A stretch of 64,000 bases of DNA from an uncultured Dyadobacter sp. (GTDB taxonomy: Bacteria; Bacteroidota; Bacteroidia; Cytophagales; Spirosomataceae): the NCBI RefSeq assembly GCF_946482605.1, contig NZ_CAMLSE010000030.1:31924-95923 (forward strand), written 5' to 3'. This document shows, piece by piece, positions 1-64,000 of the stretch; within the stretch, counting starts at the first letter, position 1; every line of letters starts with the position of its first letter. A model generated the notes under the pieces. It had not been told where the DNA came from and did not search any database. It was given only the letters and a program-made list of their open reading frames with translations. A program made the position numbers and the translations under genes.

Positions 1-556
1 GCTCAGTGAAGAGATGTGTAAGGCGGCTTTCGCCATTTCGGAAGGTGGAGGTATTCTGTGCAGGCTGTATTTGAAGGGCCTCGTGGATGATGAGCGCGAT
101 GTAGTTTTTGACCAGGTCACTTTTATAAAGATAGTCTCCGTCATAAACAGACAGCATTTTCTCAAACAGGCTAGTCATAAATGCTGCTTGTTCTGCATTC
201 AACGTCACGACTGGATTTTCGCCGACCCTGAAAAGAGGAGAATCCTGTAAATCCCGGCCATTGAGGAAGGTTTCGGTAAAAATGCAGGCGTAACCACTGG
301 TACGGTTGATGCGGCGGACAAGCGCGTGTGATACTTGCGGGTTGACGAAAAAGAGTGCGGTTCCTTTGATTTCCACTAGCTGGCCGCCACAATTAATAGT
401 CATGTCGCCATTGACCAAACCCATTTTGTAAAAGTCGCGCCGCCCGGCTTTAACCGGAACATCTGTTGATTCGGGAAGGGCGTGAACTTTAAAACCTTTC
501 AGTCGAAGGTCCACTTCATTCAGCCCGGGTATTCCAGCTCTTTCTTCATTCAGCAT
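1..556 (-). CDS. AraC-family regulator, N-terminal part (runs off window)
   Basis: Reading the minus strand from the ATG at 556 gives an uninterrupted frame of about 185 codons that leaves the window at base 1. It starts MLNEERAGIPGLNEVDLRL and holds the cupin-like sensor half of an AraC regulator, with FFVNPQVSHALVRRI and later YLYKSDLVKNYIALIIHEAL, the helical linker usual before the HTH domain. The DNA-binding domain itself lies outside the window, so the family call rests on the N-terminal pattern. It lies downstream of, and in the same direction as, the complete AraC gene and the SDR gene, a common Bacteroidota arrangement. Ligand unknown. Confidence 0.75.
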   Translation of the reverse strand, partial: MLNEERAGIPGLNEVDLRLKGFKVHALPESTDVPVKAGRRDFYKMGLVNGDMTINCGGQLVEIKGTALFFVNPQVSHALVRRINRTSGYACIFTETFLNGRDLQDSPLFRVGENPVVTLNAEQAAFMTSLFEKMLSVYDGDYLYKSDLVKNYIALIIHEALQIQPAQNTSTFRNGESRLTHLFTE

Positions 557-619
557 TTGGCAAAGTTAATAAAATCAATCCTTTACCATCCTTATATTCA
601 TTGCTTAGAGGGAATGTTT

Positions 620-1540
620 TTATGTGAACGAAGCCCTGAATTCCATCGGAGATTGATTGGTTTTGTTTTTAAAGAGCTTACTGAAACTTTGCGAATGTTC
701 AAAACCGAGCTCATAAGCAATTTCGGACATGCTCAGTTGCGTCGTCGTCAGCCGCTCCTTGGCTTTTTCGATTAATTTCTCGTGGATGTACTGCTGGGCA
801 TTCTGCCCGATCAGCGAACGGAGCATATCGCTCAGGTAACCGGGCGAGAGGTTCAGTTTTTCGGAAAGATATTGAACCGTAGGAACCCCGTCATGCAGGG
901 ATTGCTGGCTGTTCAAATAATGATCCAGTATGGCTTCTGTTTTCGACAAAATATCATCGTTGACCACTTTGCGGGTGATAAACTGCCGCTTGTAGTAGCG
1001 GTTGACATAGCTCAACAGCAATTCAATATGGGCGATCATTAGCTCCTGACTGAATTCATCCAAACGGCTGTTGAGCTCCTTTTCCATATTCCTGTAAATC
1101 GACAGGATATTTTCCTTTTCCGTGTCGGATAAATGCAGTGCTTCATTGGCTGAATATGCGAAATAACCGTATTGCCTGATTTTACTTGCCAAAGGGTGGC
1201 CCAGTAAAAAATCGGGATGTATGAGCAGGATGTAACAATAGGTCCTGCTATTATAATCCGTGCTGCCCACTAATTGGTTGGGTGCCAGGAAAAGCATGCT
1301 TCCTTCGTCGAAATCATAATAATCCCTTCCATACTTCAGCCTTCCGTTATTATCGGTTATGAAGGTGATCTTGTAGAAGCTAAGCACATCATAGATCGGT
1401 GCCATGTTCGTATTGAAGGGATTGCGCTCGTTGAAATGTACAAGGCTGATCAAAGGATGCTGGGGTTTGGGCAAGCCGAAGGCCTCATGTGTTTCCGAGA
1501 TCGTTATGAACCGTATCAATTTGTCTTCCTTATTTTTCAT
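620..1540 (-). CDS. AraC-family transcriptional regulator
   Basis: A protein of 306 residues. The N-terminal half is a sensor domain (LVHFNERNPFNTNMAPIYDV, then YDFDEGSMLFLAPNQ, a cupin-like strand pattern). The last 100 residues are a double HTH: VQYLSEKLNLSPGYLSDMLR is the first helix-turn-helix, and MSEIAYELGFEHSQSFSKLF the second, with the conserved G-F-x-x-x-x-x-F core. The frame is open up to 1633 but that would overlap the SDR gene by 32 bases. The paired ATGs at 1543 and 1540 fit the usual MKNKEDKLIRF start, so I chose 1540. It sits 61 bases downstream of the SDR gene on the same strand and probably controls it. Confidence 0.88.
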   Translation of the reverse strand: MKNKEDKLIRFITISETHEAFGLPKPQHPLISLVHFNERNPFNTNMAPIYDVLSFYKITFITDNNGRLKYGRDYYDFDEGSMLFLAPNQLVGSTDYNSRTYCYILLIHPDFLLGHPLASKIRQYGYFAYSANEALHLSDTEKENILSIYRNMEKELNSRLDEFSQELMIAHIELLLSYVNRYYKRQFITRKVVNDDILSKTEAILDHYLNSQQSLHDGVPTVQYLSEKLNLSPGYLSDMLRSLIGQNAQQYIHEKLIEKAKERLTTTQLSMSEIAYELGFEHSQSFSKLFKNKTNQSPMEFRASFT

Positions 1541-1601
1541 CATATAAATATACCAAAACCCTGCGACTGTTTCCAGCCGCAGGATTTTGACCTTATTACG
1601 A

Positions 1602-2375
1602 TCACCAGGGAACAATGTTGTCTGCTCCGGCATAGTGGGCGGGGCCCGTAAAACTTCCGGTCGGCAAGTCTTCTGACAAGGCCACCCTAATTGGTTCCAT
1701 AGATCCTTCTTCCACCGTATCGGTCCCCTGAAAATTATTGAGTGCCGTTGCCGTAAAACCAGGACTTACCAGGTGTACTTTGATGTTGGTATTTGCCAAA
1801 TCGATGGCCAGTGAAAGGAAGATACCATTAAGCGCAGTTTTGGATGCCCCGTAAACCGCATCAAAAGCCGAGCGGTATGGGTTAGCTGGATTGGCATTCA
1901 AGGTAAGAGAACCCAATGCGCTCGACACGGTCACGATCCGTGCCGTCTCAGCCTTCCTTAATAGAGGTAAAAAGGCTTGTGTCACGGCAAGTGTACCAAA
2001 TACATTCGTTTCCCAGACCTTTTTCATTTCGTCGATAGGCGCGATACTGGCGCGCTGAGCTCCAAGGACCTCTTCCATGGTGCGTCCAGGCTTCCCCGCA
2101 TTCGAGATGGCCGCGTTATTCACCAGCAGCGTCAGGTATCCGGCTTCGCTTTGAATTTGCCTTACTGCTGCATCGATGGATTGGGAATCGGTAATATCCA
2201 ATAGAATGGGTTTTGACTGCTTTCCAATCTCGGTAGCGGCAACCTTCCCTTTGTCAGGGTTTCTGGCACCAACGTAAACGGTATAGCCTTCATCAGCAAG
2301 TGATTTTGCGATCTGGTATCCCACGCCTGTATTTGCTCCTGTAACCAGTGCCACTTTCTTTGTTTCTGTCTGCAT
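1602..2375 (-). CDS. Short-chain dehydrogenase/reductase (SDR)
   Basis: A 257-residue classical SDR, an NAD(P)-dependent oxidoreductase. The cofactor motif TGANTGVGYQIAKSL is near the N-terminus, NNAAISNAG is the family NNAG motif, and AVYGASKTALNG carries the catalytic Tyr-x-x-x-Lys after the serine of TVSSALGSL. Length is normal for the family. The frame is open upstream to 2633, but those residues look non-coding and MQTETKKVALVTGANTG is a standard SDR start, so 2375 is chosen. The substrate is not deducible. An AraC regulator follows on the same strand, and a 21-bp-spaced direct repeat lies 50-81 bases upstream. Confidence 0.9.
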   Translation of the reverse strand: MQTETKKVALVTGANTGVGYQIAKSLADEGYTVYVGARNPDKGKVAATEIGKQSKPILLDITDSQSIDAAVRQIQSEAGYLTLLVNNAAISNAGKPGRTMEEVLGAQRASIAPIDEMKKVWETNVFGTLAVTQAFLPLLRKAETARIVTVSSALGSLTLNANPANPYRSAFDAVYGASKTALNGIFLSLAIDLANTNIKVHLVSPGFTATALNNFQGTDTVEEGSMEPIRVALSEDLPTGSFTGPAHYAGADNIVPW

Positions 2376-2424
2376 ATTATTTTTAATTTTTACAGAGCAA
2401 AATTCCGAGATCGCGACAAGGCGC

Positions 2425-2456
2425 TTGTAGCCGAAACAGGAAACGTTGTAGCCGAA
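2425..2456. promoter_or_regulatory. Direct repeat, candidate AraC operator
   Basis: The 11-mer TTGTAGCCGAA occurs at 2425-2435 and again at 2446-2456, so the two copies start exactly 21 bp apart (two helical turns). Classical AraC half-sites have the same spacing. The pair lies 50-81 bases upstream of the SDR start codon, and the AraC gene follows the SDR gene. The repeat is seen in the sequence; operator function is inferred. Confidence 0.5.
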
Positions 2457-3163
2457 TTGAGGATATGTTCCGTATTGTTCTATTAGCTTTTTTGATGCTG
2501 CATCATAGTTCTCGGGCCTACTGATAAAGGTGGACGGAATGCTTCGCGCTTTCGTCAATTCGTAAAGCGAAGCCGAACTGACAAAATCGATAGTCCTTTG
2601 CTGACGCAAAAAGGTTACATAAAACCCCTCCAACTTAGGCGATCTTAAAGTCGATCAAGTTCAACCCAATGTTCACGCCTTTATCATTAAAGTTACGGGC
2701 AAAGTCTTCCATCTGTTTTCCAGACAGTCTGCGTACGGGCATCCTGATTCGATTGATTATCCTTAGATGGAGGACGATACTGGCAGATAAATGGAGAAGA
2801 ATCCTGAAAGGTCCAGTTGAGGCCGGCCAGGTTTGCCTGCCGGCGCCAGCTGTGGAAATGAAATTGCCAGTACCGGCCGGTACCGCCGGTGCTGTTGTCC
2901 GTGTCGGGCAGGCCAGTGTTGATTCAGTTTATCAGAATGGGGCGGAAATGCCTATAGTCTACCTTAGTAGTAGAGGAGCTGGGCCCCCATTTTTGTTCTA
3001 AACAGGCTTACGCCGATGGATTTTAAAGGGGCGGCGCGGAAATTTCAACTCATGCCGTCGCCAATCCAAATCATAAATTTCGCACTTCTAAGTTTCCTCT
3101 ATTTTCGAATGTGTAAAAAATAATGGAACTGTAATCTGGATAAAATGTTTGGCAACCCAATCA
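2457..3163. other. Intergenic region with a short relic frame
   Basis: No convincing complete gene. On the minus strand a frame ending in TAA at 2635-2637 holds about 35 residues that look protein-like (MPVRRLSGKQMEDFARNF and a tail ending NLIDFKIA). Upstream it remains open but becomes unlike protein. It could be the C-terminal relic of an enzyme; the general shape recalls the end of dihydrodipicolinate-synthase-like proteins, but this is weak. Bases 2820-2960 are rich in GGCCGG/CCGGC-type short palindromes. Confidence 0.3.
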
Positions 3164-3191
3164 TGTCGGTAGCCTTTTTAGGCTACCGACA
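3164..3191 (+). promoter_or_regulatory. Perfect hairpin in 5' leader
   Basis: TGTCGGTAGCC (3164-3174) pairs perfectly with GGCTACCGACA (3181-3191) around a TTTTTA loop. It ends 43 bases before the chosen start of the next gene. There is no T-tract after the stem, so it is not a standard terminator; an mRNA leader structure is possible. Its position argues against the in-frame upstream ATG at 3145. Confidence 0.5.
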
Positions 3192-3234
3192 AGTACTAAG
3201 CGTATTGGTTTCCCTGAATTTTCCCATTTGCTTC

Positions 3235-5364
3235 ATGAAATTATTTTTCCATTGTATCTTGCTCGCCCCTTTTTACTCGTTAGGCCAGTCGGCGGCCGAC
3301 CAGAAATTCGTGCAGGAAGTGATAACTATTCATTCGACTAAGGAGGGGTTACCGGAGGGGAAAATCTCTTGGATAACTTTAAAGAATAATAAGCCCGTCG
3401 TGTCGGTGACGGGTAAAACATTGCAGTTCAGTGAGGGGAAATGGATCTCGGTTACCATTGAAAAGCCGGCGGCTTATCCGGGGTTATCCGTTTTCCCCGG
3501 AACTAAGATACTCGCAGCTGTGCCCTATCGTGATGGCTATGCGATAGGATGCCAGGAGGGTTTGTATTTTTTTAAACAGGGCAAAAAACCTGAAAGGATA
3601 TTTCCCAAAAATGACCAATATAGCTGGCTACCGAACAATGTCGTGGCGCTGGTAACTGACTCGAAAGGGCGGCTCTGGTTTGGGGCGAATGAAGGCGTCG
3701 GTTATTTAGAAGGAAATAAATGGAAACTGTTCACCGGAAAGGAAGGCTTACCTTATAATCAATTCACCTGCGCTGCCGCGGGCCCGAACGGGATTGTCTG
3801 GTTCGGCACAAAGAAGGGAGCCATTGAAGTAGACAATGACGAGTTTAAATATCGTTTCAGCCGGCGGTGGCTGCCGGACGACCAGGTAAATGCCATTGCG
3901 GTCCAGAATGATAACGGCACCGCGTGGATCGGCACTGATAAAGGCGTCAGCCAGATCGCCCGGGTTTATTTATCGCTGGAAGAAAAGGCAGGACTTTTTA
4001 CAAAACAGGTGGAGCAGCGGCATAACCGTATGGGTTTTATCGCACAAAGCCATTTGAAAGAACAGTTCAATGTGGCCAGTTCCGAAGTGGCGATTTCGGA
4101 TAACGATGGTATGTATACAGCCATGTATGGGGCGGCGCAGGCATTCAGGTACGCAGCCACGGGTGATCCCGAGGCAAAAGTACTGGCCGTACGAAGCTTC
4201 AAATCCTGCAAATGGTTGGTCGACATTTCTCATGAAAAAGGTTTTCCCGCACGGGTGATTATCCCGGTGGACTGGCATGAGCCGGTGAACGAGATATACA
4301 CCCGTGAAGAAAATTTGCGGCAGCAGCAAAGTGATCCGATGTGGAAGGATATCTACCCGCGTTTTCCAAAAAGCCAGGATGGCAAGTATTACTGGAAGTG
4401 CGACACGAGTTCAGACGAACTGGCAGGGCATTTTTTCTTCTATGGAGTTTACTATGACCTGGTCGCCAAAACGGAAGAGGAAAAACAGGCGGTCCGGGAC
4501 GTAGTAGGTGACATCACTGATCACCTGGTACGCCATGGATATAAGCTGGTTGACCACGATGGCAAAGTGACCCGCTGGGGCGATTTCTCTCCGGAATATG
4601 TCAACTCGGTGTATGGCTACGATCAGCGCGGGCTTAATTCCATGATGATGCTGTCGTTTTTGAATGTGGCAAAGCATGTTACTGGTGACAGCAAATACGA
4701 CCGCGAGGCTAAAATCCTGCGCGACAAACACAGTTATCACATTAATGCAATGCATCCGAAGGAGTTTTTCCCGCCGGAAAACGTAGTTCCCTGGGACAAT
4801 AACCTTTGTTTGATGAGTCTTTATGGGCTTATCAATTACGAAACCGACCCTTCGCTGTTGCTGTTGTACCGCCAGGGGCTTGAAGTGTCCTGGCAGCATA
4901 TCCATAAACAGAAAAACGCATTCTGGGACGCAATTTATGCATCGCTTGCCAATCGTTTTACCCAGCAGGCCGATCAGAAGATGTTCGAGAATAAAGGCCT
5001 TTTTCCAGACAACAGGCTTTATGCTGCCAAGGTTGTTAATGCGCATTACAAGGGAAACTACCGCGCCGACTTTATCCTGGAAAACCTGCAAAAAATCCCG
5101 TTGGACCTGATCGGCTACACGATGGACAACACCCACCGCCTCGATGTGGTTTTTGACCCTTCACCGATGCAGGAAAAGAATATCGGATGGCATGTCAATG
5201 GCTATGCCCTGCCCATTGACGAGCGGGGCCATGTCCGGCAGGACCGCGACGGCTTCGCATTGCTGGCATCGGAGGGCGATGGCCACGATGAGCACGAAGG
5301 GACTTTCTTTCTGCTCCCTTACTATATGGCTTACTATCATGGGTTGTTACCTCGTCAGAAATGA
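3235..5364 (+). CDS. Exported beta-propeller / alpha-helical domain protein
   Basis: A 709-residue protein with an N-terminal export signal (MKLFFHCILLAPFYSLGQS). Residues about 60-245 hold propeller repeats of the two-component-regulator type, for example WLPNNVVALVTDSKGRLWFG, IVWFGTKKGAIEV and DDQVNAIAVQ followed by TAWIGTDKGVSQI. In that family seven-bladed sensors are usually fused to kinases; here only three or four blades are visible and no kinase follows. The remaining 460 residues are rich in helices and aromatic residues (for example YYWKCDTSSDELAGHFFFYG) and may be an alpha/alpha-toroid of the glycosidase or lyase type. I do not recognise the family of that part. Start 3235 is chosen because the signal peptide begins there and a hairpin occupies the upstream in-frame extension. 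Confidence 0.75.
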   Translation: MKLFFHCILLAPFYSLGQSAADQKFVQEVITIHSTKEGLPEGKISWITLKNNKPVVSVTGKTLQFSEGKWISVTIEKPAAYPGLSVFPGTKILAAVPYRDGYAIGCQEGLYFFKQGKKPERIFPKNDQYSWLPNNVVALVTDSKGRLWFGANEGVGYLEGNKWKLFTGKEGLPYNQFTCAAAGPNGIVWFGTKKGAIEVDNDEFKYRFSRRWLPDDQVNAIAVQNDNGTAWIGTDKGVSQIARVYLSLEEKAGLFTKQVEQRHNRMGFIAQSHLKEQFNVASSEVAISDNDGMYTAMYGAAQAFRYAATGDPEAKVLAVRSFKSCKWLVDISHEKGFPARVIIPVDWHEPVNEIYTREENLRQQQSDPMWKDIYPRFPKSQDGKYYWKCDTSSDELAGHFFFYGVYYDLVAKTEEEKQAVRDVVGDITDHLVRHGYKLVDHDGKVTRWGDFSPEYVNSVYGYDQRGLNSMMMLSFLNVAKHVTGDSKYDREAKILRDKHSYHINAMHPKEFFPPENVVPWDNNLCLMSLYGLINYETDPSLLLLYRQGLEVSWQHIHKQKNAFWDAIYASLANRFTQQADQKMFENKGLFPDNRLYAAKVVNAHYKGNYRADFILENLQKIPLDLIGYTMDNTHRLDVVFDPSPMQEKNIGWHVNGYALPIDERGHVRQDRDGFALLASEGDGHDEHEGTFFLLPYYMAYYHGLLPRQK

Positions 5365-6473
5365 GGTAATTAGGGATAATGTTTCAAGAATAACCCTCAG
5401 ATCTGCAAAGACAGCATATCCATCCATAACCCACTTTAGAAGACAGGCCGGTGCCTTGCAGGAGCTGACGCTCAAAAGTGGGCAGAAATTGAAAATCGTC
5501 GTTTATCTTGGACGTCAGATGCGGCAAATTACCCCTCGTTTATAGGCCAGAAGGTTACCAATCTCGCGCATGCGAGACCAGATCAATGAAATCGAGTTTT
5601 GGAACAAACCGATCACGTTTAACAACGCTATTTAACATAATTGGTGCGGCAATGTCAAAAACTGACGTTATGCATGACAGGTGTTCAAAAGCATTAATTA
5701 AATAATAGGGCATGTGGCCCGTATAGAAACTCCTCATTCTTATTAAATTTGTTCAACGCTCCTTTGCAAACTTACCTCTCATGATCATGAGTTTACTCCA
5801 AAATGGAAAGTACTTAGAGAATCTGTTCATCGACGTTTAACTATCGATACTATATATTTTAATAGTTAATATTGAAAAGCTGTCACTGTCAAAAGAAACA
5901 ATTCCATCGAATGCGTCTGCAAACATGGTCTTCAAAGGGGGACTTTCCTGAGCCGTTCGGTCCAAATAATATTGAAAGGGTAGGGGCAGATTAATTCATA
6001 GCTTTTCCTGGGCTGGTCAGCATCTGAGCTGGGTAATACAGTTGGCACTTTACCTTATATTTTGAACCTCGTGAAGACTTCTTGAAATTCAATCCGCCGT
6101 TCAGGCATACTCTCTGTGTACCAGCTCCTCTGGAAGCTGATCCGAAAGAATAAGCTTTACAAGTTTACCACCTTAATCATGTCACTTAGTGCAATATCAC
6201 AACTTTGTGAGTTTTCATTTCCTTCACCTCCTTTTAGATTGGTTTTAATTATTGATTATTCAGATTATTTTTTCGAACTTCTCTGTTCTTGATTGCGAAC
6301 GATCATTGACTCCGAATCCTCCAATCAGCAGAAGAATCGATGTGATTGGCAATTGTAGAGAGCCAGCAGCCTCTATCACCACCTTTCAGGAGTCTGTCCT
6401 TGACCTGAAAATTGGAATGACCAATAACTCCGAAATCTCGAGACGGATTAAGGTCAACGTAATTCGTTAATGT
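5365..6473. other. Gene-poor stretch with decayed-looking sequence
   Basis: About 1.1 kb without a convincing gene. Plus-strand segments near 5460-5590 (for example IENRRLSWTSDAANYP then FIGQKVTNLAHARPD in one frame) and 6050-6150 (HFTLYFEPREDFLKFNPPF) read like protein for 30-40 residues between stops, suggesting eroded genes, but I cannot name a family. On the minus strand a perfect AAGGAGGTGAA precedes an 11-codon frame at 6218-6186. No strong hairpin was noticed. Confidence 0.35.
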
Positions 6474-7370
6474 TCAGTGCATGCTCGCAGGCTTGAGCCC
6501 AGCATCGTCGGAGGCGCCAATTGCCAGTGCACTCCAGTCGAGATGACTTCGATTTTTTGCAATTGCCGATAAGAAGCGGTTCCGAATCAAGTCCGCTATT
6601 GGCATCGGAACCTGTATCTCTTCTGCTGTTTGTAGCACCAAATTTATGTCCTTGAGCCCGAGTGGGAGATAAAAGGCTACTGGCTCATAACTATGTTGTG
6701 CGATTATTCTGCCATAGTTTTGAAAGATGGGCGCTGAGAAGAGGGTCTGGGTTAGCATTTCATAAACCGACTGTCGAGGAATCCCATTTTTCTCTGCAAA
6801 CGTGAAGGCTTCCGACATTATTTCAATGCTGGCACCGATCATGAAGTTGCCAGCCAGCTTGATGATATTCGCCGCCCCGGGGTCATTTCCAAAATCGAAT
6901 ATACCTTTCACGAAGTGCTGTACAACCTGCCGTGCCCGTTCTTTTGCGTGCTCATCGCCGGAAAGACAGATGTTTCCAATTTTTGCCCTTACCGCTTCGG
7001 GTCGGGCAAAAATTGGTGCCGCGATGTATTGGGACCCCATGGATTTATGTAGCGCGTGCAACTTTCGAGAAGTGTCCGGACTGATTGTACTCATAGAGAT
7101 GTGCAAACCCCCGTTGCCGAGCCGCTTTATTAGCTGTGGAGAAACGATTTCTTCTAATACAGAATCGTCAGCGAGCACAGTGATGAGTATTCCTCCGGGG
7201 ATGATCGCTGCTTGTGGGCTCATGGCCAATTTTGCTCCTGCGTTTATTAGGGCGGTGGCTTTGGAGGTAGTGCGATTCCATATGGTGAGGGGGAACTCAG
7301 CCGAAAGCAAGCTTTCAGCTATCGGTGTACCTAGGTTTCCTAATCCCAGTAAGGCAATTTCTTCGGTCAT
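6474..7370 (-). CDS. NAD(P)-dependent oxidoreductase, 3-hydroxyisobutyrate dehydrogenase-like
   Basis: A 298-residue beta-hydroxyacid dehydrogenase. The N-terminal Rossmann motif is IALLGLGNLGTPIAESLL, followed by the family pattern LTIWNRTTSKATAL. The middle holds GLHISMSTISPDTSRKL (substrate-binding region, serine/threonine-rich) and the catalytic lysine lies in IIKLAGNFMIGASIEI. The C-terminal half is all-helical as expected. Family members reduce or oxidise small beta-hydroxyacids and semialdehydes; the substrate here is not predictable. The gene stands alone, divergent from the plus-strand locus that starts near 8.1 kb. Two TTGATATGA repeats (7373-7381, 7388-7396) lie just upstream of the start codon. 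Confidence 0.88.
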   Translation of the reverse strand: MTEEIALLGLGNLGTPIAESLLSAEFPLTIWNRTTSKATALINAGAKLAMSPQAAIIPGGILITVLADDSVLEEIVSPQLIKRLGNGGLHISMSTISPDTSRKLHALHKSMGSQYIAAPIFARPEAVRAKIGNICLSGDEHAKERARQVVQHFVKGIFDFGNDPGAANIIKLAGNFMIGASIEIMSEAFTFAEKNGIPRQSVYEMLTQTLFSAPIFQNYGRIIAQHSYEPVAFYLPLGLKDINLVLQTAEEIQVPMPIADLIRNRFLSAIAKNRSHLDWSALAIGASDDAGLKPASMH

Positions 7371-7670
7371 TATTGATATGATTTTGTTTGATATGAATAG
7401 GCGTAGGGATCAATACGGGGAATTTAGAATTATCAGTTAGATCAAAAAATGTTGCTTCCTTGTTTTGCGGACAAAGTCAGGCTCAGTTACCCCACACTGA
7501 AACCCGAAAATGTTAGAAATCCCTGTACAGAGTGATTTTCTCTGAGTACGGCTCAATCAATATTGCGTTATCACCTGGCCTGTTAGGACTTAGTGGATCA
7601 ACTGCAATAAGATTCCCTAGATTTTGACTAGTGCTGTAACAGTGCGGCTAGAAGAAATATTTCAGGGGCG

Positions 7671-7702
7671 AGGTGGGGTATAGTAATGCAATTTTGTCTT
7701 GG
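7671..7702 (+). promoter_or_regulatory. Conserved promoter-like element, copy 1
   Basis: AGGTGGGGTATAGTAATGCA (7671-7690) followed by ATTTTGTCTTGG. A second copy at 16030-16061 differs at three of 32 positions and lies just upstream of the ECF sigma factor gene. Shared cores are GGTGGGGTATA and a CAAYTTTGTCTTGG tail, in which the TTTG resembles the Bacteroidota -7 box. Promoter function is inferred from position and conservation. Confidence 0.55.
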
Positions 7703-7730
7703 CTGTGTTCTACACTGTTCGGGTCGATAT

Positions 7731-7865
7731 ATGGCTTATATTTTATCTGAAACGCAGGGATCCAGATATTGTAAAAGTTGCACCGGTCTGGAGCAGTGCT
7801 TGGAGATATCCTTTCAGCAAGAAAATAGCTTGGTCAGGTGCAGGCCAGCAACAGATACGGGCTGA
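7731..7865 (+). CDS. Possible small ORF behind the promoter-like element
   Basis: ATG at 7731 opens a 44-codon frame starting MAYILSETQGSRYCKSCTGL and ending in TGA. Its start lies 28 bases after the 32-nt element, almost the same spacing as the sigma factor start after copy 2 (29 bases), and both starts sit in an ATATG context. It has no similarity I recognise, and it may be the eroded start of a lost gene. Low confidence. Confidence 0.2.
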   Translation: MAYILSETQGSRYCKSCTGLEQCLEISFQQENSLVRCRPATDTG

Positions 7866-8097
7866 AAGCCGAGCAGGTTCTTTTCCAGAGGTTGTCGCTA
7901 TGGAAAAAAGTGCTGCCTTAGAAAGCTCAAGGATTTTTCAAATAAGGTGAGCCGGAAGTTTAAAGTCAGTATCCTGCTGGAGAAATTTATCGTATATAGT
8001 ATATCGGTGGGTGCGAATGTTGGTAACCTCTGAACAGAAGACTCTATGATGAAAGCATTAGCGTTGAATTATGAATAAGAATTTACCCACTGGCAAT

Positions 8098-8991
8098 ATG
8101 AAATCTACCCGTAGAACATTCCTCAAAACCTCGATGGGTTTGGGCGCAGCTTTATCGTTGGGTCTTGCCCCTCCAAGGCCTAGGCTGGCTTTCTCCACTT
8201 TAGGCTGTCCAAAATGGTCGTTGGAACAAATCATAAAAACAGCTGTTTCGGAAAAGTATGAAGCAATAGAACTAAGAGGTTTACAAGGCGAATTATTCCT
8301 TCCAAAAAGGCCAGAGTTTAGTTCTTCCATTGCAGAAACCAAAACAAAGTTTGCGGATAATAATCTCAGGATTTGTAATCTGGGGTCCTCGGCCAATCTG
8401 CATTATGCTGACACAGTCAAGTGGCAAAAGAGCATTGATGAGGCCAAGAGTTTTATCGATCTGGCCCAGCAACTTTCATGTCCATATGTCCGGGTTTTTC
8501 CAAATGATTTGCCTAAGGATCAGGATCGTGAACAAACCATCAACCTGATCAGCGAGCGGTTACTTGATCTGGGTAAATATGCACAAACTGCAAATGTGAC
8601 GGTATTGCTCGAATCACATGGCCAGGTGATCTGGAAAGATGTGCTGCTCAGAATCATGCAGCAGGCCGAACATCCCAATGTCGGGTTGATTTGGGATATT
8701 TTTAACATGTGGTCGATCACGAACGAACCACCGGTAGAGGTTTACAAAACTCTGAAAAAATACATCCGTCATACGCACATCAAAGACGGAACCATGACCG
8801 ACGGAAAGCCTGTCTTTACTTTTGTTGGAAAAGGGAATGCTCCGCTTCGGGAGGCGATCGGGATATTGAAGTCCGACGGCTACGCTGGCTATTACAGTCT
8901 GGAATGGGAGAAAATGTGGCATCCGGAAATTCCGGAGCCCGAATTGGCCTTAGCCGATTATCCGGCGGCCATGCGGAATCTACTGAAATGA
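8098..8991 (+). CDS. Sugar phosphate isomerase/epimerase-like TIM-barrel protein, Tat signal
   Basis: A 297-residue xylose-isomerase-like TIM barrel. The N-terminus STRRTFLKTSMGLGAALSLG is a twin-arginine export signal, so the protein acts outside the cytoplasm. Motifs along the barrel include TLGCPKWSLEQIIKTA, VTVLLESHGQ (metal-binding Glu), GLIWDIFNMW (Asp), RHTHIKDG (His) and YYSLEWEKMWHPE (Glu), the usual metal-site set. An in-frame ATG at 8071 is an alternative start. Family members isomerise or epimerise sugars and keto-sugars; the substrate is unknown. It is the first gene of the plus-strand locus, and its stop overlaps the start of the next gene (ATGA). Confidence 0.88.
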   Translation: MKSTRRTFLKTSMGLGAALSLGLAPPRPRLAFSTLGCPKWSLEQIIKTAVSEKYEAIELRGLQGELFLPKRPEFSSSIAETKTKFADNNLRICNLGSSANLHYADTVKWQKSIDEAKSFIDLAQQLSCPYVRVFPNDLPKDQDREQTINLISERLLDLGKYAQTANVTVLLESHGQVIWKDVLLRIMQQAEHPNVGLIWDIFNMWSITNEPPVEVYKTLKKYIRHTHIKDGTMTDGKPVFTFVGKGNAPLREAIGILKSDGYAGYYSLEWEKMWHPEIPEPELALADYPAAMRNLLK

Positions 8992-9920
8992 AGCACTTGG
9001 TTGATTGTTTTAATAATTGTCTGCTTATGACCGTAAATAGATTCCTGGTATTTGCTTTTATGCTTGGCAACTTATTGTTATTGGCAGGCATCGCTTACTG
9101 CCAGGATACATTGCAATTGTCGCAGCGGATACTCGCCGATGCACAGGTTGAGATTTATAAACGTGTCGGTCCAACTGAACTTAGGATTAGTATCGTTTAC
9201 CCGCCCGACAGGATTCCAGGACAAACCTATCCGGCCCTTGTTCTTTTTTATGGCGGCGGCTGGATACGCGGTCGCGTTACGCAATTTGATAAAGCGGCCA
9301 GGTATTTCGCGAAAAGAGGTATGATCGCCCTGGCCGTAGACTACCGGGTTTCCAGCAGACAGCACACCACGCCACTGGAGGCTGCTCAGGATGGCCGTTC
9401 GGCGATGCGTTGGGTTCGCAAAAATGCCGGCAGGTTGGGTATTGAGCCCGGCCGGATCGTGGCGGGCGGGGGTTCTGCAGGAGGGCATCTGGCTTTGGCT
9501 ACTGCTTTTCTGGATCATATCAATGAACCAGGGGAGGATACTTCAGTCAGCGCCAAACCGTCTGCATTGGTCCTGTTTAATCCGGTCACCAAGACAACTT
9601 CGGGCGGCTATGGTTATGATCGGTTGGCAGACCGGGCAAAATCCCTTTCACCGGTGGAATACATACATCCCGGCGCGCCTGCTGCAATCATCTTTCACGG
9701 AGAAGCGGATACGACCGTGCCCATTAAAAATGCCAATGAATTTTGCCAGCTGATGACAAAAGCCGGGAACATCTGTGAACTGCACCGTTTCCCCGGCAAG
9801 AAACACGGGTTTGCCAATGATGTACCAGGTAATGAAGCAGTATATAATGAAGTGATTGATCTGACAGACCGGTTTCTGACCCGGCTGGGTTACCTCAGTC
9901 CGACCACTCGGAAATATTAG
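8988..9920 (+). CDS. Alpha/beta hydrolase, exported esterase
   Basis: A 310-residue esterase of the hormone-sensitive-lipase/BD-FAE style. The oxyanion region is LVLFYGGGWIRGRVTQFDKA, the nucleophile elbow is AGGGSAGGHLALA (G-x-S-x-G), the acid is in IFHGEADTTVPI and the histidine in GKKHGFAND. The ATG at 8988 overlaps the previous stop; an in-frame ATG at 9027 begins a cleaner signal peptide (MTVNRFLVFAFMLGNLLL). Such enzymes often remove acyl or acetyl groups from oligosaccharides, which fits the locus. Substrate inferred only from context. Confidence 0.87.
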   Translation: MKHLVDCFNNCLLMTVNRFLVFAFMLGNLLLLAGIAYCQDTLQLSQRILADAQVEIYKRVGPTELRISIVYPPDRIPGQTYPALVLFYGGGWIRGRVTQFDKAARYFAKRGMIALAVDYRVSSRQHTTPLEAAQDGRSAMRWVRKNAGRLGIEPGRIVAGGGSAGGHLALATAFLDHINEPGEDTSVSAKPSALVLFNPVTKTTSGGYGYDRLADRAKSLSPVEYIHPGAPAAIIFHGEADTTVPIKNANEFCQLMTKAGNICELHRFPGKKHGFANDVPGNEAVYNEVIDLTDRFLTRLGYLSPTTRKY

Positions 9921-9933
9921 TTAAAACTTTCAA

Positions 9934-12048
9934 ATGCAAAAAATACTACTTGCAGTAGCTTGTTTCACGGTTGCTACGGCTCTGACATTCCGGCTGGAGG
10001 CGCCCGATGCAGACTGGCCCGAATACAACGGCGATGGGGCGCGCAGCCACTATTCTCCGATTAATCAGATTAATAAAACCAACGTTGGACGGCTTGAAGT
10101 TGCCTGGACTTATTCATCGGGTGGAGCGGATACGGTGAGAAACCGTACGCAGATGCAATGCAATCCCATTGTTGTCGACGGGATCATGTATGGTGTATCA
10201 GCAGGCACACAGGCCTTTGCCGTACACGCTGCCAGCGGAAAGCCGGTATGGCAAACCGACCTGGCCGACAACGGAGGTACCACAAGCAGGGGTGTCAGCT
10301 ACTGGGCTGATGGAGAAGATAGGCGAATTTTCTTTGGTGCGGGCAAGTGGCTTCACGCGCTGGATGCCAGAACAGGAAAGGCGGTAGATGGTTTTGGTGA
10401 GCATGGTAAGATCGACCTGAAAGTAGGAATAGAACGGCCAGGGTCGGATAATTACGTGGTATCGAATACACCGCACACGATCTATAAGAACCTGATCATC
10501 ACTGGCGTCAGACTAAACGAGAACGAAACGGCTCTGCTGGGGGATATCCGCGCCTACGATACCCGAAGCGGAGCACTGGTGTGGACGTTTCATACCATTC
10601 CGGCAAAAGGAGAGCCCGGCTATGAAACCTGGTCGCCCGAGCAGCCACGGCAGCGAATCGGTGGCGCCAACCCCTGGATGGGCATGGCCATCGATCGTAA
10701 ACGGGGAATTCTCTATGCGCCGACCGGATCAGCGGCTCATGATTTTTACGGAGGTAACCGGAAAGGAAATAATTTGTATGCCAACTGTTTACTGGCGCTG
10801 GATGCAAATACAGGAAAACGACTGTGGCATTATCAGCTCGTACATCACGACATCTGGGACCGCGACCCACCAGCACCACCGAACCTGCTGACGATAACAA
10901 GAAAAGGAGCCGACGGCCGGCCCAGGAAAGTGGATGTGGTGGCTCTGGTCACCAAGCAGGGTTTTACTTTTGTATTCGACCGGGTTACCGGAAATTCCAT
11001 TTTTCCGATTAAGGAAGTCGCTTTTCCACAGGAAGCAGTGCCCGGTGAAAAAGCTAGTCCTACGCAGCCCATTCCGCAATGGCCAGCGCCATTTGCGCGG
11101 CAGGCATTTACTGAGAAAGAACTTAACCCGTTTGCAGCTGACCGGGATTCACTTTTAGGCCTACTAAAAAAGGCAAACACCGGGTCTGCATACATTCCGC
11201 TGACCGACAAAATGACGGTTTTTTTTCCGGGTACTGACGGGGGGGCGCAATGGGGTGGTGCAGCAACCGATCCGGATGGCGTAATGTATGTTCCATCCAA
11301 AGAAGTGCCCGTTTATACTTCGCTTATTGCGCGAAGGAAGCCATCCGGCCAGAAACAGGTTGCCGGAAGCAGCCAGTACATGCTCTACTGCTCGGCCTGC
11401 CATGGTGTCGATCAGAAAGGCAATCATGACGGGTCGTATCCATCGCTTTTACAAATAGGCAATCGTCTTTCAAGAGAAACGGTGACGCAGGTGATGCTGA
11501 AAGGCCGGGGCATGATGCCTTCATTCTCGCATATTTCCGAGGCTGAACGTAATGCCATTATGGATTTTCTGTTTGATAAAGCAACACAGAAGCCTGTTAT
11601 CACCTCACAGAAAGATGTAATTCCCTATCAGCATACGGGCTACAACCGCTGGTACGACCGGAATGGCTACCCGGTAAGCAGCGCGCCCTGGGGAACACTT
11701 ACGGCGATTGACCTCAATACTGGTGACCGGCGTTGGCAGGTGCCGCTGGGCGAATATCCTGAACTCACTAAAAAAGGGATCCCCATTACGGGTACAGATA
11801 ATTATGGCGGACCGCTTGTAACAGCGGGGGGGCTTGTATTCATTGCCGCGAGCCGGGACGAAATGATCCGGGCTTTCGACAAGCGCACGGGTAAGGTTGT
11901 CTGGTCGGCTAAGTTACCCGCTGCTGGTTACGCATCTCCTAGTACCTACCAGGTTAACGGCAAGCAGTACATCGTCATCGCCTGTGGCGGAGGCAAGCTT
12001 AATACGAAGTCCGGGGATCGGTATGTGGCGTTCGCGTTGGTGGATTGA
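9934..12048 (+). CDS. PQQ-dependent dehydrogenase with inserted cytochrome c domain (copy 1)
   Basis: A 704-residue quinoprotein. After a short signal peptide (MQKILLAVACFTVATALTF) come propeller blades starting DWPEYNGDGARSHYSPI, with repeated tryptophan-docking motifs such as KRLWHYQLVHHDIWDRD and GALVWTFHTIPAKGEPGYE. A c-type heme site, YCSACHG, lies near residue 485, with GMMPSF as the likely methionine ligand, inserted between blades. The last blade ends SPSTYQVNGKQYIVIACGGG. The family oxidises sugars or alcohols in the periplasm and passes electrons to heme. It is followed 90 bases later by a close paralogue. The substrate is unknown; a sugar or uronate-related alcohol is inferred from the neighbours. 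Confidence 0.93.
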   Translation: MQKILLAVACFTVATALTFRLEAPDADWPEYNGDGARSHYSPINQINKTNVGRLEVAWTYSSGGADTVRNRTQMQCNPIVVDGIMYGVSAGTQAFAVHAASGKPVWQTDLADNGGTTSRGVSYWADGEDRRIFFGAGKWLHALDARTGKAVDGFGEHGKIDLKVGIERPGSDNYVVSNTPHTIYKNLIITGVRLNENETALLGDIRAYDTRSGALVWTFHTIPAKGEPGYETWSPEQPRQRIGGANPWMGMAIDRKRGILYAPTGSAAHDFYGGNRKGNNLYANCLLALDANTGKRLWHYQLVHHDIWDRDPPAPPNLLTITRKGADGRPRKVDVVALVTKQGFTFVFDRVTGNSIFPIKEVAFPQEAVPGEKASPTQPIPQWPAPFARQAFTEKELNPFAADRDSLLGLLKKANTGSAYIPLTDKMTVFFPGTDGGAQWGGAATDPDGVMYVPSKEVPVYTSLIARRKPSGQKQVAGSSQYMLYCSACHGVDQKGNHDGSYPSLLQIGNRLSRETVTQVMLKGRGMMPSFSHISEAERNAIMDFLFDKATQKPVITSQKDVIPYQHTGYNRWYDRNGYPVSSAPWGTLTAIDLNTGDRRWQVPLGEYPELTKKGIPITGTDNYGGPLVTAGGLVFIAASRDEMIRAFDKRTGKVVWSAKLPAAGYASPSTYQVNGKQYIVIACGGGKLNTKSGDRYVAFALVD

Positions 12049-12138
12049 ATCGTGGTTTGTAAAAATGTTAGGTGGGTCGTAGCGACTGCGTGCGGGCTGA
12101 TACCACTTAATAATGTCTTAAAATATTTCCGGTTCTAT

Positions 12139-14259
12139 ATGTTTCGAAAAATATCTTCATTGATTGTACTCGCCCTTTGTTCGGCTTTTTACTTCCGTTT
12201 TGCAATGGACTCCGATATCGACTGGCCCGAATATCTGGGTGGTCCTGATCGCAATCACTACTCTCCCCTGGTTCAGATCGACACATCAAACGTACAAAGA
12301 CTCAGCGTTGCTTGGTCTTACTCCGCGCCCGATACCGGGCAAATGCAAATGAATGCCATTGTGGTGAAAGGGGTGCTTTATGGAGTTTCATCTGCACTTC
12401 AGGTATTTGCGCTGGATGCGGTTACCGGGCGGGAACTATGGCGTTTCGGCGATCCCTTTAAGTCAACGACGAGTACATGCAGGGGCGTTGCTTACTGGAC
12501 AGACGGTAAAGACGATACCCGCATTCTCTTTACATCCGGTCAGTGGCTTTATGCACTTGACGCCAAGACCGGTAAGCCGGTGGTCAGCTTTGGAGAAGCA
12601 GGCAGGGGCAGCCTCCGCACCGGTCTGGGCATGCAGGCAAAGGACAAGTTTGTGATCTCCAATACACCAGGTACTGTTTTCGACAATATCATCATCATGC
12701 CCATGCGTTTATCCGAAAGCGCCGATGCGGCGCCAGGGCATATTCAGGCCTTTGATGTACGTACGGGAAAGCTCGCATGGGTGTTCCACACCATCCCGCA
12801 ACCCGGTGAATTTGGCTATGATACCTGGCCGAAAGATTCATGGAAGAATACCGATGTAGGTGGCGCAAACAGCTGGGCGGGCATGGCGATTGACCGTAAG
12901 CGTGGCATTGTGTATATTCCAACAGGCTCTGCTGCATTCGATTTTTACGGAGGAAACCGAAAAGGCTCCAACCTGTTTGCTAACTGTTTGCTTGCCCTTG
13001 ATGCCCACACGGGCAAACGTCTTTGGCATTATCAACTGGTTCATCATGATATCTGGGACCGCGATCTGCCGTCTCCACCCAATCTGGTTACATTGAAGAA
13101 AAAAGGTGCTGGCGGAAAGTCTGAACGTATTGATGCCGTGGCGATCACCACCAAATCGGGGCATGTAATGGTATTCGACCGCGTTACTGGCAAGTCACTG
13201 TTCCCGATCAAAGAAGTTCCTGTGGAGCAAAGCAAGCTGCCAGGAGAGTTGACCTGGCCTACTCAGCCCATGCCGATGGGAACCGCCACCTTTGTCAGGC
13301 AAGCCATGACCGAGGCTGATATCAATCCTTACAGTAAAGATCGTGATTCGCTGACGACGATTTTCAAAAAAATAAAAAAAGGATTTTATGCGCCGCCAGA
13401 CAAAAGCGGTACGCTGATTTTCCCAGGTATCGACGGTGGGGCCGAATGGGGAGGTTCGGCTGTGGATCCGGAAGGGATCATTTATGTCAACGCCAATGAA
13501 ATGCCATGGATATTAACGATGATCGATGCACCCAAACAAAGTGAATTGGATCATTTGAGTGCCGGTGAGCAAGTGTATACACTAAACTGTTCGGGTTGTC
13601 ACGGTGCCAATCGGAAAGGGAATGTGCAAAGTGGCTATCCGTCGCTGGTTGATATCGGGCAAAAGCACGACCGGGAGTATGTACGCCAGATCGTCGGGAA
13701 TGGCAAAGGCATGATGCCGGGATTTGCCACATTGAAGGCAGGTGAAAGAGAGGCGCTTGTCGCATTTTTGTTTGGGGATGAGAAACACGAAGTGATGGCT
13801 GTGGCCGAGGATGGGAAAAAGATCAAAGCGCACCTACCATATAAGATCACAGGTTACCACAAATTCCTGGATAGTAAGGGATACCCGGCTGTTTCTCCGC
13901 CATGGGGCACGCTTACGGCCATCAATTTGAATACAGGTAAGCTGGTATGGCAAAATGTACTGGGGGAATATCCTGAACTGAACGCTAAAGGAATTCCTCC
14001 GACAGGAAGTGAAAACTATGGCGGGCCTGTGGTTACGGCGGGAGGAGTGTTGTTTATCGCCGCAACTCGCGACGGCATGTTCAGGGCTTACAACAAACGT
14101 ACCGGTAAGTTGTTGTGGGAATACCAGCTACCCGCAGCCGGATTTGCCACGCCTAGTACGTATCAGATAAGAGGTAAGCAGTACGTAGTAATTGCCTGTG
14201 GCGGTGGCAAATTGGGGACCAAAAAGGGGAATCAGCTGGTGGCTTTTGCGCTGCGCTGA
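12139..14259 (+). CDS. PQQ-dependent dehydrogenase with inserted cytochrome c domain (copy 2)
   Basis: A 706-residue paralogue of the preceding gene with the same domain order: signal peptide MFRKISSLIVLALCSAFYF, blades from DWPEYLGGPDRNHYSPLVQI, heme motif LNCSGCHGANRKG near residue 482, and the final blade ending STYQIRGKQYVVIACGGG. The frame is open upstream to 12052, but the signal peptide begins at the ATG at 12139. Conserved blocks such as FDFYGGNRKGSNLFANCLLA and LWHYQLVHHDIWDRD match copy 1 almost word for word, while the 30-residue stretch before the heme domain differs. This suggests duplication followed by specialisation. Confidence 0.93.
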   Translation: MFRKISSLIVLALCSAFYFRFAMDSDIDWPEYLGGPDRNHYSPLVQIDTSNVQRLSVAWSYSAPDTGQMQMNAIVVKGVLYGVSSALQVFALDAVTGRELWRFGDPFKSTTSTCRGVAYWTDGKDDTRILFTSGQWLYALDAKTGKPVVSFGEAGRGSLRTGLGMQAKDKFVISNTPGTVFDNIIIMPMRLSESADAAPGHIQAFDVRTGKLAWVFHTIPQPGEFGYDTWPKDSWKNTDVGGANSWAGMAIDRKRGIVYIPTGSAAFDFYGGNRKGSNLFANCLLALDAHTGKRLWHYQLVHHDIWDRDLPSPPNLVTLKKKGAGGKSERIDAVAITTKSGHVMVFDRVTGKSLFPIKEVPVEQSKLPGELTWPTQPMPMGTATFVRQAMTEADINPYSKDRDSLTTIFKKIKKGFYAPPDKSGTLIFPGIDGGAEWGGSAVDPEGIIYVNANEMPWILTMIDAPKQSELDHLSAGEQVYTLNCSGCHGANRKGNVQSGYPSLVDIGQKHDREYVRQIVGNGKGMMPGFATLKAGEREALVAFLFGDEKHEVMAVAEDGKKIKAHLPYKITGYHKFLDSKGYPAVSPPWGTLTAINLNTGKLVWQNVLGEYPELNAKGIPPTGSENYGGPVVTAGGVLFIAATRDGMFRAYNKRTGKLLWEYQLPAAGFATPSTYQIRGKQYVVIACGGGKLGTKKGNQLVAFALR

Positions 14260-14326
14260 CCGGCCACCCGCATCATAGTTAACTTATTGATTTTCAATCA
14301 TGATTTTGATAAGCATCCATATAACC

Positions 14327-15874
14327 ATGATACGAGTGTGTCTATCTGTACTCGGATTTATCTTTCTGACAAACGTCTATGCGCAGCAACCCGCTGTTCG
14401 GCAGTCCGAGGTCCGTCAACCCAACGGGTCGCTTACCTTGACAAAGATATCTGGTGTGCGCCCGCGAAACATTATTTTCATTCTGGCCGACGATCATCGT
14501 TACGACGCGATGGGATTTTTGAAAACCCAGACTTTTATACAGACACCCAATTTGGATCGCATGGCAGCAAATGGCGCTTATCTGCCCAATGCCTTCGTAA
14601 CTACGGCGCTTTGTTCGCCCTCCAGGGCATCCGTCTTGACAGGGCTCTACGCGCATAAACATCAGGTGGTAGACAACAATAATCCGGTGTCGAGGGATCT
14701 GGTGTTTTATTCTCAATACCTTCAGAGAGCGGGGTATCAGACAGCCATGGTCGGAAAATGGCATATGGGCGGAGATTTCGACGATCCACAGCGCGGGTTT
14801 GATTATTGGGTGTCGTTTAAAGGACAAGGGTCATATTTTCCCGAGAAAAACGGACTCAATGTGAACGGGAAAAAAGTGGCACAAAAAGGTTACATCACTG
14901 ACGAGCTGACGGATTACGCGCTGGACTTTATTAGAGGCAGGAAAAGGGGCAAACCATTTATGCTGTATCTCTCGCACAAGGGTGTACATGCTGGTTTCGA
15001 ACCGGCAGACCGGGACAAGGGGCGTTTCAAAGAACATATATTCAAGCCGCCGCAGAGCATGGATGCTGCCAGCCAGAAGGACGCGCCCATGTGGCTGCAG
15101 AACCAGCGCAACTCCTGGCACGGAGTTGAGTTTCCGTATCACAGCCAGCTTAATATTGGTGAATATTACAAACAATACGCTGAAACACTTTATGGTGTCG
15201 ATCATTCGGTGGGACGTGTGCTGGACTATCTTGAAAAAGAAGGTATGCTTGAGTCCACTTTGGTGATTTACATGGGAGACAACGGTTTTATGTTTGGCGA
15301 GCACGGACTAATTGACAAACGCACCGCCTATGAGACTTCCATGCGGGTGCCCATGCTGGCGCATTGTCCGGACCTGATCAAACCGGGAACGGTGGTTAAC
15401 CAGGTGGTGGCCAATATCGATGTTGCGCCAACTTTGCTGGAAGTTGCCGGGCTTAAGGCACCGGGTTACATGGACGGGAAAAATGTGCTGCCTTTTTTGA
15501 AAGGACAGTCTCAGCCCTGGCGCAAAGGCTTGCTATACGAATATTATTGGGAACGTAACTATCCACAAACACCCACCATGCACGCCATTCGTGGGGAACG
15601 GTATAAATACATACACTACCATGGCATCTGGGACACCGACGAACTTTATGATCTTCGAAATGATCCGGCAGAGATGAATAACCTTGCCAACAGCCCGGAT
15701 CATCAACCCATCGTAAAGCAGCTTAACAGAGAACTGTTTGATGCGCTCGTACAAATCCAAGGCATGTCGATTCCTCTGTACAGGGATCAGGGCATGCGTA
15801 ACGACCTCAGAAATCGGAAAGGATCCAAGGCGTCTGAGTTTCCGGTTTATTTGGAGCAGGATGATAAGAAATAA
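14327..15874 (+). CDS. Exported sulfatase (formylglycine type)
   Basis: A 515-residue arylsulfatase-family hydrolase. The signal peptide is MIRVCLSVLGFIFLTNVYAQ. NIIFILADDHRYDAMGF supplies the metal-binding aspartates. ALCSPSRASVLTG near residue 95 is the C-x-P-S-R motif whose cysteine is converted to formylglycine. MVGKWHMGG and VIYMGDNGFMFGEHG give further active-site residues. An in-frame start at 14300 exists, but the signal peptide fits 14327. It probably removes sulfate esters from sugars or glycans. Its presence next to the lyase genes suggests that the substrate may be sulfated, though some family members act as phosphodiesterases. Confidence 0.92.
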   Translation: MIRVCLSVLGFIFLTNVYAQQPAVRQSEVRQPNGSLTLTKISGVRPRNIIFILADDHRYDAMGFLKTQTFIQTPNLDRMAANGAYLPNAFVTTALCSPSRASVLTGLYAHKHQVVDNNNPVSRDLVFYSQYLQRAGYQTAMVGKWHMGGDFDDPQRGFDYWVSFKGQGSYFPEKNGLNVNGKKVAQKGYITDELTDYALDFIRGRKRGKPFMLYLSHKGVHAGFEPADRDKGRFKEHIFKPPQSMDAASQKDAPMWLQNQRNSWHGVEFPYHSQLNIGEYYKQYAETLYGVDHSVGRVLDYLEKEGMLESTLVIYMGDNGFMFGEHGLIDKRTAYETSMRVPMLAHCPDLIKPGTVVNQVVANIDVAPTLLEVAGLKAPGYMDGKNVLPFLKGQSQPWRKGLLYEYYWERNYPQTPTMHAIRGERYKYIHYHGIWDTDELYDLRNDPAEMNNLANSPDHQPIVKQLNRELFDALVQIQGMSIPLYRDQGMRNDLRNRKGSKASEFPVYLEQDDKK

Positions 15875-16029
15875 CTAAGCTCATCTCATTGACAAGGAAA
15901 GTCAATATTGAGGACGCCTTCCTTCTCGGGCTTAATAATTAATTTCATCTTCACAACTAATTAATTGCCATCTGCTGATGCAATCAAGTTATTTGTTTAG
16001 AAAAATATTTCCTAAAAATTGTTATATGT

Positions 16030-16061
16030 AGGTGGGGTATAATAATACAACTTTGTCTTGG
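16030..16061 (+). promoter_or_regulatory. Conserved promoter-like element, copy 2
   Basis: AGGTGGGGTATAATAATACA (16030-16049) followed by ACTTTGTCTTGG. It matches copy 1 at 7671-7702 at 29 of 32 positions and ends 29 bases before the ATG of the sigma factor gene. It may be an autoregulated promoter for the sigma factor operon. AT-rich sequence (AGAAAAATATTTCC) lies just upstream, and a similar AGAAATATTTC precedes copy 1. Confidence 0.55.
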
Positions 16062-16090
16062 TGTTATTCAATAATATCCTGAATCATCAT

Positions 16091-16762
16091 ATGACTCAAC
16101 CTTTCCCTAAGAAGTCGACAGAAACCGTTCCCGTCATACGGCTTTCAAATGAGCAGGATCCTTCCATGATCAGTCAGGAGGAGTTCTTCGTAAAACTTTT
16201 CGAGCAAGACCCCCGAAAAGGCTGTGAGCATTTGTTCCGGTGCTACCATGCAAACCTTTGCAATCATGCTGTCCGGTTTGTATATGCCAAAGACATTGCA
16301 GAAGAGATTGTAGCAGAAGTATTTGCGAATTTCTGGCAAAAAAAAGTTTTTGAGAATATCCAGGTTTCCTATCAGGCCTATCTGTATCAGGCGGTCCGGT
16401 ACCGGGCTTACAATTATCTCAGGTTCGAATTAAAGCGCTCGGCTGATCTTGAAGTTGCCGGGCCGCTGACCGAACAAAGCTTACCGCCGGATTTACAGCT
16501 ACATTATAATGAGCTGGCAAGCAAAGTGGAGCAATTGATCCAGCAATTACCACCCCAGTCCCGTAAAGCATTTCAACTCAACCGGATGGAGGGGAAGAGA
16601 TATGCTGAAATCGCCAATGAGCTGGGCATCTCTGTCAGTGCTGTGGAGAGGCTGATCAGCCGGGCATTAGCCAAACTCCGCAGCGGTCTGAAAGGGGAAT
16701 GGTTAGTCACGATCTTGCTCGGTCTAATTTCTTTGCCCGAACCGGCAGGTGGTGTGTGGTAA
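16091..16762 (+). CDS. ECF RNA polymerase sigma factor, FecI-like
   Basis: A 223-residue sigma-70-family factor of the extracytoplasmic type. Region 2 reads GCEHLFRCYHANLCNHAVRF then AKDIAEEIVAEVFANFWQKK. Region 4 reads LIQQLPPQSRKAFQLNRMEG followed by YAEIANELGISVSAVERLIS, a clear HTH. The ATG at 16091 is preferred over the upstream frame opening at 16058. A FecR-like anti-sigma, a SusC with an STN domain and a SusD follow in order, the standard Bacteroidota trans-envelope signalling module. It should recruit polymerase to the SusCD operon when the SusC senses its glycan. Confidence 0.93.
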   Translation: MTQPFPKKSTETVPVIRLSNEQDPSMISQEEFFVKLFEQDPRKGCEHLFRCYHANLCNHAVRFVYAKDIAEEIVAEVFANFWQKKVFENIQVSYQAYLYQAVRYRAYNYLRFELKRSADLEVAGPLTEQSLPPDLQLHYNELASKVEQLIQQLPPQSRKAFQLNRMEGKRYAEIANELGISVSAVERLISRALAKLRSGLKGEWLVTILLGLISLPEPAGGVW

Positions 16763-16795
16763 TTTGAGTTTTGATTGTCTACTGGAAAAACCGAC

Positions 16796-17818
16796 ATGAA
16801 TATGGATCCGACTATTCCTAAAAACGTATTGTTTGACTTTTTTGAAGGGAGAGCCACAACTCTTCAAAGGAAGCTGATTGAAGAGTGGCTAGCTGTCCCA
16901 GGGAATACCGTCCTTTTCTTTCAATGGCTTAATGAATGGGAAAGCGCGCATCCTCAGTATCGACCCAATACCGAGATGGCCCTCGATGATTTTAAAGCGC
17001 TGTTATACGAGCAGGTTTCACAAAATTCCTCTGCGATTATTTATAGAGACGCGCAGCCAAACCCTGTGCCGTTAGTATCCGGGAGATGGCTTCTGGCTGC
17101 TTCCATCGTCCTGTTGCTGGGAATGACTGCTGCCTTCTTTCAGCGCACGATCCGCTACCAGCAATTCCAAACCGGGAACGCCAGTACAAAAATGGTCCAT
17201 CTCGAAGATGGCACGCGGGTGACTTTAAATGCGAACTCAAGTCTTTATGTACCACGTTGGGGTTTCGGCAGTTCTCACCGACAGGTCCTTCTGGAAGGAG
17301 AAGCCGAGTTTGTTGTTTCGCATACGGCCGATCATAAGCGGTTCATCGTCAAGACCGATGACGATTTTGAAGTCGAGGTGCTGGGAACTGAGTTTGTTAT
17401 GTTTGCCCGCCAGCGAGGCAAAAAGGTCACTCTCAGTAAGGGAAGCGTGAAGGTGCATTATCAGCAGGGTAAAGGGCTTGCGCTGCATCCGGGTGAGATG
17501 GTTAGCTTCGACAGGAATAGCAGCAAACTACAATTGAAAAAAATAAGCGACCCCCAGGTACAAGGCGTCTGGAAGAATCACCAGTTTTATTTTGACGACA
17601 CCCCGCTGTCGGAAGTTGCAGAAGTGATTCAGGATCATTTTGGAGTAAAAGTCGTCTTAGCCGATAGCAGCTTAGCTCAAAGGCGCTTATCGGGTTATTT
17701 CAAAGCAGCAACACCACAGGAAATCAGCAAGACAATATCCACACTACTCAATTTAGAAATTGAGCAAAGTGAGCAAAAACTAGTCATCCATAATTCTTCT
17801 CTAAAAGTCGATGAATAA
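16796..17818 (+). CDS. FecR-family anti-sigma factor
   Basis: A 340-residue membrane protein. The cytoplasmic N-terminus has the usual FFQWLNEWESAHPQYRP pattern. One transmembrane helix (WLLAASIVLLLGMTAAFF) lies near residues 97-115. The periplasmic FecR domain follows, with VHLEDGTRVTLNANSSLYVP, VLLEGEAEFVVSH and FEVEVLGTEFVMFARQ. The C-terminal FecR_C-like part has FYFDDTPLSEVAEVIQDHFG. ATG at 16796 is preferred to the upstream TTG at 16775. It should hold the adjacent sigma factor until the SusC signals. The end overlaps the SusC start by 8 bases. Confidence 0.93.
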   Translation: MNMDPTIPKNVLFDFFEGRATTLQRKLIEEWLAVPGNTVLFFQWLNEWESAHPQYRPNTEMALDDFKALLYEQVSQNSSAIIYRDAQPNPVPLVSGRWLLAASIVLLLGMTAAFFQRTIRYQQFQTGNASTKMVHLEDGTRVTLNANSSLYVPRWGFGSSHRQVLLEGEAEFVVSHTADHKRFIVKTDDDFEVEVLGTEFVMFARQRGKKVTLSKGSVKVHYQQGKGLALHPGEMVSFDRNSSKLQLKKISDPQVQGVWKNHQFYFDDTPLSEVAEVIQDHFGVKVVLADSSLAQRRLSGYFKAATPQEISKTISTLLNLEIEQSEQKLVIHNSSLKVDE

Positions 17819-20800
17819 CTATACTACCAAGATCAAATTCGCTCTCTTGCTGATCATGTGTCAGCTTGGGTTGGCCGGCAAGGCGCAGATGCTGGCCTAT
17901 ACACAAAACAGGCCTGCTCAACAGGCAGAAGGCTCTATAAAAGAGCAGGCCCCAACACGGCTTAAAGATATGTTAAACCAGTTAAGCCGTCAGTACAAGG
18001 TCAGTATTCTCTTTGAAGAGTCAGTCGTACAAGACATAGTCCTTGAATCAGAGGCAGCAGAACGATCGAGCAGGAAGCTTGAAAAGCAGCTTGATTATGT
18101 CTTGAAACCTCACGGGTTGCATTATAAAAAGATTGGCCAATCCCAGTATGTGGTATTTGCAGTTAAGTCGAGGCAGTCCCAGTCAGGGATAAAATCACAG
18201 CTTCCCACAGAAGTCACCGTTTTGGCACCCATCAATAGCGAAAATTCATTACAGGCTCCCAACGCTAATTCAATACCGGCCTCATCCCCTACCGCCTCTA
18301 CGGAAAGGAAAATCGCAGATCTTTTGGTTTCGGGTCAGGTCCTAGATGAAAAAGATGAAGGGCTTCCCGGGGTGAGCGTGGTAGTCAAAGGTACGCAGCG
18401 CGGAACTTCCACAGATGACAAAGGGAAATACAGTCTCAACGTTCCCGACGAGAAAGCGATACTAGTTTTCTCTTTTCTTGGATATGTGACCAGCGAAGTT
18501 CCGGTAGGAGCACAAACCCAGCTTAATGTAAAGCTCAAAGCAGATACAAAGGCGCTTGAAGAAGTTGTGGTGGTTGGCTACGGTACCCAAAAAAAGGTAA
18601 ACCTTACCGGTGCAGTGGCCACCATTGACATGGGCAAAGTAGCTGAAAGCCGGCCGATCACTTCCCTTTCAAGCAGCCTGGCTGGACTAGCCCCTGGTCT
18701 GTCTGTCAACCAGGGGAATGCCCGACCAGGCGGTGATGGTGCTACATTACTTATCCGCGGGTCGGGAACCCTCAACAATGCCAGTCCACTGGTAATTGTC
18801 GACGGGGTCGAGTCAAACATGAACAATCTAAATCCGCAGGATGTTGAAACGATCTCTATTCTGAAAGACGCTGCCTCGGCGGCCATTTATGGATCCAGGG
18901 CAGCCAACGGGGTCATTTTGATTACAACCAAAAAAGGAAGGGAAGGCACCATGAAGATCAACTACAACGGGTACATGGCCGCTCAAAAAGCGACGCGCCT
19001 GGTAGAAACTGTTAGCGATTACGTGACACACATGGAGCTCTACAATGAATCACTTCAGAATACAACCCCTGGAGTATCGCCGATCTTCCCTCAGTCCTCG
19101 ATAGACATGTGGAGGAACGATGCGGGCAAAAACCCGTTAATGTATCCCAATACCGACTGGCGTGACCTTTTCGGCAAAAATGTAATTTCTCAAAATCATA
19201 ATATCTCAATGACTGGCGGCACTGAAAAGGTGAATTTCTTTAGTTCATTCGGATACCTGAACAACCCCGGAATTCTGGAGAATACGGGTTTTCGGCGTTA
19301 CTCCGGCCGGGTAAATCTGGAAGCGAAGGTTAAGCCGTATCTGACGCTGGGCCTGCTTGCCAGCGGCACCAACTCTAATACAGATATCGGCACCGACGCT
19401 CTGGATAACAACAGTGCATTTCGCTGGATAGCCTCTACTTCACCCGCTATGATTTATCGTTCTGCTGACGGCCGCTATGGTGCTTCCAATAGCCCTGATG
19501 GCAGCGGAGTTACCAACAATGCCCTGGCCACCGTCAATTCACGAAAAGGGGATATCATTCAAAACCGCCTTGCAACGCGTTTCTTCGGTATTCTCAATCC
19601 CTTGAAGGGACTTACATTGGAAGGGTCATTCAACTATGAGCAAACGGGCTACCAAAAGGAGCAGCAGCCCGTATTTCTGGACCGGTGGAGTTTCAGGACA
19701 AACTCTATTGTGGTTGCAGGTACTGGCCGGACGTATGTGTTAAACAGAACGGAGACGACACAGCGCAAATATATGGACGGGATTATCCGCTATCAGAACA
19801 ACTTTGCCAGCGGCCTGAACCTGCACGTCATGGCAGGGGCAAGTCAGGAGTACTACAAATCGTCGTGGTTTGAAGCCCAGAAATTCGACCTTACCGACCC
19901 TTCACTCAGCGTTTTGAACGCGGCGACGATCGATGCGGATGCGACGGGTAACGCCAGCGACTGGGCAATGAACTCCTATTTCGGACGGTTGAACCTGAAC
20001 TGGAAAGAGAAGTATCTGCTAGAAGGAAACCTTCGGTATGATGGTTCTTCGAGGTTTAAGGCGGGGGATACACGGTGGGGCTTGTTCCCTTCCGTTTCTG
20101 CGGGATGGCGTGTATCAGAAGAAGGTTTTATGAAAAATATCAGCTGGCTTGATAACCTCAAACTAAGGGCTTCCTATGGAGCGCTGGGCAACAACAGCAT
20201 CGGTAATTATGATTATCAGGCATTGTATGGATCTTCGAACTACATTCTGAATGGTACGTTACAAACCGGTTTTGCCCAGACAGCGATTGCCAATTCAATT
20301 ATTACTTGGGAGAGCACTTATGTCTCTAACCTCGGGATTGATTTTGGCGTGCTTCGCAACCGGCTCAGCGGCTCATTGGAATTGTTTGATAAGGACACCC
20401 GTAATATTTTAATCAATTTGCCCGCACCTAATGTACGGGGGACTGCTTCATTACCTCAACAAAATGCGGCGCGCGTTCGGAACAAAGGAGTGGAAATGTC
20501 ACTGAACTGGAATAGCCAGGCAGGAGATTTTAAATATCAGATTGGTGGAAATATCGCGTTTGTAACCAATAAAGTAACCAAGTTCAAAGGCAACGAGCGT
20601 ACGATCGATGGAGAAAATGTATTGCAGGAAGGTCTTCCTGCGAACGCACTCTTCGTGCTGGCTACGGACCGGATTCTACAGACAGAGGAAGATATGGCGC
20701 TGGTCAAACAGATGATTGACAATGCGCCCGTCAGCCCAACCACAGGAAATAAACAAAATCCGTTTGCTGCTTTTGGTACGCCACAACTGGGTGACTTGCT

Positions 20801-21359
20801 TTACAAGGATTTAAATGGAGATGGTATCGTCAACAATGACGACAAGTATGTGGTTGGACATGGCTCATCACCAAGGCTTACTTATGGAATTAACCTGGGA
20901 GTTCAATGGAAGGGGTTTGATTTTGCATGTCTTCTTCAGGGTAGAAGCGGTGTGAAAGATTACTGGCTCGACGACTGGCGTACGCCAACACCGGCTAATC
21001 TATATCTGATCAACAAAGAAGTAGCTGATGGGCGCTGGGTTCCAGGGCGTACGGATGCCAGTTATCCACGCCTTTTGACATCTACCGCAATGGTCAACAA
21101 AGCGATCAGTGACTTTTGGGTTGTCGATAAGTCATACATGCGGGTCAAAAATATCCAGTTGGGCTATCGTCTTCCAAAAACCATTACCAAGAAGATGGCC
21201 ATTGAATCTATCCGGATCTACGGCAGTCTTGAGAACATGCTAACCTTTACCAAATATACCGGCTTCGATCCTGAAATACGCGGTGGTAACTCTGGTATCG
21301 ATAGTTTCAACTATCCGACCATGAAACAATCCACCATTGGCCTAAGCATTGATTTCTAA
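17811..21359 (+). CDS. SusC/RagA TonB-dependent receptor with STN signalling domain
   Basis: An 1182-residue outer-membrane transporter. After the signal peptide an STN (secretin/TonB N-terminal) domain occupies about residues 50-125 (LKDMLNQLSRQYKVSILFEE). Then comes a carboxypeptidase-regulatory-like domain (VSGQVLDEKDEGLPGVSVVV), a TonB-box-like segment (EEVVVVGYGTQKK), the plug (PLVIVDGVESNMNNLNPQDV, then AIYGSRAANGVILITTKKGR) and the 22-strand barrel ending STIGLSIDF. The STN domain marks a transducer that talks to the FecR just upstream. Its ATG overlaps the FecR stop. It imports glycan fragments captured by SusD. Confidence 0.96.
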   Translation: MNNYTTKIKFALLLIMCQLGLAGKAQMLAYTQNRPAQQAEGSIKEQAPTRLKDMLNQLSRQYKVSILFEESVVQDIVLESEAAERSSRKLEKQLDYVLKPHGLHYKKIGQSQYVVFAVKSRQSQSGIKSQLPTEVTVLAPINSENSLQAPNANSIPASSPTASTERKIADLLVSGQVLDEKDEGLPGVSVVVKGTQRGTSTDDKGKYSLNVPDEKAILVFSFLGYVTSEVPVGAQTQLNVKLKADTKALEEVVVVGYGTQKKVNLTGAVATIDMGKVAESRPITSLSSSLAGLAPGLSVNQGNARPGGDGATLLIRGSGTLNNASPLVIVDGVESNMNNLNPQDVETISILKDAASAAIYGSRAANGVILITTKKGREGTMKINYNGYMAAQKATRLVETVSDYVTHMELYNESLQNTTPGVSPIFPQSSIDMWRNDAGKNPLMYPNTDWRDLFGKNVISQNHNISMTGGTEKVNFFSSFGYLNNPGILENTGFRRYSGRVNLEAKVKPYLTLGLLASGTNSNTDIGTDALDNNSAFRWIASTSPAMIYRSADGRYGASNSPDGSGVTNNALATVNSRKGDIIQNRLATRFFGILNPLKGLTLEGSFNYEQTGYQKEQQPVFLDRWSFRTNSIVVAGTGRTYVLNRTETTQRKYMDGIIRYQNNFASGLNLHVMAGASQEYYKSSWFEAQKFDLTDPSLSVLNAATIDADATGNASDWAMNSYFGRLNLNWKEKYLLEGNLRYDGSSRFKAGDTRWGLFPSVSAGWRVSEEGFMKNISWLDNLKLRASYGALGNNSIGNYDYQALYGSSNYILNGTLQTGFAQTAIANSIITWESTYVSNLGIDFGVLRNRLSGSLELFDKDTRNILINLPAPNVRGTASLPQQNAARVRNKGVEMSLNWNSQAGDFKYQIGGNIAFVTNKVTKFKGNERTIDGENVLQEGLPANALFVLATDRILQTEEDMALVKQMIDNAPVSPTTGNKQNPFAAFGTPQLGDLLYKDLNGDGIVNNDDKYVVGHGSSPRLTYGINLGVQWKGFDFACLLQGRSGVKDYWLDDWRTPTPANLYLINKEVADGRWVPGRTDASYPRLLTSTAMVNKAISDFWVVDKSYMRVKNIQLGYRLPKTITKKMAIESIRIYGSLENMLTFTKYTGFDPEIRGGNSGIDSFNYPTMKQSTIGLSIDF

Positions 21360-21371
21360 ACACGAACAGAG

Positions 21372-23078
21372 ATGAAAAATTATATCAGAATTATACTGTT
21401 GACCTTTGTAGCCGCCGCAATGCAAGGCTGTATCGACCTGGATACTACGCCTTATGACCGGATCAGTTCCGAAACTTTTTGGCAAACGCCGGAGCATGCC
21501 AAACAGGCTATTATGGGTGTATATGGCGGAATGAGACGCGATGAGGCGTTTGGCAAGAAATATATGCACGACAACATGGGCAGTTTGGCCTTTGGATGGC
21601 AGGAAAATGGCTATTTGAGCTTTATGATCGGAAATGCCACGGAGCAAACTACTTACATCAGCAACTACTGGCGGCATATGTATGATGAGATTCAGCGGGC
21701 CAACCAGGTAATCCGCAGGGCTGCGGATATGCCAATAGACGATAATATCAAAAAACCGGTGGTGGCCGAGGCTAAATTTCTGAGGGCTCTGCATTATGCC
21801 GAGCTGGTCAGTTACTTCGGAGGCGTACCTTTGTATGACGAATCCGTGGATTTGAATGTCGACTTTAATAATCTGAAAAAGCCCCGAGCAACAGCCGGTG
21901 AAGTACGCGCCTTCATTATCAAAGACCTGACAGAAGCAATTCAGGATCTGCCCTTAGCCTGGCCTGCTGCTGACTATGGCCGTGCGACGAAAGGCGCTGC
22001 TTATTCGCTGCGTGGCAAGGTGTATCTGTATGCCAAAGACTGGAAAAATGCGATTGCCGATTTCGAGGAAGTGGTTTACAACAAATCGGGTGATTATGGC
22101 TACGCGCTTTACCCCAAATATGCAGACTTATTTAAACTGACGGGTCACAAAAGCAGTGAAATGATTTTTGCGGTCCAGACACTCGCTGGTGTTGGTCTTG
22201 AATATGGGCTGCCCTTCGCTTACAACATCGGATTCAGAGGTTCTTTTGGTGGAGGTAATTTTGGTATGCCGGCCACTGAATTTGCCGACAGCTACGAAAA
22301 CAAAGATGGCTCGCCCTTTAAGTGGGATACTTATATACCCGGTTTTACCACTGATAATACTATAAAGAGGAAAACATTCTGGGCTACGCACACCAATGGT
22401 AAGCTGACATCCGTGCCTGATACGGCTCTGTTAGGTAAGATTTACAGAAACCGTGACCCCCGTATGAATGCATCTTTGATTGTGCCTTACTCTTACCATG
22501 TAGGCTTTGTGGCCAATCAGGTCCGGACTTTGCAGTTTGTGGTCGCCGCCGGAGTAAGCGAGAACTTCGGGCAATGCCGTAACAACTCGGGATGGTTCAC
22601 CTATTTGTGGCGCAAATTTGTTCCGGAAGGCAATGAAAACGGGGCCATGGCCGTACGGGAACACACCCCGTTCAACTTTCCCCTGATTCGTTATGCGGAT
22701 GTGCTGCTCATGCTGGCGGAAGCCTATAATGAGGATGGGCAACTCGACAAAGCGATTACCGAGCTCAATAAAGTGCGAGCCCGTGCAGGCATGCCGGGAC
22801 TTAATAGTGGTGTAGCGGGTTTACAGGTTACAAACAAAACGCAGATGTTTGACCGCATTGTGCATGAGCGCAAAGTAGAACTCGCAGGAGAAGGGCATCA
22901 GTTCAGCGACCTGAGACGATGGGGAATTGCCAAAGCACAGCTCGACGGGGCCGTGATCCGAAACCTTTTTGGAGAGACGCATTTTGTCCGAAAATTTACA
23001 GACCGCGATTACTTATGGCCAATTCCACGCACCGATATCGAAATGAATGCTGAATTAAAGCAGAACGAGGGTTGGTAG
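21372..23078 (+). CDS. SusD/RagB glycan-binding lipoprotein
   Basis: A 568-residue outer-membrane lipoprotein with signal MKNYIRIILLTFVAAAMQGC (lipobox AMQGC). TPYDRISSETFWQTPEHAKQ and the tetratricopeptide-like helices (EAKFLRALHYAELVSYFGGV) are typical of SusD. The C-terminal part has VLLMLAEAYNEDGQLDKAIT then LNKVRARAGMPGL and ERKVELAGEGHQFSDLRRWG. It starts 12 bases after SusC and forms the lid of that transporter. The sugar specificity is not readable. Confidence 0.95.
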   Translation: MKNYIRIILLTFVAAAMQGCIDLDTTPYDRISSETFWQTPEHAKQAIMGVYGGMRRDEAFGKKYMHDNMGSLAFGWQENGYLSFMIGNATEQTTYISNYWRHMYDEIQRANQVIRRAADMPIDDNIKKPVVAEAKFLRALHYAELVSYFGGVPLYDESVDLNVDFNNLKKPRATAGEVRAFIIKDLTEAIQDLPLAWPAADYGRATKGAAYSLRGKVYLYAKDWKNAIADFEEVVYNKSGDYGYALYPKYADLFKLTGHKSSEMIFAVQTLAGVGLEYGLPFAYNIGFRGSFGGGNFGMPATEFADSYENKDGSPFKWDTYIPGFTTDNTIKRKTFWATHTNGKLTSVPDTALLGKIYRNRDPRMNASLIVPYSYHVGFVANQVRTLQFVVAAGVSENFGQCRNNSGWFTYLWRKFVPEGNENGAMAVREHTPFNFPLIRYADVLLMLAEAYNEDGQLDKAITELNKVRARAGMPGLNSGVAGLQVTNKTQMFDRIVHERKVELAGEGHQFSDLRRWGIAKAQLDGAVIRNLFGETHFVRKFTDRDYLWPIPRTDIEMNAELKQNEGW

Positions 23079-23290
23079 CGGGTTTGTGGCAGGGCCTACA
23101 GAATTGGGCTAACAAATAACCCCTGAAAGCCCTGTCACTTGCGATGGTATGCGTCAGATTGAAGCAATTCTAGACTTGACGTATATATAAGTGAGTTAGT
23201 TTATTTCTGAAAATACTCTATATCTCAAGTGCATCTTAACTTCATAGTTGACCACTATGAGATGCTACGCTCATTTCTTAAAAATTCCAG

Positions 23291-25516
23291 ATGAATCGAT
23301 ATGCTGTCACCCGTGCATCACAGCGGACAATTCTTCCTCGGCGTTTTTGCCGGGGGCTGTTGATACTTTGTTTGGCGATACCCGGCACAGGGTTGGCTCA
23401 AAAGGAATACCATGTGCTGCAAAACTGGTTTCTGCTACGTTCAGATGATAACGCTCTTTTTCGTCATTTGACCAAGCAGGCCACGGAACACCTAGAAAAG
23501 CGGACAAAAACCGTCGAGAAAATTCAAGCTCTCAGGGAATGGAAACTTCGGCAGCAATGGATACGTAAGACGCTACTGAACTCGATTGGTCCGTTTCCGG
23601 AAAAAAGTCCTTTGAATGCCAGAACGGTGAAGATTCTAAAAAAACAGGGATACAGGGTAGAGCATATCGTGTTTGAGTCGCAACCTGGTTTTTTTGTTAC
23701 TTCCACCTTGTTTGTCCCAGACCATTTGAAAGGAAAGGCCCCCGGCGTCGTGTATTGCAGCGGCCATTCGCCCACCGGATACAAAGCACGTCCCTATCAG
23801 CAGGTTTTGTTGAATCTGGTAAAGAAAGGTTTTGTTGTGCTGGCCTTTGACCCGGTTGGACAAGGCGAACGTTTGGAATACCTGGACCTTAAAACAGGAA
23901 AGTCAGCGGTAGGCCCGCCTACCCGGCAACATGATATGCCGGGTCCGCAAACCTTCATAACAGGCAGCAGCCAGGCACGGTATATGATGTGGGACGGAAT
24001 CCGGGCGGTTGATCTTCTGTTGAGCCAGCCAGAGGTTGACCCGGCCCGTATTGGCATGACTGGGCGTTCGGGAGGCGGGACGCAGACTGCATTTATCGGT
24101 GCGCTCGATGACCGCATTCTGGCCACGGCCCCGGAGTGCTACATTACTAACTTTACCCGGTTGTTGCAGTCGCTTGGCCCGCCGGATGCCGAACAGAATT
24201 TACCTGATATCATTGGTAAGGAGTTCGATGAACCTGATCTGCTGATTGCCCGTGCACCGAAGCCGACGCTAATGATTACTACGCTCAACGATTACTTTAA
24301 TCATCAGGGATCGCTCGATACGCACCTGGAAGTATCACGGATTTTTAAGTCATACGGTAAATCCGAAAATTTCGGTATCGCACAGGATCTTGCAGGCCAC
24401 GCATCCACACTCAGGAACCGCGAAGCGATGTATGCGTTTTTCCAAAAAGCGCTTGTAAATCCCGGAAGTTCAAAGGAAGATTCGGTTGACTATCTGACAG
24501 CGGAAGAGATCCAGGTAACACCGACCGGGCAGCTTTTGACTTCTCAGCATACTGAAACCGTTTTTAGCCTCAATGCCCGGCATGCCGGGCATTTGATGGC
24601 CAGCATTGAGCTTTCCCGGAAAAGTCCGAAGACGCATCTGCCGAAAGTTGTCTTGCAGGCTCAGAAACTATCTGGTTATCAGCTACCAAACGAAACGGAT
24701 AAGCCTGTGTATGCCGGTGTCATGCCAAAACAGGGATTTCAGATCGAAAAATATTTTATAAAAGGCGAAGGAGATTATGTGATTCCCTACCTGCTTTTTG
24801 TGCCTGGCAAACCCAACGGAAAAGCTGTTATGTATTTATCACCCAAGGGTAAGGCAAACGTTGCTGATAGTGAAGAAGTAAAGCTGCTGGTCAGCGGAGG
24901 ATGCCACGTATTGATCCCCGACCTGATCGGTACGGGTGAAACCGGCCCGGGGCAATGGGCGGGAGGTAATTATTTCCAGCATTTCAAAATGGAGGGTCTG
25001 GCAATTGACATGTTCTACGGCTCGGTTTTGATTGGCCGCAGCGTGGTGGGGACCCGGGCGGCCGATGTGGTAAAACTCGCGCATTTGCTAAAAAACAGGG
25101 GAGCTACCCAAATCGGTGCGATGGCTATCCGTGAGCTTTCCCCTGTTCTGCTACATGCAGCTGCTTTCGAACCAGCCATCAGTCGCGTGGCGCTTTTTGA
25201 TCCTTATGTGTCGTATTACTCGTTGGTGACCCAACAATACTATAATCTGGATTTTATCGAGGGGGCTGTACCCTCCGCCCTGACCACCTACGACCTGCCC
25301 GATCTGGCAGCCAGTCTGGCCCCCCGCAAAGTCATGATGGCCAATGTGACGGACGGAAAAGGGAGTGACGAGCCCAGGCAGGCTATTGAAAAAGAGCTCA
25401 GGTTTGTGAAATTGACTTATCAGTCAGCGGGTGCTGAGAGCTCATGGCAAGTTGCAGCAACTGAACCCAAACACGCACTTATAAAGGATTTTTTTGCTGA
25501 CTGGATTGCGCACTAA
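23291..25516 (+). CDS. Acetylxylan-esterase-like alpha/beta hydrolase, double domain
   Basis: A 741-residue exported hydrolase. After a signal sequence (CRGLLILCLAIPGTGLAQ), the first half is a complete alpha/beta hydrolase of the acetylxylan/cephalosporin-C-deacetylase style: GFVVLAFDPVGQGERLEYLD, nucleophile GMTGRSGGGTQTAFIG near residue 259, acid near MITTLNDYFNHQGS, histidine in DLAGHASTLRNRE. The second half repeats the fold (GGCHVLIPDLIGTGETGPGQ), but at the nucleophile elbow reads IGAMAIRELSPVLL, with no G-x-S-x-G, so it is probably inactive. Likely de-acetylates the imported or surface glycan. A 212-base gap separates it from SusD, so it may have its own promoter. Confidence 0.85.
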   Translation: MNRYAVTRASQRTILPRRFCRGLLILCLAIPGTGLAQKEYHVLQNWFLLRSDDNALFRHLTKQATEHLEKRTKTVEKIQALREWKLRQQWIRKTLLNSIGPFPEKSPLNARTVKILKKQGYRVEHIVFESQPGFFVTSTLFVPDHLKGKAPGVVYCSGHSPTGYKARPYQQVLLNLVKKGFVVLAFDPVGQGERLEYLDLKTGKSAVGPPTRQHDMPGPQTFITGSSQARYMMWDGIRAVDLLLSQPEVDPARIGMTGRSGGGTQTAFIGALDDRILATAPECYITNFTRLLQSLGPPDAEQNLPDIIGKEFDEPDLLIARAPKPTLMITTLNDYFNHQGSLDTHLEVSRIFKSYGKSENFGIAQDLAGHASTLRNREAMYAFFQKALVNPGSSKEDSVDYLTAEEIQVTPTGQLLTSQHTETVFSLNARHAGHLMASIELSRKSPKTHLPKVVLQAQKLSGYQLPNETDKPVYAGVMPKQGFQIEKYFIKGEGDYVIPYLLFVPGKPNGKAVMYLSPKGKANVADSEEVKLLVSGGCHVLIPDLIGTGETGPGQWAGGNYFQHFKMEGLAIDMFYGSVLIGRSVVGTRAADVVKLAHLLKNRGATQIGAMAIRELSPVLLHAAAFEPAISRVALFDPYVSYYSLVTQQYYNLDFIEGAVPSALTTYDLPDLAASLAPRKVMMANVTDGKGSDEPRQAIEKELRFVKLTYQSAGAESSWQVAATEPKHALIKDFFADWIAH

Positions 25517-25652
25517 TATTTACATCCGGCCCTCTTCTCTATTATAGAAAACAAAGGATTTTTTTATGCTAGTAACGGTGTCGAAGGTCATCCGAACAGG
25601 CTCTTTTTGCCGCTATTGCTCTGATCGAATTTACTTTAAACCTACTTTAATC

Positions 25653-28148
25653 ATGAAAATCTTTACACGACAATTACTCGGAGGAATCTTCCTGTTCCTG
25701 GCACTTAAAATTCCCGGACGGGCTCAAAGCTTTACTCCGTCTCAGGAAGTACTCAGCCAGGCCCTTAGTTACAGGCTTGTGCAGTGGAAACCCGATTCGC
25801 TGGTTGGCAACGAATACATTGCCTATAATGCCTTTGTTTCTGCGAGGGCAATGAATTACCTGGCGTTGACCGCCTATCACAATCCGACAAACACCCTTGT
25901 GATCAACCGGCTGCTGCAACACATTCGCAAAGTTATTGCCGGAGGAAACGAACCCACGTGTCGGGGAACAATAGCTGGCTGGGCTGATAATGCACTCGCG
26001 CAAAGCCTCACGCTGGCAAAATTTACGCCTGATGTGTGGGACGAGCTGTCCGCCACAGAAAAGACCCGATGCGATTGGCTTATGAAAGCACTCACCGTGG
26101 CTGGCAACTATAATCAAAATTACCAGAATGCTCCTGTGCGCTGCATGCTCGGTACTTTTCCCTATGGTGGAAAACGCAATGCCCCAAATATACAGGAAGG
26201 ATATGTCGGTATCATGATTGCAGCACATAAGTATTTCGGTGGCACAGCCAATGTGAATGCAATCCTGGCCGGTTTCGACTACGACACTTATCTGGCTGCC
26301 TTTGCGAGCCTTGGCTATACCAACATCATCTTTGGCTGGACCTTCGCTTACGGTGACACACCGACGGGCCGGGCGCAAATGGAACACTTAATGGAGCAGG
26401 GAGATACTCCAGTGGGCGGAGGAACAATTACGAGTGTGCGTATCCCCTTTACTTTTGGAGATTACAGTTCCCCCGCCGTCGAGGTGCCTTATGATCCCCT
26501 GCTGGTATATCAGGCACTGGCTGATCGAATGTACCGGCACGAGGCAACAAATCGATCCAGTAGTAATCAAGCCTATATCTTAAATAATCGGACGACACCG
26601 ATGCAGGGGTTGATGGGGATGTGCGCAGAGTTTCAGTTCACTGATGGAGGGGGCGAACGTAGCTCGGCGCGCTATGCTTACGATGGCTGGTCCAATAGTA
26701 TCATGACCTACGCCACACTGCGCTCACTGGGTCTTTGGGGTACTACTGCCGTGCACAAGGAGATAGACAGGCGATTAAAAGTCGGATCCATCGACCTGTT
26801 GTACAAGTACAAGGCAGGCTATTATGGCCGCTCCAATGGGAACTTTTACACGTATACCGAAACCAGCGGAACCGAACTGGGATATATTTTTCTGAAAGAT
26901 ATATGGACCAATTTCTTGTGGGAACGCGCTGAGCCGTCTGTATTCGAATTGGTGGTTCCAAACGTCCGTGAATCGTTTGACGCAGTGACTTTGAGCAGCA
27001 GCTACGCTAACGGACAGTTTACGGGGGAGAATGGGCTCGTATGGCATTTTACGCAAGCCCGTCGCCAGGGCAGCGAACGTGTCAAGCCCAGTGACGCAAA
27101 CGTGATGGCCCTGGCGCCAAATACGACTTCCCCGGGAAACATCCGGACCAGTCTTACCAGGCCACTCAAATCACTGCGCTTCAAAGTCAGGGCCAGGACT
27201 ACGTCCGGCGCTCCGGGACTTACTGTGCGGATCAACGGGACAGCAATCCGCACCTACTCGAATTTTGCACAAACGGAAGTAGAAGTTTTGACATTAACGG
27301 GCCTTAGTGCACTAACAGGGAATGTAATCATGATTGAAAACACGGGCACGGCTGAGCTGTTATTGGATGATTTGGAACTGGAAGAAGCAAGCGTGTATGT
27401 ATTGTTAAAGAACGGAAACACTGGTTCAACGACTACGTCCCAGATCAAGCCACGCTTCCAATTGAATAATATCACCGCATCCGCCATTCCATATAGCCAG
27501 CTTATGTTCCGTTACTGGTTTACAAGCGAAAATCCTGCCACCCTGGAAACCTTTGTCGATCTGGCCAGTATGGGGGCCGATCAGGTCAACATGGTATACA
27601 CATCGCTGGCAGGCAGTCCGCGTCAGGGCGCGGACGGATATATGGAATATTCATTTAAAACGACTGCCGGAGACCTTCCGACCAACGGTAATTCCGGATC
27701 CCTGAATACGCGTATCCGCAAAGTAAATCAAACAAATTTTGATGAGGCCGACGATTACTCTTATGTGAGCAGCGCAAACTTTGTTCAGACCAACAAAGTT
27801 ACCCTTTACCGCCAGGTTCCCGGCGGCCAGCCACAGCTTATCTGGGGTAAGGAGCCTGCGTTGATAGGAAGTTTACGGGTAGGTACCTTGCAAGATGAAT
27901 ACCAGCAGCCGCACACCGAAGACGTCGCTTTATATCCTAATCCTGCCGATCAGGAAGTATTTGTGAAAGGTATCAGTTCCGGCGGGCTATTTGATGTGAC
28001 GATTTCTGCGATCAACGGTCAGGTACTCCATCGTGGGTGTACGGATGGTAAAACGCCCATTCAAATTGGGAATCTTGCCAGCGGTATCTACATCATGCGT
28101 CTTCAGTACGAGGGGCTGGTAATGGATATGAAACTTGTCAAAAAGTGA
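25653..28148 (+). CDS. T9SS-secreted CBM3 protein with unrecognised helical domain (copy 1)
   Basis: An 831-residue secreted protein. The signal is MKIFTRQLLGGIFLFLALKI. Residues about 25-435 form a helix-rich domain I do not recognise, with signatures NAPNIQEGYVGIMIAAHKYF and EFQFTDGGGERSSARYAYDG; an alpha/alpha-toroid lyase or hydrolase is a guess. Residues 435-570 look like a beta-sandwich. Residues 579-735 are a family 3 carbohydrate-binding module (ITASAIPYSQLMFRYWFTSE, then WGKEP at the end). The last 75 residues (VALYPNPADQEVFVKGI to MKLVKK) are a T9SS sorting domain, so it should be exported to the cell surface. A longer paralogue follows. The start is placed at the signal peptide rather than at the frame opening at 25566. 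Confidence 0.85.
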   Translation: MKIFTRQLLGGIFLFLALKIPGRAQSFTPSQEVLSQALSYRLVQWKPDSLVGNEYIAYNAFVSARAMNYLALTAYHNPTNTLVINRLLQHIRKVIAGGNEPTCRGTIAGWADNALAQSLTLAKFTPDVWDELSATEKTRCDWLMKALTVAGNYNQNYQNAPVRCMLGTFPYGGKRNAPNIQEGYVGIMIAAHKYFGGTANVNAILAGFDYDTYLAAFASLGYTNIIFGWTFAYGDTPTGRAQMEHLMEQGDTPVGGGTITSVRIPFTFGDYSSPAVEVPYDPLLVYQALADRMYRHEATNRSSSNQAYILNNRTTPMQGLMGMCAEFQFTDGGGERSSARYAYDGWSNSIMTYATLRSLGLWGTTAVHKEIDRRLKVGSIDLLYKYKAGYYGRSNGNFYTYTETSGTELGYIFLKDIWTNFLWERAEPSVFELVVPNVRESFDAVTLSSSYANGQFTGENGLVWHFTQARRQGSERVKPSDANVMALAPNTTSPGNIRTSLTRPLKSLRFKVRARTTSGAPGLTVRINGTAIRTYSNFAQTEVEVLTLTGLSALTGNVIMIENTGTAELLLDDLELEEASVYVLLKNGNTGSTTTSQIKPRFQLNNITASAIPYSQLMFRYWFTSENPATLETFVDLASMGADQVNMVYTSLAGSPRQGADGYMEYSFKTTAGDLPTNGNSGSLNTRIRKVNQTNFDEADDYSYVSSANFVQTNKVTLYRQVPGGQPQLIWGKEPALIGSLRVGTLQDEYQQPHTEDVALYPNPADQEVFVKGISSGGLFDVTISAINGQVLHRGCTDGKTPIQIGNLASGIYIMRLQYEGLVMDMKLVKK

Positions 28149-28276
28149 TTTGTGACTGCCCCTGATATGACCTACGGTTGGAGTAATATCTCTTGCGGGT
28201 TGGAAAAATTCCCGGCAATCAATGTCAAACACAACCTTATACTAAGGATAAACCTGCTTTTCAAACCAGTTTAACT

Positions 28277-31200
28277 ATGAAACCTTTAATACTTGAGAAG
28301 GCGCTCTACGTGCCAGTGCTTATCATACTGATTCAAAGCTACTGCTTTGCCCAGACCTTCACGCCGTCGCCGGACGTATTAGCTCAGGCACTCAGCGCCA
28401 ACCTGGTCCGTTGGCAGCCGGATCCGGAGGCTGGTCAGGAACAAATTGCATACAATGCCCTTGCAACGGGTAAAGCGATGAATTATTTAGCACTTGTTGC
28501 CTACCATAACCCCAATAACACTACGGTTATTAATCGGTTGCTGGCTCACATCAGGAATGCGATAGCCGGAGGCAACGAGCCGGTCTGCAGGGGAGGTATC
28601 AGCGGCTGGTCCAATAATTCCCTTGCCCAGACACTCACACTGGCCAAAAATACGGAAGCGGTATGGACGCAGCTAACTTCTGATGAAATCAACAAATGTG
28701 ACTGGTTAATGCGCGCGCTCACCGTGGTGGGAAATTACAACCAAAACTTTTACAACGACCCCGTTCGATGTCTTTTGGGAGTAAACCCCTTCGGTGGAAA
28801 AAGAAACGCACCGAACATCCAGGAAGGATATGTCGGTATCATGATCACTTCGCACAAATATTTCGGCGGAGCCGCAGCGGTTAATCAGATACTGGCCGAT
28901 TTCGACTATGATTCGTATCTGTCTACCTTCGAGAATCTTGGCTTTACAAACATCGTTTTCGGCTGGACTTATGCCTACGGTAATACGCCTGCGGGCAGAG
29001 CACAGATGAAAAGCCTGATGGAACAGGGAGGGACGGACAAAGGCGGGGGGACGATTAATTCCCAGGGAGTGCGTCGTCCTTTTACCTTTAACAACTTTTA
29101 TACTTTGGCCGAAATACCTTACGATCCGTTTCTGATTTATCAGGCCACAACGGAGCGCATGTTTCGCCCTGTTACGCATAATGTATCCACGAGCGGAGAG
29201 GCTTACGTACTCAGTAACCGCACTTCTCCAATGACCGGTCTGACTGGCATGTGCGGAGAGTTACAATTTACAGATGGCTTTGGCGAACGTAGCTCGGTAC
29301 GATATGCGTATGATGGTTGGAGCAACAGCATTTTAACCTTCACCACATTAAAAGCTTTGGGTTTATGGGGAAATACAGCGGCGCATCAGGATATCTATCG
29401 GAGAATGAAGGTTGGTTCCATTGATCTGTTATACAAGTATAAAGCCGGATACAGGGGCCGTTCCAATGGCGAGTTTTTTGATCAGACTGAATTTAATGGA
29501 ATAGACTACGGATATGTCTTTCTCAAGGACATCTGGAATAATTATTTGTGGGATCGTCCCGACCCCACCATGTATGAGCTGATGGCGCCTACTGTGACCG
29601 AATCATTTGCAGGCGTTACGCTGGGTTCTGAGTTTTCCGATGGTCAATTTACAGGCCAGGGTGGACTGGTATGGAATTACACCCAGGCGCGGCACGAGGC
29701 TGGCTCTGTGGTCAAGCCGGCTGACGAGAACGCTATTGTTTTAGCATCACATGGAAACGGCACTTTCAATACTACCCTTGCACAGCCGGTAAAAGGATTC
29801 CGGTTCAAGGTGCGAAATCTGTCTGGTAACGGGAGCCCCACGGTTACTGTTAGTTTGAATGGTACTGTTTTACGCACGTATACCAGTTTTGGAACGGATG
29901 AAACAGAGGTAGTGAACATGGCTGGCTTGTCGGCACTGGCAGGCGATCAGCTGTCTGTCAGCAATTCCGGCTCTGTGGAATTGTCTTTTGATGACCTGGA
30001 ACTTGAGCAGGTAAGCATACCCGCAGCTCCTACAAACCTGACTATCTCCAATGTTCAGATGAGCGAACTTACGCTTACATGGACTGACAATTCAACTACC
30101 GAAACAGGTTACCAACTGGAACGGAGGGAATTACCAGCGGGAACCTTCCAGACGGTTCAGGGTAATCTGCCGGTCAATACCGCCACCTACCTGGATAACA
30201 GCGTACTTGCTGAAACAAACTATGAGTATCGTTTGAAGGCCATTAATCTGGCAGGTTCGTCAGCTGCGGCACTGGTTGAAACAGAGACGTTGCCTTTGGT
30301 AGCGCAGGATATGCAGGTGGCGCCCATCTTGGCAGATGCATTTGTCAATGCGGGAGCGGCAAACGCCGGTTCGAATTACGGTACCAGAACAAACTTACTT
30401 GTCAAATTTGCGGGTCCGAACAACACCACGACGCGGGAGTCTTTCCTTAAGTTTGACCTGAGTGGTATTAACAAGCAGATTCAAAGGGCAACACTCAGAC
30501 TTTTTGGTACAAGTATCGAGGCAAATGTGCTTAATCCGTCTACACTGCGTCTGGATGTGATCGAGCAGGATAACTGGGGGGAAACAACCATCAACTGGAC
30601 CAACAGCCGGTCTTTCACATCGCTCGGTGAAGTTTTGACCTGGGATCCGGTTAACGGTGTTAATAACGTTGACCTAGCTACATCACTTCTTCAAGATCAA
30701 GCAGGAGGCTTGCTTACGCTTAAAATATTGACAACTGAAAATCTACTGGCAAACCTGGCGAGTAAAGAGGCGACCAGTTCTGGTCAGCGCCCTCAGTTAA
30801 CGATCCATACAGACCATATTACTGCTCCAACGGAGCTGACGCTATCAGGTAACGGGCAGCCTCAGCTGAAATGGACAGACAACTCCTCAAACGAGTCGGA
30901 GTTTATTATTCAGCGAAAGAGCGCTGGTGGAACGTTTGCCAATCTGGCATCGGTTGGCGTTAACGTAGACTCATATATTGATACAAGTGCAGCACCAGGA
31001 ATTGCCTACACGTACAGGGTTTACGCCCTGGATAATATCGGTAAATCGGCCTATTCAAACCAGGTTGAATTGACTACGCCCACATTACAGGTGTGGCTGA
31101 AAGACGGAGATGCGGGCCAGATAACCAATAATCAGATCAAACCTGATCTGTTATTGAAGAACTTTGGAAACATACCCGTTCCTTACCATGAGCTAACCGT

Positions 31201-32290
31201 CAGGTACTGGTTTACAAGTGAGAACCATGCGACGATCAATTCCTGGATAGACTGGGCACAACTTGGAACGAACCTGGTAAAATTGCAGTACGTGCGCCTG
31301 GCCGAACCGCGTCGTGGGGCAGACGGTTACCTGGAGTACACATTTGAGCCGGCGGTCGGCCAGTTGATCGTCGAGGGCACCTCCGGACCAATTCAGTCCA
31401 GGATCGCCAAACAAACCTGGACCAACTTTAATGAAACGGATGATCATTCATATGCCGATCATGCAGACTATGCGCTGACGCAGCATGTGACGCTGTATCG
31501 TAACGGGCAACTCCTGTCGGGTGTAGAGCCGGTTTTGGTAAGTCCTGTAAAACAAGCATTGATAGAATCTGAAAACAAAAACAATACATCAAATTCCAAT
31601 TCGATCAGTACATACTTGCGTATTCAAAATACGGGGAATGTACCATTGGAATATAAGGATATTACTGTTCGCTACTGGTTTACGGCTGACGGTAGTCAGC
31701 CTCTGAACCATTGGATCGACTATGCGGCTTTGGGAAGTAGCAGAATAAATGGCCAATTTGTTACATTACCTGCTACGCTGCCCGGCGCCGATACCTATCT
31801 GGAATTCAGCTTCGATCCTACACTTGGCAGTCTTGAGCCATTAGCCAGTACAGGCAATATTCAATTTCGGATTGCCAAAGGCAACTGGTCCGCATTCGAC
31901 GAGGCAGATGACCATTCTTATAAGGTCAGCGCACCAATGGGAGTTAACAATAAAATCACACTTTATCATAAGGGAGAATTGATTTATGGCACCGAACCAA
32001 TAGCATCCGGCGCAAGGGTTGCTGCTTTTGAAATGGAAGACGATGCAGAAGCAGTGACGAAGGCCTGGTCGGTCTACCCAAATCCTGCCAGAGATGAGAT
32101 CCGACTGGACGGCGGGGATTCAGGAAGGCAAATCGATGTTTCAATTATCGGAATCAACGGCCAGAGCGTGCATCAGGAGAAAACATACTTAAAAAGTCCA
32201 ATCCGCGTAGAGCAGCTTTCCAGCGGCATTTATCTTCTACGGGTTGTTCAGGATGGGGCGGTGCGGCATATGAAACTTCTTAAACAATAG
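28277..32290 (+). CDS. Giant T9SS-secreted multimodular CBM3 protein (copy 2)
   Basis: A 1337-residue paralogue of the preceding protein. The signal peptide is KALYVPVLIILIQSYCFAQ. The same unrecognised helical domain (NAPNIQEGYVGIMITSHKYF) covers residues 20-435 and the same beta-sandwich 440-575. Then come FnIII (582-675), a DNRLRE/CBM96-like domain (684-850, with SFLKFDLSGINKQIQRATLR and DNWGETTINWTNS), a second FnIII (850-935), two CBM3 modules (936-1085 and 1094-1240, both with VRYWFT) and a T9SS sorting domain (WSVYPNPARDEIRL to the end). It has one CBM3, two FnIII and a CBM96-like insert more than its neighbour. It probably anchors a glycan-degrading domain to its substrate at the cell surface. 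Confidence 0.87.
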   Translation: MKPLILEKALYVPVLIILIQSYCFAQTFTPSPDVLAQALSANLVRWQPDPEAGQEQIAYNALATGKAMNYLALVAYHNPNNTTVINRLLAHIRNAIAGGNEPVCRGGISGWSNNSLAQTLTLAKNTEAVWTQLTSDEINKCDWLMRALTVVGNYNQNFYNDPVRCLLGVNPFGGKRNAPNIQEGYVGIMITSHKYFGGAAAVNQILADFDYDSYLSTFENLGFTNIVFGWTYAYGNTPAGRAQMKSLMEQGGTDKGGGTINSQGVRRPFTFNNFYTLAEIPYDPFLIYQATTERMFRPVTHNVSTSGEAYVLSNRTSPMTGLTGMCGELQFTDGFGERSSVRYAYDGWSNSILTFTTLKALGLWGNTAAHQDIYRRMKVGSIDLLYKYKAGYRGRSNGEFFDQTEFNGIDYGYVFLKDIWNNYLWDRPDPTMYELMAPTVTESFAGVTLGSEFSDGQFTGQGGLVWNYTQARHEAGSVVKPADENAIVLASHGNGTFNTTLAQPVKGFRFKVRNLSGNGSPTVTVSLNGTVLRTYTSFGTDETEVVNMAGLSALAGDQLSVSNSGSVELSFDDLELEQVSIPAAPTNLTISNVQMSELTLTWTDNSTTETGYQLERRELPAGTFQTVQGNLPVNTATYLDNSVLAETNYEYRLKAINLAGSSAAALVETETLPLVAQDMQVAPILADAFVNAGAANAGSNYGTRTNLLVKFAGPNNTTTRESFLKFDLSGINKQIQRATLRLFGTSIEANVLNPSTLRLDVIEQDNWGETTINWTNSRSFTSLGEVLTWDPVNGVNNVDLATSLLQDQAGGLLTLKILTTENLLANLASKEATSSGQRPQLTIHTDHITAPTELTLSGNGQPQLKWTDNSSNESEFIIQRKSAGGTFANLASVGVNVDSYIDTSAAPGIAYTYRVYALDNIGKSAYSNQVELTTPTLQVWLKDGDAGQITNNQIKPDLLLKNFGNIPVPYHELTVRYWFTSENHATINSWIDWAQLGTNLVKLQYVRLAEPRRGADGYLEYTFEPAVGQLIVEGTSGPIQSRIAKQTWTNFNETDDHSYADHADYALTQHVTLYRNGQLLSGVEPVLVSPVKQALIESENKNNTSNSNSISTYLRIQNTGNVPLEYKDITVRYWFTADGSQPLNHWIDYAALGSSRINGQFVTLPATLPGADTYLEFSFDPTLGSLEPLASTGNIQFRIAKGNWSAFDEADDHSYKVSAPMGVNNKITLYHKGELIYGTEPIASGARVAAFEMEDDAEAVTKAWSVYPNPARDEIRLDGGDSGRQIDVSIIGINGQSVHQEKTYLKSPIRVEQLSSGIYLLRVVQDGAVRHMKLLKQ

Positions 32291-32306
32291 CCCGATTATC
32301 AAAGAC

Positions 32307-32360
32307 ATCAACCGCCTGCATCCGCTTTTGCAGATCGCAGGTGGTTGATTTGGATTTTTT
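32307..32360 (+). terminator. Rho-independent-type terminator
   Basis: ATCAACCGCCTGC (32307-32319) pairs with GCAGGTGGTTGAT (32337-32349), 13 pairs with one wobble, followed by TTGGATTTTTT. It lies between the giant CBM3 gene and the heparinase-like gene and may limit read-through within the locus. Confidence 0.65.
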
Positions 32361-32381
32361 AAGACGCTTGATAAATATGCT

Positions 32382-34340
32382 ATGAGGTTCACATTTTTTT
32401 TTCTTTTTATACTGATCGCGGCGACCGCGTTCTGCCAACAGAAGCGGAACCTGCTGACAAATAATTTTTCCCGAAAGCAAGTGAGCTCGTCTATTTCGGG
32501 CAGCCAACAGTGGATTACCTATCCTGCCTATAATAACCGCGATGCCTGGAAGAGGCTTCCGGTAGTTGCAAAAAATCAATCTATTAAAAAGGGTGAGCAG
32601 TATTTGAACTATAAGTGGCCTTTGACCACAGCCCAGCTTTATCTGACATACAGCAGGACTGGCAATCGCGCCGCGGCAGACGATGTAAACCGTGAGAAAC
32701 TCAATGCCTTGCGGATACTAGCACTCGCGGAATTGGTGGAAGGAAAAGGCCGCTTTCTGGATGATCTGATCAACGGGGTTTTTGCTTTCTGCGAACAGAC
32801 ATACTGGGGGTCCCCGGCTCATCTCTACATGCATGGATATGAGGGATCCATTGCAAACATCACCACACTGCTTCCCGAAGAAAACGATCCGATCATCGAT
32901 TTGGTGACCGGCGATACGGCCGCGGACCTTGCCTGGATCTGGTACTTTTTTCACGAAGAATTCGATCAGGTCAGTCCGGTGATCGCTGAGCGGCTGCAAC
33001 TTGAATTGAGGCGAAAAGTATTGGAGCCTTTCTACCAGCGTAACGATTACTGGTGGATTACCGGCTGGGGCGAAGGGCGAGTTAACAACTGGACTCCCTG
33101 GTGCAGTTACAACATCCTTACCTGTATTCTGTTGTTGGAAACCGACAAACAGAAGCGCGAGGACGGGATCTACAAAACCATGGAGGCAGTTGACCTATTT
33201 ATCAACTCTTACCCCGAGGATGGTGGTTGCAGCGAGGGACCTGGCTACTGGGGACCTGCAAGCGGGAGGCTGTTCGATTATCTGACCCTATTACAAAAAG
33301 CGAGTGAGGGTAGAATTGACATTTTTAGCAACGAGCTCATTCGCAATATGGGACGGTACATTTACCGTGTTTACGTCAGCCACGGAGAAAATTATGTCAA
33401 TTTCGCTGATGCACAGGCCCGGCTTCAGCATGATGGAGGGCTGATCTATCGTTTCGGCAAAGTCATTCAGGATGCGGACATGGAAGGATTTGGTGCCTTC
33501 CTTCTGGATAAACGCAACGAAGGGGACATCAGATTGGGCGGACGGATCGGAAGTTCTCTTGAAAATCTGTTCAGTACCGACGGTTGGCGCATTGCTACTA
33601 GGAAAGAGCCCCTCTTATACGAATACTATTTTCCAAATCTGGATGTGGCCATTGCCCGCGACAAAGAAGGTTCGGACAAAGGATTTTATTTCGCCGCCAA
33701 AGGAGGGCATAATGGCGAGCAGCATAACCACAACGACGTTGGGTCATTTATCCTGTTTTACGACGGGAATCCTGTCCTGATCGACGCAGGGGTGGGAACT
33801 TATACCCGTGAAACGTTCGGGAAAGAGCGCTATAATATCTGGACCATGCAGTCCAACTATCACAACGTGCCGCTGATCAACGGTGTGGCACAGCAGGACG
33901 GTCGAAACTTTACCTCCCGAAACTCATCCTTTATCGCCACGAAAGACCGGGTCCGGTTTTCAACGGAAATCAGTGGAGCCTATCCAAAGGAAGCGCAGGT
34001 AAAAAACTGGCAGCGGGCCTATCAGTTGGATCGGGGCGAAAAATTTACGATCAGCGATGTATATCAATTGATTGAGAATAAAGGCGAGACAAGGCTGCAT
34101 TTCCTTACCACGCTCTACAATGAGCAAACAAAACCCGGAGAGCTGCTACTGAAAGGAGATGGATTTGAACTGCTGATGCGGTACAATCCGAAATCAATAA
34201 GTGCCACAGTTGAGCAGAAGGATATTGATGATCCCAAGCTTAGGAACGCACTCGGAAAAATAGTTTACAGAATTGTGCTTGAAGTCAAAACTGGTGCTTT
34301 AACCGGCAGCAATCGCATCGAATTGATAAAAGTGAAATAA
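32382..34340 (+). CDS. Heparinase II/III-family polysaccharide lyase
   Basis: A 652-residue exported protein with signal MRFTFFFLFILIAATAFCQ. The N-terminal two thirds is an alpha/alpha toroid (YWWITGWGEGRVNNWTPWCS, EDGGCSEGPGYWGPASGRLF, NYVNFADAQARLQHDGG). The C-terminal part is the heparinase II/III beta-sandwich with the conserved histidine block GGHNGEQHNHNDVGSFILFY and the motif PVLIDAGVGTYTRETFGKER. The family cleaves uronic-acid-containing polysaccharides by beta-elimination. Together with GH28 and sulfatase neighbours it points to a uronate-rich substrate. Specificity (glycosaminoglycan, alginate or pectin-like) cannot be decided here. Confidence 0.9.
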   Translation: MRFTFFFLFILIAATAFCQQKRNLLTNNFSRKQVSSSISGSQQWITYPAYNNRDAWKRLPVVAKNQSIKKGEQYLNYKWPLTTAQLYLTYSRTGNRAAADDVNREKLNALRILALAELVEGKGRFLDDLINGVFAFCEQTYWGSPAHLYMHGYEGSIANITTLLPEENDPIIDLVTGDTAADLAWIWYFFHEEFDQVSPVIAERLQLELRRKVLEPFYQRNDYWWITGWGEGRVNNWTPWCSYNILTCILLLETDKQKREDGIYKTMEAVDLFINSYPEDGGCSEGPGYWGPASGRLFDYLTLLQKASEGRIDIFSNELIRNMGRYIYRVYVSHGENYVNFADAQARLQHDGGLIYRFGKVIQDADMEGFGAFLLDKRNEGDIRLGGRIGSSLENLFSTDGWRIATRKEPLLYEYYFPNLDVAIARDKEGSDKGFYFAAKGGHNGEQHNHNDVGSFILFYDGNPVLIDAGVGTYTRETFGKERYNIWTMQSNYHNVPLINGVAQQDGRNFTSRNSSFIATKDRVRFSTEISGAYPKEAQVKNWQRAYQLDRGEKFTISDVYQLIENKGETRLHFLTTLYNEQTKPGELLLKGDGFELLMRYNPKSISATVEQKDIDDPKLRNALGKIVYRIVLEVKTGALTGSNRIELIKVK

Positions 34341-34397
34341 TGATCGCGTTGTCAAATACGATGTTCTGTTTAAATTCACTTTGACACAACTACTTGT

Positions 34398-35822
34398 ATG
34401 TCTATTGACTTTCTAAAAATAAAGTTATTAAGCCTTATTGTGTTTTGCGGCCTCTTTACGCCAGCAGTTTTTGGAACGGTCATCCTTCCTAAAATTTTTG
34501 GAGACCACATGGTGCTGCAACGCGAGAGCAACGTGGCCGTATGGGGCCTCTCCGATAAAAATATGCTCACTGTATCGGGGTCCTGGAATGGCGAAGTGGT
34601 AAACGTAAATGTGAACGCCGATGGGACCTGGAAAACCCGGTTAAAGACGCCGGCGGCTGGTGGACCCTATACAATAACTTTCGACGACGGGGAGGTTTTG
34701 CTGCTAAATGACATTCTGATCGGGGAGGTCTGGATATGTTCTGGGCAATCGAATATGGACATGCCTATCCGTGGCCTTTCTGCAAAGGATACGGTTTTGA
34801 ACAGGCAAAGTATACTTGCGTCCGCCGAAAATTCCCAAATCAGGTTATTTAGACTGCCACACAAGGCTTCGGCGCAGCCGGAAAAAGATAGTCCGGGGCG
34901 TTGGCAGCTCTCCGATAGTGTCACTGCAAATACTTTCAGCGCGGTGGGTCATCATTACGCGCAGATTTTGCAGGAGAAACTAGGGGTGCCATTGGGCATG
35001 ATTCATTCGGCATGGAGCGGAACACGTATCGAGCCCTGGATGAGCGGGGAAAGTCTGGCCGAATTCAATTACGTCCGGCCTGCTACGGATACAGCAAAGT
35101 TATCTCGAACTTCTCCGTCTGCGATCTTCAACGGGATGATCAGTCCGCTACTGGGTTTTACCTGCAAAGGAATTTTGTGGTATCAAGGTGAGTCGAATCT
35201 GACCCAACATGCAGTTTATGATCAAATGATGGCAGCTATGGTAAGTGGCTGGAAAAAGGGCTGGGACCATCAGGAGCTGGCTTTTTACTATGTCCAGATT
35301 GCACCATTCAATTATGGAAAAGCAAAGTCGGCGCCGTATTTGCGCGAAGCACAGGAAAGGGCCATGAAGCTGATCTCTGACTCATATATGATCAGCACAA
35401 TTGACATAGGTTCGGAAAAGACCATCCATCCGGCGGATAAAGGAACGGTGAGTCAACGACTGGCTTATGCCGCACTTAGCAGAACCTATGGATTAAAGGG
35501 TTTCCCGTATGAAAATGCAAATTTTGAGTCCGTGAAATTCAAAAGAGACAAAGCGACCGTTCGAATAGCACATACAGGAAAAGGATTGGTAGCTCAAAAA
35601 AATCCGTTGGGATTTGAGGTTGCAGGTGATGATCGGGAATTCTTTCCAGCAGTCGCGTCCATTAGAAAGAATAAAGTAATTGTTCACAGCGACCAGGTTC
35701 CCCATGTCCGAGCAGTACGGTATTGTTTTTCGGGCTTTGCTCCCGGCACGGTGCATAACCGTGACGGGTTACCTCTTTTGCCTTTTCGTACTGATACTTG
35801 GCCAATCAACAATGGCAAATAA
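34398..35822 (+). CDS. Sialate O-acetylesterase-like SGNH hydrolase
   Basis: A 474-residue exported esterase. The N-terminal beta-domain begins after the signal (IVFCGLFTPAVFG) with VILPKIFGDHMVLQRESNVA. The SGNH block EVWICSGQSNMDMPIRG carries the serine near residue 117, GILWYQGESN the glycine/asparagine motif, and SDSYMISTIDIGSEKTIHPA the Asp/His region. The family removes O-acetyl groups from sugars such as sialic acid, but in Bacteroidota loci often acts on xylan or pectin acetyls. It sits between lyase and GH28 genes. Confidence 0.92.
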   Translation: MSIDFLKIKLLSLIVFCGLFTPAVFGTVILPKIFGDHMVLQRESNVAVWGLSDKNMLTVSGSWNGEVVNVNVNADGTWKTRLKTPAAGGPYTITFDDGEVLLLNDILIGEVWICSGQSNMDMPIRGLSAKDTVLNRQSILASAENSQIRLFRLPHKASAQPEKDSPGRWQLSDSVTANTFSAVGHHYAQILQEKLGVPLGMIHSAWSGTRIEPWMSGESLAEFNYVRPATDTAKLSRTSPSAIFNGMISPLLGFTCKGILWYQGESNLTQHAVYDQMMAAMVSGWKKGWDHQELAFYYVQIAPFNYGKAKSAPYLREAQERAMKLISDSYMISTIDIGSEKTIHPADKGTVSQRLAYAALSRTYGLKGFPYENANFESVKFKRDKATVRIAHTGKGLVAQKNPLGFEVAGDDREFFPAVASIRKNKVIVHSDQVPHVRAVRYCFSGFAPGTVHNRDGLPLLPFRTDTWPINNGK

Positions 35823-35862
35823 GGCACTGACTTTTTAAGTATTCAAATGAGCTGATAAAGAT

Positions 35863-37209
35863 ATGAAAATCGGATTTGGAAAAATGGGCCTGAAAAAAAT
35901 ACTGATCTGCACATTGCTGATTATATCGCTGCAAGATATTTGCCACGCTCAAGGGAAATCCGGTGAGCTGTTTGACCGGCAGGTGAAGGACGTCTTGGCG
36001 CGCATTAATCCACCATTCTTTCCTGAAAAAACTTTTAATGTGGATGTTAAAACGGCTGATCACTTTCAGAAGGAAATCAACAAAGCCATTGAAATCTGCA
36101 ACAATGCGGGGGGCGGGCAGGTTGTTGTTCCAAAAGGCGATTATCTCTGTAACGGCCCGATCCGGATGCTGTCAAATGTGAACCTGCATCTTTCTGACGG
36201 CGCACTTATCCGTTTTGGCACCAATCCTGGTGACTACCTTCCGGTCGTTAAAGTGCGCTGGGAAGGCACCGTTTGTTACAATTATTCTCCGATGATCTAT
36301 GCCGTTGGTCAGAATAATATCGCTATAACCGGGCGAGGAACACTCGACGGGCAAGCCGATAAATTCTGGTTTGCCTGGAAAAAGCAGCCTAATAGAGACG
36401 ATCAGGAAAAGGCTAAGACAATTTTGCGAAAAATGGGTGAAACGGGCGTGGCTGAAAATGAAAGAGTGTTCGGAGCTGGGTACAAACTTCGCCCCACATT
36501 AATTGAGTTTTATGAATGCGAATCGATCCTACTGGACGGTTTCACAGTTCGGCAGAGTCCGTTTTGGACTGTCCATCCGGTTTTTTCAAAAAGTATAACG
36601 ATCCGGAACCTCACGATAGGCCATGGAACCACCAACGACGATGGCATCGATCCCGATTCGTGCGAAGACGTGCTAATTGAACATTGTAAGATCAATACCG
36701 ACGACGACCCCATTTCGATCAAAGCCGGGCGGGACCAGGACGCTTGGCACCGCAAAGGCACCCGGAATGTGGTAGTACGGAATTGTACCCTGCAATCGGC
36801 GATTGCGAATGCATTTTGTATTGGGTCGGAAATGTCCGGCGGTGTCGAAAATGTATGGGTCGATAACTGTTTCGTTCCCGATACTGACATGGGGGTGACC
36901 TTGAAAGCGAATATGGACAGAGGCGGTTTTATACGTAATCTTTGGGTCCGCAACATAACGATTGACAGTTGCCGGCAGGCAGCTATTCGTATACAGATGG
37001 ACTACCATAGCTATCGCGGGGGGAACTTTCCTCCCAATTTTGATCAAATTACTTTTGAGAATATCAACGTTCGCGCGGCGCGTGATCACGGCTGGTGGTT
37101 AGCTGGGGTCGCGTCCAAATCGATTGGATCGGTGACGATGCGAAATATTAAAGTTGATCATCAGGGTAAGGGAAACCGCGCCGAGTTTGTCAATCTGAAA
37201 ATAGACTAA
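35863..37209 (+). CDS. GH28-family glycoside hydrolase (polygalacturonase-like)
   Basis: A 448-residue right-handed beta-helix hydrolase with signal peptide LKKILICTLLIISLQDICHA; starts at 35863 or 35884 are both possible. Active-site motifs of GH28 are visible: TTNDDGIDPDSCEDVLIEH, INTDDDPISIKAGRD, FCIGSEMSGGVENVWV and MGVTLKANMDRGGFIRNL, which replace NTD, DD, GHG and RIK in the way common for bacterial members. The upstream GGGQVVVPKGDYLCNGPIRM is the usual N-terminal beta-helix entry. It probably hydrolyses galacturonide or related alpha-linkages in the periplasm. Separated by only 14 bases from the next gene. Confidence 0.93.
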   Translation: MKIGFGKMGLKKILICTLLIISLQDICHAQGKSGELFDRQVKDVLARINPPFFPEKTFNVDVKTADHFQKEINKAIEICNNAGGGQVVVPKGDYLCNGPIRMLSNVNLHLSDGALIRFGTNPGDYLPVVKVRWEGTVCYNYSPMIYAVGQNNIAITGRGTLDGQADKFWFAWKKQPNRDDQEKAKTILRKMGETGVAENERVFGAGYKLRPTLIEFYECESILLDGFTVRQSPFWTVHPVFSKSITIRNLTIGHGTTNDDGIDPDSCEDVLIEHCKINTDDDPISIKAGRDQDAWHRKGTRNVVVRNCTLQSAIANAFCIGSEMSGGVENVWVDNCFVPDTDMGVTLKANMDRGGFIRNLWVRNITIDSCRQAAIRIQMDYHSYRGGNFPPNFDQITFENINVRAARDHGWWLAGVASKSIGSVTMRNIKVDHQGKGNRAEFVNLKID

Positions 37210-37223
37210 TAAATGTACTGACC

Positions 37224-38609
37224 ATGCGACGCAGAGACTTTTTATCATCCACAATAGCCGGAGCAGCTGCATCTGCCGCGCCGTTAAAAGTATTTAGCCA
37301 AGGAGAAGAAATCAAAGAAGCAAAAGGTAGTCTAAATGAGCCTGCGCGAAATATTCCGTTGGCAGGAGATTATGATGTGATCGTTTGCGGAGCAGGCCCC
37401 GCTGGTGTTGCTGCGGCTATTGAAGCCGGACGTACTGGTGCCAAAACGCTTCTTCTTGAAGTTCACGGTTGTTTAGGGGGCGTCTGGACGTCAGGTTGCT
37501 TGACCTGGATCATCGACAATAAAAATAAAGGAGGGATAGTAGCGGAAATTAAGGAAAAGCTTCGCCATCGAAAGGGCAATGCTACAATCCCCACCGGGAA
37601 TTCGTTTTCTTTCGATGCTGAGCAGATGAAAATACTGTTGGAAGAGCTATGTATTGAAGCTGGTGTAACAATTCGCCTTTTTACCAGGGTAGTCTCAACG
37701 GCGCAGAGAAACGAAAGGATGACTCATGTTGTTACAGAATCTAAGTCTGGGCGCGAAGCCTGGGGAGGTAAGATCTTCATTGATTGCTCGGGGGATGGGG
37801 ACTTGGCTGCCCGTGCTGGCTGCAAGTTCGACTATGGCGACAGTGCCGGACAGGGACAGCCAATGAGTATGCTTTGCCTGATTTCCGGGGTCCATTATTC
37901 TGAAATAAGGGAATTTATTCGTGATGAAGAAGATAGCAAGGCTGGATCACGCTCTAAAAAACGTTTGGAAGACGCTATCATACGGGGAGGACATACCCCT
38001 TCTTACGCCCGTCCAAGCATCTTTCCTATCTATGAGGACCTGCACATGCTGATGGCAAATCATGAATATGGGTTTCTAGGAACCGACGCTGGCCAGGTAA
38101 CTGAGGCTACTCTGAAAGGACGGGCAGAAGTACACAAAATTGTTCACAGTTTGCAGTCATTAGGCGGCCCCTGGGGTAACCTGAAAATTATAGCTACCGG
38201 TGAACAGATTGGTGTTCGTGAAAGTCGGCGCATACACGGGCTGTATACGGTGTCCCGTCTGGACTTGGTCAAAGGCGCGCGGTTCGAAGATGCTGTGTGC
38301 CGCGTCACATTCGGCGTTGATGTGCATTCGGTGAAAAAGGAAGATGAGACCACCACAAACTACAACAGGGGTACCACCAGCAAACCTTACGATATTCCGG
38401 TTCGTGCCTTGATTGCCAGCGATGTGAAAGGGCTTATGATGGCTGGCCGTTGTATCAGTGGTGATTTCGTAGCTCATTCGAGTTACCGAGTTACAGGCAA
38501 CGCTGCTATGATGGGCCAGGCGGCTGGGCGGGTTGCTGCCATTGCAGCAAAAAACAATCAATTGCCGCAGGATGTCAAATGGACTGAAGTGGGGTGGTCT
38601 GTCGATTAA
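37224..38609 (+). CDS. FAD-dependent oxidoreductase with Tat signal
   Basis: A 461-residue flavoprotein. RRRDFLSSTIAGAAASAAP is a twin-arginine signal. YDVIVCGAGPAGVAAAIEAG is the dinucleotide-binding motif. LEVHGCLGGVWTSGCLTWI and the C-terminal SDVKGLMMAGRCISGDFVAH with VTGNAAMMGQAAGRVAAIAA are typical of the FAD_oxidored family found in Bacteroidota and Planctomycetota glycan loci. The reaction is not predictable. It is the last gene of the plus-strand locus. Its TAA stop is the first three bases of the 8-bp duplication made by the transposon that follows. Confidence 0.9.
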   Translation: MRRRDFLSSTIAGAAASAAPLKVFSQGEEIKEAKGSLNEPARNIPLAGDYDVIVCGAGPAGVAAAIEAGRTGAKTLLLEVHGCLGGVWTSGCLTWIIDNKNKGGIVAEIKEKLRHRKGNATIPTGNSFSFDAEQMKILLEELCIEAGVTIRLFTRVVSTAQRNERMTHVVTESKSGREAWGGKIFIDCSGDGDLAARAGCKFDYGDSAGQGQPMSMLCLISGVHYSEIREFIRDEEDSKAGSRSKKRLEDAIIRGGHTPSYARPSIFPIYEDLHMLMANHEYGFLGTDAGQVTEATLKGRAEVHKIVHSLQSLGGPWGNLKIIATGEQIGVRESRRIHGLYTVSRLDLVKGARFEDAVCRVTFGVDVHSVKKEDETTTNYNRGTTSKPYDIPVRALIASDVKGLMMAGRCISGDFVAHSSYRVTGNAAMMGQAAGRVAAIAAKNNQLPQDVKWTEVGWSVD

Positions 38610-38614
38610 TTTAA
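38607..38614. repeat. Target-site duplication, left (TAATTTAA)
   Basis: TAATTTAA directly precedes the left terminal inverted repeat and is repeated at 42157-42164 directly after the right one. Its first three bases are the stop codon of the FAD oxidoreductase gene. Eight bases is the duplication length known for the IS1595 family. Confidence 0.93.
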
Positions 38615-38639
38615 GGCAATGATATATCAATTTACACTA
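38615..38639 (+). repeat. Left terminal inverted repeat (25 bp)
   Basis: Begins GGCAATGATATATCAATT and continues TACACTA; it is the exact reverse complement of 42132-42156. The 14-mer AATTTACACTAAAC at its inner edge (38629-38642) recurs inside the element at 41538-41551. Confidence 0.95.
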
Positions 38640-38647
38640 AACTTCTA

Positions 38648-38681
38648 ATAAAAAAAGGCTAGTCACAATAGACTAGCCTTT
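38648..38681 (-). terminator. Intrinsic terminator for minus-strand cargo
   Basis: AAAGGCTAGTC (38654-38664) and GACTAGCCTTT (38671-38681) form a perfect 11-bp stem with loop ACAATA. On the minus strand the stem is followed by a run of T (A-run at 38648-38656 on plus). It ends transcription of the DUF2158-like gene just before the left end of the transposon. Confidence 0.8.
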
Positions 38682-38702
38682 GACTTTTAAGGTGTTATGC
38701 GA

Positions 38703-38894
38703 CTACCAAACTTCCCATTTTATTTTCATGGGAACCCATGGAGTCAATTCACTAATCAAAAATTCTTTCTGAATCTTCTCATTACCATTCAGCAACTCAC
38801 AAGTTACTCGGTCGCCATTCACCTTTCTCACTACCATCATCGGGCCACCTTTGGCCTCTCTCACTTTGTCTTGCACTTGCATCCCCTCGTCCAT
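38703..38894 (-). CDS. DUF2158/YodC-like small protein
   Basis: A 63-residue protein. VREAKGGPMMVVRKVNGDRV and the following CELLNGNEKIQKEFLISEL match the pattern of the DUF2158 (YodC) family: a hydrophobic beta-rich fold with GGPxMxV and a phenylalanine-containing FxxxxL end. The family function is unknown. It is the outermost cargo gene on the left, reading outward into an intrinsic terminator. Start ATG at 38894 is the only reasonable one. Confidence 0.7.
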   Translation of the reverse strand: MDEGMQVQDKVREAKGGPMMVVRKVNGDRVTCELLNGNEKIQKEFLISELTPWVPMKIKWEVW

Positions 38895-38988
38895 TTTTCG
38901 TGAATAATTTCAACGATACAACAATTACAGACGAAATCCAAACAAAAACTCAAATTTCTCCATATTTATAGGTAAACGAACACTAAAT

Positions 38989-39192
38989 ATGGATACGGAA
39001 GGTAAAATTTGCTGGTTTGAATGGATGGATGCAACGGATGCATTCGTCGTCATGCATGAGCAGTGGAGACTAATTGTTGACCAGCTACTGGCAATGAAAC
39101 TGGATGGCCGATTGTCAGAAGAGATGTTTTGTGAGATAACAAAATATGAAAGAAACTATCTTATTCTGAGATTTCCACAACTTCATCCTTAA
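38989..39192 (+). CDS. Small hypothetical cargo protein (67 aa)
   Basis: Reads MDTEGKICWFEWMDATDAFV and ends LILRFPQLHP. No family recognised. It is mostly helical in appearance, with many tryptophans and methionines and no membrane segment. The 3' end overlaps the convergent 109-residue gene by 32 bases. It diverges from the DUF2158-like gene, with about 95 AT-rich bases between them. Supported by its clean frame and start, but its size leaves doubt. Confidence 0.45.
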   Translation: MDTEGKICWFEWMDATDAFVVMHEQWRLIVDQLLAMKLDGRLSEEMFCEITKYERNYLILRFPQLHP

Positions 39193-39490
39193 CATCTTCA
39201 ATTAGCTCAATTACTGTACTTTTGACCAAGTTCTTAGTGGTTGGGTCAAGCTCTCCTAATGTAAAATTAGTGTGCTTATCCGCTGCTGCCTTAAATGTGC
39301 CTTCCACTAGAGGAAATTCAGCATTGATTATCCACGTTTCTTCCTCCAGTGAGATTGCAATAGGATTCTTTTCGTAATAGAACGTTGCTAAACGTGCTCT
39401 TCCGTCGGCCAGCAACTGATCTAGTTTTTCGGGGAATTTACCAAGTTCTTTAAGAGATTGGTCAGTCAAAACGAAATTTAGAACCGTCAT
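39161..39490 (-). CDS. Hypothetical 109-aa protein, coupled to XRE regulator
   Basis: Begins MTVLNFVLTDQSLKELGKFP and ends in an acidic tail (VIELIEDVKDEVVEISE). No family recognised. ATG at 39490 overlaps the stop of the upstream XRE gene in ATGA, so the two are translationally coupled. A DNA-binding XRE protein followed by a small coupled partner is the layout of many toxin-antitoxin or regulator-partner pairs, but nothing in this sequence shows toxin chemistry. The 3' end overlaps the convergent 67-residue gene. Confidence 0.65.
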   Translation of the reverse strand: MTVLNFVLTDQSLKELGKFPEKLDQLLADGRARLATFYYEKNPIAISLEEETWIINAEFPLVEGTFKAAADKHTNFTLGELDPTTKNLVKSTVIELIEDVKDEVVEISE

Positions 39491-39849
39491 TTGCTATTGT
39501 TGGTTTGTTCAATAATTTTCTTCAAAAACAAAATTTCCTCTTTCTGCTGCTGAATGATCTGCTCATATAGCTTCCGTTCCTGATCAGACGTGCCATTATT
39601 AACGACATACCCGTTCCCGGTTTGGTTGTGCATGACGTTGAAGATCATCTTCTCATTGAAGTTGATAATGTCTTCCACGCTGACTTTCAGCACTTCAGCA
39701 ATCTTCATTAGCTTAGGGTAGGATAGCTCTGATTCGTTCCTCTCGATCTTGCCGTATCCGGCCTGAGTCATTTCTAGCTTTTGAGCCATGTACTCCTGCG
39801 TATAGTTCTTAATCTCTCGAATCTTCTTGATTTTTTCTCCTATCTCCAC
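39487..39849 (-). CDS. XRE-family HTH regulator with C-terminal coiled coil
   Basis: About 120 residues. The N-terminal Cro/C1-type HTH is clear: EIGEKIKKIREIKNYTQEYM, then AQKLEMTQAGYGKIERNESE and KLMKIAEVLKVSVEDIINF. The C-terminus (ERKLYEQIIQQQKEEILFLK) is a probable coiled coil for dimerisation. I place the start at the GTG at 39849, giving the normal family N-terminus; a GTG at 39891 would add 14 residues. The stop overlaps the next gene. It probably represses its own operon and perhaps other cargo genes. Confidence 0.85.
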   Translation of the reverse strand: MEIGEKIKKIREIKNYTQEYMAQKLEMTQAGYGKIERNESELSYPKLMKIAEVLKVSVEDIINFNEKMIFNVMHNQTGNGYVVNNGTSDQERKLYEQIIQQQKEEILFLKKIIEQTNNSK

Positions 39850-39971
39850 ATTGAAAGAAATTTTTCCTGTAAGTTCTAAATAAATCCTCACAGTTCTAGT
39901 AGCTCACAGTTATTTCAAACCACCGTACATAGCTTTGAAGCCAGTTTAAACCCCTCGTTAAAGTGTTCTAA

Positions 39972-40445
39972 ATGGCTGGAAAAGAGAAGTATATAGTGTT
40001 GATTGTAATCGTTTTAGCCCTTTCAATTGGCTGGTTTTCGGAACATAAGGTTGGTAGTTTTGCCGCCGAACCTCGACAACGTGACACGCCCGACACGTTA
40101 TATGTGCTGTGGGAACCGGGAAAATCCCATATCTATAAATGGGACAAGCTTGGGGAGTATCTGTATAAAGAGCCGTGGAACCCCAAAGGGTTTGTTGTGT
40201 TCTATTCAATGTACGGCCATGATAGTCATGGATACAGCACATCCGAGGATACTTTTGAAGGGCATTACAAGGTATCGAAGAGGTTTCAAACGGAGGCAAA
40301 GAGTTTTGTCAGTGCAGACTTCTATCGCTGGAAAACTTGGACAAGCGAAGAACCGGGAACGTTTGGTACGTTCATAAAATGCGTTGAGAATCACAATTTT
40401 AATCAAAACAAGACGTGTGACTGTTCATTTCTTTTGCCCGACTAG
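39972..40445 (+). CDS. Hypothetical membrane-anchored cargo protein (157 aa)
   Basis: Starts MAGKEKYIVLIVIVLALSIG, a single N-terminal transmembrane or signal-anchor helix, followed by a soluble domain rich in aromatics (PDTLYVLWEPGKSHIYKWDK, KGFVVFYSMYGHDSHGYSTS) with two cysteines near the end (KTCDC). No family recognised. It diverges from the XRE gene. Its TAG stop shares the CTAG tetramer with the stop of the convergent 49-residue gene, so the two genes meet with a 4-base overlap. Confidence 0.6.
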   Translation: MAGKEKYIVLIVIVLALSIGWFSEHKVGSFAAEPRQRDTPDTLYVLWEPGKSHIYKWDKLGEYLYKEPWNPKGFVVFYSMYGHDSHGYSTSEDTFEGHYKVSKRFQTEAKSFVSADFYRWKTWTSEEPGTFGTFIKCVENHNFNQNKTCDCSFLLPD

Positions 40446-40591
40446 TCTCCTTTCTTAGGTGGCTTGACCTTCATCAGGGCAAACAGATGATTATCAAAGT
40501 CTGACTTTGATAATTCGCTATGCTCCGCTAGATCAGCTTTGCTTACTTTACGCTTTTTCGTCAACAACTTAAATTTATCAAGAGATTTCAT
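40442..40591 (-). CDS. Small basic protein coupled to transposase (49 aa)
   Basis: Its ATG at 40591 overlaps the transposase stop in ATGA, so it should be translated from the same message. It starts MKSLDKFKLLTKKRKVSKAD and ends KVKPPKKGD, with many lysines at both ends and a short acidic centre. No family recognised. A transposition accessory or regulatory protein is inferred only from coupling and charge. Confidence 0.65.
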   Translation of the reverse strand: MKSLDKFKLLTKKRKVSKADLAEHSELSKSDFDNHLFALMKVKPPKKGD

Positions 40592-41502
40592 GATATCAGT
40601 TTCTTATAGGTCAAACGACCCGTCATATTCTCCAAAGCTACATTAAAACGCTGTGAAGTGGTGTAGTTCCTAGTATTAAATCTGTAAGAGAATTCGTCCA
40701 CGTAGGATTGAAGATGCTCTACGCTTACCCAATGGTAGATACCTTCAAGACCTCGTTTCAGGTGACTCCAGAAGTTCTCGACTCCGTTCGTATGAGCCAT
40801 ACCATTGACAAACTGTTTGGCTCCGTGGTTGACCCTTTCATGATTGAATTTCTGGTTCAGCTTATTATAAGCCTGCCATTCATCAGTCATGACGGTAGTG
40901 TTACACTTGATACTGGATTCAATGATAGGCTCGATTGTAGCCTGTTTCGTATCGGATACAACCTTAGCTATCAAAACACCACCTCTCTGACGCATACCTA
41001 GAACCGGCTTTTTGGTTTTAGTACTTCGGCCTTGAGTACCTTGTGTCTTTTTCGATTCGTGTTTGTTCTTTTCCTCTCCACCGATGTAGGTTTCATCGAT
41101 CTCAACCGTATTCTCCAGAGCTTGCTTGAACGCTGGATGATCGAAAGCATATCTCAATCGATGCAGCAGGAACCATGCGGTCTTCTGAGTAACGTCAATA
41201 TCCTTTGCAAGTTGATGCGACGAAATGCCCTTCTTATGGGAAGAAAAGATGTATAATGCCATAAACCACTTAATCAGTGGTATTTTGGTGTCCTCGAAAA
41301 TAGTACCTACTTTGACGTTGAAGTATTTCCCGGTATTCTTGCATTTGTAGCGGTTGCCCGAACACTTGTACACCTTGGAAGTCTCGTCAAACGGAGAAAC
41401 GACAGTTCCGTCCCACCGGAGTTTTTCCAAGTGTTCGATGCAATCCTGTTCAGTAGGAAATGCTTTGACTAAATCAAGTATACTTTTGAAATCACCTATC
41501 AT
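40588..41502 (-). CDS. IS1595-family (ISXO2-like) transposase
   Basis: A 304-residue transposase. The N-terminal zinc-ribbon-like part has YKCSGNRYKCKNTGKYFNVK. A small HTH segment follows (KGISSHQLAKDIDVTQKTAW). The DDE domain has the first Asp in VEIDETYIGGEEKNKHES, the second in TVMTDEWQAYNKL, and the third acidic residue in NGVENFWSHLKRGLEGIYHW. The C-terminus YVDEFSYRFNTRN is the family ending. All key residues are present and the frame is intact, so the enzyme is probably active. Flanked by perfect terminal repeats. Confidence 0.95.
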   Translation of the reverse strand: MIGDFKSILDLVKAFPTEQDCIEHLEKLRWDGTVVSPFDETSKVYKCSGNRYKCKNTGKYFNVKVGTIFEDTKIPLIKWFMALYIFSSHKKGISSHQLAKDIDVTQKTAWFLLHRLRYAFDHPAFKQALENTVEIDETYIGGEEKNKHESKKTQGTQGRSTKTKKPVLGMRQRGGVLIAKVVSDTKQATIEPIIESSIKCNTTVMTDEWQAYNKLNQKFNHERVNHGAKQFVNGMAHTNGVENFWSHLKRGLEGIYHWVSVEHLQSYVDEFSYRFNTRNYTTSQRFNVALENMTGRLTYKKLIS

Positions 41503-41537
41503 AATATCAGAGAGTTACAGATATAAAGATAAGAAGA

Positions 41538-41581
41538 AATTTACACTAAACATAGAAGTTCGAGAAGTATTTTACACTAAA
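41538..41581 (+). repeat. Internal copies of the terminal-repeat motif
   Basis: AATTTACACTAAAC (41538-41551) is identical to the inner edge of the left terminal repeat (38629-38642). TTTACACTAAA recurs at 41571-41581. Both lie between the divergent start codons of the transposase and the HEPN-like gene. They could be transposase binding sites for autoregulation. Confidence 0.6.
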
Positions 41582-41599
41582 ATCAACAAACAAAGGAAC

Positions 41600-42139
41600 A
41601 TGGACACAGAAACCAGATTGGCCGAGCTAAACGCTAAACCTCAACTTACAGATGATGAAATGAAGGAAGTAATACGTCTGAGTCCGCCTAATACAATCAA
41701 ATCGTTACCTAATCTATTGACCCTCGGTGTTAAAGATGTAAATGCATTCGGCGACAATACCGCCGAAGCTAAGAAAATAGCCAAAGACGCATTTGAAAAG
41801 GGCTTTTACATTGAAACAATCTCACTTAGGCTTCAATCGATAGAAATCTGTCTTCGAATGTATGTCGTCGGCAAAAGTAAAAAAGGTAAAATAATTGATT
41901 CTGATAGCGATAAAAGGACATTTGGAAACTATGTCAACGATTGCGAGCAAATGGGCTTTGATAAGTCGTTGGTTCAGGAATTAAAGGATTTCAACAAAAA
42001 CAGGGTCAATGCCATACATAAATTCCTTCTTGGTGAGATCAAATATGCTGACCTGAAGGATGTTTGTATTGCGACGGATGGGCTTGGGAATAGAGTGTTA
42101 ACATATGTAGCTCAGGAGATTGGCACCCCTGTAGTGTAA
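41600..42139 (+). CDS. HEPN-like cargo protein (179 aa)
   Basis: Begins MDTETRLAELNAKPQLTDDE after a good AAAGGA ribosome site. The core is helical: EKGFYIETISLRLQSIEICL then FDKSLVQELKDFNKNRVNAI followed by HKFLLGEIKY. The segment RVNAIH is an R-x4-H motif placed after a long helix, as in HEPN-fold proteins, many of which are RNases in toxin-antitoxin and defence modules. I infer a HEPN-like fold; catalytic activity is unproven. The last codon and stop (GTG TAA) lie inside the right terminal repeat. The frame is open back to 41354, but that would run through the transposase. Confidence 0.65.
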   Translation: MDTETRLAELNAKPQLTDDEMKEVIRLSPPNTIKSLPNLLTLGVKDVNAFGDNTAEAKKIAKDAFEKGFYIETISLRLQSIEICLRMYVVGKSKKGKIIDSDSDKRTFGNYVNDCEQMGFDKSLVQELKDFNKNRVNAIHKFLLGEIKYADLKDVCIATDGLGNRVLTYVAQEIGTPVV

Positions 42140-42156
42140 ATTGATATATCATTGCC
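42132..42156 (-). repeat. Right terminal inverted repeat (25 bp)
   Basis: Exact reverse complement of 38615-38639. Contains the stop codon of the HEPN-like gene at 42137-42139. Confidence 0.95.
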
Positions 42157-42164
42157 TAATTTAA
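42157..42164. repeat. Target-site duplication, right (TAATTTAA)
   Basis: Identical to 38607-38614; marks the outer border of the transposon. Confidence 0.93.
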
Positions 42165-42191
42165 TTATTTGTTATTGTCGATGACACAACA

Positions 42192-42290
42192 GAAAATTGC
42201 TGGTTCCGTAAGTACGGTCGGAAAAAGTCGTCAGCTACCTACACGATCCGCCTCTCGGCGTCGCGTAGGTAGCCCGGCGGCAATTGTTTT
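42192..42290. other. Multi-stem structured region
   Basis: Three nested or adjacent pairings: CCGTA/TACGG (42206-42217), GCTACCTAC (42234-42242) with GTAGGTAGC (42265-42273) enclosing GCC/GGC, and an imperfect outer pairing of GAAAATTGC (42192-42200) with GCAATTGTTTTC (near 42280). Before the insertion it lay directly after the FAD oxidoreductase gene, so it may be that operon's terminator or a repeat-derived structure. Confidence 0.45.
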
Positions 42291-42355
42291 CATAAATCAT
42301 TCAAATTCTTTCTAATTAATTGTACTACCCTAATTCCTTTATGTCTTTTGTACCG

Positions 42356-42754
42356 TCATTGAAGATTCAATTGCCAAGTCACACCAAACTTATCGCCAAC
42401 CCACCCAAATTTCCGGCTGAATCCGTAGTTATCCAATGGCATAAACACCTTCCCATTATCAGCCAAATTACGGAATAGCGTTTCAAGCTCGCTTTCGGTT
42501 CTGCATTCGACGAATAGTGAAATTGCCGGGGAAAAAGTCCATCCATGTTTAATGTAGCTATCGCTGCAAATGAACTGCCTTCCATTCAGTTCGAACCTGG
42601 CAACCAAAATGCTTCCTTCTTTTGCCGGCCCACCAGCTCCATGCCGTTGCAGGTCCAGAATTTTCGAATTGTCAAATAATCCGACGTAAAACTTCATAGC
42701 TTCCTCAGCGTCGTTTTCCTGGAATGTCAGAAATGTTGTGATTTGGTTTTTCAT
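42356..42754 (-). CDS. VOC-family protein (PhnB/glyoxalase-like)
   Basis: A 132-residue vicinal-oxygen-chelate protein of the PhnB type: MKNQITTFLTFQENDAEEAM then KFYVGLFDNSKILDLQRHG, GSILVARFELNGRQFICSDS and the ending DKFGVTWQLNLQ. The family includes small metal-binding enzymes and binding proteins; many PhnB-like members have unknown substrates. The frame is open to 42844, but the ATG at 42754 gives the family N-terminus. It stands alone. Confidence 0.9.
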   Translation of the reverse strand: MKNQITTFLTFQENDAEEAMKFYVGLFDNSKILDLQRHGAGGPAKEGSILVARFELNGRQFICSDSYIKHGWTFSPAISLFVECRTESELETLFRNLADNGKVFMPLDNYGFSRKFGWVGDKFGVTWQLNLQ

Positions 42755-43244
42755 GTCGTTTCTGTCTTTAAGCTGTTGTTTTTGAGATGTTGTTATGAAT
42801 TGCACTGCGCCAAATCTAGTAACGGTTAGCCGAACTTCGATCATACTTTAGTACCAAAATGGAGTTGGTGTCCCTCATACCAAAGTACTGTGTTTCGCCT
42901 TCAAGGCGTCTGGTGTGCTAATCGTACTCATTGTAGAATCAGAAGCCCACAACCTTTACTGAATGAATGCAGTCGGTTGTGCTTGGTATCCATCATAACA
43001 GTCGCAGAGGTCCGGGTTTAGTTAGCAGACGCACTTCTTGGTGAATAAGTAGGAGTTCGGAAAAATGTCCATCGAAGTCTAATCAATTGTGCATCGCCTC
43101 TTTGATACCATATCATCGTGGCCAATGTATCGCGTGTTCTCAGCAGTGATGCGGCAGATGCCGAAAATACCCCGATGGGGGTATTGCCAGGTCGTATAAA
43201 ATGCGATGAGATTTGTATCGTAAACCCTCTTTGAATCAGTATTT
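42755..43244. other. Intergenic region with hairpin at 43166-43185
   Basis: No coding stretch is convincing. AATACCCC (43166-43173) pairs perfectly with GGGGTATT (43178-43185) around GATG. There is no T-tract, so it may be a leader structure for the gene starting at 43245 or a repeat. Confidence 0.4.
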
Positions 43245-45353
43245 ATGAAAGCACTTCTACGTCTTGGTAGCTGCCTTTCCGTTCTATTACTTTCCATTGG
43301 TTTTTGGTCCTGTGAAACGCAAGTGGAACAGAGCCTGGACGAATACTATCCGCTCAGGGGCATAAAGGAGATCGTAATAGATGAACTGCCAAAGACCGAC
43401 TATTTTCTCGGGATGGAAGAGGTTGTTATTCCATTGCAGGCCAAAGCTTACGATGCAAGCGGCAAACAGCTGAAAGTTCCTGAAAATCTGGTGCATTTTA
43501 CAAAGAATGGTGAAATCATCGACGGTGCTGAGCTTAAAATAAAAGTAGAAGGTACCTACTGGATTGTGGCCCATATTGGCAAAATCCAAAGTGATACACT
43601 CAAAATTCGCACTCTTGACCCATCCAAATTATCCCTGCACATTTGGGTTGACCCGGCACAACAGGAGGCTTTTATCGCCGACGGGAAAGCCAAACTCGAT
43701 TTCAAGGTTTCACTCTCTCACAATGGCACAGCGGTACCGCTTTCTTCGGAGTTTGAGCTGTATTGCAATAACGAAGTGGTGACCGCGAAGACATTTGCGA
43801 CTAAAAAAGCGGGCAAATACAAGTTTAAAGCATCGGGTGCGAATCTGAGCAGCAATGAAATTAATATAGAAGCACTGAGTCAGGTCAAAACACTCAGACT
43901 TTCCAGGCAATCTGCTGAGCCATATTTTTTTGGTTTTGACGTTTCCAGCACCAGTTTTTTGCTGGAAGGGCTAGATGCGGCTAATCAGCCGGTTCCGCTC
44001 AGTGAGGATATCAAATTATTCAAAGGAGCTTCTGAGATAGATCAGTCTGCGCAGTTCAAAGCCCGTGACCTGGGCAAGGTTAGTTTTCAGGCCAAAGGGT
44101 ATAAAATTGAAAGCAATGTACTGGCCATAGATGTGATGAGCCCTGTGAAAACGCTGAAACTGGGCTACACACAACACGGCAATACTTTCTGGGCGGATGG
44201 CAATTCTGAAATTTCTTTCTCCCTAAAGGCATTTGATTTCAATGGAAAAGAAATAACCCCCACTGCCGATGTGAAGTTGTACCAGGGCACAGAGGTTGTT
44301 GATTTTACCAGGAGATTCACAACCCGGAGAAGTGGTAATCTGGTTTTTCAAGCAAAAGGTTTCAATTCGGAAAGTGAGGAAATAACGGTGAGGGCAACGG
44401 CCCCGGTGAATTTCAGAACGGTCAGGATCCCGGTGATTTTCCACGAAGTTAACACGACTAAACTGACCCAGGCAAAAATTGACGAAGTACTCGACGGCGT
44501 AACCAAATCATTCAGAAAGCAGTGGAATCCGAAAGGAGGCCCTAAAGATCCTAATGCTGCCGACTTGTTCATTGAAGTATATGCGGCAGAGCGGGATCCG
44601 TCGGGTAATTTGCTGCCGATCAGAGGGCTGAATAGGGTGAGCTCCGGCAAGCAGTCGTTTATGACCAATAATACACAGAGGCTCAATGAAGCAGAACGAG
44701 ACGCGATGAACCATTACTGGCCTTCGGAGCAGTACTTCAATATCTGGGTGTACTCCAATATTAAAGGCGATCTTGCCGGTTACAGCTGGGCTTATTTTCC
44801 CGAAACCACCCTGCCGCTGGAGGGCCTTTTGTTAAGGAAGAAGGGGAACCGAACGCGTCCGGATTTTGCTTACGGTGCATTTATTAATGCGGATCACCTC
44901 GGGCCTGGTGACGGCGTGGAAGTTACCGCTCACGAAATGGGTCATGCGCTGGCACTTGACCATGTTTTTGATGGAAATATGGGGTCCCACTACGGTTGTT
45001 CGAACAGAGATTCGGATTTTTGCGAGGATACAAAGCCCTACGATCGAAAGGCTTACGAAAACAACATACAGGTCGAGCAGTACAGCCGAAAAGGTTGTGA
45101 TGGATCCATATTCACTTCGACAAACATCATGGACTACCACATTGGTTATGAAAACTCGTTTACCGTGGACCAGCGTAGTCGGGTAAGGCACGCTATTGAT
45201 TTCTGTCTTTGGCTCCCAACGCCATTCAACAATTTTCAGAATGGCCGCATCATACAGAATGGCAAAATTGAGAAGCCGGAAGCCTATCAATACCGGACAC
45301 CTATCGCCTGCCATTATTCGGGACTTACAGGCCAAAAAATGAGAGTAAACTAG
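43245..45353 (+). CDS. Zincin-type metalloprotease lipoprotein with Ig-like repeats
   Basis: A 702-residue lipoprotein (signal ending LSIGFWSC). Residues about 35-385 hold four Ig-like beta repeats, each closing with a pattern like GKYKFKASGANLSSNEINI or GNLVFQAKGFNSESEEITV. The C-terminal domain is a metalloprotease: VTAHEMGHALALDHVFDG is HExxHxxxxxH with alanine in place of the usual metzincin glycine. A cysteine-rich loop (YGCSNRDSDFCEDTKPYD, RKGCDG) and NIMDYHIG, a Met-turn-like segment, follow. It resembles M43/pappalysin-type peptidases in order. It probably faces the cell surface; the substrate is unknown. A cluster of unrelated lipoproteins follows. Confidence 0.82.
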   Translation: MKALLRLGSCLSVLLLSIGFWSCETQVEQSLDEYYPLRGIKEIVIDELPKTDYFLGMEEVVIPLQAKAYDASGKQLKVPENLVHFTKNGEIIDGAELKIKVEGTYWIVAHIGKIQSDTLKIRTLDPSKLSLHIWVDPAQQEAFIADGKAKLDFKVSLSHNGTAVPLSSEFELYCNNEVVTAKTFATKKAGKYKFKASGANLSSNEINIEALSQVKTLRLSRQSAEPYFFGFDVSSTSFLLEGLDAANQPVPLSEDIKLFKGASEIDQSAQFKARDLGKVSFQAKGYKIESNVLAIDVMSPVKTLKLGYTQHGNTFWADGNSEISFSLKAFDFNGKEITPTADVKLYQGTEVVDFTRRFTTRRSGNLVFQAKGFNSESEEITVRATAPVNFRTVRIPVIFHEVNTTKLTQAKIDEVLDGVTKSFRKQWNPKGGPKDPNAADLFIEVYAAERDPSGNLLPIRGLNRVSSGKQSFMTNNTQRLNEAERDAMNHYWPSEQYFNIWVYSNIKGDLAGYSWAYFPETTLPLEGLLLRKKGNRTRPDFAYGAFINADHLGPGDGVEVTAHEMGHALALDHVFDGNMGSHYGCSNRDSDFCEDTKPYDRKAYENNIQVEQYSRKGCDGSIFTSTNIMDYHIGYENSFTVDQRSRVRHAIDFCLWLPTPFNNFQNGRIIQNGKIEKPEAYQYRTPIACHYSGLTGQKMRVN

Positions 45354-45391
45354 CCTCTGGCGACAAAAAATACATACTTCCTTTTATTCTC

Positions 45392-46969
45392 ATGCAAAAA
45401 CGATTATATCTTCGGGCCAAACGACGGCTTCTACCTTGTCGGGCATGCTCAGTTTTCCAACTTTTGATTCTGATCATGTTCTGGTCTTGCCAGAGAGATA
45501 TTGATATCCAGTTGGGCAAGGAAGAGAAGCCTCAGGAGCAAACTGACGATCCGGTAAATCCTTCCAATGCAAACCAGCTGTCCAGGTCCCTGCACATTGC
45601 AGGGGCAGCCCGCATTGAGGGTGCCGTGTTGCCCGTGTCTTCCAGCGCAGCGGATGCACCGGTTGTGGTTAATTACGACCAAAGTATTGCGTACAGTTCG
45701 GGTAGTACAGTGATTTTACCTGCAGACATCAGCGCCAGTGCAGGAATCGTAGGTGTTTACATTCAGGTAAAGGGTTCCACGCATTATTACGACGTGCCTA
45801 TTTCCCGCCAAATTAATGACGTTACCTCAGTGCCCATCGACCTTTCTTCGCTTGTTGTCGAAGGGAGCTTTATCCTGATATGTAAATACTATGATGCCAA
45901 CAGAAAAATCAGCGCAGCTAACGAAATCAAAGTGACCGTTACAAAGCCTGCTAATTGTGCCACGACCAAAGTTTCGGGTGGGCAGGGGCTGACCAGTAAT
46001 ATTTTTAAACTGGGCAATGCGTCCGGTAAAATCAGGATTAACTATGACACTTATGTGGTGAAAGACAAGATTGATGTATTCCAGAAAGGTGTCTGGATCG
46101 GAGGTACGGGCCCTCAAACGGATAGAAGCACGCTCCGGAAGGCATTGACTTGCAACGTGGCGACAGAAGCCGGTGGATATGTTGGTAAGAAGTCGGCATT
46201 TGTGTTCGATTATGAGCCTGCGTTGGGCAGCGATATTGAGGTCGTGGTTTCGGGTTGCGAAAACGGTGGCACCCTTTGGCAATACACTTTTTCATGCCCG
46301 GGTGATATTGGGAGTTTTGACGTGCCCACTCTTACGACCACGCAAATTTCGGAAATCCGTAGTGATGGAGCCAAATCTGGTGGAACGATATCCGGCGATA
46401 ATGGATCGGACATCAAAAGCCGGGGCATCGTGTGGAGCACTAATCCGGGTCCGACCATTGCACTGGCCTCCAAAACAACGGATGGCTTAGGAAAGGGGAA
46501 CTTCACGAGCTCGCTCACAAGTTTGCTGCCTGGCACCAGGTATTATGTGCGGGCCTATGCTACCAACGATGCCGGCACGGGTTACGGTAACGAGGTCAGC
46601 TTCACTACACCCTTGGTTGTGAACACATCATTGGACGGGAAATGGCTGTCGAATACGGGTAATGGCGTAGAAATCTCAGGCAATACCGGCAGATTTTATG
46701 TTTACAACAGCGGCTGGCAGGGGGCAGAGGCAAAAGGGTTGGTCAAGATCGGTGACGTAAAATTCAAGAATATCAGCAAAGTGTCCACCAATAAGTGGAA
46801 TTTTTTAGAACTGGGAATTAAGACAACCAATCAGGTACCTGTTTCGGCTGTGTGGTCTTATGATGGTACCATTATCATGACCGCTGACGGGAAGTCAATC
46901 ACTACCGCGTCAAACACCATGATCGATGGCCAGTCGAAGTCTAGTACGCTTGTGTACATCCGTCAGTAA
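45392..46969 (+). CDS. Lipoprotein with FnIII-like repeat domain
   Basis: A 525-residue lipoprotein: the N-terminus has a hydrophobic segment ending LILIMFWSCQRD. The middle is beta-rich and unrecognised, with four cysteines (KPANCATTKV, KALTCNVATE, VVVSGCENGG, YTFSCPGDIG). Residues about 310-410 form the Bacteroidota repeat type with SRGIVWSTNPGPTIALASKT and LPGTRYYVRAYATNDAGTGY, a fibronectin III-like fold. A final beta domain of 115 residues ends STLVYIRQ. It starts 38 bases after the metalloprotease gene, so the two are likely co-transcribed. Role unknown; a surface adhesion or binding protein is plausible. Confidence 0.78.
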   Translation: MQKRLYLRAKRRLLPCRACSVFQLLILIMFWSCQRDIDIQLGKEEKPQEQTDDPVNPSNANQLSRSLHIAGAARIEGAVLPVSSSAADAPVVVNYDQSIAYSSGSTVILPADISASAGIVGVYIQVKGSTHYYDVPISRQINDVTSVPIDLSSLVVEGSFILICKYYDANRKISAANEIKVTVTKPANCATTKVSGGQGLTSNIFKLGNASGKIRINYDTYVVKDKIDVFQKGVWIGGTGPQTDRSTLRKALTCNVATEAGGYVGKKSAFVFDYEPALGSDIEVVVSGCENGGTLWQYTFSCPGDIGSFDVPTLTTTQISEIRSDGAKSGGTISGDNGSDIKSRGIVWSTNPGPTIALASKTTDGLGKGNFTSSLTSLLPGTRYYVRAYATNDAGTGYGNEVSFTTPLVVNTSLDGKWLSNTGNGVEISGNTGRFYVYNSGWQGAEAKGLVKIGDVKFKNISKVSTNKWNFLELGIKTTNQVPVSAVWSYDGTIIMTADGKSITTASNTMIDGQSKSSTLVYIRQ

Positions 46970-47153
46970 GGTTTCGAAAAAACTGCGTGGAAAAGGTGTA
47001 ATTGACGAACGTATGGATGTAAGCGTAGTGATAGTCTTCGCAAAGTACCTCAAGGGTGGTATTGCGGCGCAGGCCGATAACATTGAAGCTAGCAACGATA
47101 GGAACCCGGGAATGGGAATAAAGCCAATTAACAGACCTTAAACGGATACGAAC

Positions 47154-48209
47154 GTGCGAAATCGATATTTGATATTGTTCCTGCTTTTTGCCTCGCTGGC
47201 GGGTTTTGCGCAAAGCAGCGCATCGGATACGATTCATCTAACCGATCGTTCTAAAATCTTAGCTATCATCGATGAAGTGTCGACGGATGAGCTGTTGTAT
47301 TTTTTGCCGGAGGATCTCGCACACAAGAAGATCAGAAAACCACGGGCCAAGGTCTGGAAAGTGGTGTATGCCAATGGCGAAATAGAAGCTTTCAATTCAC
47401 CTGATCCGGTTGCCGTTTACATTGTTCAGCCAGCGCAGAAAAAGAGCGGCGTTTCGCTGCCGAATAACAGGGAAGCCAGAAAGAAAGAACCGGCTGAACC
47501 GACTACAATCACGCCAGCGGCTGCGCAAGCTGTATCTTCGGAAGCAACTACACCGCCGGGAAAAGCCGCTCAAAATGTTGCGGGTCCTACTGAGATGATC
47601 ATAAAGGTACAGCATGAAAATGCACCTGAAACTTTGGTAAGGCAACAGGGACGAAAATACAAAAACTATGTGGGTGTTTTTGTGGGAGGTTCATTAACCT
47701 CTTTTTACTCCGATAAGTTGACATTCCCAAGGAAGCCTTTTTACAATTGGCAGGCAGGGCTTGGATTTAACCTAGCCAACAGCAAGCATTACAGCGCGCG
47801 GCTAGAACTGGTTTATGCCAACAAGGGGTCCAGAGAAACTTTTTCAGATCAGTTTACAGAGATTACCAGCCGAACGAAAATGACTTACGGGCAGGTAAAT
47901 TTGCTGCCAGTCATCCTCAAAGCTGGCAGAGACAGGCTGAACCCTGCGATCGGATTGGGAGTTTATTACGCGTACCGCATCAAACATGTGTCACCGATAA
48001 GGCAAGCCGGTGGGGAATACGAGCAGGACGATCTCACTCAGGCGCTCATCAACAACCGCTTCGATTACGGCGCCTGCGCAATACTTGCATTATATTTAGG
48101 GCATAAACCGCTGTTGGAGTTCCGCTACGAGTACGGTCTGGCAGAAGTGATGAAAGGTGTGAAAGTTAAAAACACTGGCCTGAGCGCTTCCCTGTTTTTC
48201 TCGTTCTAA
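47154..48209 (+). CDS. Outer-membrane beta-barrel-like protein
   Basis: A 351-residue exported protein starting with GTG (MRNRYLILFLLFASLAGFAQ as translated). Residues 25-90 form a small domain (DTIHLTDRSKILAIIDEV, KVWKVVYANGEIEAF). A low-complexity Ala/Pro/Thr linker (about 105-150) follows. Residues 160-351 show barrel strands with alternating aromatics (YVGVFVGGSLTSFYSD, ARLELVYANKGSRE, LLEFRYEYGLAEVM) and end SASLFFSF with a terminal Phe, as outer-membrane barrels do. The upstream ATG frames stop early, so GTG is retained. Function unknown. Confidence 0.75.
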   Translation: MRNRYLILFLLFASLAGFAQSSASDTIHLTDRSKILAIIDEVSTDELLYFLPEDLAHKKIRKPRAKVWKVVYANGEIEAFNSPDPVAVYIVQPAQKKSGVSLPNNREARKKEPAEPTTITPAAAQAVSSEATTPPGKAAQNVAGPTEMIIKVQHENAPETLVRQQGRKYKNYVGVFVGGSLTSFYSDKLTFPRKPFYNWQAGLGFNLANSKHYSARLELVYANKGSRETFSDQFTEITSRTKMTYGQVNLLPVILKAGRDRLNPAIGLGVYYAYRIKHVSPIRQAGGEYEQDDLTQALINNRFDYGACAILALYLGHKPLLEFRYEYGLAEVMKGVKVKNTGLSASLFFSF

Positions 48210-48253
48210 AACGGGCCCAACGATCATAAACTCTTCGGTTAATAAAATCTGCC

Positions 48254-48301
48254 GGCCTCGCAGTTTCTCAGGTTTGCAGAGACCTGAGAAACTGCGAGGC
48301 C
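48254..48301. repeat. Perfect 20-bp-stem palindrome
   Basis: GGCCTCGCAGTTTCTCAGGT (48254-48273) pairs perfectly with 48282-48301 around the 8-base loop TTGCAGAG. It lies between convergent genes. There is no T-run on either side, so it is more like a dispersed palindromic (REP-like) element acting as a transcription barrier than a standard terminator. Confidence 0.75.
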
Positions 48302-48351
48302 GCAAAAGGTAACGCAGGACGGAGCTATGCAGTCTTCCGGCCTTGCAATGG

Positions 48352-48945
48352 TTAGTAGACGGTGTAAGTGTTTTCGTGATAGATGTCCAGAACCAGGCCC
48401 TGATCGGCTACGACTTTGACCAGAATGAACTTTCCGGTAGGGGTCTTGTAAGCCAGTACGGTGCCGACTGGCATTTCATTCGTCCAGAAAGTCGAATTGG
48501 CTGGCGCCCATGAGGGCCCGCCCTTCGAGTAAAATTTAAGTGTATTCAGGTAAGCTGGCGTGAGCGACTGTATGTCTGCGATCCCCGCACTGGCATAAGG
48601 CATCGTTTCAGTGTTGATCGCATAATAACAGCCACCGTCACTTCCCCAGCTGATATCCCCCTCACGTTCGCCTACGATAGCAAACGGGCTGGTCAGCTTC
48701 AGGCCCTTGTACATGGGGACCGTCGCCGTATGTACGTACTTCCACTCGGTGCGGGTTGATGGTGGCGTACGCTTTGGCGTTGTTCCTCCCACCTGCATGG
48801 CCGCAGTAATCGTGGATGCGGACGTCTGCTCAGCCATACCTGGCGTTTTTGATCCGGAAAGCGGGGCAGGTTCGTTTGCATTTTCGCAGCAGGAAAAGAA
48901 TACGGAGAAGATAATGAAAGCGATGCTGGTAACGAGATTTTTCAC
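48352..48945 (-). CDS. Hypothetical lipoprotein
   Basis: A 197-residue lipoprotein. The GTG at 48945 gives a clean signal, KNLVTSIAFIIFSVFFSCC, with the lipobox FFSCC. A Ser/Thr/Pro-rich linker follows (ASTITAAMQVGGTTPKRTPP). The C-terminal domain has TSPFAIVGEREGDISWGSDG then CYYAINTETMPYASAGIAD, and ends LVLDIYHENTYTVY. I do not recognise the family. The frame is open to 49122, but the preceding residues do not look like protein. Convergent with the beta-barrel gene. Confidence 0.7.
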   Translation of the reverse strand: MKNLVTSIAFIIFSVFFSCCENANEPAPLSGSKTPGMAEQTSASTITAAMQVGGTTPKRTPPSTRTEWKYVHTATVPMYKGLKLTSPFAIVGEREGDISWGSDGGCYYAINTETMPYASAGIADIQSLTPAYLNTLKFYSKGGPSWAPANSTFWTNEMPVGTVLAYKTPTGKFILVKVVADQGLVLDIYHENTYTVY

Positions 48946-49348
48946 GACTTGATGATTGTTTAAATTTTTGAAAGAATTACTAATGCAGATCAGTTTAAGA
49001 ATGCTTGAAACACCCCGCCGACCGACGATACAAACGTACTGCCGGCGGTAGGCGGCCTGCAATTTTTTAGCGTATACAAAAGGTAATGGCCCCTGAGAAT
49101 GAGGTGTACAAAAGGTGAACAAACCCGTTTTCTGGGCACGACACTGGCCCGGGGTAGTGCGATGATCCGTTTCCGGTGAAAAAACAGCGGTTTTCGGTCG
49201 GCCTTTTGATTACTGTGGTCTGCAATGCGCTTCAACATTGATGAAGACGCGAAAATTGGATACTTTCGCCGGGGCAATTCAATTTGTAAGCCTCGACCTG
49301 TTGAAAGCACATATCTAAACTTGGCTGATAAGTCACACACGGGCTCTT

Positions 49349-51382
49349 ATGGATGATAATCAGAAATTTCGTGAAAACGAACCGGCGGCCAAGGATCAAT
49401 CCGGTGCAGGTGCCGTTTCGCCGCAGCATTCCGGTTGGGATTCCATTGCTTTTACAGACCTGATCGAAAATATCCCTTTTCCGGTAGCTATGTTCGATCA
49501 GGAACTTTGTATGCTCGCCGCCAGCAACATCTGGATCAAAGCCGGCAAGTTGACCGACTCAGACTGGCGCGGAAAGCCTCTGAACGATGTATGTCATGAC
49601 GTCGGGCTGTGGAAACAGAAGCACCTTTTGGCATTAAAAGGCAGCTCTTTGAAAGGGGAGGAGCAAGAATGCCGTATTCCTGTTTATGAAACACCCCAGT
49701 ACGTCAATTGGCAAATACGCCCTTGGCGTAAGTCAGACGGGTCTATCGGGGGAACAGTAATGAGCGTTCAGAATGTGACCGAAAGCGTACTCAGCAGGCT
49801 TAGTCTGCAAAAGGCACTGCAAGTCGAAGAGGAAGCTAAAAGGATCAAATCGCGGTTTCTTTCCAACATCAGCCATGAGCTACGGACACCATTGAACGGC
49901 ATTTTGGGTTTTACCAACCTGGCGATCGACGAAGAAACGACGGGTGTTCGCAAACACTACCTGGAAATTGTGAAGGGCTCGGCCTCGAAATTGCTGAATA
50001 TTGTCAATAATGTACTGGATTTCTCTGAAATCGAATCAGGCTCTGTCAGTCTGGAACTACAAAGAAAACCCTTGTGTGAAATTGTGCGCGAAACGGTAGA
50101 CGTCGCTTGTGCTGCAATACAAAGGAAGGGACTGGACTTGCTGGTTCGGTTTCACTATCAGCGGCCGGTTTGGATCTATATCGACGCCGTCCGTGTGAAG
50201 CAGATACTTTTCATCCTGTTGGAGAATGCGGCCAAGTTTACCCGTCAGGGGGAAATAGAGCTGAGCGTGGCGGTGACTCATCTGGATCTGCAAAATGAAA
50301 CCGGTGTACTTGAATTTAGTATCCGGGATACGGGAATAGGTATCGCGGAGGCTGAAAAGGAGAGGATCATGGACGCTTTTACCCAGGCAGAGCCTCCGTT
50401 GACCAAAAGGCACGAAGGCGCCGGCCTGGGCCTGGCCATCAGCAGCGAACTGCTCAAAATGATGGACAGCAAATTCGATGTGGTAAGCTACCCCGGGCAG
50501 GGAAGTACATTTTCTTTTAAGCTGGAACCCAGGATTCAGGTGGCCGAGGTAAATACCCCGATCAAACTCGACTTCATCAAGCGGGTACTGATCGTTGACG
50601 ACAATCAGACAACCCGCGAGATCATTGAGGAAATTTTGAGCTTTCATCAGGTTACATGCGTGCATGCCAACAACCGGGCAGAAGCGCTGGCTATGGTGGG
50701 GTCCGGAGCACTCTGCGATGCTGTGCTGCTCGAACACAATGCGGACCAGATGGATATCGATGTTTTTTCCAACACATTAATGAATTGTATGAATGATCCC
50801 GCGCCCGGAATCATCGTGATGTACACACTAGCCGAGGATGTTGCCGCCCTGAGAGATCAGAGCGCTCTTTACGTAAGATCATTTATTCAAAAACCAGTCA
50901 GGTACCAGGACCTTATTCTTGCCATGTCGGACCTGTATGCAGGCCGTAGGGAAGAGCGACTACCCGGCTCGCCCACAGATGTCTTTGAGCTCCGACAAAA
51001 CAGCGGTTTGTCCATGTCAATATTATTGGTAGAGGATAATCATGTGAATATGCTCTTGCTGAGAACGGTTCTGCGCAGGCTGTTACCGGATGGGCTGCTG
51101 ATCGAAGCCGGCAATGGATTGGCCGCAGTCAATATCTGTAAGCAGAAACTCCCCGACATTATTTTCATGGATGTGCAAATGCCGGTAATGAACGGCCTGG
51201 ATGCAACGAAAGCAATAAGACAGATAGCGCATGCTGAAAATCTACCAATTGTCGCACTCACGGCTGGTAACGAAAAAGGTGCCAGAGACAATTGTCTGGC
51301 TGCCGGAATGGACGAGTTTCTGACAAAACCTTATACGCCCAAGGACCTTATGAAAGTGCTTCAAAAGTTTGCTTTCATGTAA
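49349..51382 (+). CDS. Hybrid sensor histidine kinase with two receiver domains
   Basis: A 677-residue cytoplasmic kinase with no membrane segment. A PAS domain occupies about residues 35-150 (FTDLIENIPFPVAMFDQELC). The HisKA box is FLSNISHELRTPLNGILGFT, with His near residue 176. The ATPase has LLENAAKFTRQGEIELSV, SIRDTGIGIAEAEKERIMDA and HEGAGLGLAISSELL. The first receiver (from 412, RVLIVDDNQTTREIIEEI) reads CDAVLLEHNADQ where the phospho-acceptor Asp should be, so Asp is replaced by Glu. The second receiver (552-675) is complete, with IIFMDVQMPVMNG and FLTKPYTPKDL. No dedicated response regulator is nearby; an AraC regulator follows. Confidence 0.93.
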   Translation: MDDNQKFRENEPAAKDQSGAGAVSPQHSGWDSIAFTDLIENIPFPVAMFDQELCMLAASNIWIKAGKLTDSDWRGKPLNDVCHDVGLWKQKHLLALKGSSLKGEEQECRIPVYETPQYVNWQIRPWRKSDGSIGGTVMSVQNVTESVLSRLSLQKALQVEEEAKRIKSRFLSNISHELRTPLNGILGFTNLAIDEETTGVRKHYLEIVKGSASKLLNIVNNVLDFSEIESGSVSLELQRKPLCEIVRETVDVACAAIQRKGLDLLVRFHYQRPVWIYIDAVRVKQILFILLENAAKFTRQGEIELSVAVTHLDLQNETGVLEFSIRDTGIGIAEAEKERIMDAFTQAEPPLTKRHEGAGLGLAISSELLKMMDSKFDVVSYPGQGSTFSFKLEPRIQVAEVNTPIKLDFIKRVLIVDDNQTTREIIEEILSFHQVTCVHANNRAEALAMVGSGALCDAVLLEHNADQMDIDVFSNTLMNCMNDPAPGIIVMYTLAEDVAALRDQSALYVRSFIQKPVRYQDLILAMSDLYAGRREERLPGSPTDVFELRQNSGLSMSILLVEDNHVNMLLLRTVLRRLLPDGLLIEAGNGLAAVNICKQKLPDIIFMDVQMPVMNGLDATKAIRQIAHAENLPIVALTAGNEKGARDNCLAAGMDEFLTKPYTPKDLMKVLQKFAFM

Positions 51383-51624
51383 ACGGGTGGTGATGGCATC
51401 AGAACTTTCAACGGCAAGCAAATCAGATTGTGTGCTTCGAAATGATACTGGCAGACCTCTTATCAACCATATGTATCTCTGCTGTCCGAGCGTGGTGACC
51501 CTTGCAGCCAGGGAATGCTTGTTAGTATCAAGCCTATATAAACAATTAAGTAAATTATTGGACAATTAGCTTTCAATCCTTTCTTTTGTATTCCACGTAA
51601 AGAAACCCTAAGCCCATTCAGACT

Positions 51625-52494
51625 ATGAAGCCCGTTTTGATGCGACATGTTGAAACGCCGCCCGACGATTCATTCAAGTCGTGGGAGAATGCGTGCCCTT
51701 ACCTGCACAATCCCTGGCATTATCATCCTGAATGCGAAATTACCTACGTCAACCGGGGCAGCGGCGTGCTGTTCATCGGCGACCAGGTGCTCAACTACAA
51801 GCAGGATACGCTGATCATGATCGGCCCGAACCTGCCGCACGAATGGCGGAGCGACAGCAAGGAAAACCCCGATTTCCATTCCCAGACATTTGCCGTCCAT
51901 TTCAACAAAAACTTCCCAGGGCCCGATTTTTATAAAATCCCCGAAGCCGCCGCCGTGAACCAACTGTTTGAACAGTCGGTGCGGGGCATTCAGGTGAATG
52001 ACGAGCATACCAAACAGATCGTGAAGGAGAAGCTGGTTCAGCTCCTAAGTACCAGAGGATTAGAGCGGATCAGTTTGCTGTTTTCAATTTTCGATCATAT
52101 CGTTTCCTGCGATAATCTTGAACTGCTGTCGAGTTTGGTTTTTGTCAACTCGATCGACGAAGGGCAGAACCACCGCATGAACCAGATCTACAAGTACGTC
52201 ATGAGCCACTTCAAAGATCAGATCTCGGTGGAGGAAATCGCCGAAGAGGTGCACATGACGACGACTTCATTTTGCCGTTTTTTCAAGCAGCGGACCAACA
52301 AATCATTCATTCAGTATGTGAACGACATCCGCATCGGGTACGCCTGCAAGCTGCTCCTGGAGGGCGACTACAACATTTCGCAGATCGCCTACGAAAGCGG
52401 GTTCGAGAACCTTTCCAATTTCAACAAGCAGTTCAAGAAGATCAAGAATCTGACACCCCGCCAGTTTGCATTGAATTTCGAGCAAAGGAATTAG
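51625..52494 (+). CDS. AraC-family regulator with cupin sensor domain
   Basis: A 289-residue regulator. The N-terminal cupin reads NPWHYHPECEITYVNRGSGV, GDQVLNYKQDTLIMIGPNLP and HEWRSD. The C-terminal HTH pair is ISVEEIAEEVHMTTTSFCRF and NISQIAYESGFENLSNFNKQ, followed by the standard ending KNLTPRQFAL. It lies upstream of the second SusC/SusD locus on the same strand and is the likely regulator of that locus, with a sugar as probable ligand. Confidence 0.93.
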   Translation: MKPVLMRHVETPPDDSFKSWENACPYLHNPWHYHPECEITYVNRGSGVLFIGDQVLNYKQDTLIMIGPNLPHEWRSDSKENPDFHSQTFAVHFNKNFPGPDFYKIPEAAAVNQLFEQSVRGIQVNDEHTKQIVKEKLVQLLSTRGLERISLLFSIFDHIVSCDNLELLSSLVFVNSIDEGQNHRMNQIYKYVMSHFKDQISVEEIAEEVHMTTTSFCRFFKQRTNKSFIQYVNDIRIGYACKLLLEGDYNISQIAYESGFENLSNFNKQFKKIKNLTPRQFALNFEQRN

Positions 52495-52674
52495 AACAAT
52501 CCCGCGATGACAACTTAGCACCATATCTGGCTAAGATAGCGATAGATAGCGGCCGGAAAAACGCGAAAATTTGATCCGTCGATGCCGATGCATGCACGGG
52601 AGCAAAACAGCCTCTGCATGGCTTTGCGTATATGCATTGACGTTAATTTATGCTAACCCTGCAAATCATCATTC

Positions 52675-53637
52675 ATGAGCACACATAAACCCCGGGTGCT
52701 GATCACCGGGAAATTTCCGGATGCGGTGATCCGGCCGCTGGAAGAACTGGCAGAGGTAATCCAGTGGAAAGGCCAGCCGCACGAGCTGATGTCCCGGGCG
52801 GAGGTTTTGAAGGATATCCCAGCCATGTCGGCCGTGATCAACCAGGCGGAATTGAAAGTGGACGAAGAGCTGCTTTCCCAGGCTAATGCTTTGAAAATCG
52901 TTGCCAACATTTCCATCGGTGTCGACAACCTGGACCTCGGCCTGCTGACCCGGCGCGGTATCTGGGCCAGCAACACCCCCGGCCATTTCGACTATCCCGT
53001 TGCAGAATACGCCATCGGCGGCATTATCCTCATTCTCAGAAGGCTGCTGGAAGCCGATTGCTTCGCACGAAGCGGCAAGTGGAGCTCGTTTCAGCCCGGC
53101 CTGTGGGACGGTGACGGGTTGCGTGGTAAAACGCTGGGTATCATTGGAATGGGCAGCATCGGCCAGTCGCTCGCGCGGCTAGGGGCGTGTCTGGGCATGA
53201 AAGTCATTTACCATAACCGCTCCCAAAGCGCGCCGGAGTACCAATGGGTTCCGTTCGGCGAGCTGCTTCGCTCGGCAGACATCGTTTCGGTGCACGTGCC
53301 TTACGCCGCGGGTACCCACGAGCTGATCGGTGAGACCGAATTTGCCGCTATGAGGCCAGGAGCCGTCTTTGTGAATACCTCGAGGGGGAAGGTTGTTAAT
53401 GAGTCGGCGCTGGTTCAGAACCTGGTTTCGGGGCATTTGGGCGGCGCCGTACTGGATGTCTTTTTCGACGAACCGCATGTGCCCAGAGCGTTGAGAATGA
53501 TGCACAATGTGCTGCTTTCACCGCACGTGGCCGGCGGGACGCGCTCGGGGCGCACAACTTGTTACGAAATGGCCGTTGCAAATGTGATAGCGGTGCTCAC
53601 CGGCGCAGCGCCCTTTAATCCGGTAAACCAGCTTTGA
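52675..53637 (+). CDS. D-2-hydroxyacid dehydrogenase (glyoxylate/hydroxypyruvate reductase-like)
   Basis: A 320-residue NAD(P)-dependent dehydrogenase. The cofactor motif is TLGIIGMGSIGQSLARLG. The catalytic residues are visible: Arg in VFVNTSRGKVVNESALV, Glu in VLDVFFDEPHVP and His in VLLSPHVAGGTRSGRTT. VANISIGVDNLDLGLLTRRG is the usual substrate-domain signature. It reduces a 2-keto acid such as glyoxylate, hydroxypyruvate or 2-ketogluconate; the last would fit a sugar-acid pathway. Located between the AraC regulator and SusC. Confidence 0.93.
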   Translation: MSTHKPRVLITGKFPDAVIRPLEELAEVIQWKGQPHELMSRAEVLKDIPAMSAVINQAELKVDEELLSQANALKIVANISIGVDNLDLGLLTRRGIWASNTPGHFDYPVAEYAIGGIILILRRLLEADCFARSGKWSSFQPGLWDGDGLRGKTLGIIGMGSIGQSLARLGACLGMKVIYHNRSQSAPEYQWVPFGELLRSADIVSVHVPYAAGTHELIGETEFAAMRPGAVFVNTSRGKVVNESALVQNLVSGHLGGAVLDVFFDEPHVPRALRMMHNVLLSPHVAGGTRSGRTTCYEMAVANVIAVLTGAAPFNPVNQL

Positions 53638-53915
53638 TAAGTCGTTCAACGCGCCGCTGGCTGACGCCTCTGCGCGCCGGGGAGGTTGTTTCTTTTCAAA
53701 ATTGTCAGAAAATGTTAACGGGTGTCCTTCCAAAAGACAAAAAAGCATCACTAGTAGACAATTTATCATTCGCGTCGCACGGATTAAATATTCATTTTTG
53801 AATTGAAATAATCAAAGCAAAAATAAGACGAAACGCATACACTGTTCCTCCGGCGCATCCCTGTGCCAGATTCATGATCGTAAACCTTATGAAGCATTAA
53901 CCAACCCAAGGCAGT

Positions 53916-56900
53916 ATGAAAATCAATTTACAACGTTTGAGCGTCCTGTTCAGGATTACCTTTCTGTTCGGGATCGTTTGTTTACAGAGCGCGGCTTTGT
54001 ACGGACAAACAGCAGTCAGCGGAACGGTGACTGACGAGAAAGGAGAGGCACTTCCGGGTGTCAGTGTGGTTTTGCAAAACACATTCACAGGTACAACCAC
54101 GGATGTCAATGGAAAATATGCGCTCAACACCCTGCCGGCCAACGGCGTGCTTGTATTCTCGTTTACGGGAATGGTTTCCCGACAGATAGCCGTCAATAAC
54201 CAGTCGATCATCGACGTGACCCTGAAAGCCGACGCAAAAGCATTGGACGAAGTGGTCGTGATCGGCTATGGCACCTTGGAAAAGAAGGATGTCAGCAGTG
54301 CTATTTCCAAAGTTGGGGGCGAAATGCTGCGGAGCCAGCCGCTGGCCTCGCCGGCCGCGTTGCTGGTTGGTAAAAGCACGGGCGTGCAGGTTACTTCCAA
54401 CAGCGGTGCGCCCGGTTCGGCGGTAACGGTGCGTATCAGGGGAGCGTCATCGCTGTCCAGCGGAGGTAATGATCCCCTTTATGTCATCGACGGCGTTCCG
54501 ACGGGCAATATCCTGGGTGTCAATCCCAACGACATCGAGAGCATCGAAGTGCTCAAGGATGCGTCCTCATCGGCCATTTACGGGTCCAGGGCTGCCAATG
54601 GCGTGATCCTGATCACCACCCGCCGGGGCCAGAAGGGCCGTACGGACATGTCTTTTGATACCTATTACGGATTGCAGCGGGTGTACAAAAAAATGCCGAT
54701 GATGAATGCGCAGGAGCAATGGGAATATGTGCAGAAGGGCGTCAAGAACTACAACCGCCTCAACCCGTCGGCGCCGGTAACTGTGCGCGCACAGCCCGTG
54801 CTTGACCATGACGCAGGCTACAATACCGACTGGCAGGACGAGGTTTTCCGCGTAGCGCCCGTCCAAAGCTACGATTTCAGCGCCAGCGGCGGATCGGACC
54901 GCACGCGTTTTGCTGCCAACGTGGGTTACTACAACCAGCAAGGCGTGATCATTTCCAATGGCTACCAACGCATTGCCGGCAAGTTTTCCATGGATTTTGA
55001 TCTCACTAAATACCTGACAATGGGCGCGTCTTTCAGGGGCAACTATTCCATTACCGACAAAATTCCTGACGGCGACAGCGAGACGTCCGTGATGGCCAAT
55101 ATGCAGCGTAAGATGGCTTATGAGCCTGTCTACGAGCCGGATGGATCATACGCCAACCGCGAGCGCCCCAACGTAGTGGCGGCAGCGAGGGAGTTTAAGG
55201 GAAAAGATTACCAGACCGCCGGCATTGCCTCGGCTTACGCCAAATTGAAGGTCCTGAAAAACCTGGAATTCAACAGCTCCTGGGCGGCTGATTTCTTCAA
55301 CACGACCGGCGACAGTTTTTACCCTTCCACGATTCTCGGAGGCGCAACACGCCCGTCCACGGCATTTGCCAACAAAGGTCTTACCTGGCTGAGCGAGAAT
55401 GTGCTCACCTATGCATTGCGCAAAGACAAGGTCAATTTCACGGGTCTCCTCGGGTACAGTGTTCAGGAGTCGGACGCATTCAATTTCAATGCAAAAGCAA
55501 GCGGTGGTCCCAGCGACATTATCGAAACCATGAACGCCTCGGTGCTGAGAGAGACCACTTACAGCTATAAAACCGGTTGGGGGCTCACATCGCTGTTCAG
55601 CCGGCTGAACATGACCTATGCAGGCAAATACATCGCCGCCGTGAGCATGCGCCGCGACGGTTCTTCCCGCTTCGGAAGCAACAACCGCTACGCCTACTTC
55701 CCGGCGGCTTCGGTAGCCTGGCGGGTCAATGAGGAGGCTTTCATGCACGATATCCGGCAGATCAGCGAACTGAAAGTGCGGGCCAGCTACGGGCGCACCG
55801 GTAATCAGAACATCGGCAACTATGTGGCGCAAGGCACTTATTCCACAGGTGCCAACTACAATGGGCAGTCGGGCGTGCGCATTGGAGGTATTCCCTCCGC
55901 CGATCTGAGCTGGGAGTCGACCGACCAAACTGACGTGGGGCTGGATCTGGGCTTGTTCGATAACCGATTGAATATCAGTGTGGATTTGTATGAAAAAGTG
56001 ACCAATGGCCTGTTGTTCAGTATGCCGCTGCCGCAGTACACAGGGTTCAGCTCCTACTGGACCAATCTGGGGGAAATCCAGAACAAAGGCCTTGAAATCG
56101 CATTGAATGGCGACATTATCCGGAAGGGCGACCTTAGCTGGTCGGCCGGAGCCAATATTTCATTTAACCAGAACAGGGTGAACCAGTTGCCGAACGGCGC
56201 GCCGATCCTGGTCACCGCAGCCACCGACGTGTACTACACCGTGAATGCGACCTTTATGACCCAGCAGCAGATTCCTATCGGGCAATTCTACGGCCTGCGC
56301 TGGACGGGCGAGGTGTACCCGACCGACGAGATCGCCAAGGCACACGTGAGCAGCATTATGGGCCAGGTGCCGGTGGGCGGCACTTTAAAATACGAGGACT
56401 ACAATGGCGATGGCAAGATCGATGCCAACGATCGCCAACTGATCGGCTCGCCGCATCCAAAATTCTTCGGGGGATTCAACACACAGGCTTCCTGGAAGAA
56501 CTTCGACCTTGGGATGCAGTTTAGCTTTGTATATGGAAACAAATTGTTCAACCAGATGCGCTTCATGTCCAGCCGCGGGTTTGCCTACGACGCCGCCCGC
56601 AAGGAGCGTGTGAATGCGTGGAGCGAGCCGGGCCAGATCACTTCCGAGCATAAGGTGCTGACTTCCACCGACGCCCGCGACAACCAGTTTTCTTCCAAGT
56701 ACATCGAGGACGCCGGCTACCTGAGGCTAAACAACATTAATCTGGGTTACAATCTGCCCGAAAAATTGACGAAACCGCTTAATATCCAGCGTCTGCGGGT
56801 ATACCTGAGTGCGCAGAACCTGTTTACGGTCACCAAATACAGCGGTTTCGATCCCGAGGTGAACGCCAAACCGGCTGATATCCGCACCCAGGGCGTCGAC

Positions 56901-56957
56901 ATTGGAATGGTTCCCCAGGTTTCGACTTACATGTTGGGCATTAATCTCAAATTCTAA
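53916..56957 (+). CDS. SusC/RagA TonB-dependent receptor (second locus)
   Basis: A 1013-residue outer-membrane transporter without an STN domain. The carboxypeptidase-regulatory-like domain is VSGTVTDEKGEALPGVSVVL, the TonB-box-like segment LDEVVVIGYGTLEKKDVSSA, and the plug has DPLYVIDGVPTGNILGVNPN and AIYGSRAANGVILITTRRGQ. A calcium-loop-like DYNGDGKIDANDRQLIG precedes the end of the barrel, and the protein ends TYMLGINLKF. Absence of STN and of sigma/anti-sigma genes fits control by the AraC regulator. Codon use is more GC-rich than in the first locus. Confidence 0.96.
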   Translation: MKINLQRLSVLFRITFLFGIVCLQSAALYGQTAVSGTVTDEKGEALPGVSVVLQNTFTGTTTDVNGKYALNTLPANGVLVFSFTGMVSRQIAVNNQSIIDVTLKADAKALDEVVVIGYGTLEKKDVSSAISKVGGEMLRSQPLASPAALLVGKSTGVQVTSNSGAPGSAVTVRIRGASSLSSGGNDPLYVIDGVPTGNILGVNPNDIESIEVLKDASSSAIYGSRAANGVILITTRRGQKGRTDMSFDTYYGLQRVYKKMPMMNAQEQWEYVQKGVKNYNRLNPSAPVTVRAQPVLDHDAGYNTDWQDEVFRVAPVQSYDFSASGGSDRTRFAANVGYYNQQGVIISNGYQRIAGKFSMDFDLTKYLTMGASFRGNYSITDKIPDGDSETSVMANMQRKMAYEPVYEPDGSYANRERPNVVAAAREFKGKDYQTAGIASAYAKLKVLKNLEFNSSWAADFFNTTGDSFYPSTILGGATRPSTAFANKGLTWLSENVLTYALRKDKVNFTGLLGYSVQESDAFNFNAKASGGPSDIIETMNASVLRETTYSYKTGWGLTSLFSRLNMTYAGKYIAAVSMRRDGSSRFGSNNRYAYFPAASVAWRVNEEAFMHDIRQISELKVRASYGRTGNQNIGNYVAQGTYSTGANYNGQSGVRIGGIPSADLSWESTDQTDVGLDLGLFDNRLNISVDLYEKVTNGLLFSMPLPQYTGFSSYWTNLGEIQNKGLEIALNGDIIRKGDLSWSAGANISFNQNRVNQLPNGAPILVTAATDVYYTVNATFMTQQQIPIGQFYGLRWTGEVYPTDEIAKAHVSSIMGQVPVGGTLKYEDYNGDGKIDANDRQLIGSPHPKFFGGFNTQASWKNFDLGMQFSFVYGNKLFNQMRFMSSRGFAYDAARKERVNAWSEPGQITSEHKVLTSTDARDNQFSSKYIEDAGYLRLNNINLGYNLPEKLTKPLNIQRLRVYLSAQNLFTVTKYSGFDPEVNAKPADIRTQGVDIGMVPQVSTYMLGINLKF

Positions 56958-56970
56958 ACCCTGCAAGAAC

Positions 56971-58419
56971 ATGAAATTATTGAAACTGACGTCCTTATTA
57001 TGTATGGCCCTGTTTGCCACATCCTGTGAGCAGATCCTTGACCAGAAGCCGCTAAGTGACATTACCCAGACCAATTTCTGGAATACCCCGAAAGATGCCG
57101 AAGCTGGCCTGGTAGCCGTTTACAACCTGTATATGAACACGGCTTATACCGCTTTCCAGCTGGGCGAGATCCGCTCGGATAACCTGGAAATGCCCACCAA
57201 ATGGGGCTACGAGATGGTAAATCCGCAAAGTGCCGACCTGAACAACAACATCATCGCGCCGGTGGACGGTATTGCCAGCTGGGTAGCGTTCTATAATGTG
57301 GTGGCGCGGGCCAACGAGGTGCTGTATTTTACGGAAAAGATCAATTTTGGAGACCAAACTGATAAAAGCCGTATCCTTGGCGAGGCTTACTTCCTGCGGG
57401 CGCACGCCTATTTCATCATGGCCCAGAACTGGGGCGCATTGCCGCTGATCACCGCGCCTTTTGCCTCTCAGGGGGAGAATATGTACGTGGAACGAACGCC
57501 GGTAAACCTGATTTACGACCAGATCATCAAGGATGTGACGCAGGCGGAGGACCTGTTGCCCGTTACCCGCGCCGATCAGCGTGTACGCGCAACCAAAGCC
57601 GCTGCCCAAGCGCTTTTCTGCGACGTACTGCTCACCAGGGGCTACTCATCTTTTGCCAAGGCTGACGATTTTACTAATGCCATCACCAAAGCCAATGCCG
57701 TGCTGGCGAATCTCAACTACAAGCTTGTGAGCGGCAGCAGCTATGGCAGCATTTTCCGGGACGGCAACAGCAGCGAGTCTATTTTCGAGGTTGCATTTAA
57801 TTTCAACAATGCAGCCACCCAGAGCCTGAGCAACTTCTTTTTGCCCAGGGCCTACAACAAATCACGGCCTTACGGAGGCGAGACGATCATGCTGCCCTCG
57901 CACAGCCTGGTGGCCGCATTCGAAGCAGGAGACCTGCGTGCCGCCACCACCTACACTGTGCTGCAACCGGAACAGGAGCAGTATTACGATGCGAATGTGA
58001 AGGGAATGACCTATGGCAACAAGTACCTTGGAACAGTTACCAACCAGGGCGTTCAGCGGTATTCCGACGATAACTACATCGTGTACCGCCTGCCTGACGT
58101 GATGCTCATGAAAGCCGAGGCGCTGGTGCAGAACGGCAGCCTCACCGAAGCCGTCAGCATTGTCAGCGAGATCCGGGCGCGGGCGGGGCTGGCGGCTAAG
58201 ACTGCCGGTTCGAAAGATGCTGCATTAACCCTGGTACTCGACGAGAAACGGAAGGAATTTGCCTTTGAAGGAAAGCGGTGGTACGATCTGCTGCGGACCG
58301 GCAAGGTGGGCGTTTACCGGACCGAATCCAGCTTTATCCAGAACCGTGCATTGTTGCCGGTTCCGCAAGCCGAGGTAGACCGAAACAGCAAGCTATTGCC
58401 TCAAAACCCGACCTATTGA
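56971..58419 (+). CDS. SusD/RagB glycan-binding lipoprotein (second locus)
   Basis: A 482-residue lipoprotein starting MKLLKLTSLLCMALFATSC (lipobox FATSC), 13 bases after SusC. Typical segments are ILDQKPLSDITQTNFWNTPK, GEAYFLRAHAYFIMAQNWGA and DEKRKEFAFEGKRWYDLLRT, with the C-terminal NSKLLPQNPTY. It caps the adjacent SusC. The frame is open to 56902 inside SusC, but the signal peptide fixes the start. Confidence 0.95.
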   Translation: MKLLKLTSLLCMALFATSCEQILDQKPLSDITQTNFWNTPKDAEAGLVAVYNLYMNTAYTAFQLGEIRSDNLEMPTKWGYEMVNPQSADLNNNIIAPVDGIASWVAFYNVVARANEVLYFTEKINFGDQTDKSRILGEAYFLRAHAYFIMAQNWGALPLITAPFASQGENMYVERTPVNLIYDQIIKDVTQAEDLLPVTRADQRVRATKAAAQALFCDVLLTRGYSSFAKADDFTNAITKANAVLANLNYKLVSGSSYGSIFRDGNSSESIFEVAFNFNNAATQSLSNFFLPRAYNKSRPYGGETIMLPSHSLVAAFEAGDLRAATTYTVLQPEQEQYYDANVKGMTYGNKYLGTVTNQGVQRYSDDNYIVYRLPDVMLMKAEALVQNGSLTEAVSIVSEIRARAGLAAKTAGSKDAALTLVLDEKRKEFAFEGKRWYDLLRTGKVGVYRTESSFIQNRALLPVPQAEVDRNSKLLPQNPTY

Positions 58420-58441
58420 TTTTCATTAACCCAAAATAAAC

Positions 58442-58471
58442 CGGGATGGTCGCTGCAAAACGTCCATCCCG
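58442..58471 (+). promoter_or_regulatory. Hairpin between SusD and sialidase-like gene
   Basis: CGGGATGG (58442-58449) pairs with CCATCCCG (58464-58471) around a 14-base loop, 23 bases after the SusD stop codon. With no T-tract it could reduce read-through or stabilise the upstream SusCD message. Confidence 0.45.
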
Positions 58472-58505
58472 CCCACTTTACATCTGAAAACGAGCTGAAC
58501 CGATT

Positions 58506-60386
58506 ATGAATAGAAAATGGATTTTTGCTGCGGTGGCAGCGCTGATGCTGCAAGGTGCGGCCACGATGAAGACCCTGGCCCAGACCGACCCGCGCAACAT
58601 TGCTACCGGCCAGGTGATCCCCGACGAAAGTTACAGCGACCAGCCCTACATTGTCAAAACCAACGACGGTGCCTGGCTTTGCGTAATGACGACCGGCGTC
58701 GGCCACGAAGGCGCAGGTGGGCAGCACATTATTACCTTGCGCAGCTTCGACCAGGGAAAAACCTGGGTAGACAAGCGCGACGTAGAACCGGCAGACGGCC
58801 CGGAAGCGTCCTATGCGGTGCTGCTAAAAGCGCCGTCGGGGCGGGTTTTTGTTTTCTACAATCACAATACCGACAATCTCCGTTATGTGAAAGGCGATAA
58901 TCCGCCTTACCAGGACGGCCAGGTCAAACGGGTAGACAGCCAGGGTTATTTTGTTTTCAAATACTCCGACGATCACGGTAAAACCTGGTCTCCGACGCGG
59001 TATACCATTCCCGTGCGTGCTTTTGAAATCGATAAAAGCAATGTGTACCAGGGTAAAATCCGCTTTTTCTGGAATGTGGGCAAAGCATTTGCATACAGAA
59101 ACGCGGCTTTTGTGCCGATCCACAAAGTCGGCGGATTCGGAGAGGGCTTTTTCACTTCTTCGGAAGGGGCTCTTTTGAAAAGCGATGATCTTTTCACGGT
59201 AACCGACCCCGGCAAAGCCAAATGGAATACATTGCCCGACGGCGAGATCGGTTTGCGTACGCCGCAGGGCGGCGGTCCCATTGCCGAGGAACAGAGCTTT
59301 ACTGTGCTTAGCGACGGTTCGTTCTACTGTGTGTACCGGACCATCGACGGCTATCCAGCCTACACATACAGCCGTGACGGCGGGCGCACATGGGACAAGC
59401 CGCAATACCTGCGCTATGCCGACGGCCGGCTGGTGAAGCACCCGCGTGCAGCGAATTTTGTGTGGCGCTGCGAGAATGGGAAGTATCTTTATTGGTTTCA
59501 CAACCAGGGGGGCAAATTCATTGCCGAGCATCCGCAGCGCCGCTCGAATGCCTACAACGATCGTAACCCGGTGTGGGTGCTGGGAGGGATCGAAAAGGAT
59601 TCCGATAAAGGCAAGGTCATCCAATGGACGCAGCCCGAAATACTGCTCTATGACGATGATCCGATGATCCGCATGAGCTACCCCGATCTGGTGGAGGACA
59701 AGGGTAACTACTACATCACCGAAACTCAGAAAGACCTCGCACGGGTACATCAGATCGATCCGCTTCTGTTGGATAAATTGTGGGGTCAGCTTGGTAACAG
59801 GAAACTGACCGAGGAAGGAATGGTTGTAAACTGGTTGGATAAGACCGGCAGTTTTCCGCAGACGATCCCTGCACCGGCATTACCGGATTTCGTGGCGCGG
59901 GACAACCAATCGGGTGACTATCGCTCCAAAAACCAGGAAAAGGGCTTTACCATCGACCTGGAATTGGTATTGAACGACCTGAATGCCGGCCAGATCCTGG
60001 TCGACGCCCGGCGTGTATCGGGCAAAGGCTGGCACCTGCGGACGACCGGTAAAAAGACGATCGAGATCGTACTGAGCGATGGACGGACCGAATCGGTATG
60101 GGCATGCGACGAGGGCGTGCTTAAAGAGAAGCAAAATCACCGCGTGAGTGTGGTCGTGGACGGCGGGCCGCGTGTGATTAGCTTCGTGGTGGACGGCCTT
60201 TTGAACGACGGAGGCGATACGCGGCAGTTTGGCTGGGGGCGGTTTAACCCGTATTTGCAATCGGTTTCCGGCGCGAAGCAAATGCAGATCGGCACCGGCA
60301 TTCATGGCAAGGTCAAAGCGTTGAGAATTTACAACCGGGCGTTGAAAACATCGGAAGCGATTGGTAATCAGAATGTTGGCAAATAA
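58506..60386 (+). CDS. Sialidase-like BNR-repeat protein with LamG-like domain
   Basis: A 626-residue exported protein (signal WIFAAVAALMLQGAATMKTL). Residues about 30-450 form a six-bladed propeller with Asp-box repeats SFDQGKTWVD, SDDHGKTWSP and SRDGGRTWDK. An arginine-rich pocket as in sialidases is plausible but not provable here. Residues about 460-620 are a concanavalin/LamG-like sandwich (EKGFTIDLELVLNDLNAGQI, MQIGTGIHGKVKALRIYNRA). It follows SusCD by 86 bases and is probably the main surface or periplasmic hydrolase of this locus. Related BNR proteins act on sialic acids, rhamnosides or other sugars, so specificity is open. Confidence 0.87.
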   Translation: MNRKWIFAAVAALMLQGAATMKTLAQTDPRNIATGQVIPDESYSDQPYIVKTNDGAWLCVMTTGVGHEGAGGQHIITLRSFDQGKTWVDKRDVEPADGPEASYAVLLKAPSGRVFVFYNHNTDNLRYVKGDNPPYQDGQVKRVDSQGYFVFKYSDDHGKTWSPTRYTIPVRAFEIDKSNVYQGKIRFFWNVGKAFAYRNAAFVPIHKVGGFGEGFFTSSEGALLKSDDLFTVTDPGKAKWNTLPDGEIGLRTPQGGGPIAEEQSFTVLSDGSFYCVYRTIDGYPAYTYSRDGGRTWDKPQYLRYADGRLVKHPRAANFVWRCENGKYLYWFHNQGGKFIAEHPQRRSNAYNDRNPVWVLGGIEKDSDKGKVIQWTQPEILLYDDDPMIRMSYPDLVEDKGNYYITETQKDLARVHQIDPLLLDKLWGQLGNRKLTEEGMVVNWLDKTGSFPQTIPAPALPDFVARDNQSGDYRSKNQEKGFTIDLELVLNDLNAGQILVDARRVSGKGWHLRTTGKKTIEIVLSDGRTESVWACDEGVLKEKQNHRVSVVVDGGPRVISFVVDGLLNDGGDTRQFGWGRFNPYLQSVSGAKQMQIGTGIHGKVKALRIYNRALKTSEAIGNQNVGK

Positions 60387-60417
60387 TTTAAAGAAGAATG
60401 CTTGATGATGTGGCACG

Positions 60418-60460
60418 AATGCAGAACGGGCAAAGGTGTTAGCTTTGCCCGTTCTGCATT
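60418..60460. terminator. Perfect 18-bp-stem bidirectional terminator
   Basis: AATGCAGAACGGGCAAAG (60418-60435) pairs perfectly with CTTTGCCCGTTCTGCATT (60443-60460) around GTGTTAG. It sits between the convergent sialidase-like gene and the transporter gene, the expected place for a shared terminator. T-runs are short, so the stem itself is the main signal. Confidence 0.75.
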
Positions 60461-60497
60461 TGTGCAGCAGGTAGATTATTGTTTCATCGAAGATGCG

Positions 60498-61847
60498 CTA
60501 GTCCCGCTCGTTATGATGGGCATCCGGATAGGATTCCAGCAGCGGTTCTTTCGTTTCCGGATCGGCGCCTCCGAGGGGCATATCCATTTTTCTGAACCAG
60601 TTGGCCAATGCGGAGCCAGTTACATTTTGCAGTGGCCCGAAGATCGTTGAAGCGAGCCCAACGGTTGAAACCTTACCCATTTGTAAAGCCAGCCCGGTAG
60701 CCACGCCGCCATTTTGCATTCCTACTTCAAATGCAATGGTGCGGCGGTCTTTTTCAGGCAGGCCGAAAAGCATGGCCAGAAAGTAACCGAGTGATAGGCC
60801 TGCAACATTGTGGATCAGGCAGGTGACGATGAGCATACCGCCCACGGCCAGCAGGTTATCCCGCCCTGATGCGGTAATGACTACCGTATTGATCACAATT
60901 CCCAGCATTGCCGCAAACGACAGGCTCGATTCGATCATTTTGCGGGTAATATGCTGGGAGCGTTTCAGCAGGATAGCGGCTGCCATCGGCAGGAAATAAA
61001 ACCACAGGAATGACCAGGCCGCCGACGACAAAAAAGCAGCCATGCCGGATTTGGTAATGAATGCGAGCATGACGTTTGTAATAACCATTACCATGGCAAA
61101 TGAGAAAAGCTGGATACTCTTGGATTTTCTGGATGCATTGCCATAGTAGAACATATTAAAGATGAACCCAGCCACGACCGGGATGATGATCATTTTGGTA
61201 ATGTCGATCATCATATGCGCCACATCCACCTCCACATACTGCCCGCCCAGCCATTGCATCAGGAACGGAGTCACAAAAGGGGAGAGGATGGTTGACATGG
61301 AGCCAATGGTAATGGCCAGTGCCAGGTTGGCCCCCGCCAGGTAAGACATCACATTCGAAGCCATCGCGCTCGACACGCAGCCGATCAGAATCACGCCACC
61401 GGCGATCTCAGGCGGGAAAGGGAACAAATGCGACAGGCTGAATGCCACCAACGGCATTACGATAAAATGGCAGAACACGCCGATCATCACCCCTTTCGGC
61501 ATCATAATTACCCCTTTGAAATCTTCGAAGCTCATATGCGCTCCCATGCCGAACATCGTCAGCTGCACGAACGGGACGATCACGCGTTTCAGCTGGAAAT
61601 TGCCGATGGTCTGGAAAGAATTGGGATAGAACATGGCGGCCGAAACCGCCACAAGGATCCAGATCGTGTAGGCAAAGCCCCTGGTAGCAGGCATGCCTGC
61701 AAACGAGAGTGCTAATGTCACCAGCGCACCGACCAGCGACAGGCCGGTAGCATGCACATTGCCCAGGTAATGGAAAACACCCGCAGCGATAAATGCAAAA
61801 ACGGACAAGACGAGTAAAGCGAGGGCATATCTGTGAGAACAGCGCAT
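60498..61847 (-). CDS. Bile acid:sodium symporter (SBF)-family transporter
   Basis: A 449-residue inner-membrane protein with about ten hydrophobic segments, for example YALALLVLSVFAFIAAGVFH, IAGGVILIGCVSSAMASNVM and LAITIGSMSTILSPFVTPFL. SSAMASNVMSYLAGANLAL and FEVGMQNGGVATGLALQMGK are the two SBF signatures that form the sodium and substrate site. The C-terminal tail is hydrophilic and histidine-rich. Family members carry bile acids, organic acids or sugar acids with sodium. Its position 9 bases downstream of the lyxose isomerase gene on the same strand suggests an operon for a sugar or sugar acid. Confidence 0.9.
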   Translation of the reverse strand: MRCSHRYALALLVLSVFAFIAAGVFHYLGNVHATGLSLVGALVTLALSFAGMPATRGFAYTIWILVAVSAAMFYPNSFQTIGNFQLKRVIVPFVQLTMFGMGAHMSFEDFKGVIMMPKGVMIGVFCHFIVMPLVAFSLSHLFPFPPEIAGGVILIGCVSSAMASNVMSYLAGANLALAITIGSMSTILSPFVTPFLMQWLGGQYVEVDVAHMMIDITKMIIIPVVAGFIFNMFYYGNASRKSKSIQLFSFAMVMVITNVMLAFITKSGMAAFLSSAAWSFLWFYFLPMAAAILLKRSQHITRKMIESSLSFAAMLGIVINTVVITASGRDNLLAVGGMLIVTCLIHNVAGLSLGYFLAMLFGLPEKDRRTIAFEVGMQNGGVATGLALQMGKVSTVGLASTIFGPLQNVTGSALANWFRKMDMPLGGADPETKEPLLESYPDAHHNERD

Positions 61848-61856
61848 GGTCGTCGG

Positions 61857-62582
61857 TCAGGGTTTGGATGAAAGTTCTGTCGCCGGATACTCATGGCAGA
61901 GGTAATATTGCTGGGCCTGGTCCTCGAAGATTTCCGGGAAACGCACACCGTAGTCGACCAGGAAGAAATTGTCGTTGCGATCGTCGCAGACGCTGGAAAT
62001 CTCACTGCTCAACGTGTAGCGGTCGCCGTGCATCGAGTGACCGGTGCCTTCCTCGCCCCAGAACTGGTGTATGGTAAAAGGGTTAATGTTTAGGCTCATA
62101 CCCGGTTTGAGGCGAACAATGTCGCCCGGCGACAGCCGCTTGGTACAGCCATCAACCTGCGCTGTGAAAGTATGGCTGGCAGGATTACCTTCCTGATCAG
62201 CTTTGGTGAGCTGGACAAGAATGTTCCCGCCTGCGCGGCAGATGATATCCTCGCGTTTATTTTTATGGAAATGGGCCGGAGCGCGCTGGTTCTGCGGGTC
62301 GATCAGGAGTTTCTCGGCATATTCCTTGGGATACTGTTTGTTGCCGAACCTGCCGTTCCGCAATGTGAAAAGCACGCGGCCGATCTGCCGGAAATCGTTG
62401 CTGCCGAAGTCGGTAACGTCCCAGCCGAGCATGCAGGCGCGGATTTCATCGTATTCGTCGCCCGCTTTGTGCCAGTCATCGGCGGTCCAGTAGGCGAAGT
62501 CGGGCAGGTGGACGTTGAAGTGCCGGGTTACATCCAGCGCAATGGAAATGCTTTCATTGATGACGGTTCGTGAGAGTTTCAT
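61857..62582 (-). CDS. D-lyxose isomerase (cupin-type sugar isomerase)
   Basis: A 241-residue cupin isomerase. Metal-binding residues are in RAPAHFHKNKREDIICRAGG and in NPFTIHQFWGEEGTGHSMHG. YWTADDWHKAGDEYDEIRAC and DRYTLSSEISSVCDDRNDN are characteristic of the D-lyxose/mannose isomerase family (DUF1498/EcSI-like), interconverting D-lyxose with D-xylulose and D-mannose with D-fructose. ATG at 62582 gives the family start MKLSRTVINESISIA; an upstream frame to 62609 adds nine residues. It is the first gene of the short minus-strand operon with the SBF transporter. The substrate in vivo may be a rarer sugar from the locus. Confidence 0.9.
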   Translation of the reverse strand: MKLSRTVINESISIALDVTRHFNVHLPDFAYWTADDWHKAGDEYDEIRACMLGWDVTDFGSNDFRQIGRVLFTLRNGRFGNKQYPKEYAEKLLIDPQNQRAPAHFHKNKREDIICRAGGNILVQLTKADQEGNPASHTFTAQVDGCTKRLSPGDIVRLKPGMSLNINPFTIHQFWGEEGTGHSMHGDRYTLSSEISSVCDDRNDNFFLVDYGVRFPEIFEDQAQQYYLCHEYPATELSSKP

Positions 62583-62775
62583 TATGGATGATTTTGTTAA
62601 GCAACACAATGTTCGTTCAGCAAAATTTCATCAATTAATAGTCCTAATCTAGTGTTATCTTGACAAGTGCTAATGCTAGATTTCCCCTTACCCACCTGAC
62701 GAAGCGGGGTTTCGGATACAGACCTCCGGGATAAGATTAACACTGCAGGTTTGGGCTTTCCTGGTTTGCAATGGA

Positions 62776-63039
62776 TTAAAACAAACGGGATGCAATAAAA
62801 TACGGCCCCTGTCCATTGATGACAAGCAGTGGAGCCCCCGTTTTCTGTTCGACATATTCTGAAACCACACCCGGTGCGTCCCCACTGATTTCCAGGTTTG
62901 CCCACTCATGACCGTGCCGTGGATGGCGTAGTTTGCAATTAGTGCCAGCAGGCTTCCGTCACTTTTTCCAACCGGAGCAGACCAATGAGCGGTCTACCGG
63001 GCCGTCGGGGTTCATGCCGAGACTTGTTTTGCCATCAGC
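62776..63039 (-). pseudogene. Neutral/alkaline-ceramidase-like relic
   Basis: Minus-strand fragments in different frames read GMNPDGPVDRSL, then DGSLLALIANYAIHGTVMSG, then LEISGDAPGVVSEYVEQKTG followed by APLLVING. In that order they match the N-terminal domain of neutral/alkaline non-lysosomal ceramidase-like proteins (NYA-H-T, SGD-PG). The frames change at least twice, the final match breaks after LLVING and a stop follows. Only about 80 residues remain, so the gene is a fragment, apparently joined to the relic upstream by deletion. Confidence 0.65.
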
Positions 63040-63804
63040 TTGCGTTGCTCACAAGCAGGTAGTGGCCCATTGGTCACAGGTGTGGCCGAACTGTGTGTAG
63101 CTGCTCAACACCTCCAGTCCTTTCACGTCGGGACGGAATCGTAGGCTGCGCCCGAGACCATTTTTAGGTAATTTGGGACTGCCTGGCATTTTTGGATATA
63201 CGATTTCCCCGCCCCGATCTCCAAATTCCTTTTGAAAAGTTTTGGTGGTCACTGCGGGCTCATGTCCGAGATAAATCCAATTGTCGGGGCAAGGATCGGG
63301 TTGTTGAAGTTATGCTGTGGGGTTGGACATCTTGAAGCCCGTCAGCAGTGTGCCGCGCATATCTGCTTTGCCATCACCATCTATGTCTTCCAGGTAGAGT
63401 ATATTAGGCGGATCCATCACCAGGATGCCTTTTTTCACCGCATAATCTCTGTCGATAGCCGGAGGGTTTCTGCGAAAATCGCGGCATTGTCCATCTTCAT
63501 GTCGCCATCGGCATCACCCAGGATACGGACTTGGCCTGTGCCGCTTTTGTATAGTGGATAGCGGTGCCTCTCAACGACGTACATCACCCCATTCTCGTCG
63601 ATTTCCATGGCGACGGGATCTGAAATCGTCGGCTCGCTGGCCACGATTTCAGTTGGAAAATCCTTCGGGACCTCAAAGATGGTAAGGGCATCTTTCGGCT
63701 TGACTTCATTGAGATAATCATAAGCCGGTTCGTTGGCAGCAACGGAAAATGCAGCAGTAAACCGCCAGGCCAACAAAAATGCGTATCATGATGGGACTTT
63801 TCAT
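63040..63804 (-). pseudogene. PVC-type membrane-bound dehydrogenase/heme-binding protein relic
   Basis: From 63804 the minus strand reads MKSPIMIRIFVGLAVYCCIF (signal-like). A shifted frame then gives FEVPKDFPTEIVASEPTISD and YPLYKSGTGQVRILGDADGD, the N-terminus of PVC-type heme-binding dehydrogenase-like proteins. After STEIMR the expected Trp codon is TGA, a likely TGG-to-TGA nonsense change, and the same frame continues KKGILVMDPPNILYLEDIDG. Two nearby compensating frameshifts occur around 63310-63340. Later FGDRGGEIVYPKMPGSPKLP and TQFGHTCDQW precede another one-base deletion. The C-terminal part with the CxxCH site is missing. Confidence 0.75.
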
Positions 63805-64000
63805 TGGTCCATACTTTTTGTGTTTTGGATCAGGCGCTCGATCTCCATAGCGACGGTTTTTCTAGTTGTGGAATACACGGTACTCCTGCTTTTAGCTTCA
63901 CCACCTCTTTTCAAAATGGCAGTTGAACGCAGCTCTTCTACTTAGTGGAAATTCCGGCGAAACAGAGCCACTATTCCGGCAACTTGAGCCGATCGGTGGA
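63805..64000. other. Intergenic or decayed sequence at window edge
   Basis: No coding stretch, repeat or hairpin I can support. It may hold the old promoter of the relic gene. Confidence 0.3.

Follow-up and report, generated by a model that had tools for sequence, protein, structure and literature searches.

A putative two-part transposition unit in an IS1595-type transposon: a transposase and an overlapping partner gene

In IS21 (IstB), Tn7 (TnsC/TnsD) and Mu (MuB), the transposase is accompanied by a helper protein. Siguier reportedly described, in 2009, transporter IS / IS1595 elements with passenger genes. IS1595 members usually carry a single transposase gene, according to the available part of one source (PMC8101967), and passenger-bearing IS copies are already on record in the accessible text of another (PMC3129680). 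The window analysed here, a stretch of 64,000 nt, contains an IS1595-type transposon in which the transposase gene overlaps a very small second gene, p49. In relatives of this element the second gene keeps its C-terminal tail while the parts around it are exchanged.

Ends, genes and family membership

The transposon comprises 3,542 bp (38615-42156) and is complete, with ends perfect over 25 bp, an 8-bp duplication and an intact transposase. Its features are given below; L007 and L094 are the two nearest relatives, both Dyadobacter elements.

38607-38614, no strand: left target duplication TAATTTAA, identical to 42157-42164
38615-38639, plus: left terminal inverted repeat of 25 bp, inverted copy of 42132-42156 without mismatch
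38703-38894, minus: 63-aa frame, cargo, function unknown (PHROG 3261)
38989-39192, plus: 67-aa open frame, doubtful gene (open frame only)
39161-39490, minus: 109-aa orphan (p109), 4-nt overlap with the XRE gene; self only among 9 candidates scored
39487-39849, minus: XRE/HTH_3 regulator, 120 aa, backbone gene (HTH_3 2.2e-13 on a longer frame; start by L007 alignment)
39972-40445, plus: 157-aa protein (p157), N-terminal hydrophobic segment seen by eye, counterpart in L007
40442-40591, minus: p49, 49-aa coupled partner gene, 4-nt overlap with the tnp stop (held-out score of 16.2 bits with the tail profile)
40445-40504, minus: codons of the tail SDFDNHLFALMKVKPPKKGD, conserved in relatives
40588-41502, minus: IS1595-type DDE transposase (tnp), 304 aa (Pfam and NCBIfam matches)
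41540-41579, plus: two TTTACACTA copies (41540, 41571) upstream of tnp; the motif is the inner part of the ends
41600-42139, plus: 179-aa HEPN-fold protein, cargo (fold model; R-x4-H)
42132-42156, minus: right terminal inverted repeat, overlaps the stop of the HEPN gene
42157-42164, no strand: right target duplication TAATTTAA, the same 8 bp as on the left

The terminal repeat GGCAATGATATATCAATTTACACTA is identical at 25 of 25 bp between the two ends. When the window is scanned with up to 3 mismatches, these ends are its only matches, and none of 100 shuffles gave two. Likewise, all four TTTACACTA sites of the whole window lie inside the element. The upstream gene is intact, and its stop codon falls within the left copy of TAATTTAA. 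An empty site was not found, as orthologues of the upstream oxidoreductase are only 64-67% identical and the downstream gene was not found in those short loci; the insertion is therefore deduced from the ends and the duplication. Rfam yields 0 matches at the gathering threshold in the window.

The transposase matches DDE_Tnp_IS1595 (PF12762, 1.7e-48) and the NCBIfam IS1595 model (NF033547, 3.6e-67), both above cut-off; for an N-terminal zinc-ribbon (PF12760), E 0.00079 and 19.8 bits stay below the cut-off of 25.4. With the IS1595 family (ISXO2-like transposases) the element shares the DDE_Tnp_IS1595 domain, the 8-bp target duplication and the terminal inverted repeats. Ends, duplication and DDE matches thus bear out the original prediction of a complete IS1595-family transposon with passenger genes. 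That prediction gave the number of cargo genes as six in its title and seven in its text; seven frames besides the single transposase gene are present. As the source qualifies its statement with 'usually' and members with passengers are on record, these extra frames do not exclude IS1595 membership. The predicted 4-base overlaps are real in three cases: XRE/109-aa frame (39487-39490), transposase/p49 (40588-40591) and, between convergent genes, p157/p49 (40442-40445). What sets the element apart is the second gene that follows tnp, coupled to it and conserved in its tail, whereas the family is described as single-gene in the available part of PMC8101967. Similarly, it has passenger genes between the ends of an IS1595-type element in common with transporter IS / IS1595 elements; the coupled tail gene is missing from the descriptions in the accessible text of PMC3129680.

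The coupled gene and its C-terminal tail

The window's p49 is little more than a tail. Neither Pfam nor NCBIfam, PADLOC or PHROGs assigns it convincingly to a family, and it lacks a KilA-N, P63C or RhuM module. Its counterparts in L007 and L094 have 49 aa and 41 aa, and such 41-49-aa proteins occupy the same place in three related elements. In further relatives, the gene at this position starts with modules unrelated to one another, RhuM, P63C or KilA-N, or with hardly anything, and ends in a common C-terminal tail. The tail motif was spotted by eye before a profile was built from 36 tails, with the Dyadobacter elements left out and a threshold of 12.5 bits. Among 94 transposase loci, 57 of which hold complete elements, the profile passes at 51; 15 of these were held out and score 14.3-30.4 bits, among them the window with 16.2. 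The other 43 loci lie below 12.5 bits, some of them with look-alike small frames. The best of 1,040 shuffled controls reaches 5.5 bits, only 1 of 4,411 flank frames passes, and so does none of 73 transposase-free RhuM, P63C and KilA-N relatives. Of 40 tail elements, 35 have a coupled gene that overlaps tnp, and in 22 the shared stretch measures exactly 8 nt. A further case on a virus-class contig has a KilA-N protein behind a transposase with a tail of 21.1 bits. Another virus-class contig observation is one element copy without a transposase of its own.

The tail is constrained as a protein: its codons show a pS of 0.72 and a pN of 0.18 (nine pairs), values that disfavour its reading as a DNA signal. 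The tail could also have been the native C-terminus of the modules. This is rejected because it is missing from transposase-free P63C and KilA-N relatives, and because the native motif in 8 of 11 coupled RhuM proteins is followed by a linker and then by the extra tail. Proteins with KilA-N, P63C or RhuM modules from phages, plasmids and genomes correspond to the N-terminal modules of many coupled genes but, where no transposase is present, lack the transposon tail; the window's p49, in turn, has no such module. It is very improbable that the element is an ordinary IS1595-type one with random passengers and p49 a chance or decaying frame. Such elements would agree with the passenger-bearing IS copies in the accessible text of PMC3129680 and with the missing family matches of p49, but the held-out score of 16.2 bits against 5.5 for the best shuffle, the protein-level constraint on the tail codons and the equally placed counterparts in three related elements speak against this.

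Tail similarity follows transposase identity (r 0.64; 0 of 5,000 permutations), also when only the 531 pairs with different modules are considered (r 0.62; 0 of 5,000) and within Bacteroidota alone (r 0.73), and is unrelated to module sameness (r 0.02; 1,451 of 5,000). Among RhuM elements, the module too follows the transposase (r 0.49). On the transposase tree, RhuM shows 11 changes for 11 rows (shuffled mean 9.8) and P63C 9 changes for 10 rows (shuffled mean 9.1), in both cases no fewer than in shuffles. The class 'other' clusters (4 changes versus a shuffled mean of 8.4), and all module classes together are slightly clustered, with 20 changes versus 23.6, a value as low in 9 of 200 shuffles. 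L021 and L033 have transposases 88% identical to each other, yet the former carries a KilA-N and the latter a P63C module. Co-divergence of tail and transposase can stem from shared inheritance. Mere linkage is argued against by the position of the exchanged module, which sits between tnp and the tail.

It is rather unlikely that the tail travels with the element yet acts elsewhere, as a signal recognised by a host factor (a chaperone, protease or replication protein) that controls a selfish regulator carried by the element. In favour of such a signal, 16 of 30 transposase-free RhuM proteins have a similar SDFDK-type end (best 10.1 bits), so that the transposon tail may be a particular use of a more widespread motif. 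In addition, a fusion model shows a helical tail with a block pLDDT of 59 and values below 50 around it; due to these low values, it predicts no confident docking. A general host signal, however, need not follow the transposase across different modules and within Bacteroidota, as the tail does. In contrast to the original prediction, which counted the 49-aa frame among the cargo, tail profile and co-divergence indicate that p49 is probably not cargo but a transposase-linked component.

Cargo and the XRE regulator

For the 179-aa protein, which had been predicted to be HEPN-like, the structure model yields a HEPN-type helical fold, and R135 and H140 of its R-x4-H motif are invariant in 16 rows. 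Fold model and invariant motif are shared with the HEPN RNase superfamily (HepT toxins, Abi proteins). The protein differs from it by the lack of a match to a Pfam HEPN model, the lack of an MNT partner gene within the element and the residue after R, which is V or I in all 16 rows and, according to the available text of PMC3710099, usually polar, a rule that is typical, not universal. It is probably an RNase-type defence effector. Neither L007 nor L094 was found to carry the gene; searches yielded no match in plasmids or phages, 0 in 222 and 395 genomes (searches without a positive control) and one locus in viral contigs (L006), and metagenomes have 15 homologues. Given these searches, a recurring complete gene set could not be demonstrated. 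The full set appears in no element found, whereas transposase, tail peptide and XRE recur.

The XRE gene, whose start is most likely GTG 39849 by alignment, recurs in both L007 (86% identity) and L094 (80-92%), where it adjoins other downstream frames. It probably encodes the element's own regulator. PADLOC matches XRE alone among the element's eight proteins, to HTH-bearing models of several systems; beyond this generic HTH no known anti-phage defence system is matched. The predicted coupled partner, the 109-aa frame, has no homologue but itself at E<=0.001, is undetected at E 0.001 in the two relatives L007 and L094, and resembles the RelB-like antitoxin PF25734 weakly and below cut-off (E 0.0067). 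Hence, a type II toxin-antitoxin pair is unsupported: The partner is an orphan, and XRE is kept without it in two relatives.

The remaining cargo differs between elements, i.e. it is exchanged. The sole match of the 63-aa frame is PHROG 3261 (unknown function, 1.3e-4); for the 67-aa frame, Pfam, NCBIfam, PADLOC and PHROGs all gave no family. At the same place, recurring elements have a minus-strand anchored protein or lipoprotein while their other genes differ; L007 has a protein of 140 aa in the place of p157, with 26% identity to it over 95 aa. A 'DUF2158-like' protein, as once proposed, finds no Pfam support at E<=1. Homologous elements with unrelated cargo, which had been named as evidence against the prediction, exist in part: the core recurs, the rest of the cargo differs.

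Restriction-modification genes are commoner in the cargo of relatives than in the flanks; as a trend over relatives, the proposed defence or maintenance cargo is therefore retained, but not the XRE-partner pair. This richness, the HEPN fold and R-x4-H are consistent with an element whose main role is defence or maintenance (HEPN; XRE and partner as toxin-antitoxin), p49 being a passenger. Such a role is improbable in view of a p109 without homologue, an XRE kept with other downstream frames, a HEPN gene not found in L007 or L094 and lacking an MNT gene in the element, and the tail result (profile and co-divergence).

A candidate two-part unit and its relation to known systems

It is observed that the partner gene overlaps tnp and that its tail is conserved at the protein level, is almost confined to genes following this transposase and diverges along with the transposase across exchanged modules. 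Since relatives keep the partner's tail and swap what surrounds it, transposase and partner look like an undescribed two-part transposition unit. No account of the coupled gene appears in the parts of the open-licence papers covered by the literature search, a scope outside which the founding IS1595 paper falls. We lean towards the view that the transposase and its tail-bearing partner form the mobile core, with the other genes as exchangeable cargo. This core would consist of two coupled genes, an IS1595-type transposase and an overlapping partner with a short C-terminal tail serving the transposase. The window's partner, at 49 aa, would be hardly more than this tail, and the partners of relatives would join it to exchanged modules (KilA-N, P63C, RhuM) that also occur in phages, plasmids and transposase-free genomes. 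The tail may be helical and bind either the transposase itself or the complex it forms on the ends; the partner may regulate, assist or steer transposition. More tentatively, and with less confidence, a two-component branch of IS1595-like elements can be envisaged, whose partner docks via a constant C-terminal helix, whereas an exchangeable N-terminal plug-in sets where or when transposition occurs, e.g. by insertion into phages or plasmids, which would bring the cargo to new hosts.

If true, a large catalogued IS family would have a second conserved gene, and the annotation of such elements, in which the coupled gene is currently listed as a hypothetical, KilA-N, RhuM or P63C protein, would change. 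Furthermore, it would become testable how simple DDE transposons gain modular control or targeting. The elements themselves resemble compact carriers of restriction-modification and HEPN-type genes. Compared with IstB of IS21, TnsC/TnsD of Tn7 and MuB of Mu, no ATPase was found in p49, and its helper role is putative. What p49 would share with them is a likeness of working only: a second protein accompanies the transposase, and target or activity could be under its control.

The element in the window and its relatives

The IS1595-type transposon in the window is bounded by terminal repeats GGCAATGATATATCAATTTACACTA that are perfect over 25 bp and is flanked on both sides by TAATTTAA:

38615-38639, left terminal repeat
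40588-41502, minus strand, transposase gene tnp
42132-42156, right terminal repeat

No further copy of GGCAATGATATATCAATTTACACTA with up to three mismatches is present elsewhere in the window. The G+C content of the element is 0.402, that of the adjoining 10 kb on either side 0.479. An upstream gene for a 461-aa oxidoreductase is intact and ends inside the left duplication. TTTACACTA, which is part of the terminal repeat, was found four times in a search of the 64 kb, always within the element, with one copy per end and two upstream of tnp. A near-identical pair of such sites precedes tnp in L007 (Dyadobacter luticola). This arrangement suggests that TTTACACTA is bound by the transposase or by the regulator XRE.

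The transposase clearly matches IS1595 models. Among 8,000 candidates scored, 7,999 were relatives at E≤0.001, and Dyadobacter proteins were among the nearest named ones. A scan of species genomes, with 34 aligned transposases as query, gave 571 confirmed loci, the best 80 of which were taken; the set of 94 transposase loci, window included, comprises species-genome, plasmid, viral and genus loci. Elements were called by a script that required 8-bp duplications outside terminal repeats, the repeats having an ATATA-like core and matching at 16 or more of 22 positions. Complete elements were found at 57 of the 94 loci, some of which are cut by contig ends. They measure 1,913-6,859 bp (median 3,081), the duplication is exact in 56 of the 57, and all carry at least one additional frame of at least 45 aa. 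In seven (L020, L021, L027, L030, L033, L056, L063), the gene right behind tnp is the sole such frame. The transposase of L065 is riddled with stops.

A coupled gene with a common C-terminal tail

Most complete elements have a gene on the same strand that begins at or near the tnp stop. Where it bears the tail described below, it overlaps this stop in 35 of 40 elements, by exactly 8 nt in 22. The N-terminal parts (modules) belong to unrelated families: Pfam assigned 11 RhuM, 9 P63C and 5 KilA-N among 51 genes that follow tnp outside the window, a set that also includes ordinary next genes, e.g. methylases. The common C-terminus reads S-D-F-[DN]-x-x-L-x-x-[AGL]-L-x-[YV]-[NP]-P, with F conserved in 36, the first L in 37, the second L in 32 and P in 35 of 40 tails. 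In the 49-aa protein p49 of the window it is SDFDNHLFALMKVKPPKKGD. In the Streptococcus elements L039, L042, L043, L046 and L049, tnp is followed by a common row of three co-directional genes of about 145-152, 95 and 182-185 aa; the tail is on the first of them.

The motif was spotted by eye before a profile was made; held-out loci and a flank control answer this in part. The profile, built from 36 tails, none of them from Dyadobacter elements, was applied to frames that begin close to the tnp stop (a frame of at least 35 aa is present at 89 of 94 loci). It reached at least 12.5 bits at 51 of 94 loci, 15 of them outside training (14.3-30.4 bits), among these the window (16.2), L007 (16.0) and the Dyadobacter-genus locus L094 (14.4). 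Shuffling of coupled proteins gave 1,040 sequences, 751 of which scored, at best 5.5 bits. Among 157 other cargo frames (106 scored), two passed, each the second gene after tnp (L018, L074); at both loci an HTH/M78-type gene lies directly behind tnp. In the flank control, a single frame out of 4,411 passed and the runner-up had 5.4 bits. The passing frame is a 131-aa remnant adjacent to the L048 element; the 1.5 kb upstream of it revealed no transposase. Most tails were still recognized when their class was left out of training (see table), one more RhuM protein scoring 12.4 bits. The remaining 43 of 94 loci are below 12.5 bits; small frames of similar appearance occur at some of them (L096-L101, L081, L083), and others show nothing recognizable. 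The transposases of L096-L101 make up a second group from the genus Dyadobacter (43-44%); the small frames behind them end in GTFEDMIxAxxKPKxK and, in L097-L101, are in frame with tnp. This ending is perhaps a diverged tail.

In L007, the transposase is 89% identical, the repeats are the same, a 49-aa frame overlaps the tnp stop by 4 nt and XRE is 86% identical to that of the window. A 140-aa opposite-strand protein resembles p157, the 157-aa protein convergent with p49 (26% over 95 aa, single-comparison E 1e-6). Both ends are unlike the window: a 128-aa protein replaces the 179-aa HEPN-fold protein, and beyond XRE there are other small frames and a DUF4145 protein, a family counted as HEPN in PMC3710099. 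L094 has a transposase of 82% identity with one internal TAG, a 41-aa frame with the tail of p49 and a different protein at the p157 position; its XRE is broken into two frames (80% and 92%), beside which other genes lie. Therefore, transposase, tail peptide and XRE are the backbone shared by all three elements. L094/L133 is a decayed sister element of which the right end alone is recognizable.

Origin and proposed role of the tail

To judge whether the tail is native to the modules, 73 transposase-free module relatives were inspected in 2.4-4.1 kb each: 30 RhuM and 30 KilA-N loci, part of a larger number found in Bacteroidota genomes; one P63C locus, the only one that 247 genomes yielded; and 12 P63C records selected out of 16 from plasmids and 45 from phages. 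None of the 73 had a tail of at least 12.5 bits, with 9 frames shorter than 215 aa, so that their true C-terminus may not show. The best scores were ≤-0.2 bits for P63C and KilA-N and ≤10.1 for RhuM. An SDFDK-type motif resembling the tail stands at the end of 16 of the 30 transposase-free RhuM proteins (L102-L111, including the examples L104-L106, L114, L115, L118-L120, L122). In 8 of 11 coupled RhuM proteins, this motif is followed by a linker, after which comes the extra tail. Common origin or a common target of both motifs is possible. In two phage records, the P63C gene adjoins a repressor gene.

A quick tree of 40 transposase rows was used to compare module classes with shuffled labels. 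RhuM and P63C changed about as often as the shuffled means and are therefore scattered over the tree; the class 'other' is clustered. All classes together required 20 changes vs 23.6 shuffled (as low in 9 of 200 shuffles).

Table. Behaviour of module classes (r, correlation with the transposase within the class).
Class; changes on tree; shuffled mean; r of module; r of tail; class left out of training
RhuM; 11 in 11 rows; 9.8; 0.49; 0.62; 8/11 >12.5 bits
P63C; 9 in 10 rows; 9.1; 0.03; 0.79; 8/10 >12.5 bits
KilA-N; 4; 4.8; -0.36; 0.83; 5/5 >12.5 bits
Small; 4; 4.8; –; –; 4/5 still scoring
Other; 4; 8.4; –; –; 7/9 still scoring

Tail similarity follows transposase identity in 37 non-redundant elements (r 0.64, 0 of 5,000 permutations), also among the 531 different-module pairs (r 0.62, 0 of 5,000 within-class permutations), in Bacteroidota alone (r 0.73) and in the clade closest to the window (r 0.48, 3 of 2,000). 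Its correlation with module sameness is 0.02 (26 rows, 1,451 of 5,000). For instance, L021 (KilA-N) and L033 (P63C) have transposases that are 88% identical and tails sharing 10 of 15 residues. The module lies between tnp and the tail, so the tail is retained on the far side of the part that is exchanged. At tail codons, pS was 0.72 (58.7/82.0 sites) and pN 0.18 (57.3/323.0) in nine chosen pairs; all 15 pairs tried, some sharing members, gave 0.76 and 0.15.

The proposed reading is that the tail forms an amphipathic helix on which the transposase relies and that the partner protein would regulate, assist or steer transposition. Of this scheme, coupling, conservation and co-divergence of the tail are the only parts established. 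A structure was modelled for L037 as one fused chain, the transposase plus the 44-aa partner that is in frame with it; the tail helix is predicted at 332-340 with a block pLDDT near 59 and values <50 around it. This model neither supports docking of the tail on the monomer nor disproves it, since transposases act as multimers on DNA.

Further cargo, viral contigs and known elements

The cargo scan covered 100 of 106 other cargo frames of at least 75 aa, the window left out. Among the 25 of 36 Pfam families listed were N6_Mtase (6), Methylase_S and Eco57I (3 each), SocA/Panacea, DUF4145 and DUF6036 (2 each), and Eco47II, C5-methylase and KAP NTPase (1 each), with related Streptococcus elements raising the methylase counts; further matches were lipocalin-like (2), Mutator transposase and RadC. 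PADLOC at 1e-10 matched 110 families, the commonest in 6 proteins, vs 19 families with one protein each on 100 length-matched flank frames, a comparison that counts families and not proteins matched. Pfam matches of the flank frames were mainly housekeeping or metabolic (25 of 120 families listed).

When 24 bases of the window element's end were used as query, one viral contig, IMGVR_UViG_3300037156_000148, matched:

4336-6936 (L185), transposase-free element, 2,601 bp
9500-17300 (L195), transposase and KilA-N-like gene

The L185 element has ends of the same type as the window's, an exact duplication ATAATTTA and, as cargo, a 760-aa methylase-specificity fusion. L195 encodes a 61-62% transposase, then a KilA-N-like protein whose tail scores 21.1 bits, and a 103-aa remnant of another tail gene (14.7 bits); the flanks of its ends do not match as duplications. 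On a virus-class contig (L006:3820-5537), near phage-like genes (terminase by eye), a HEPN homologue comes after a 350-aa protein that neither Pfam nor PHROG matched. They possibly form a two-gene accessory locus.

Earlier literature covers both IS1595 elements (PMC8101967) and IS copies that carry passenger genes (PMC3129680). The coupled tail gene behind tnp is apparently new: no account of it was found in the open-licence literature searched, which does not include the founding IS1595 paper. According to PMC8101967, a single transposase gene is usual in the IS1595 family; in the window and many of its relatives, a coupled tail gene is added.
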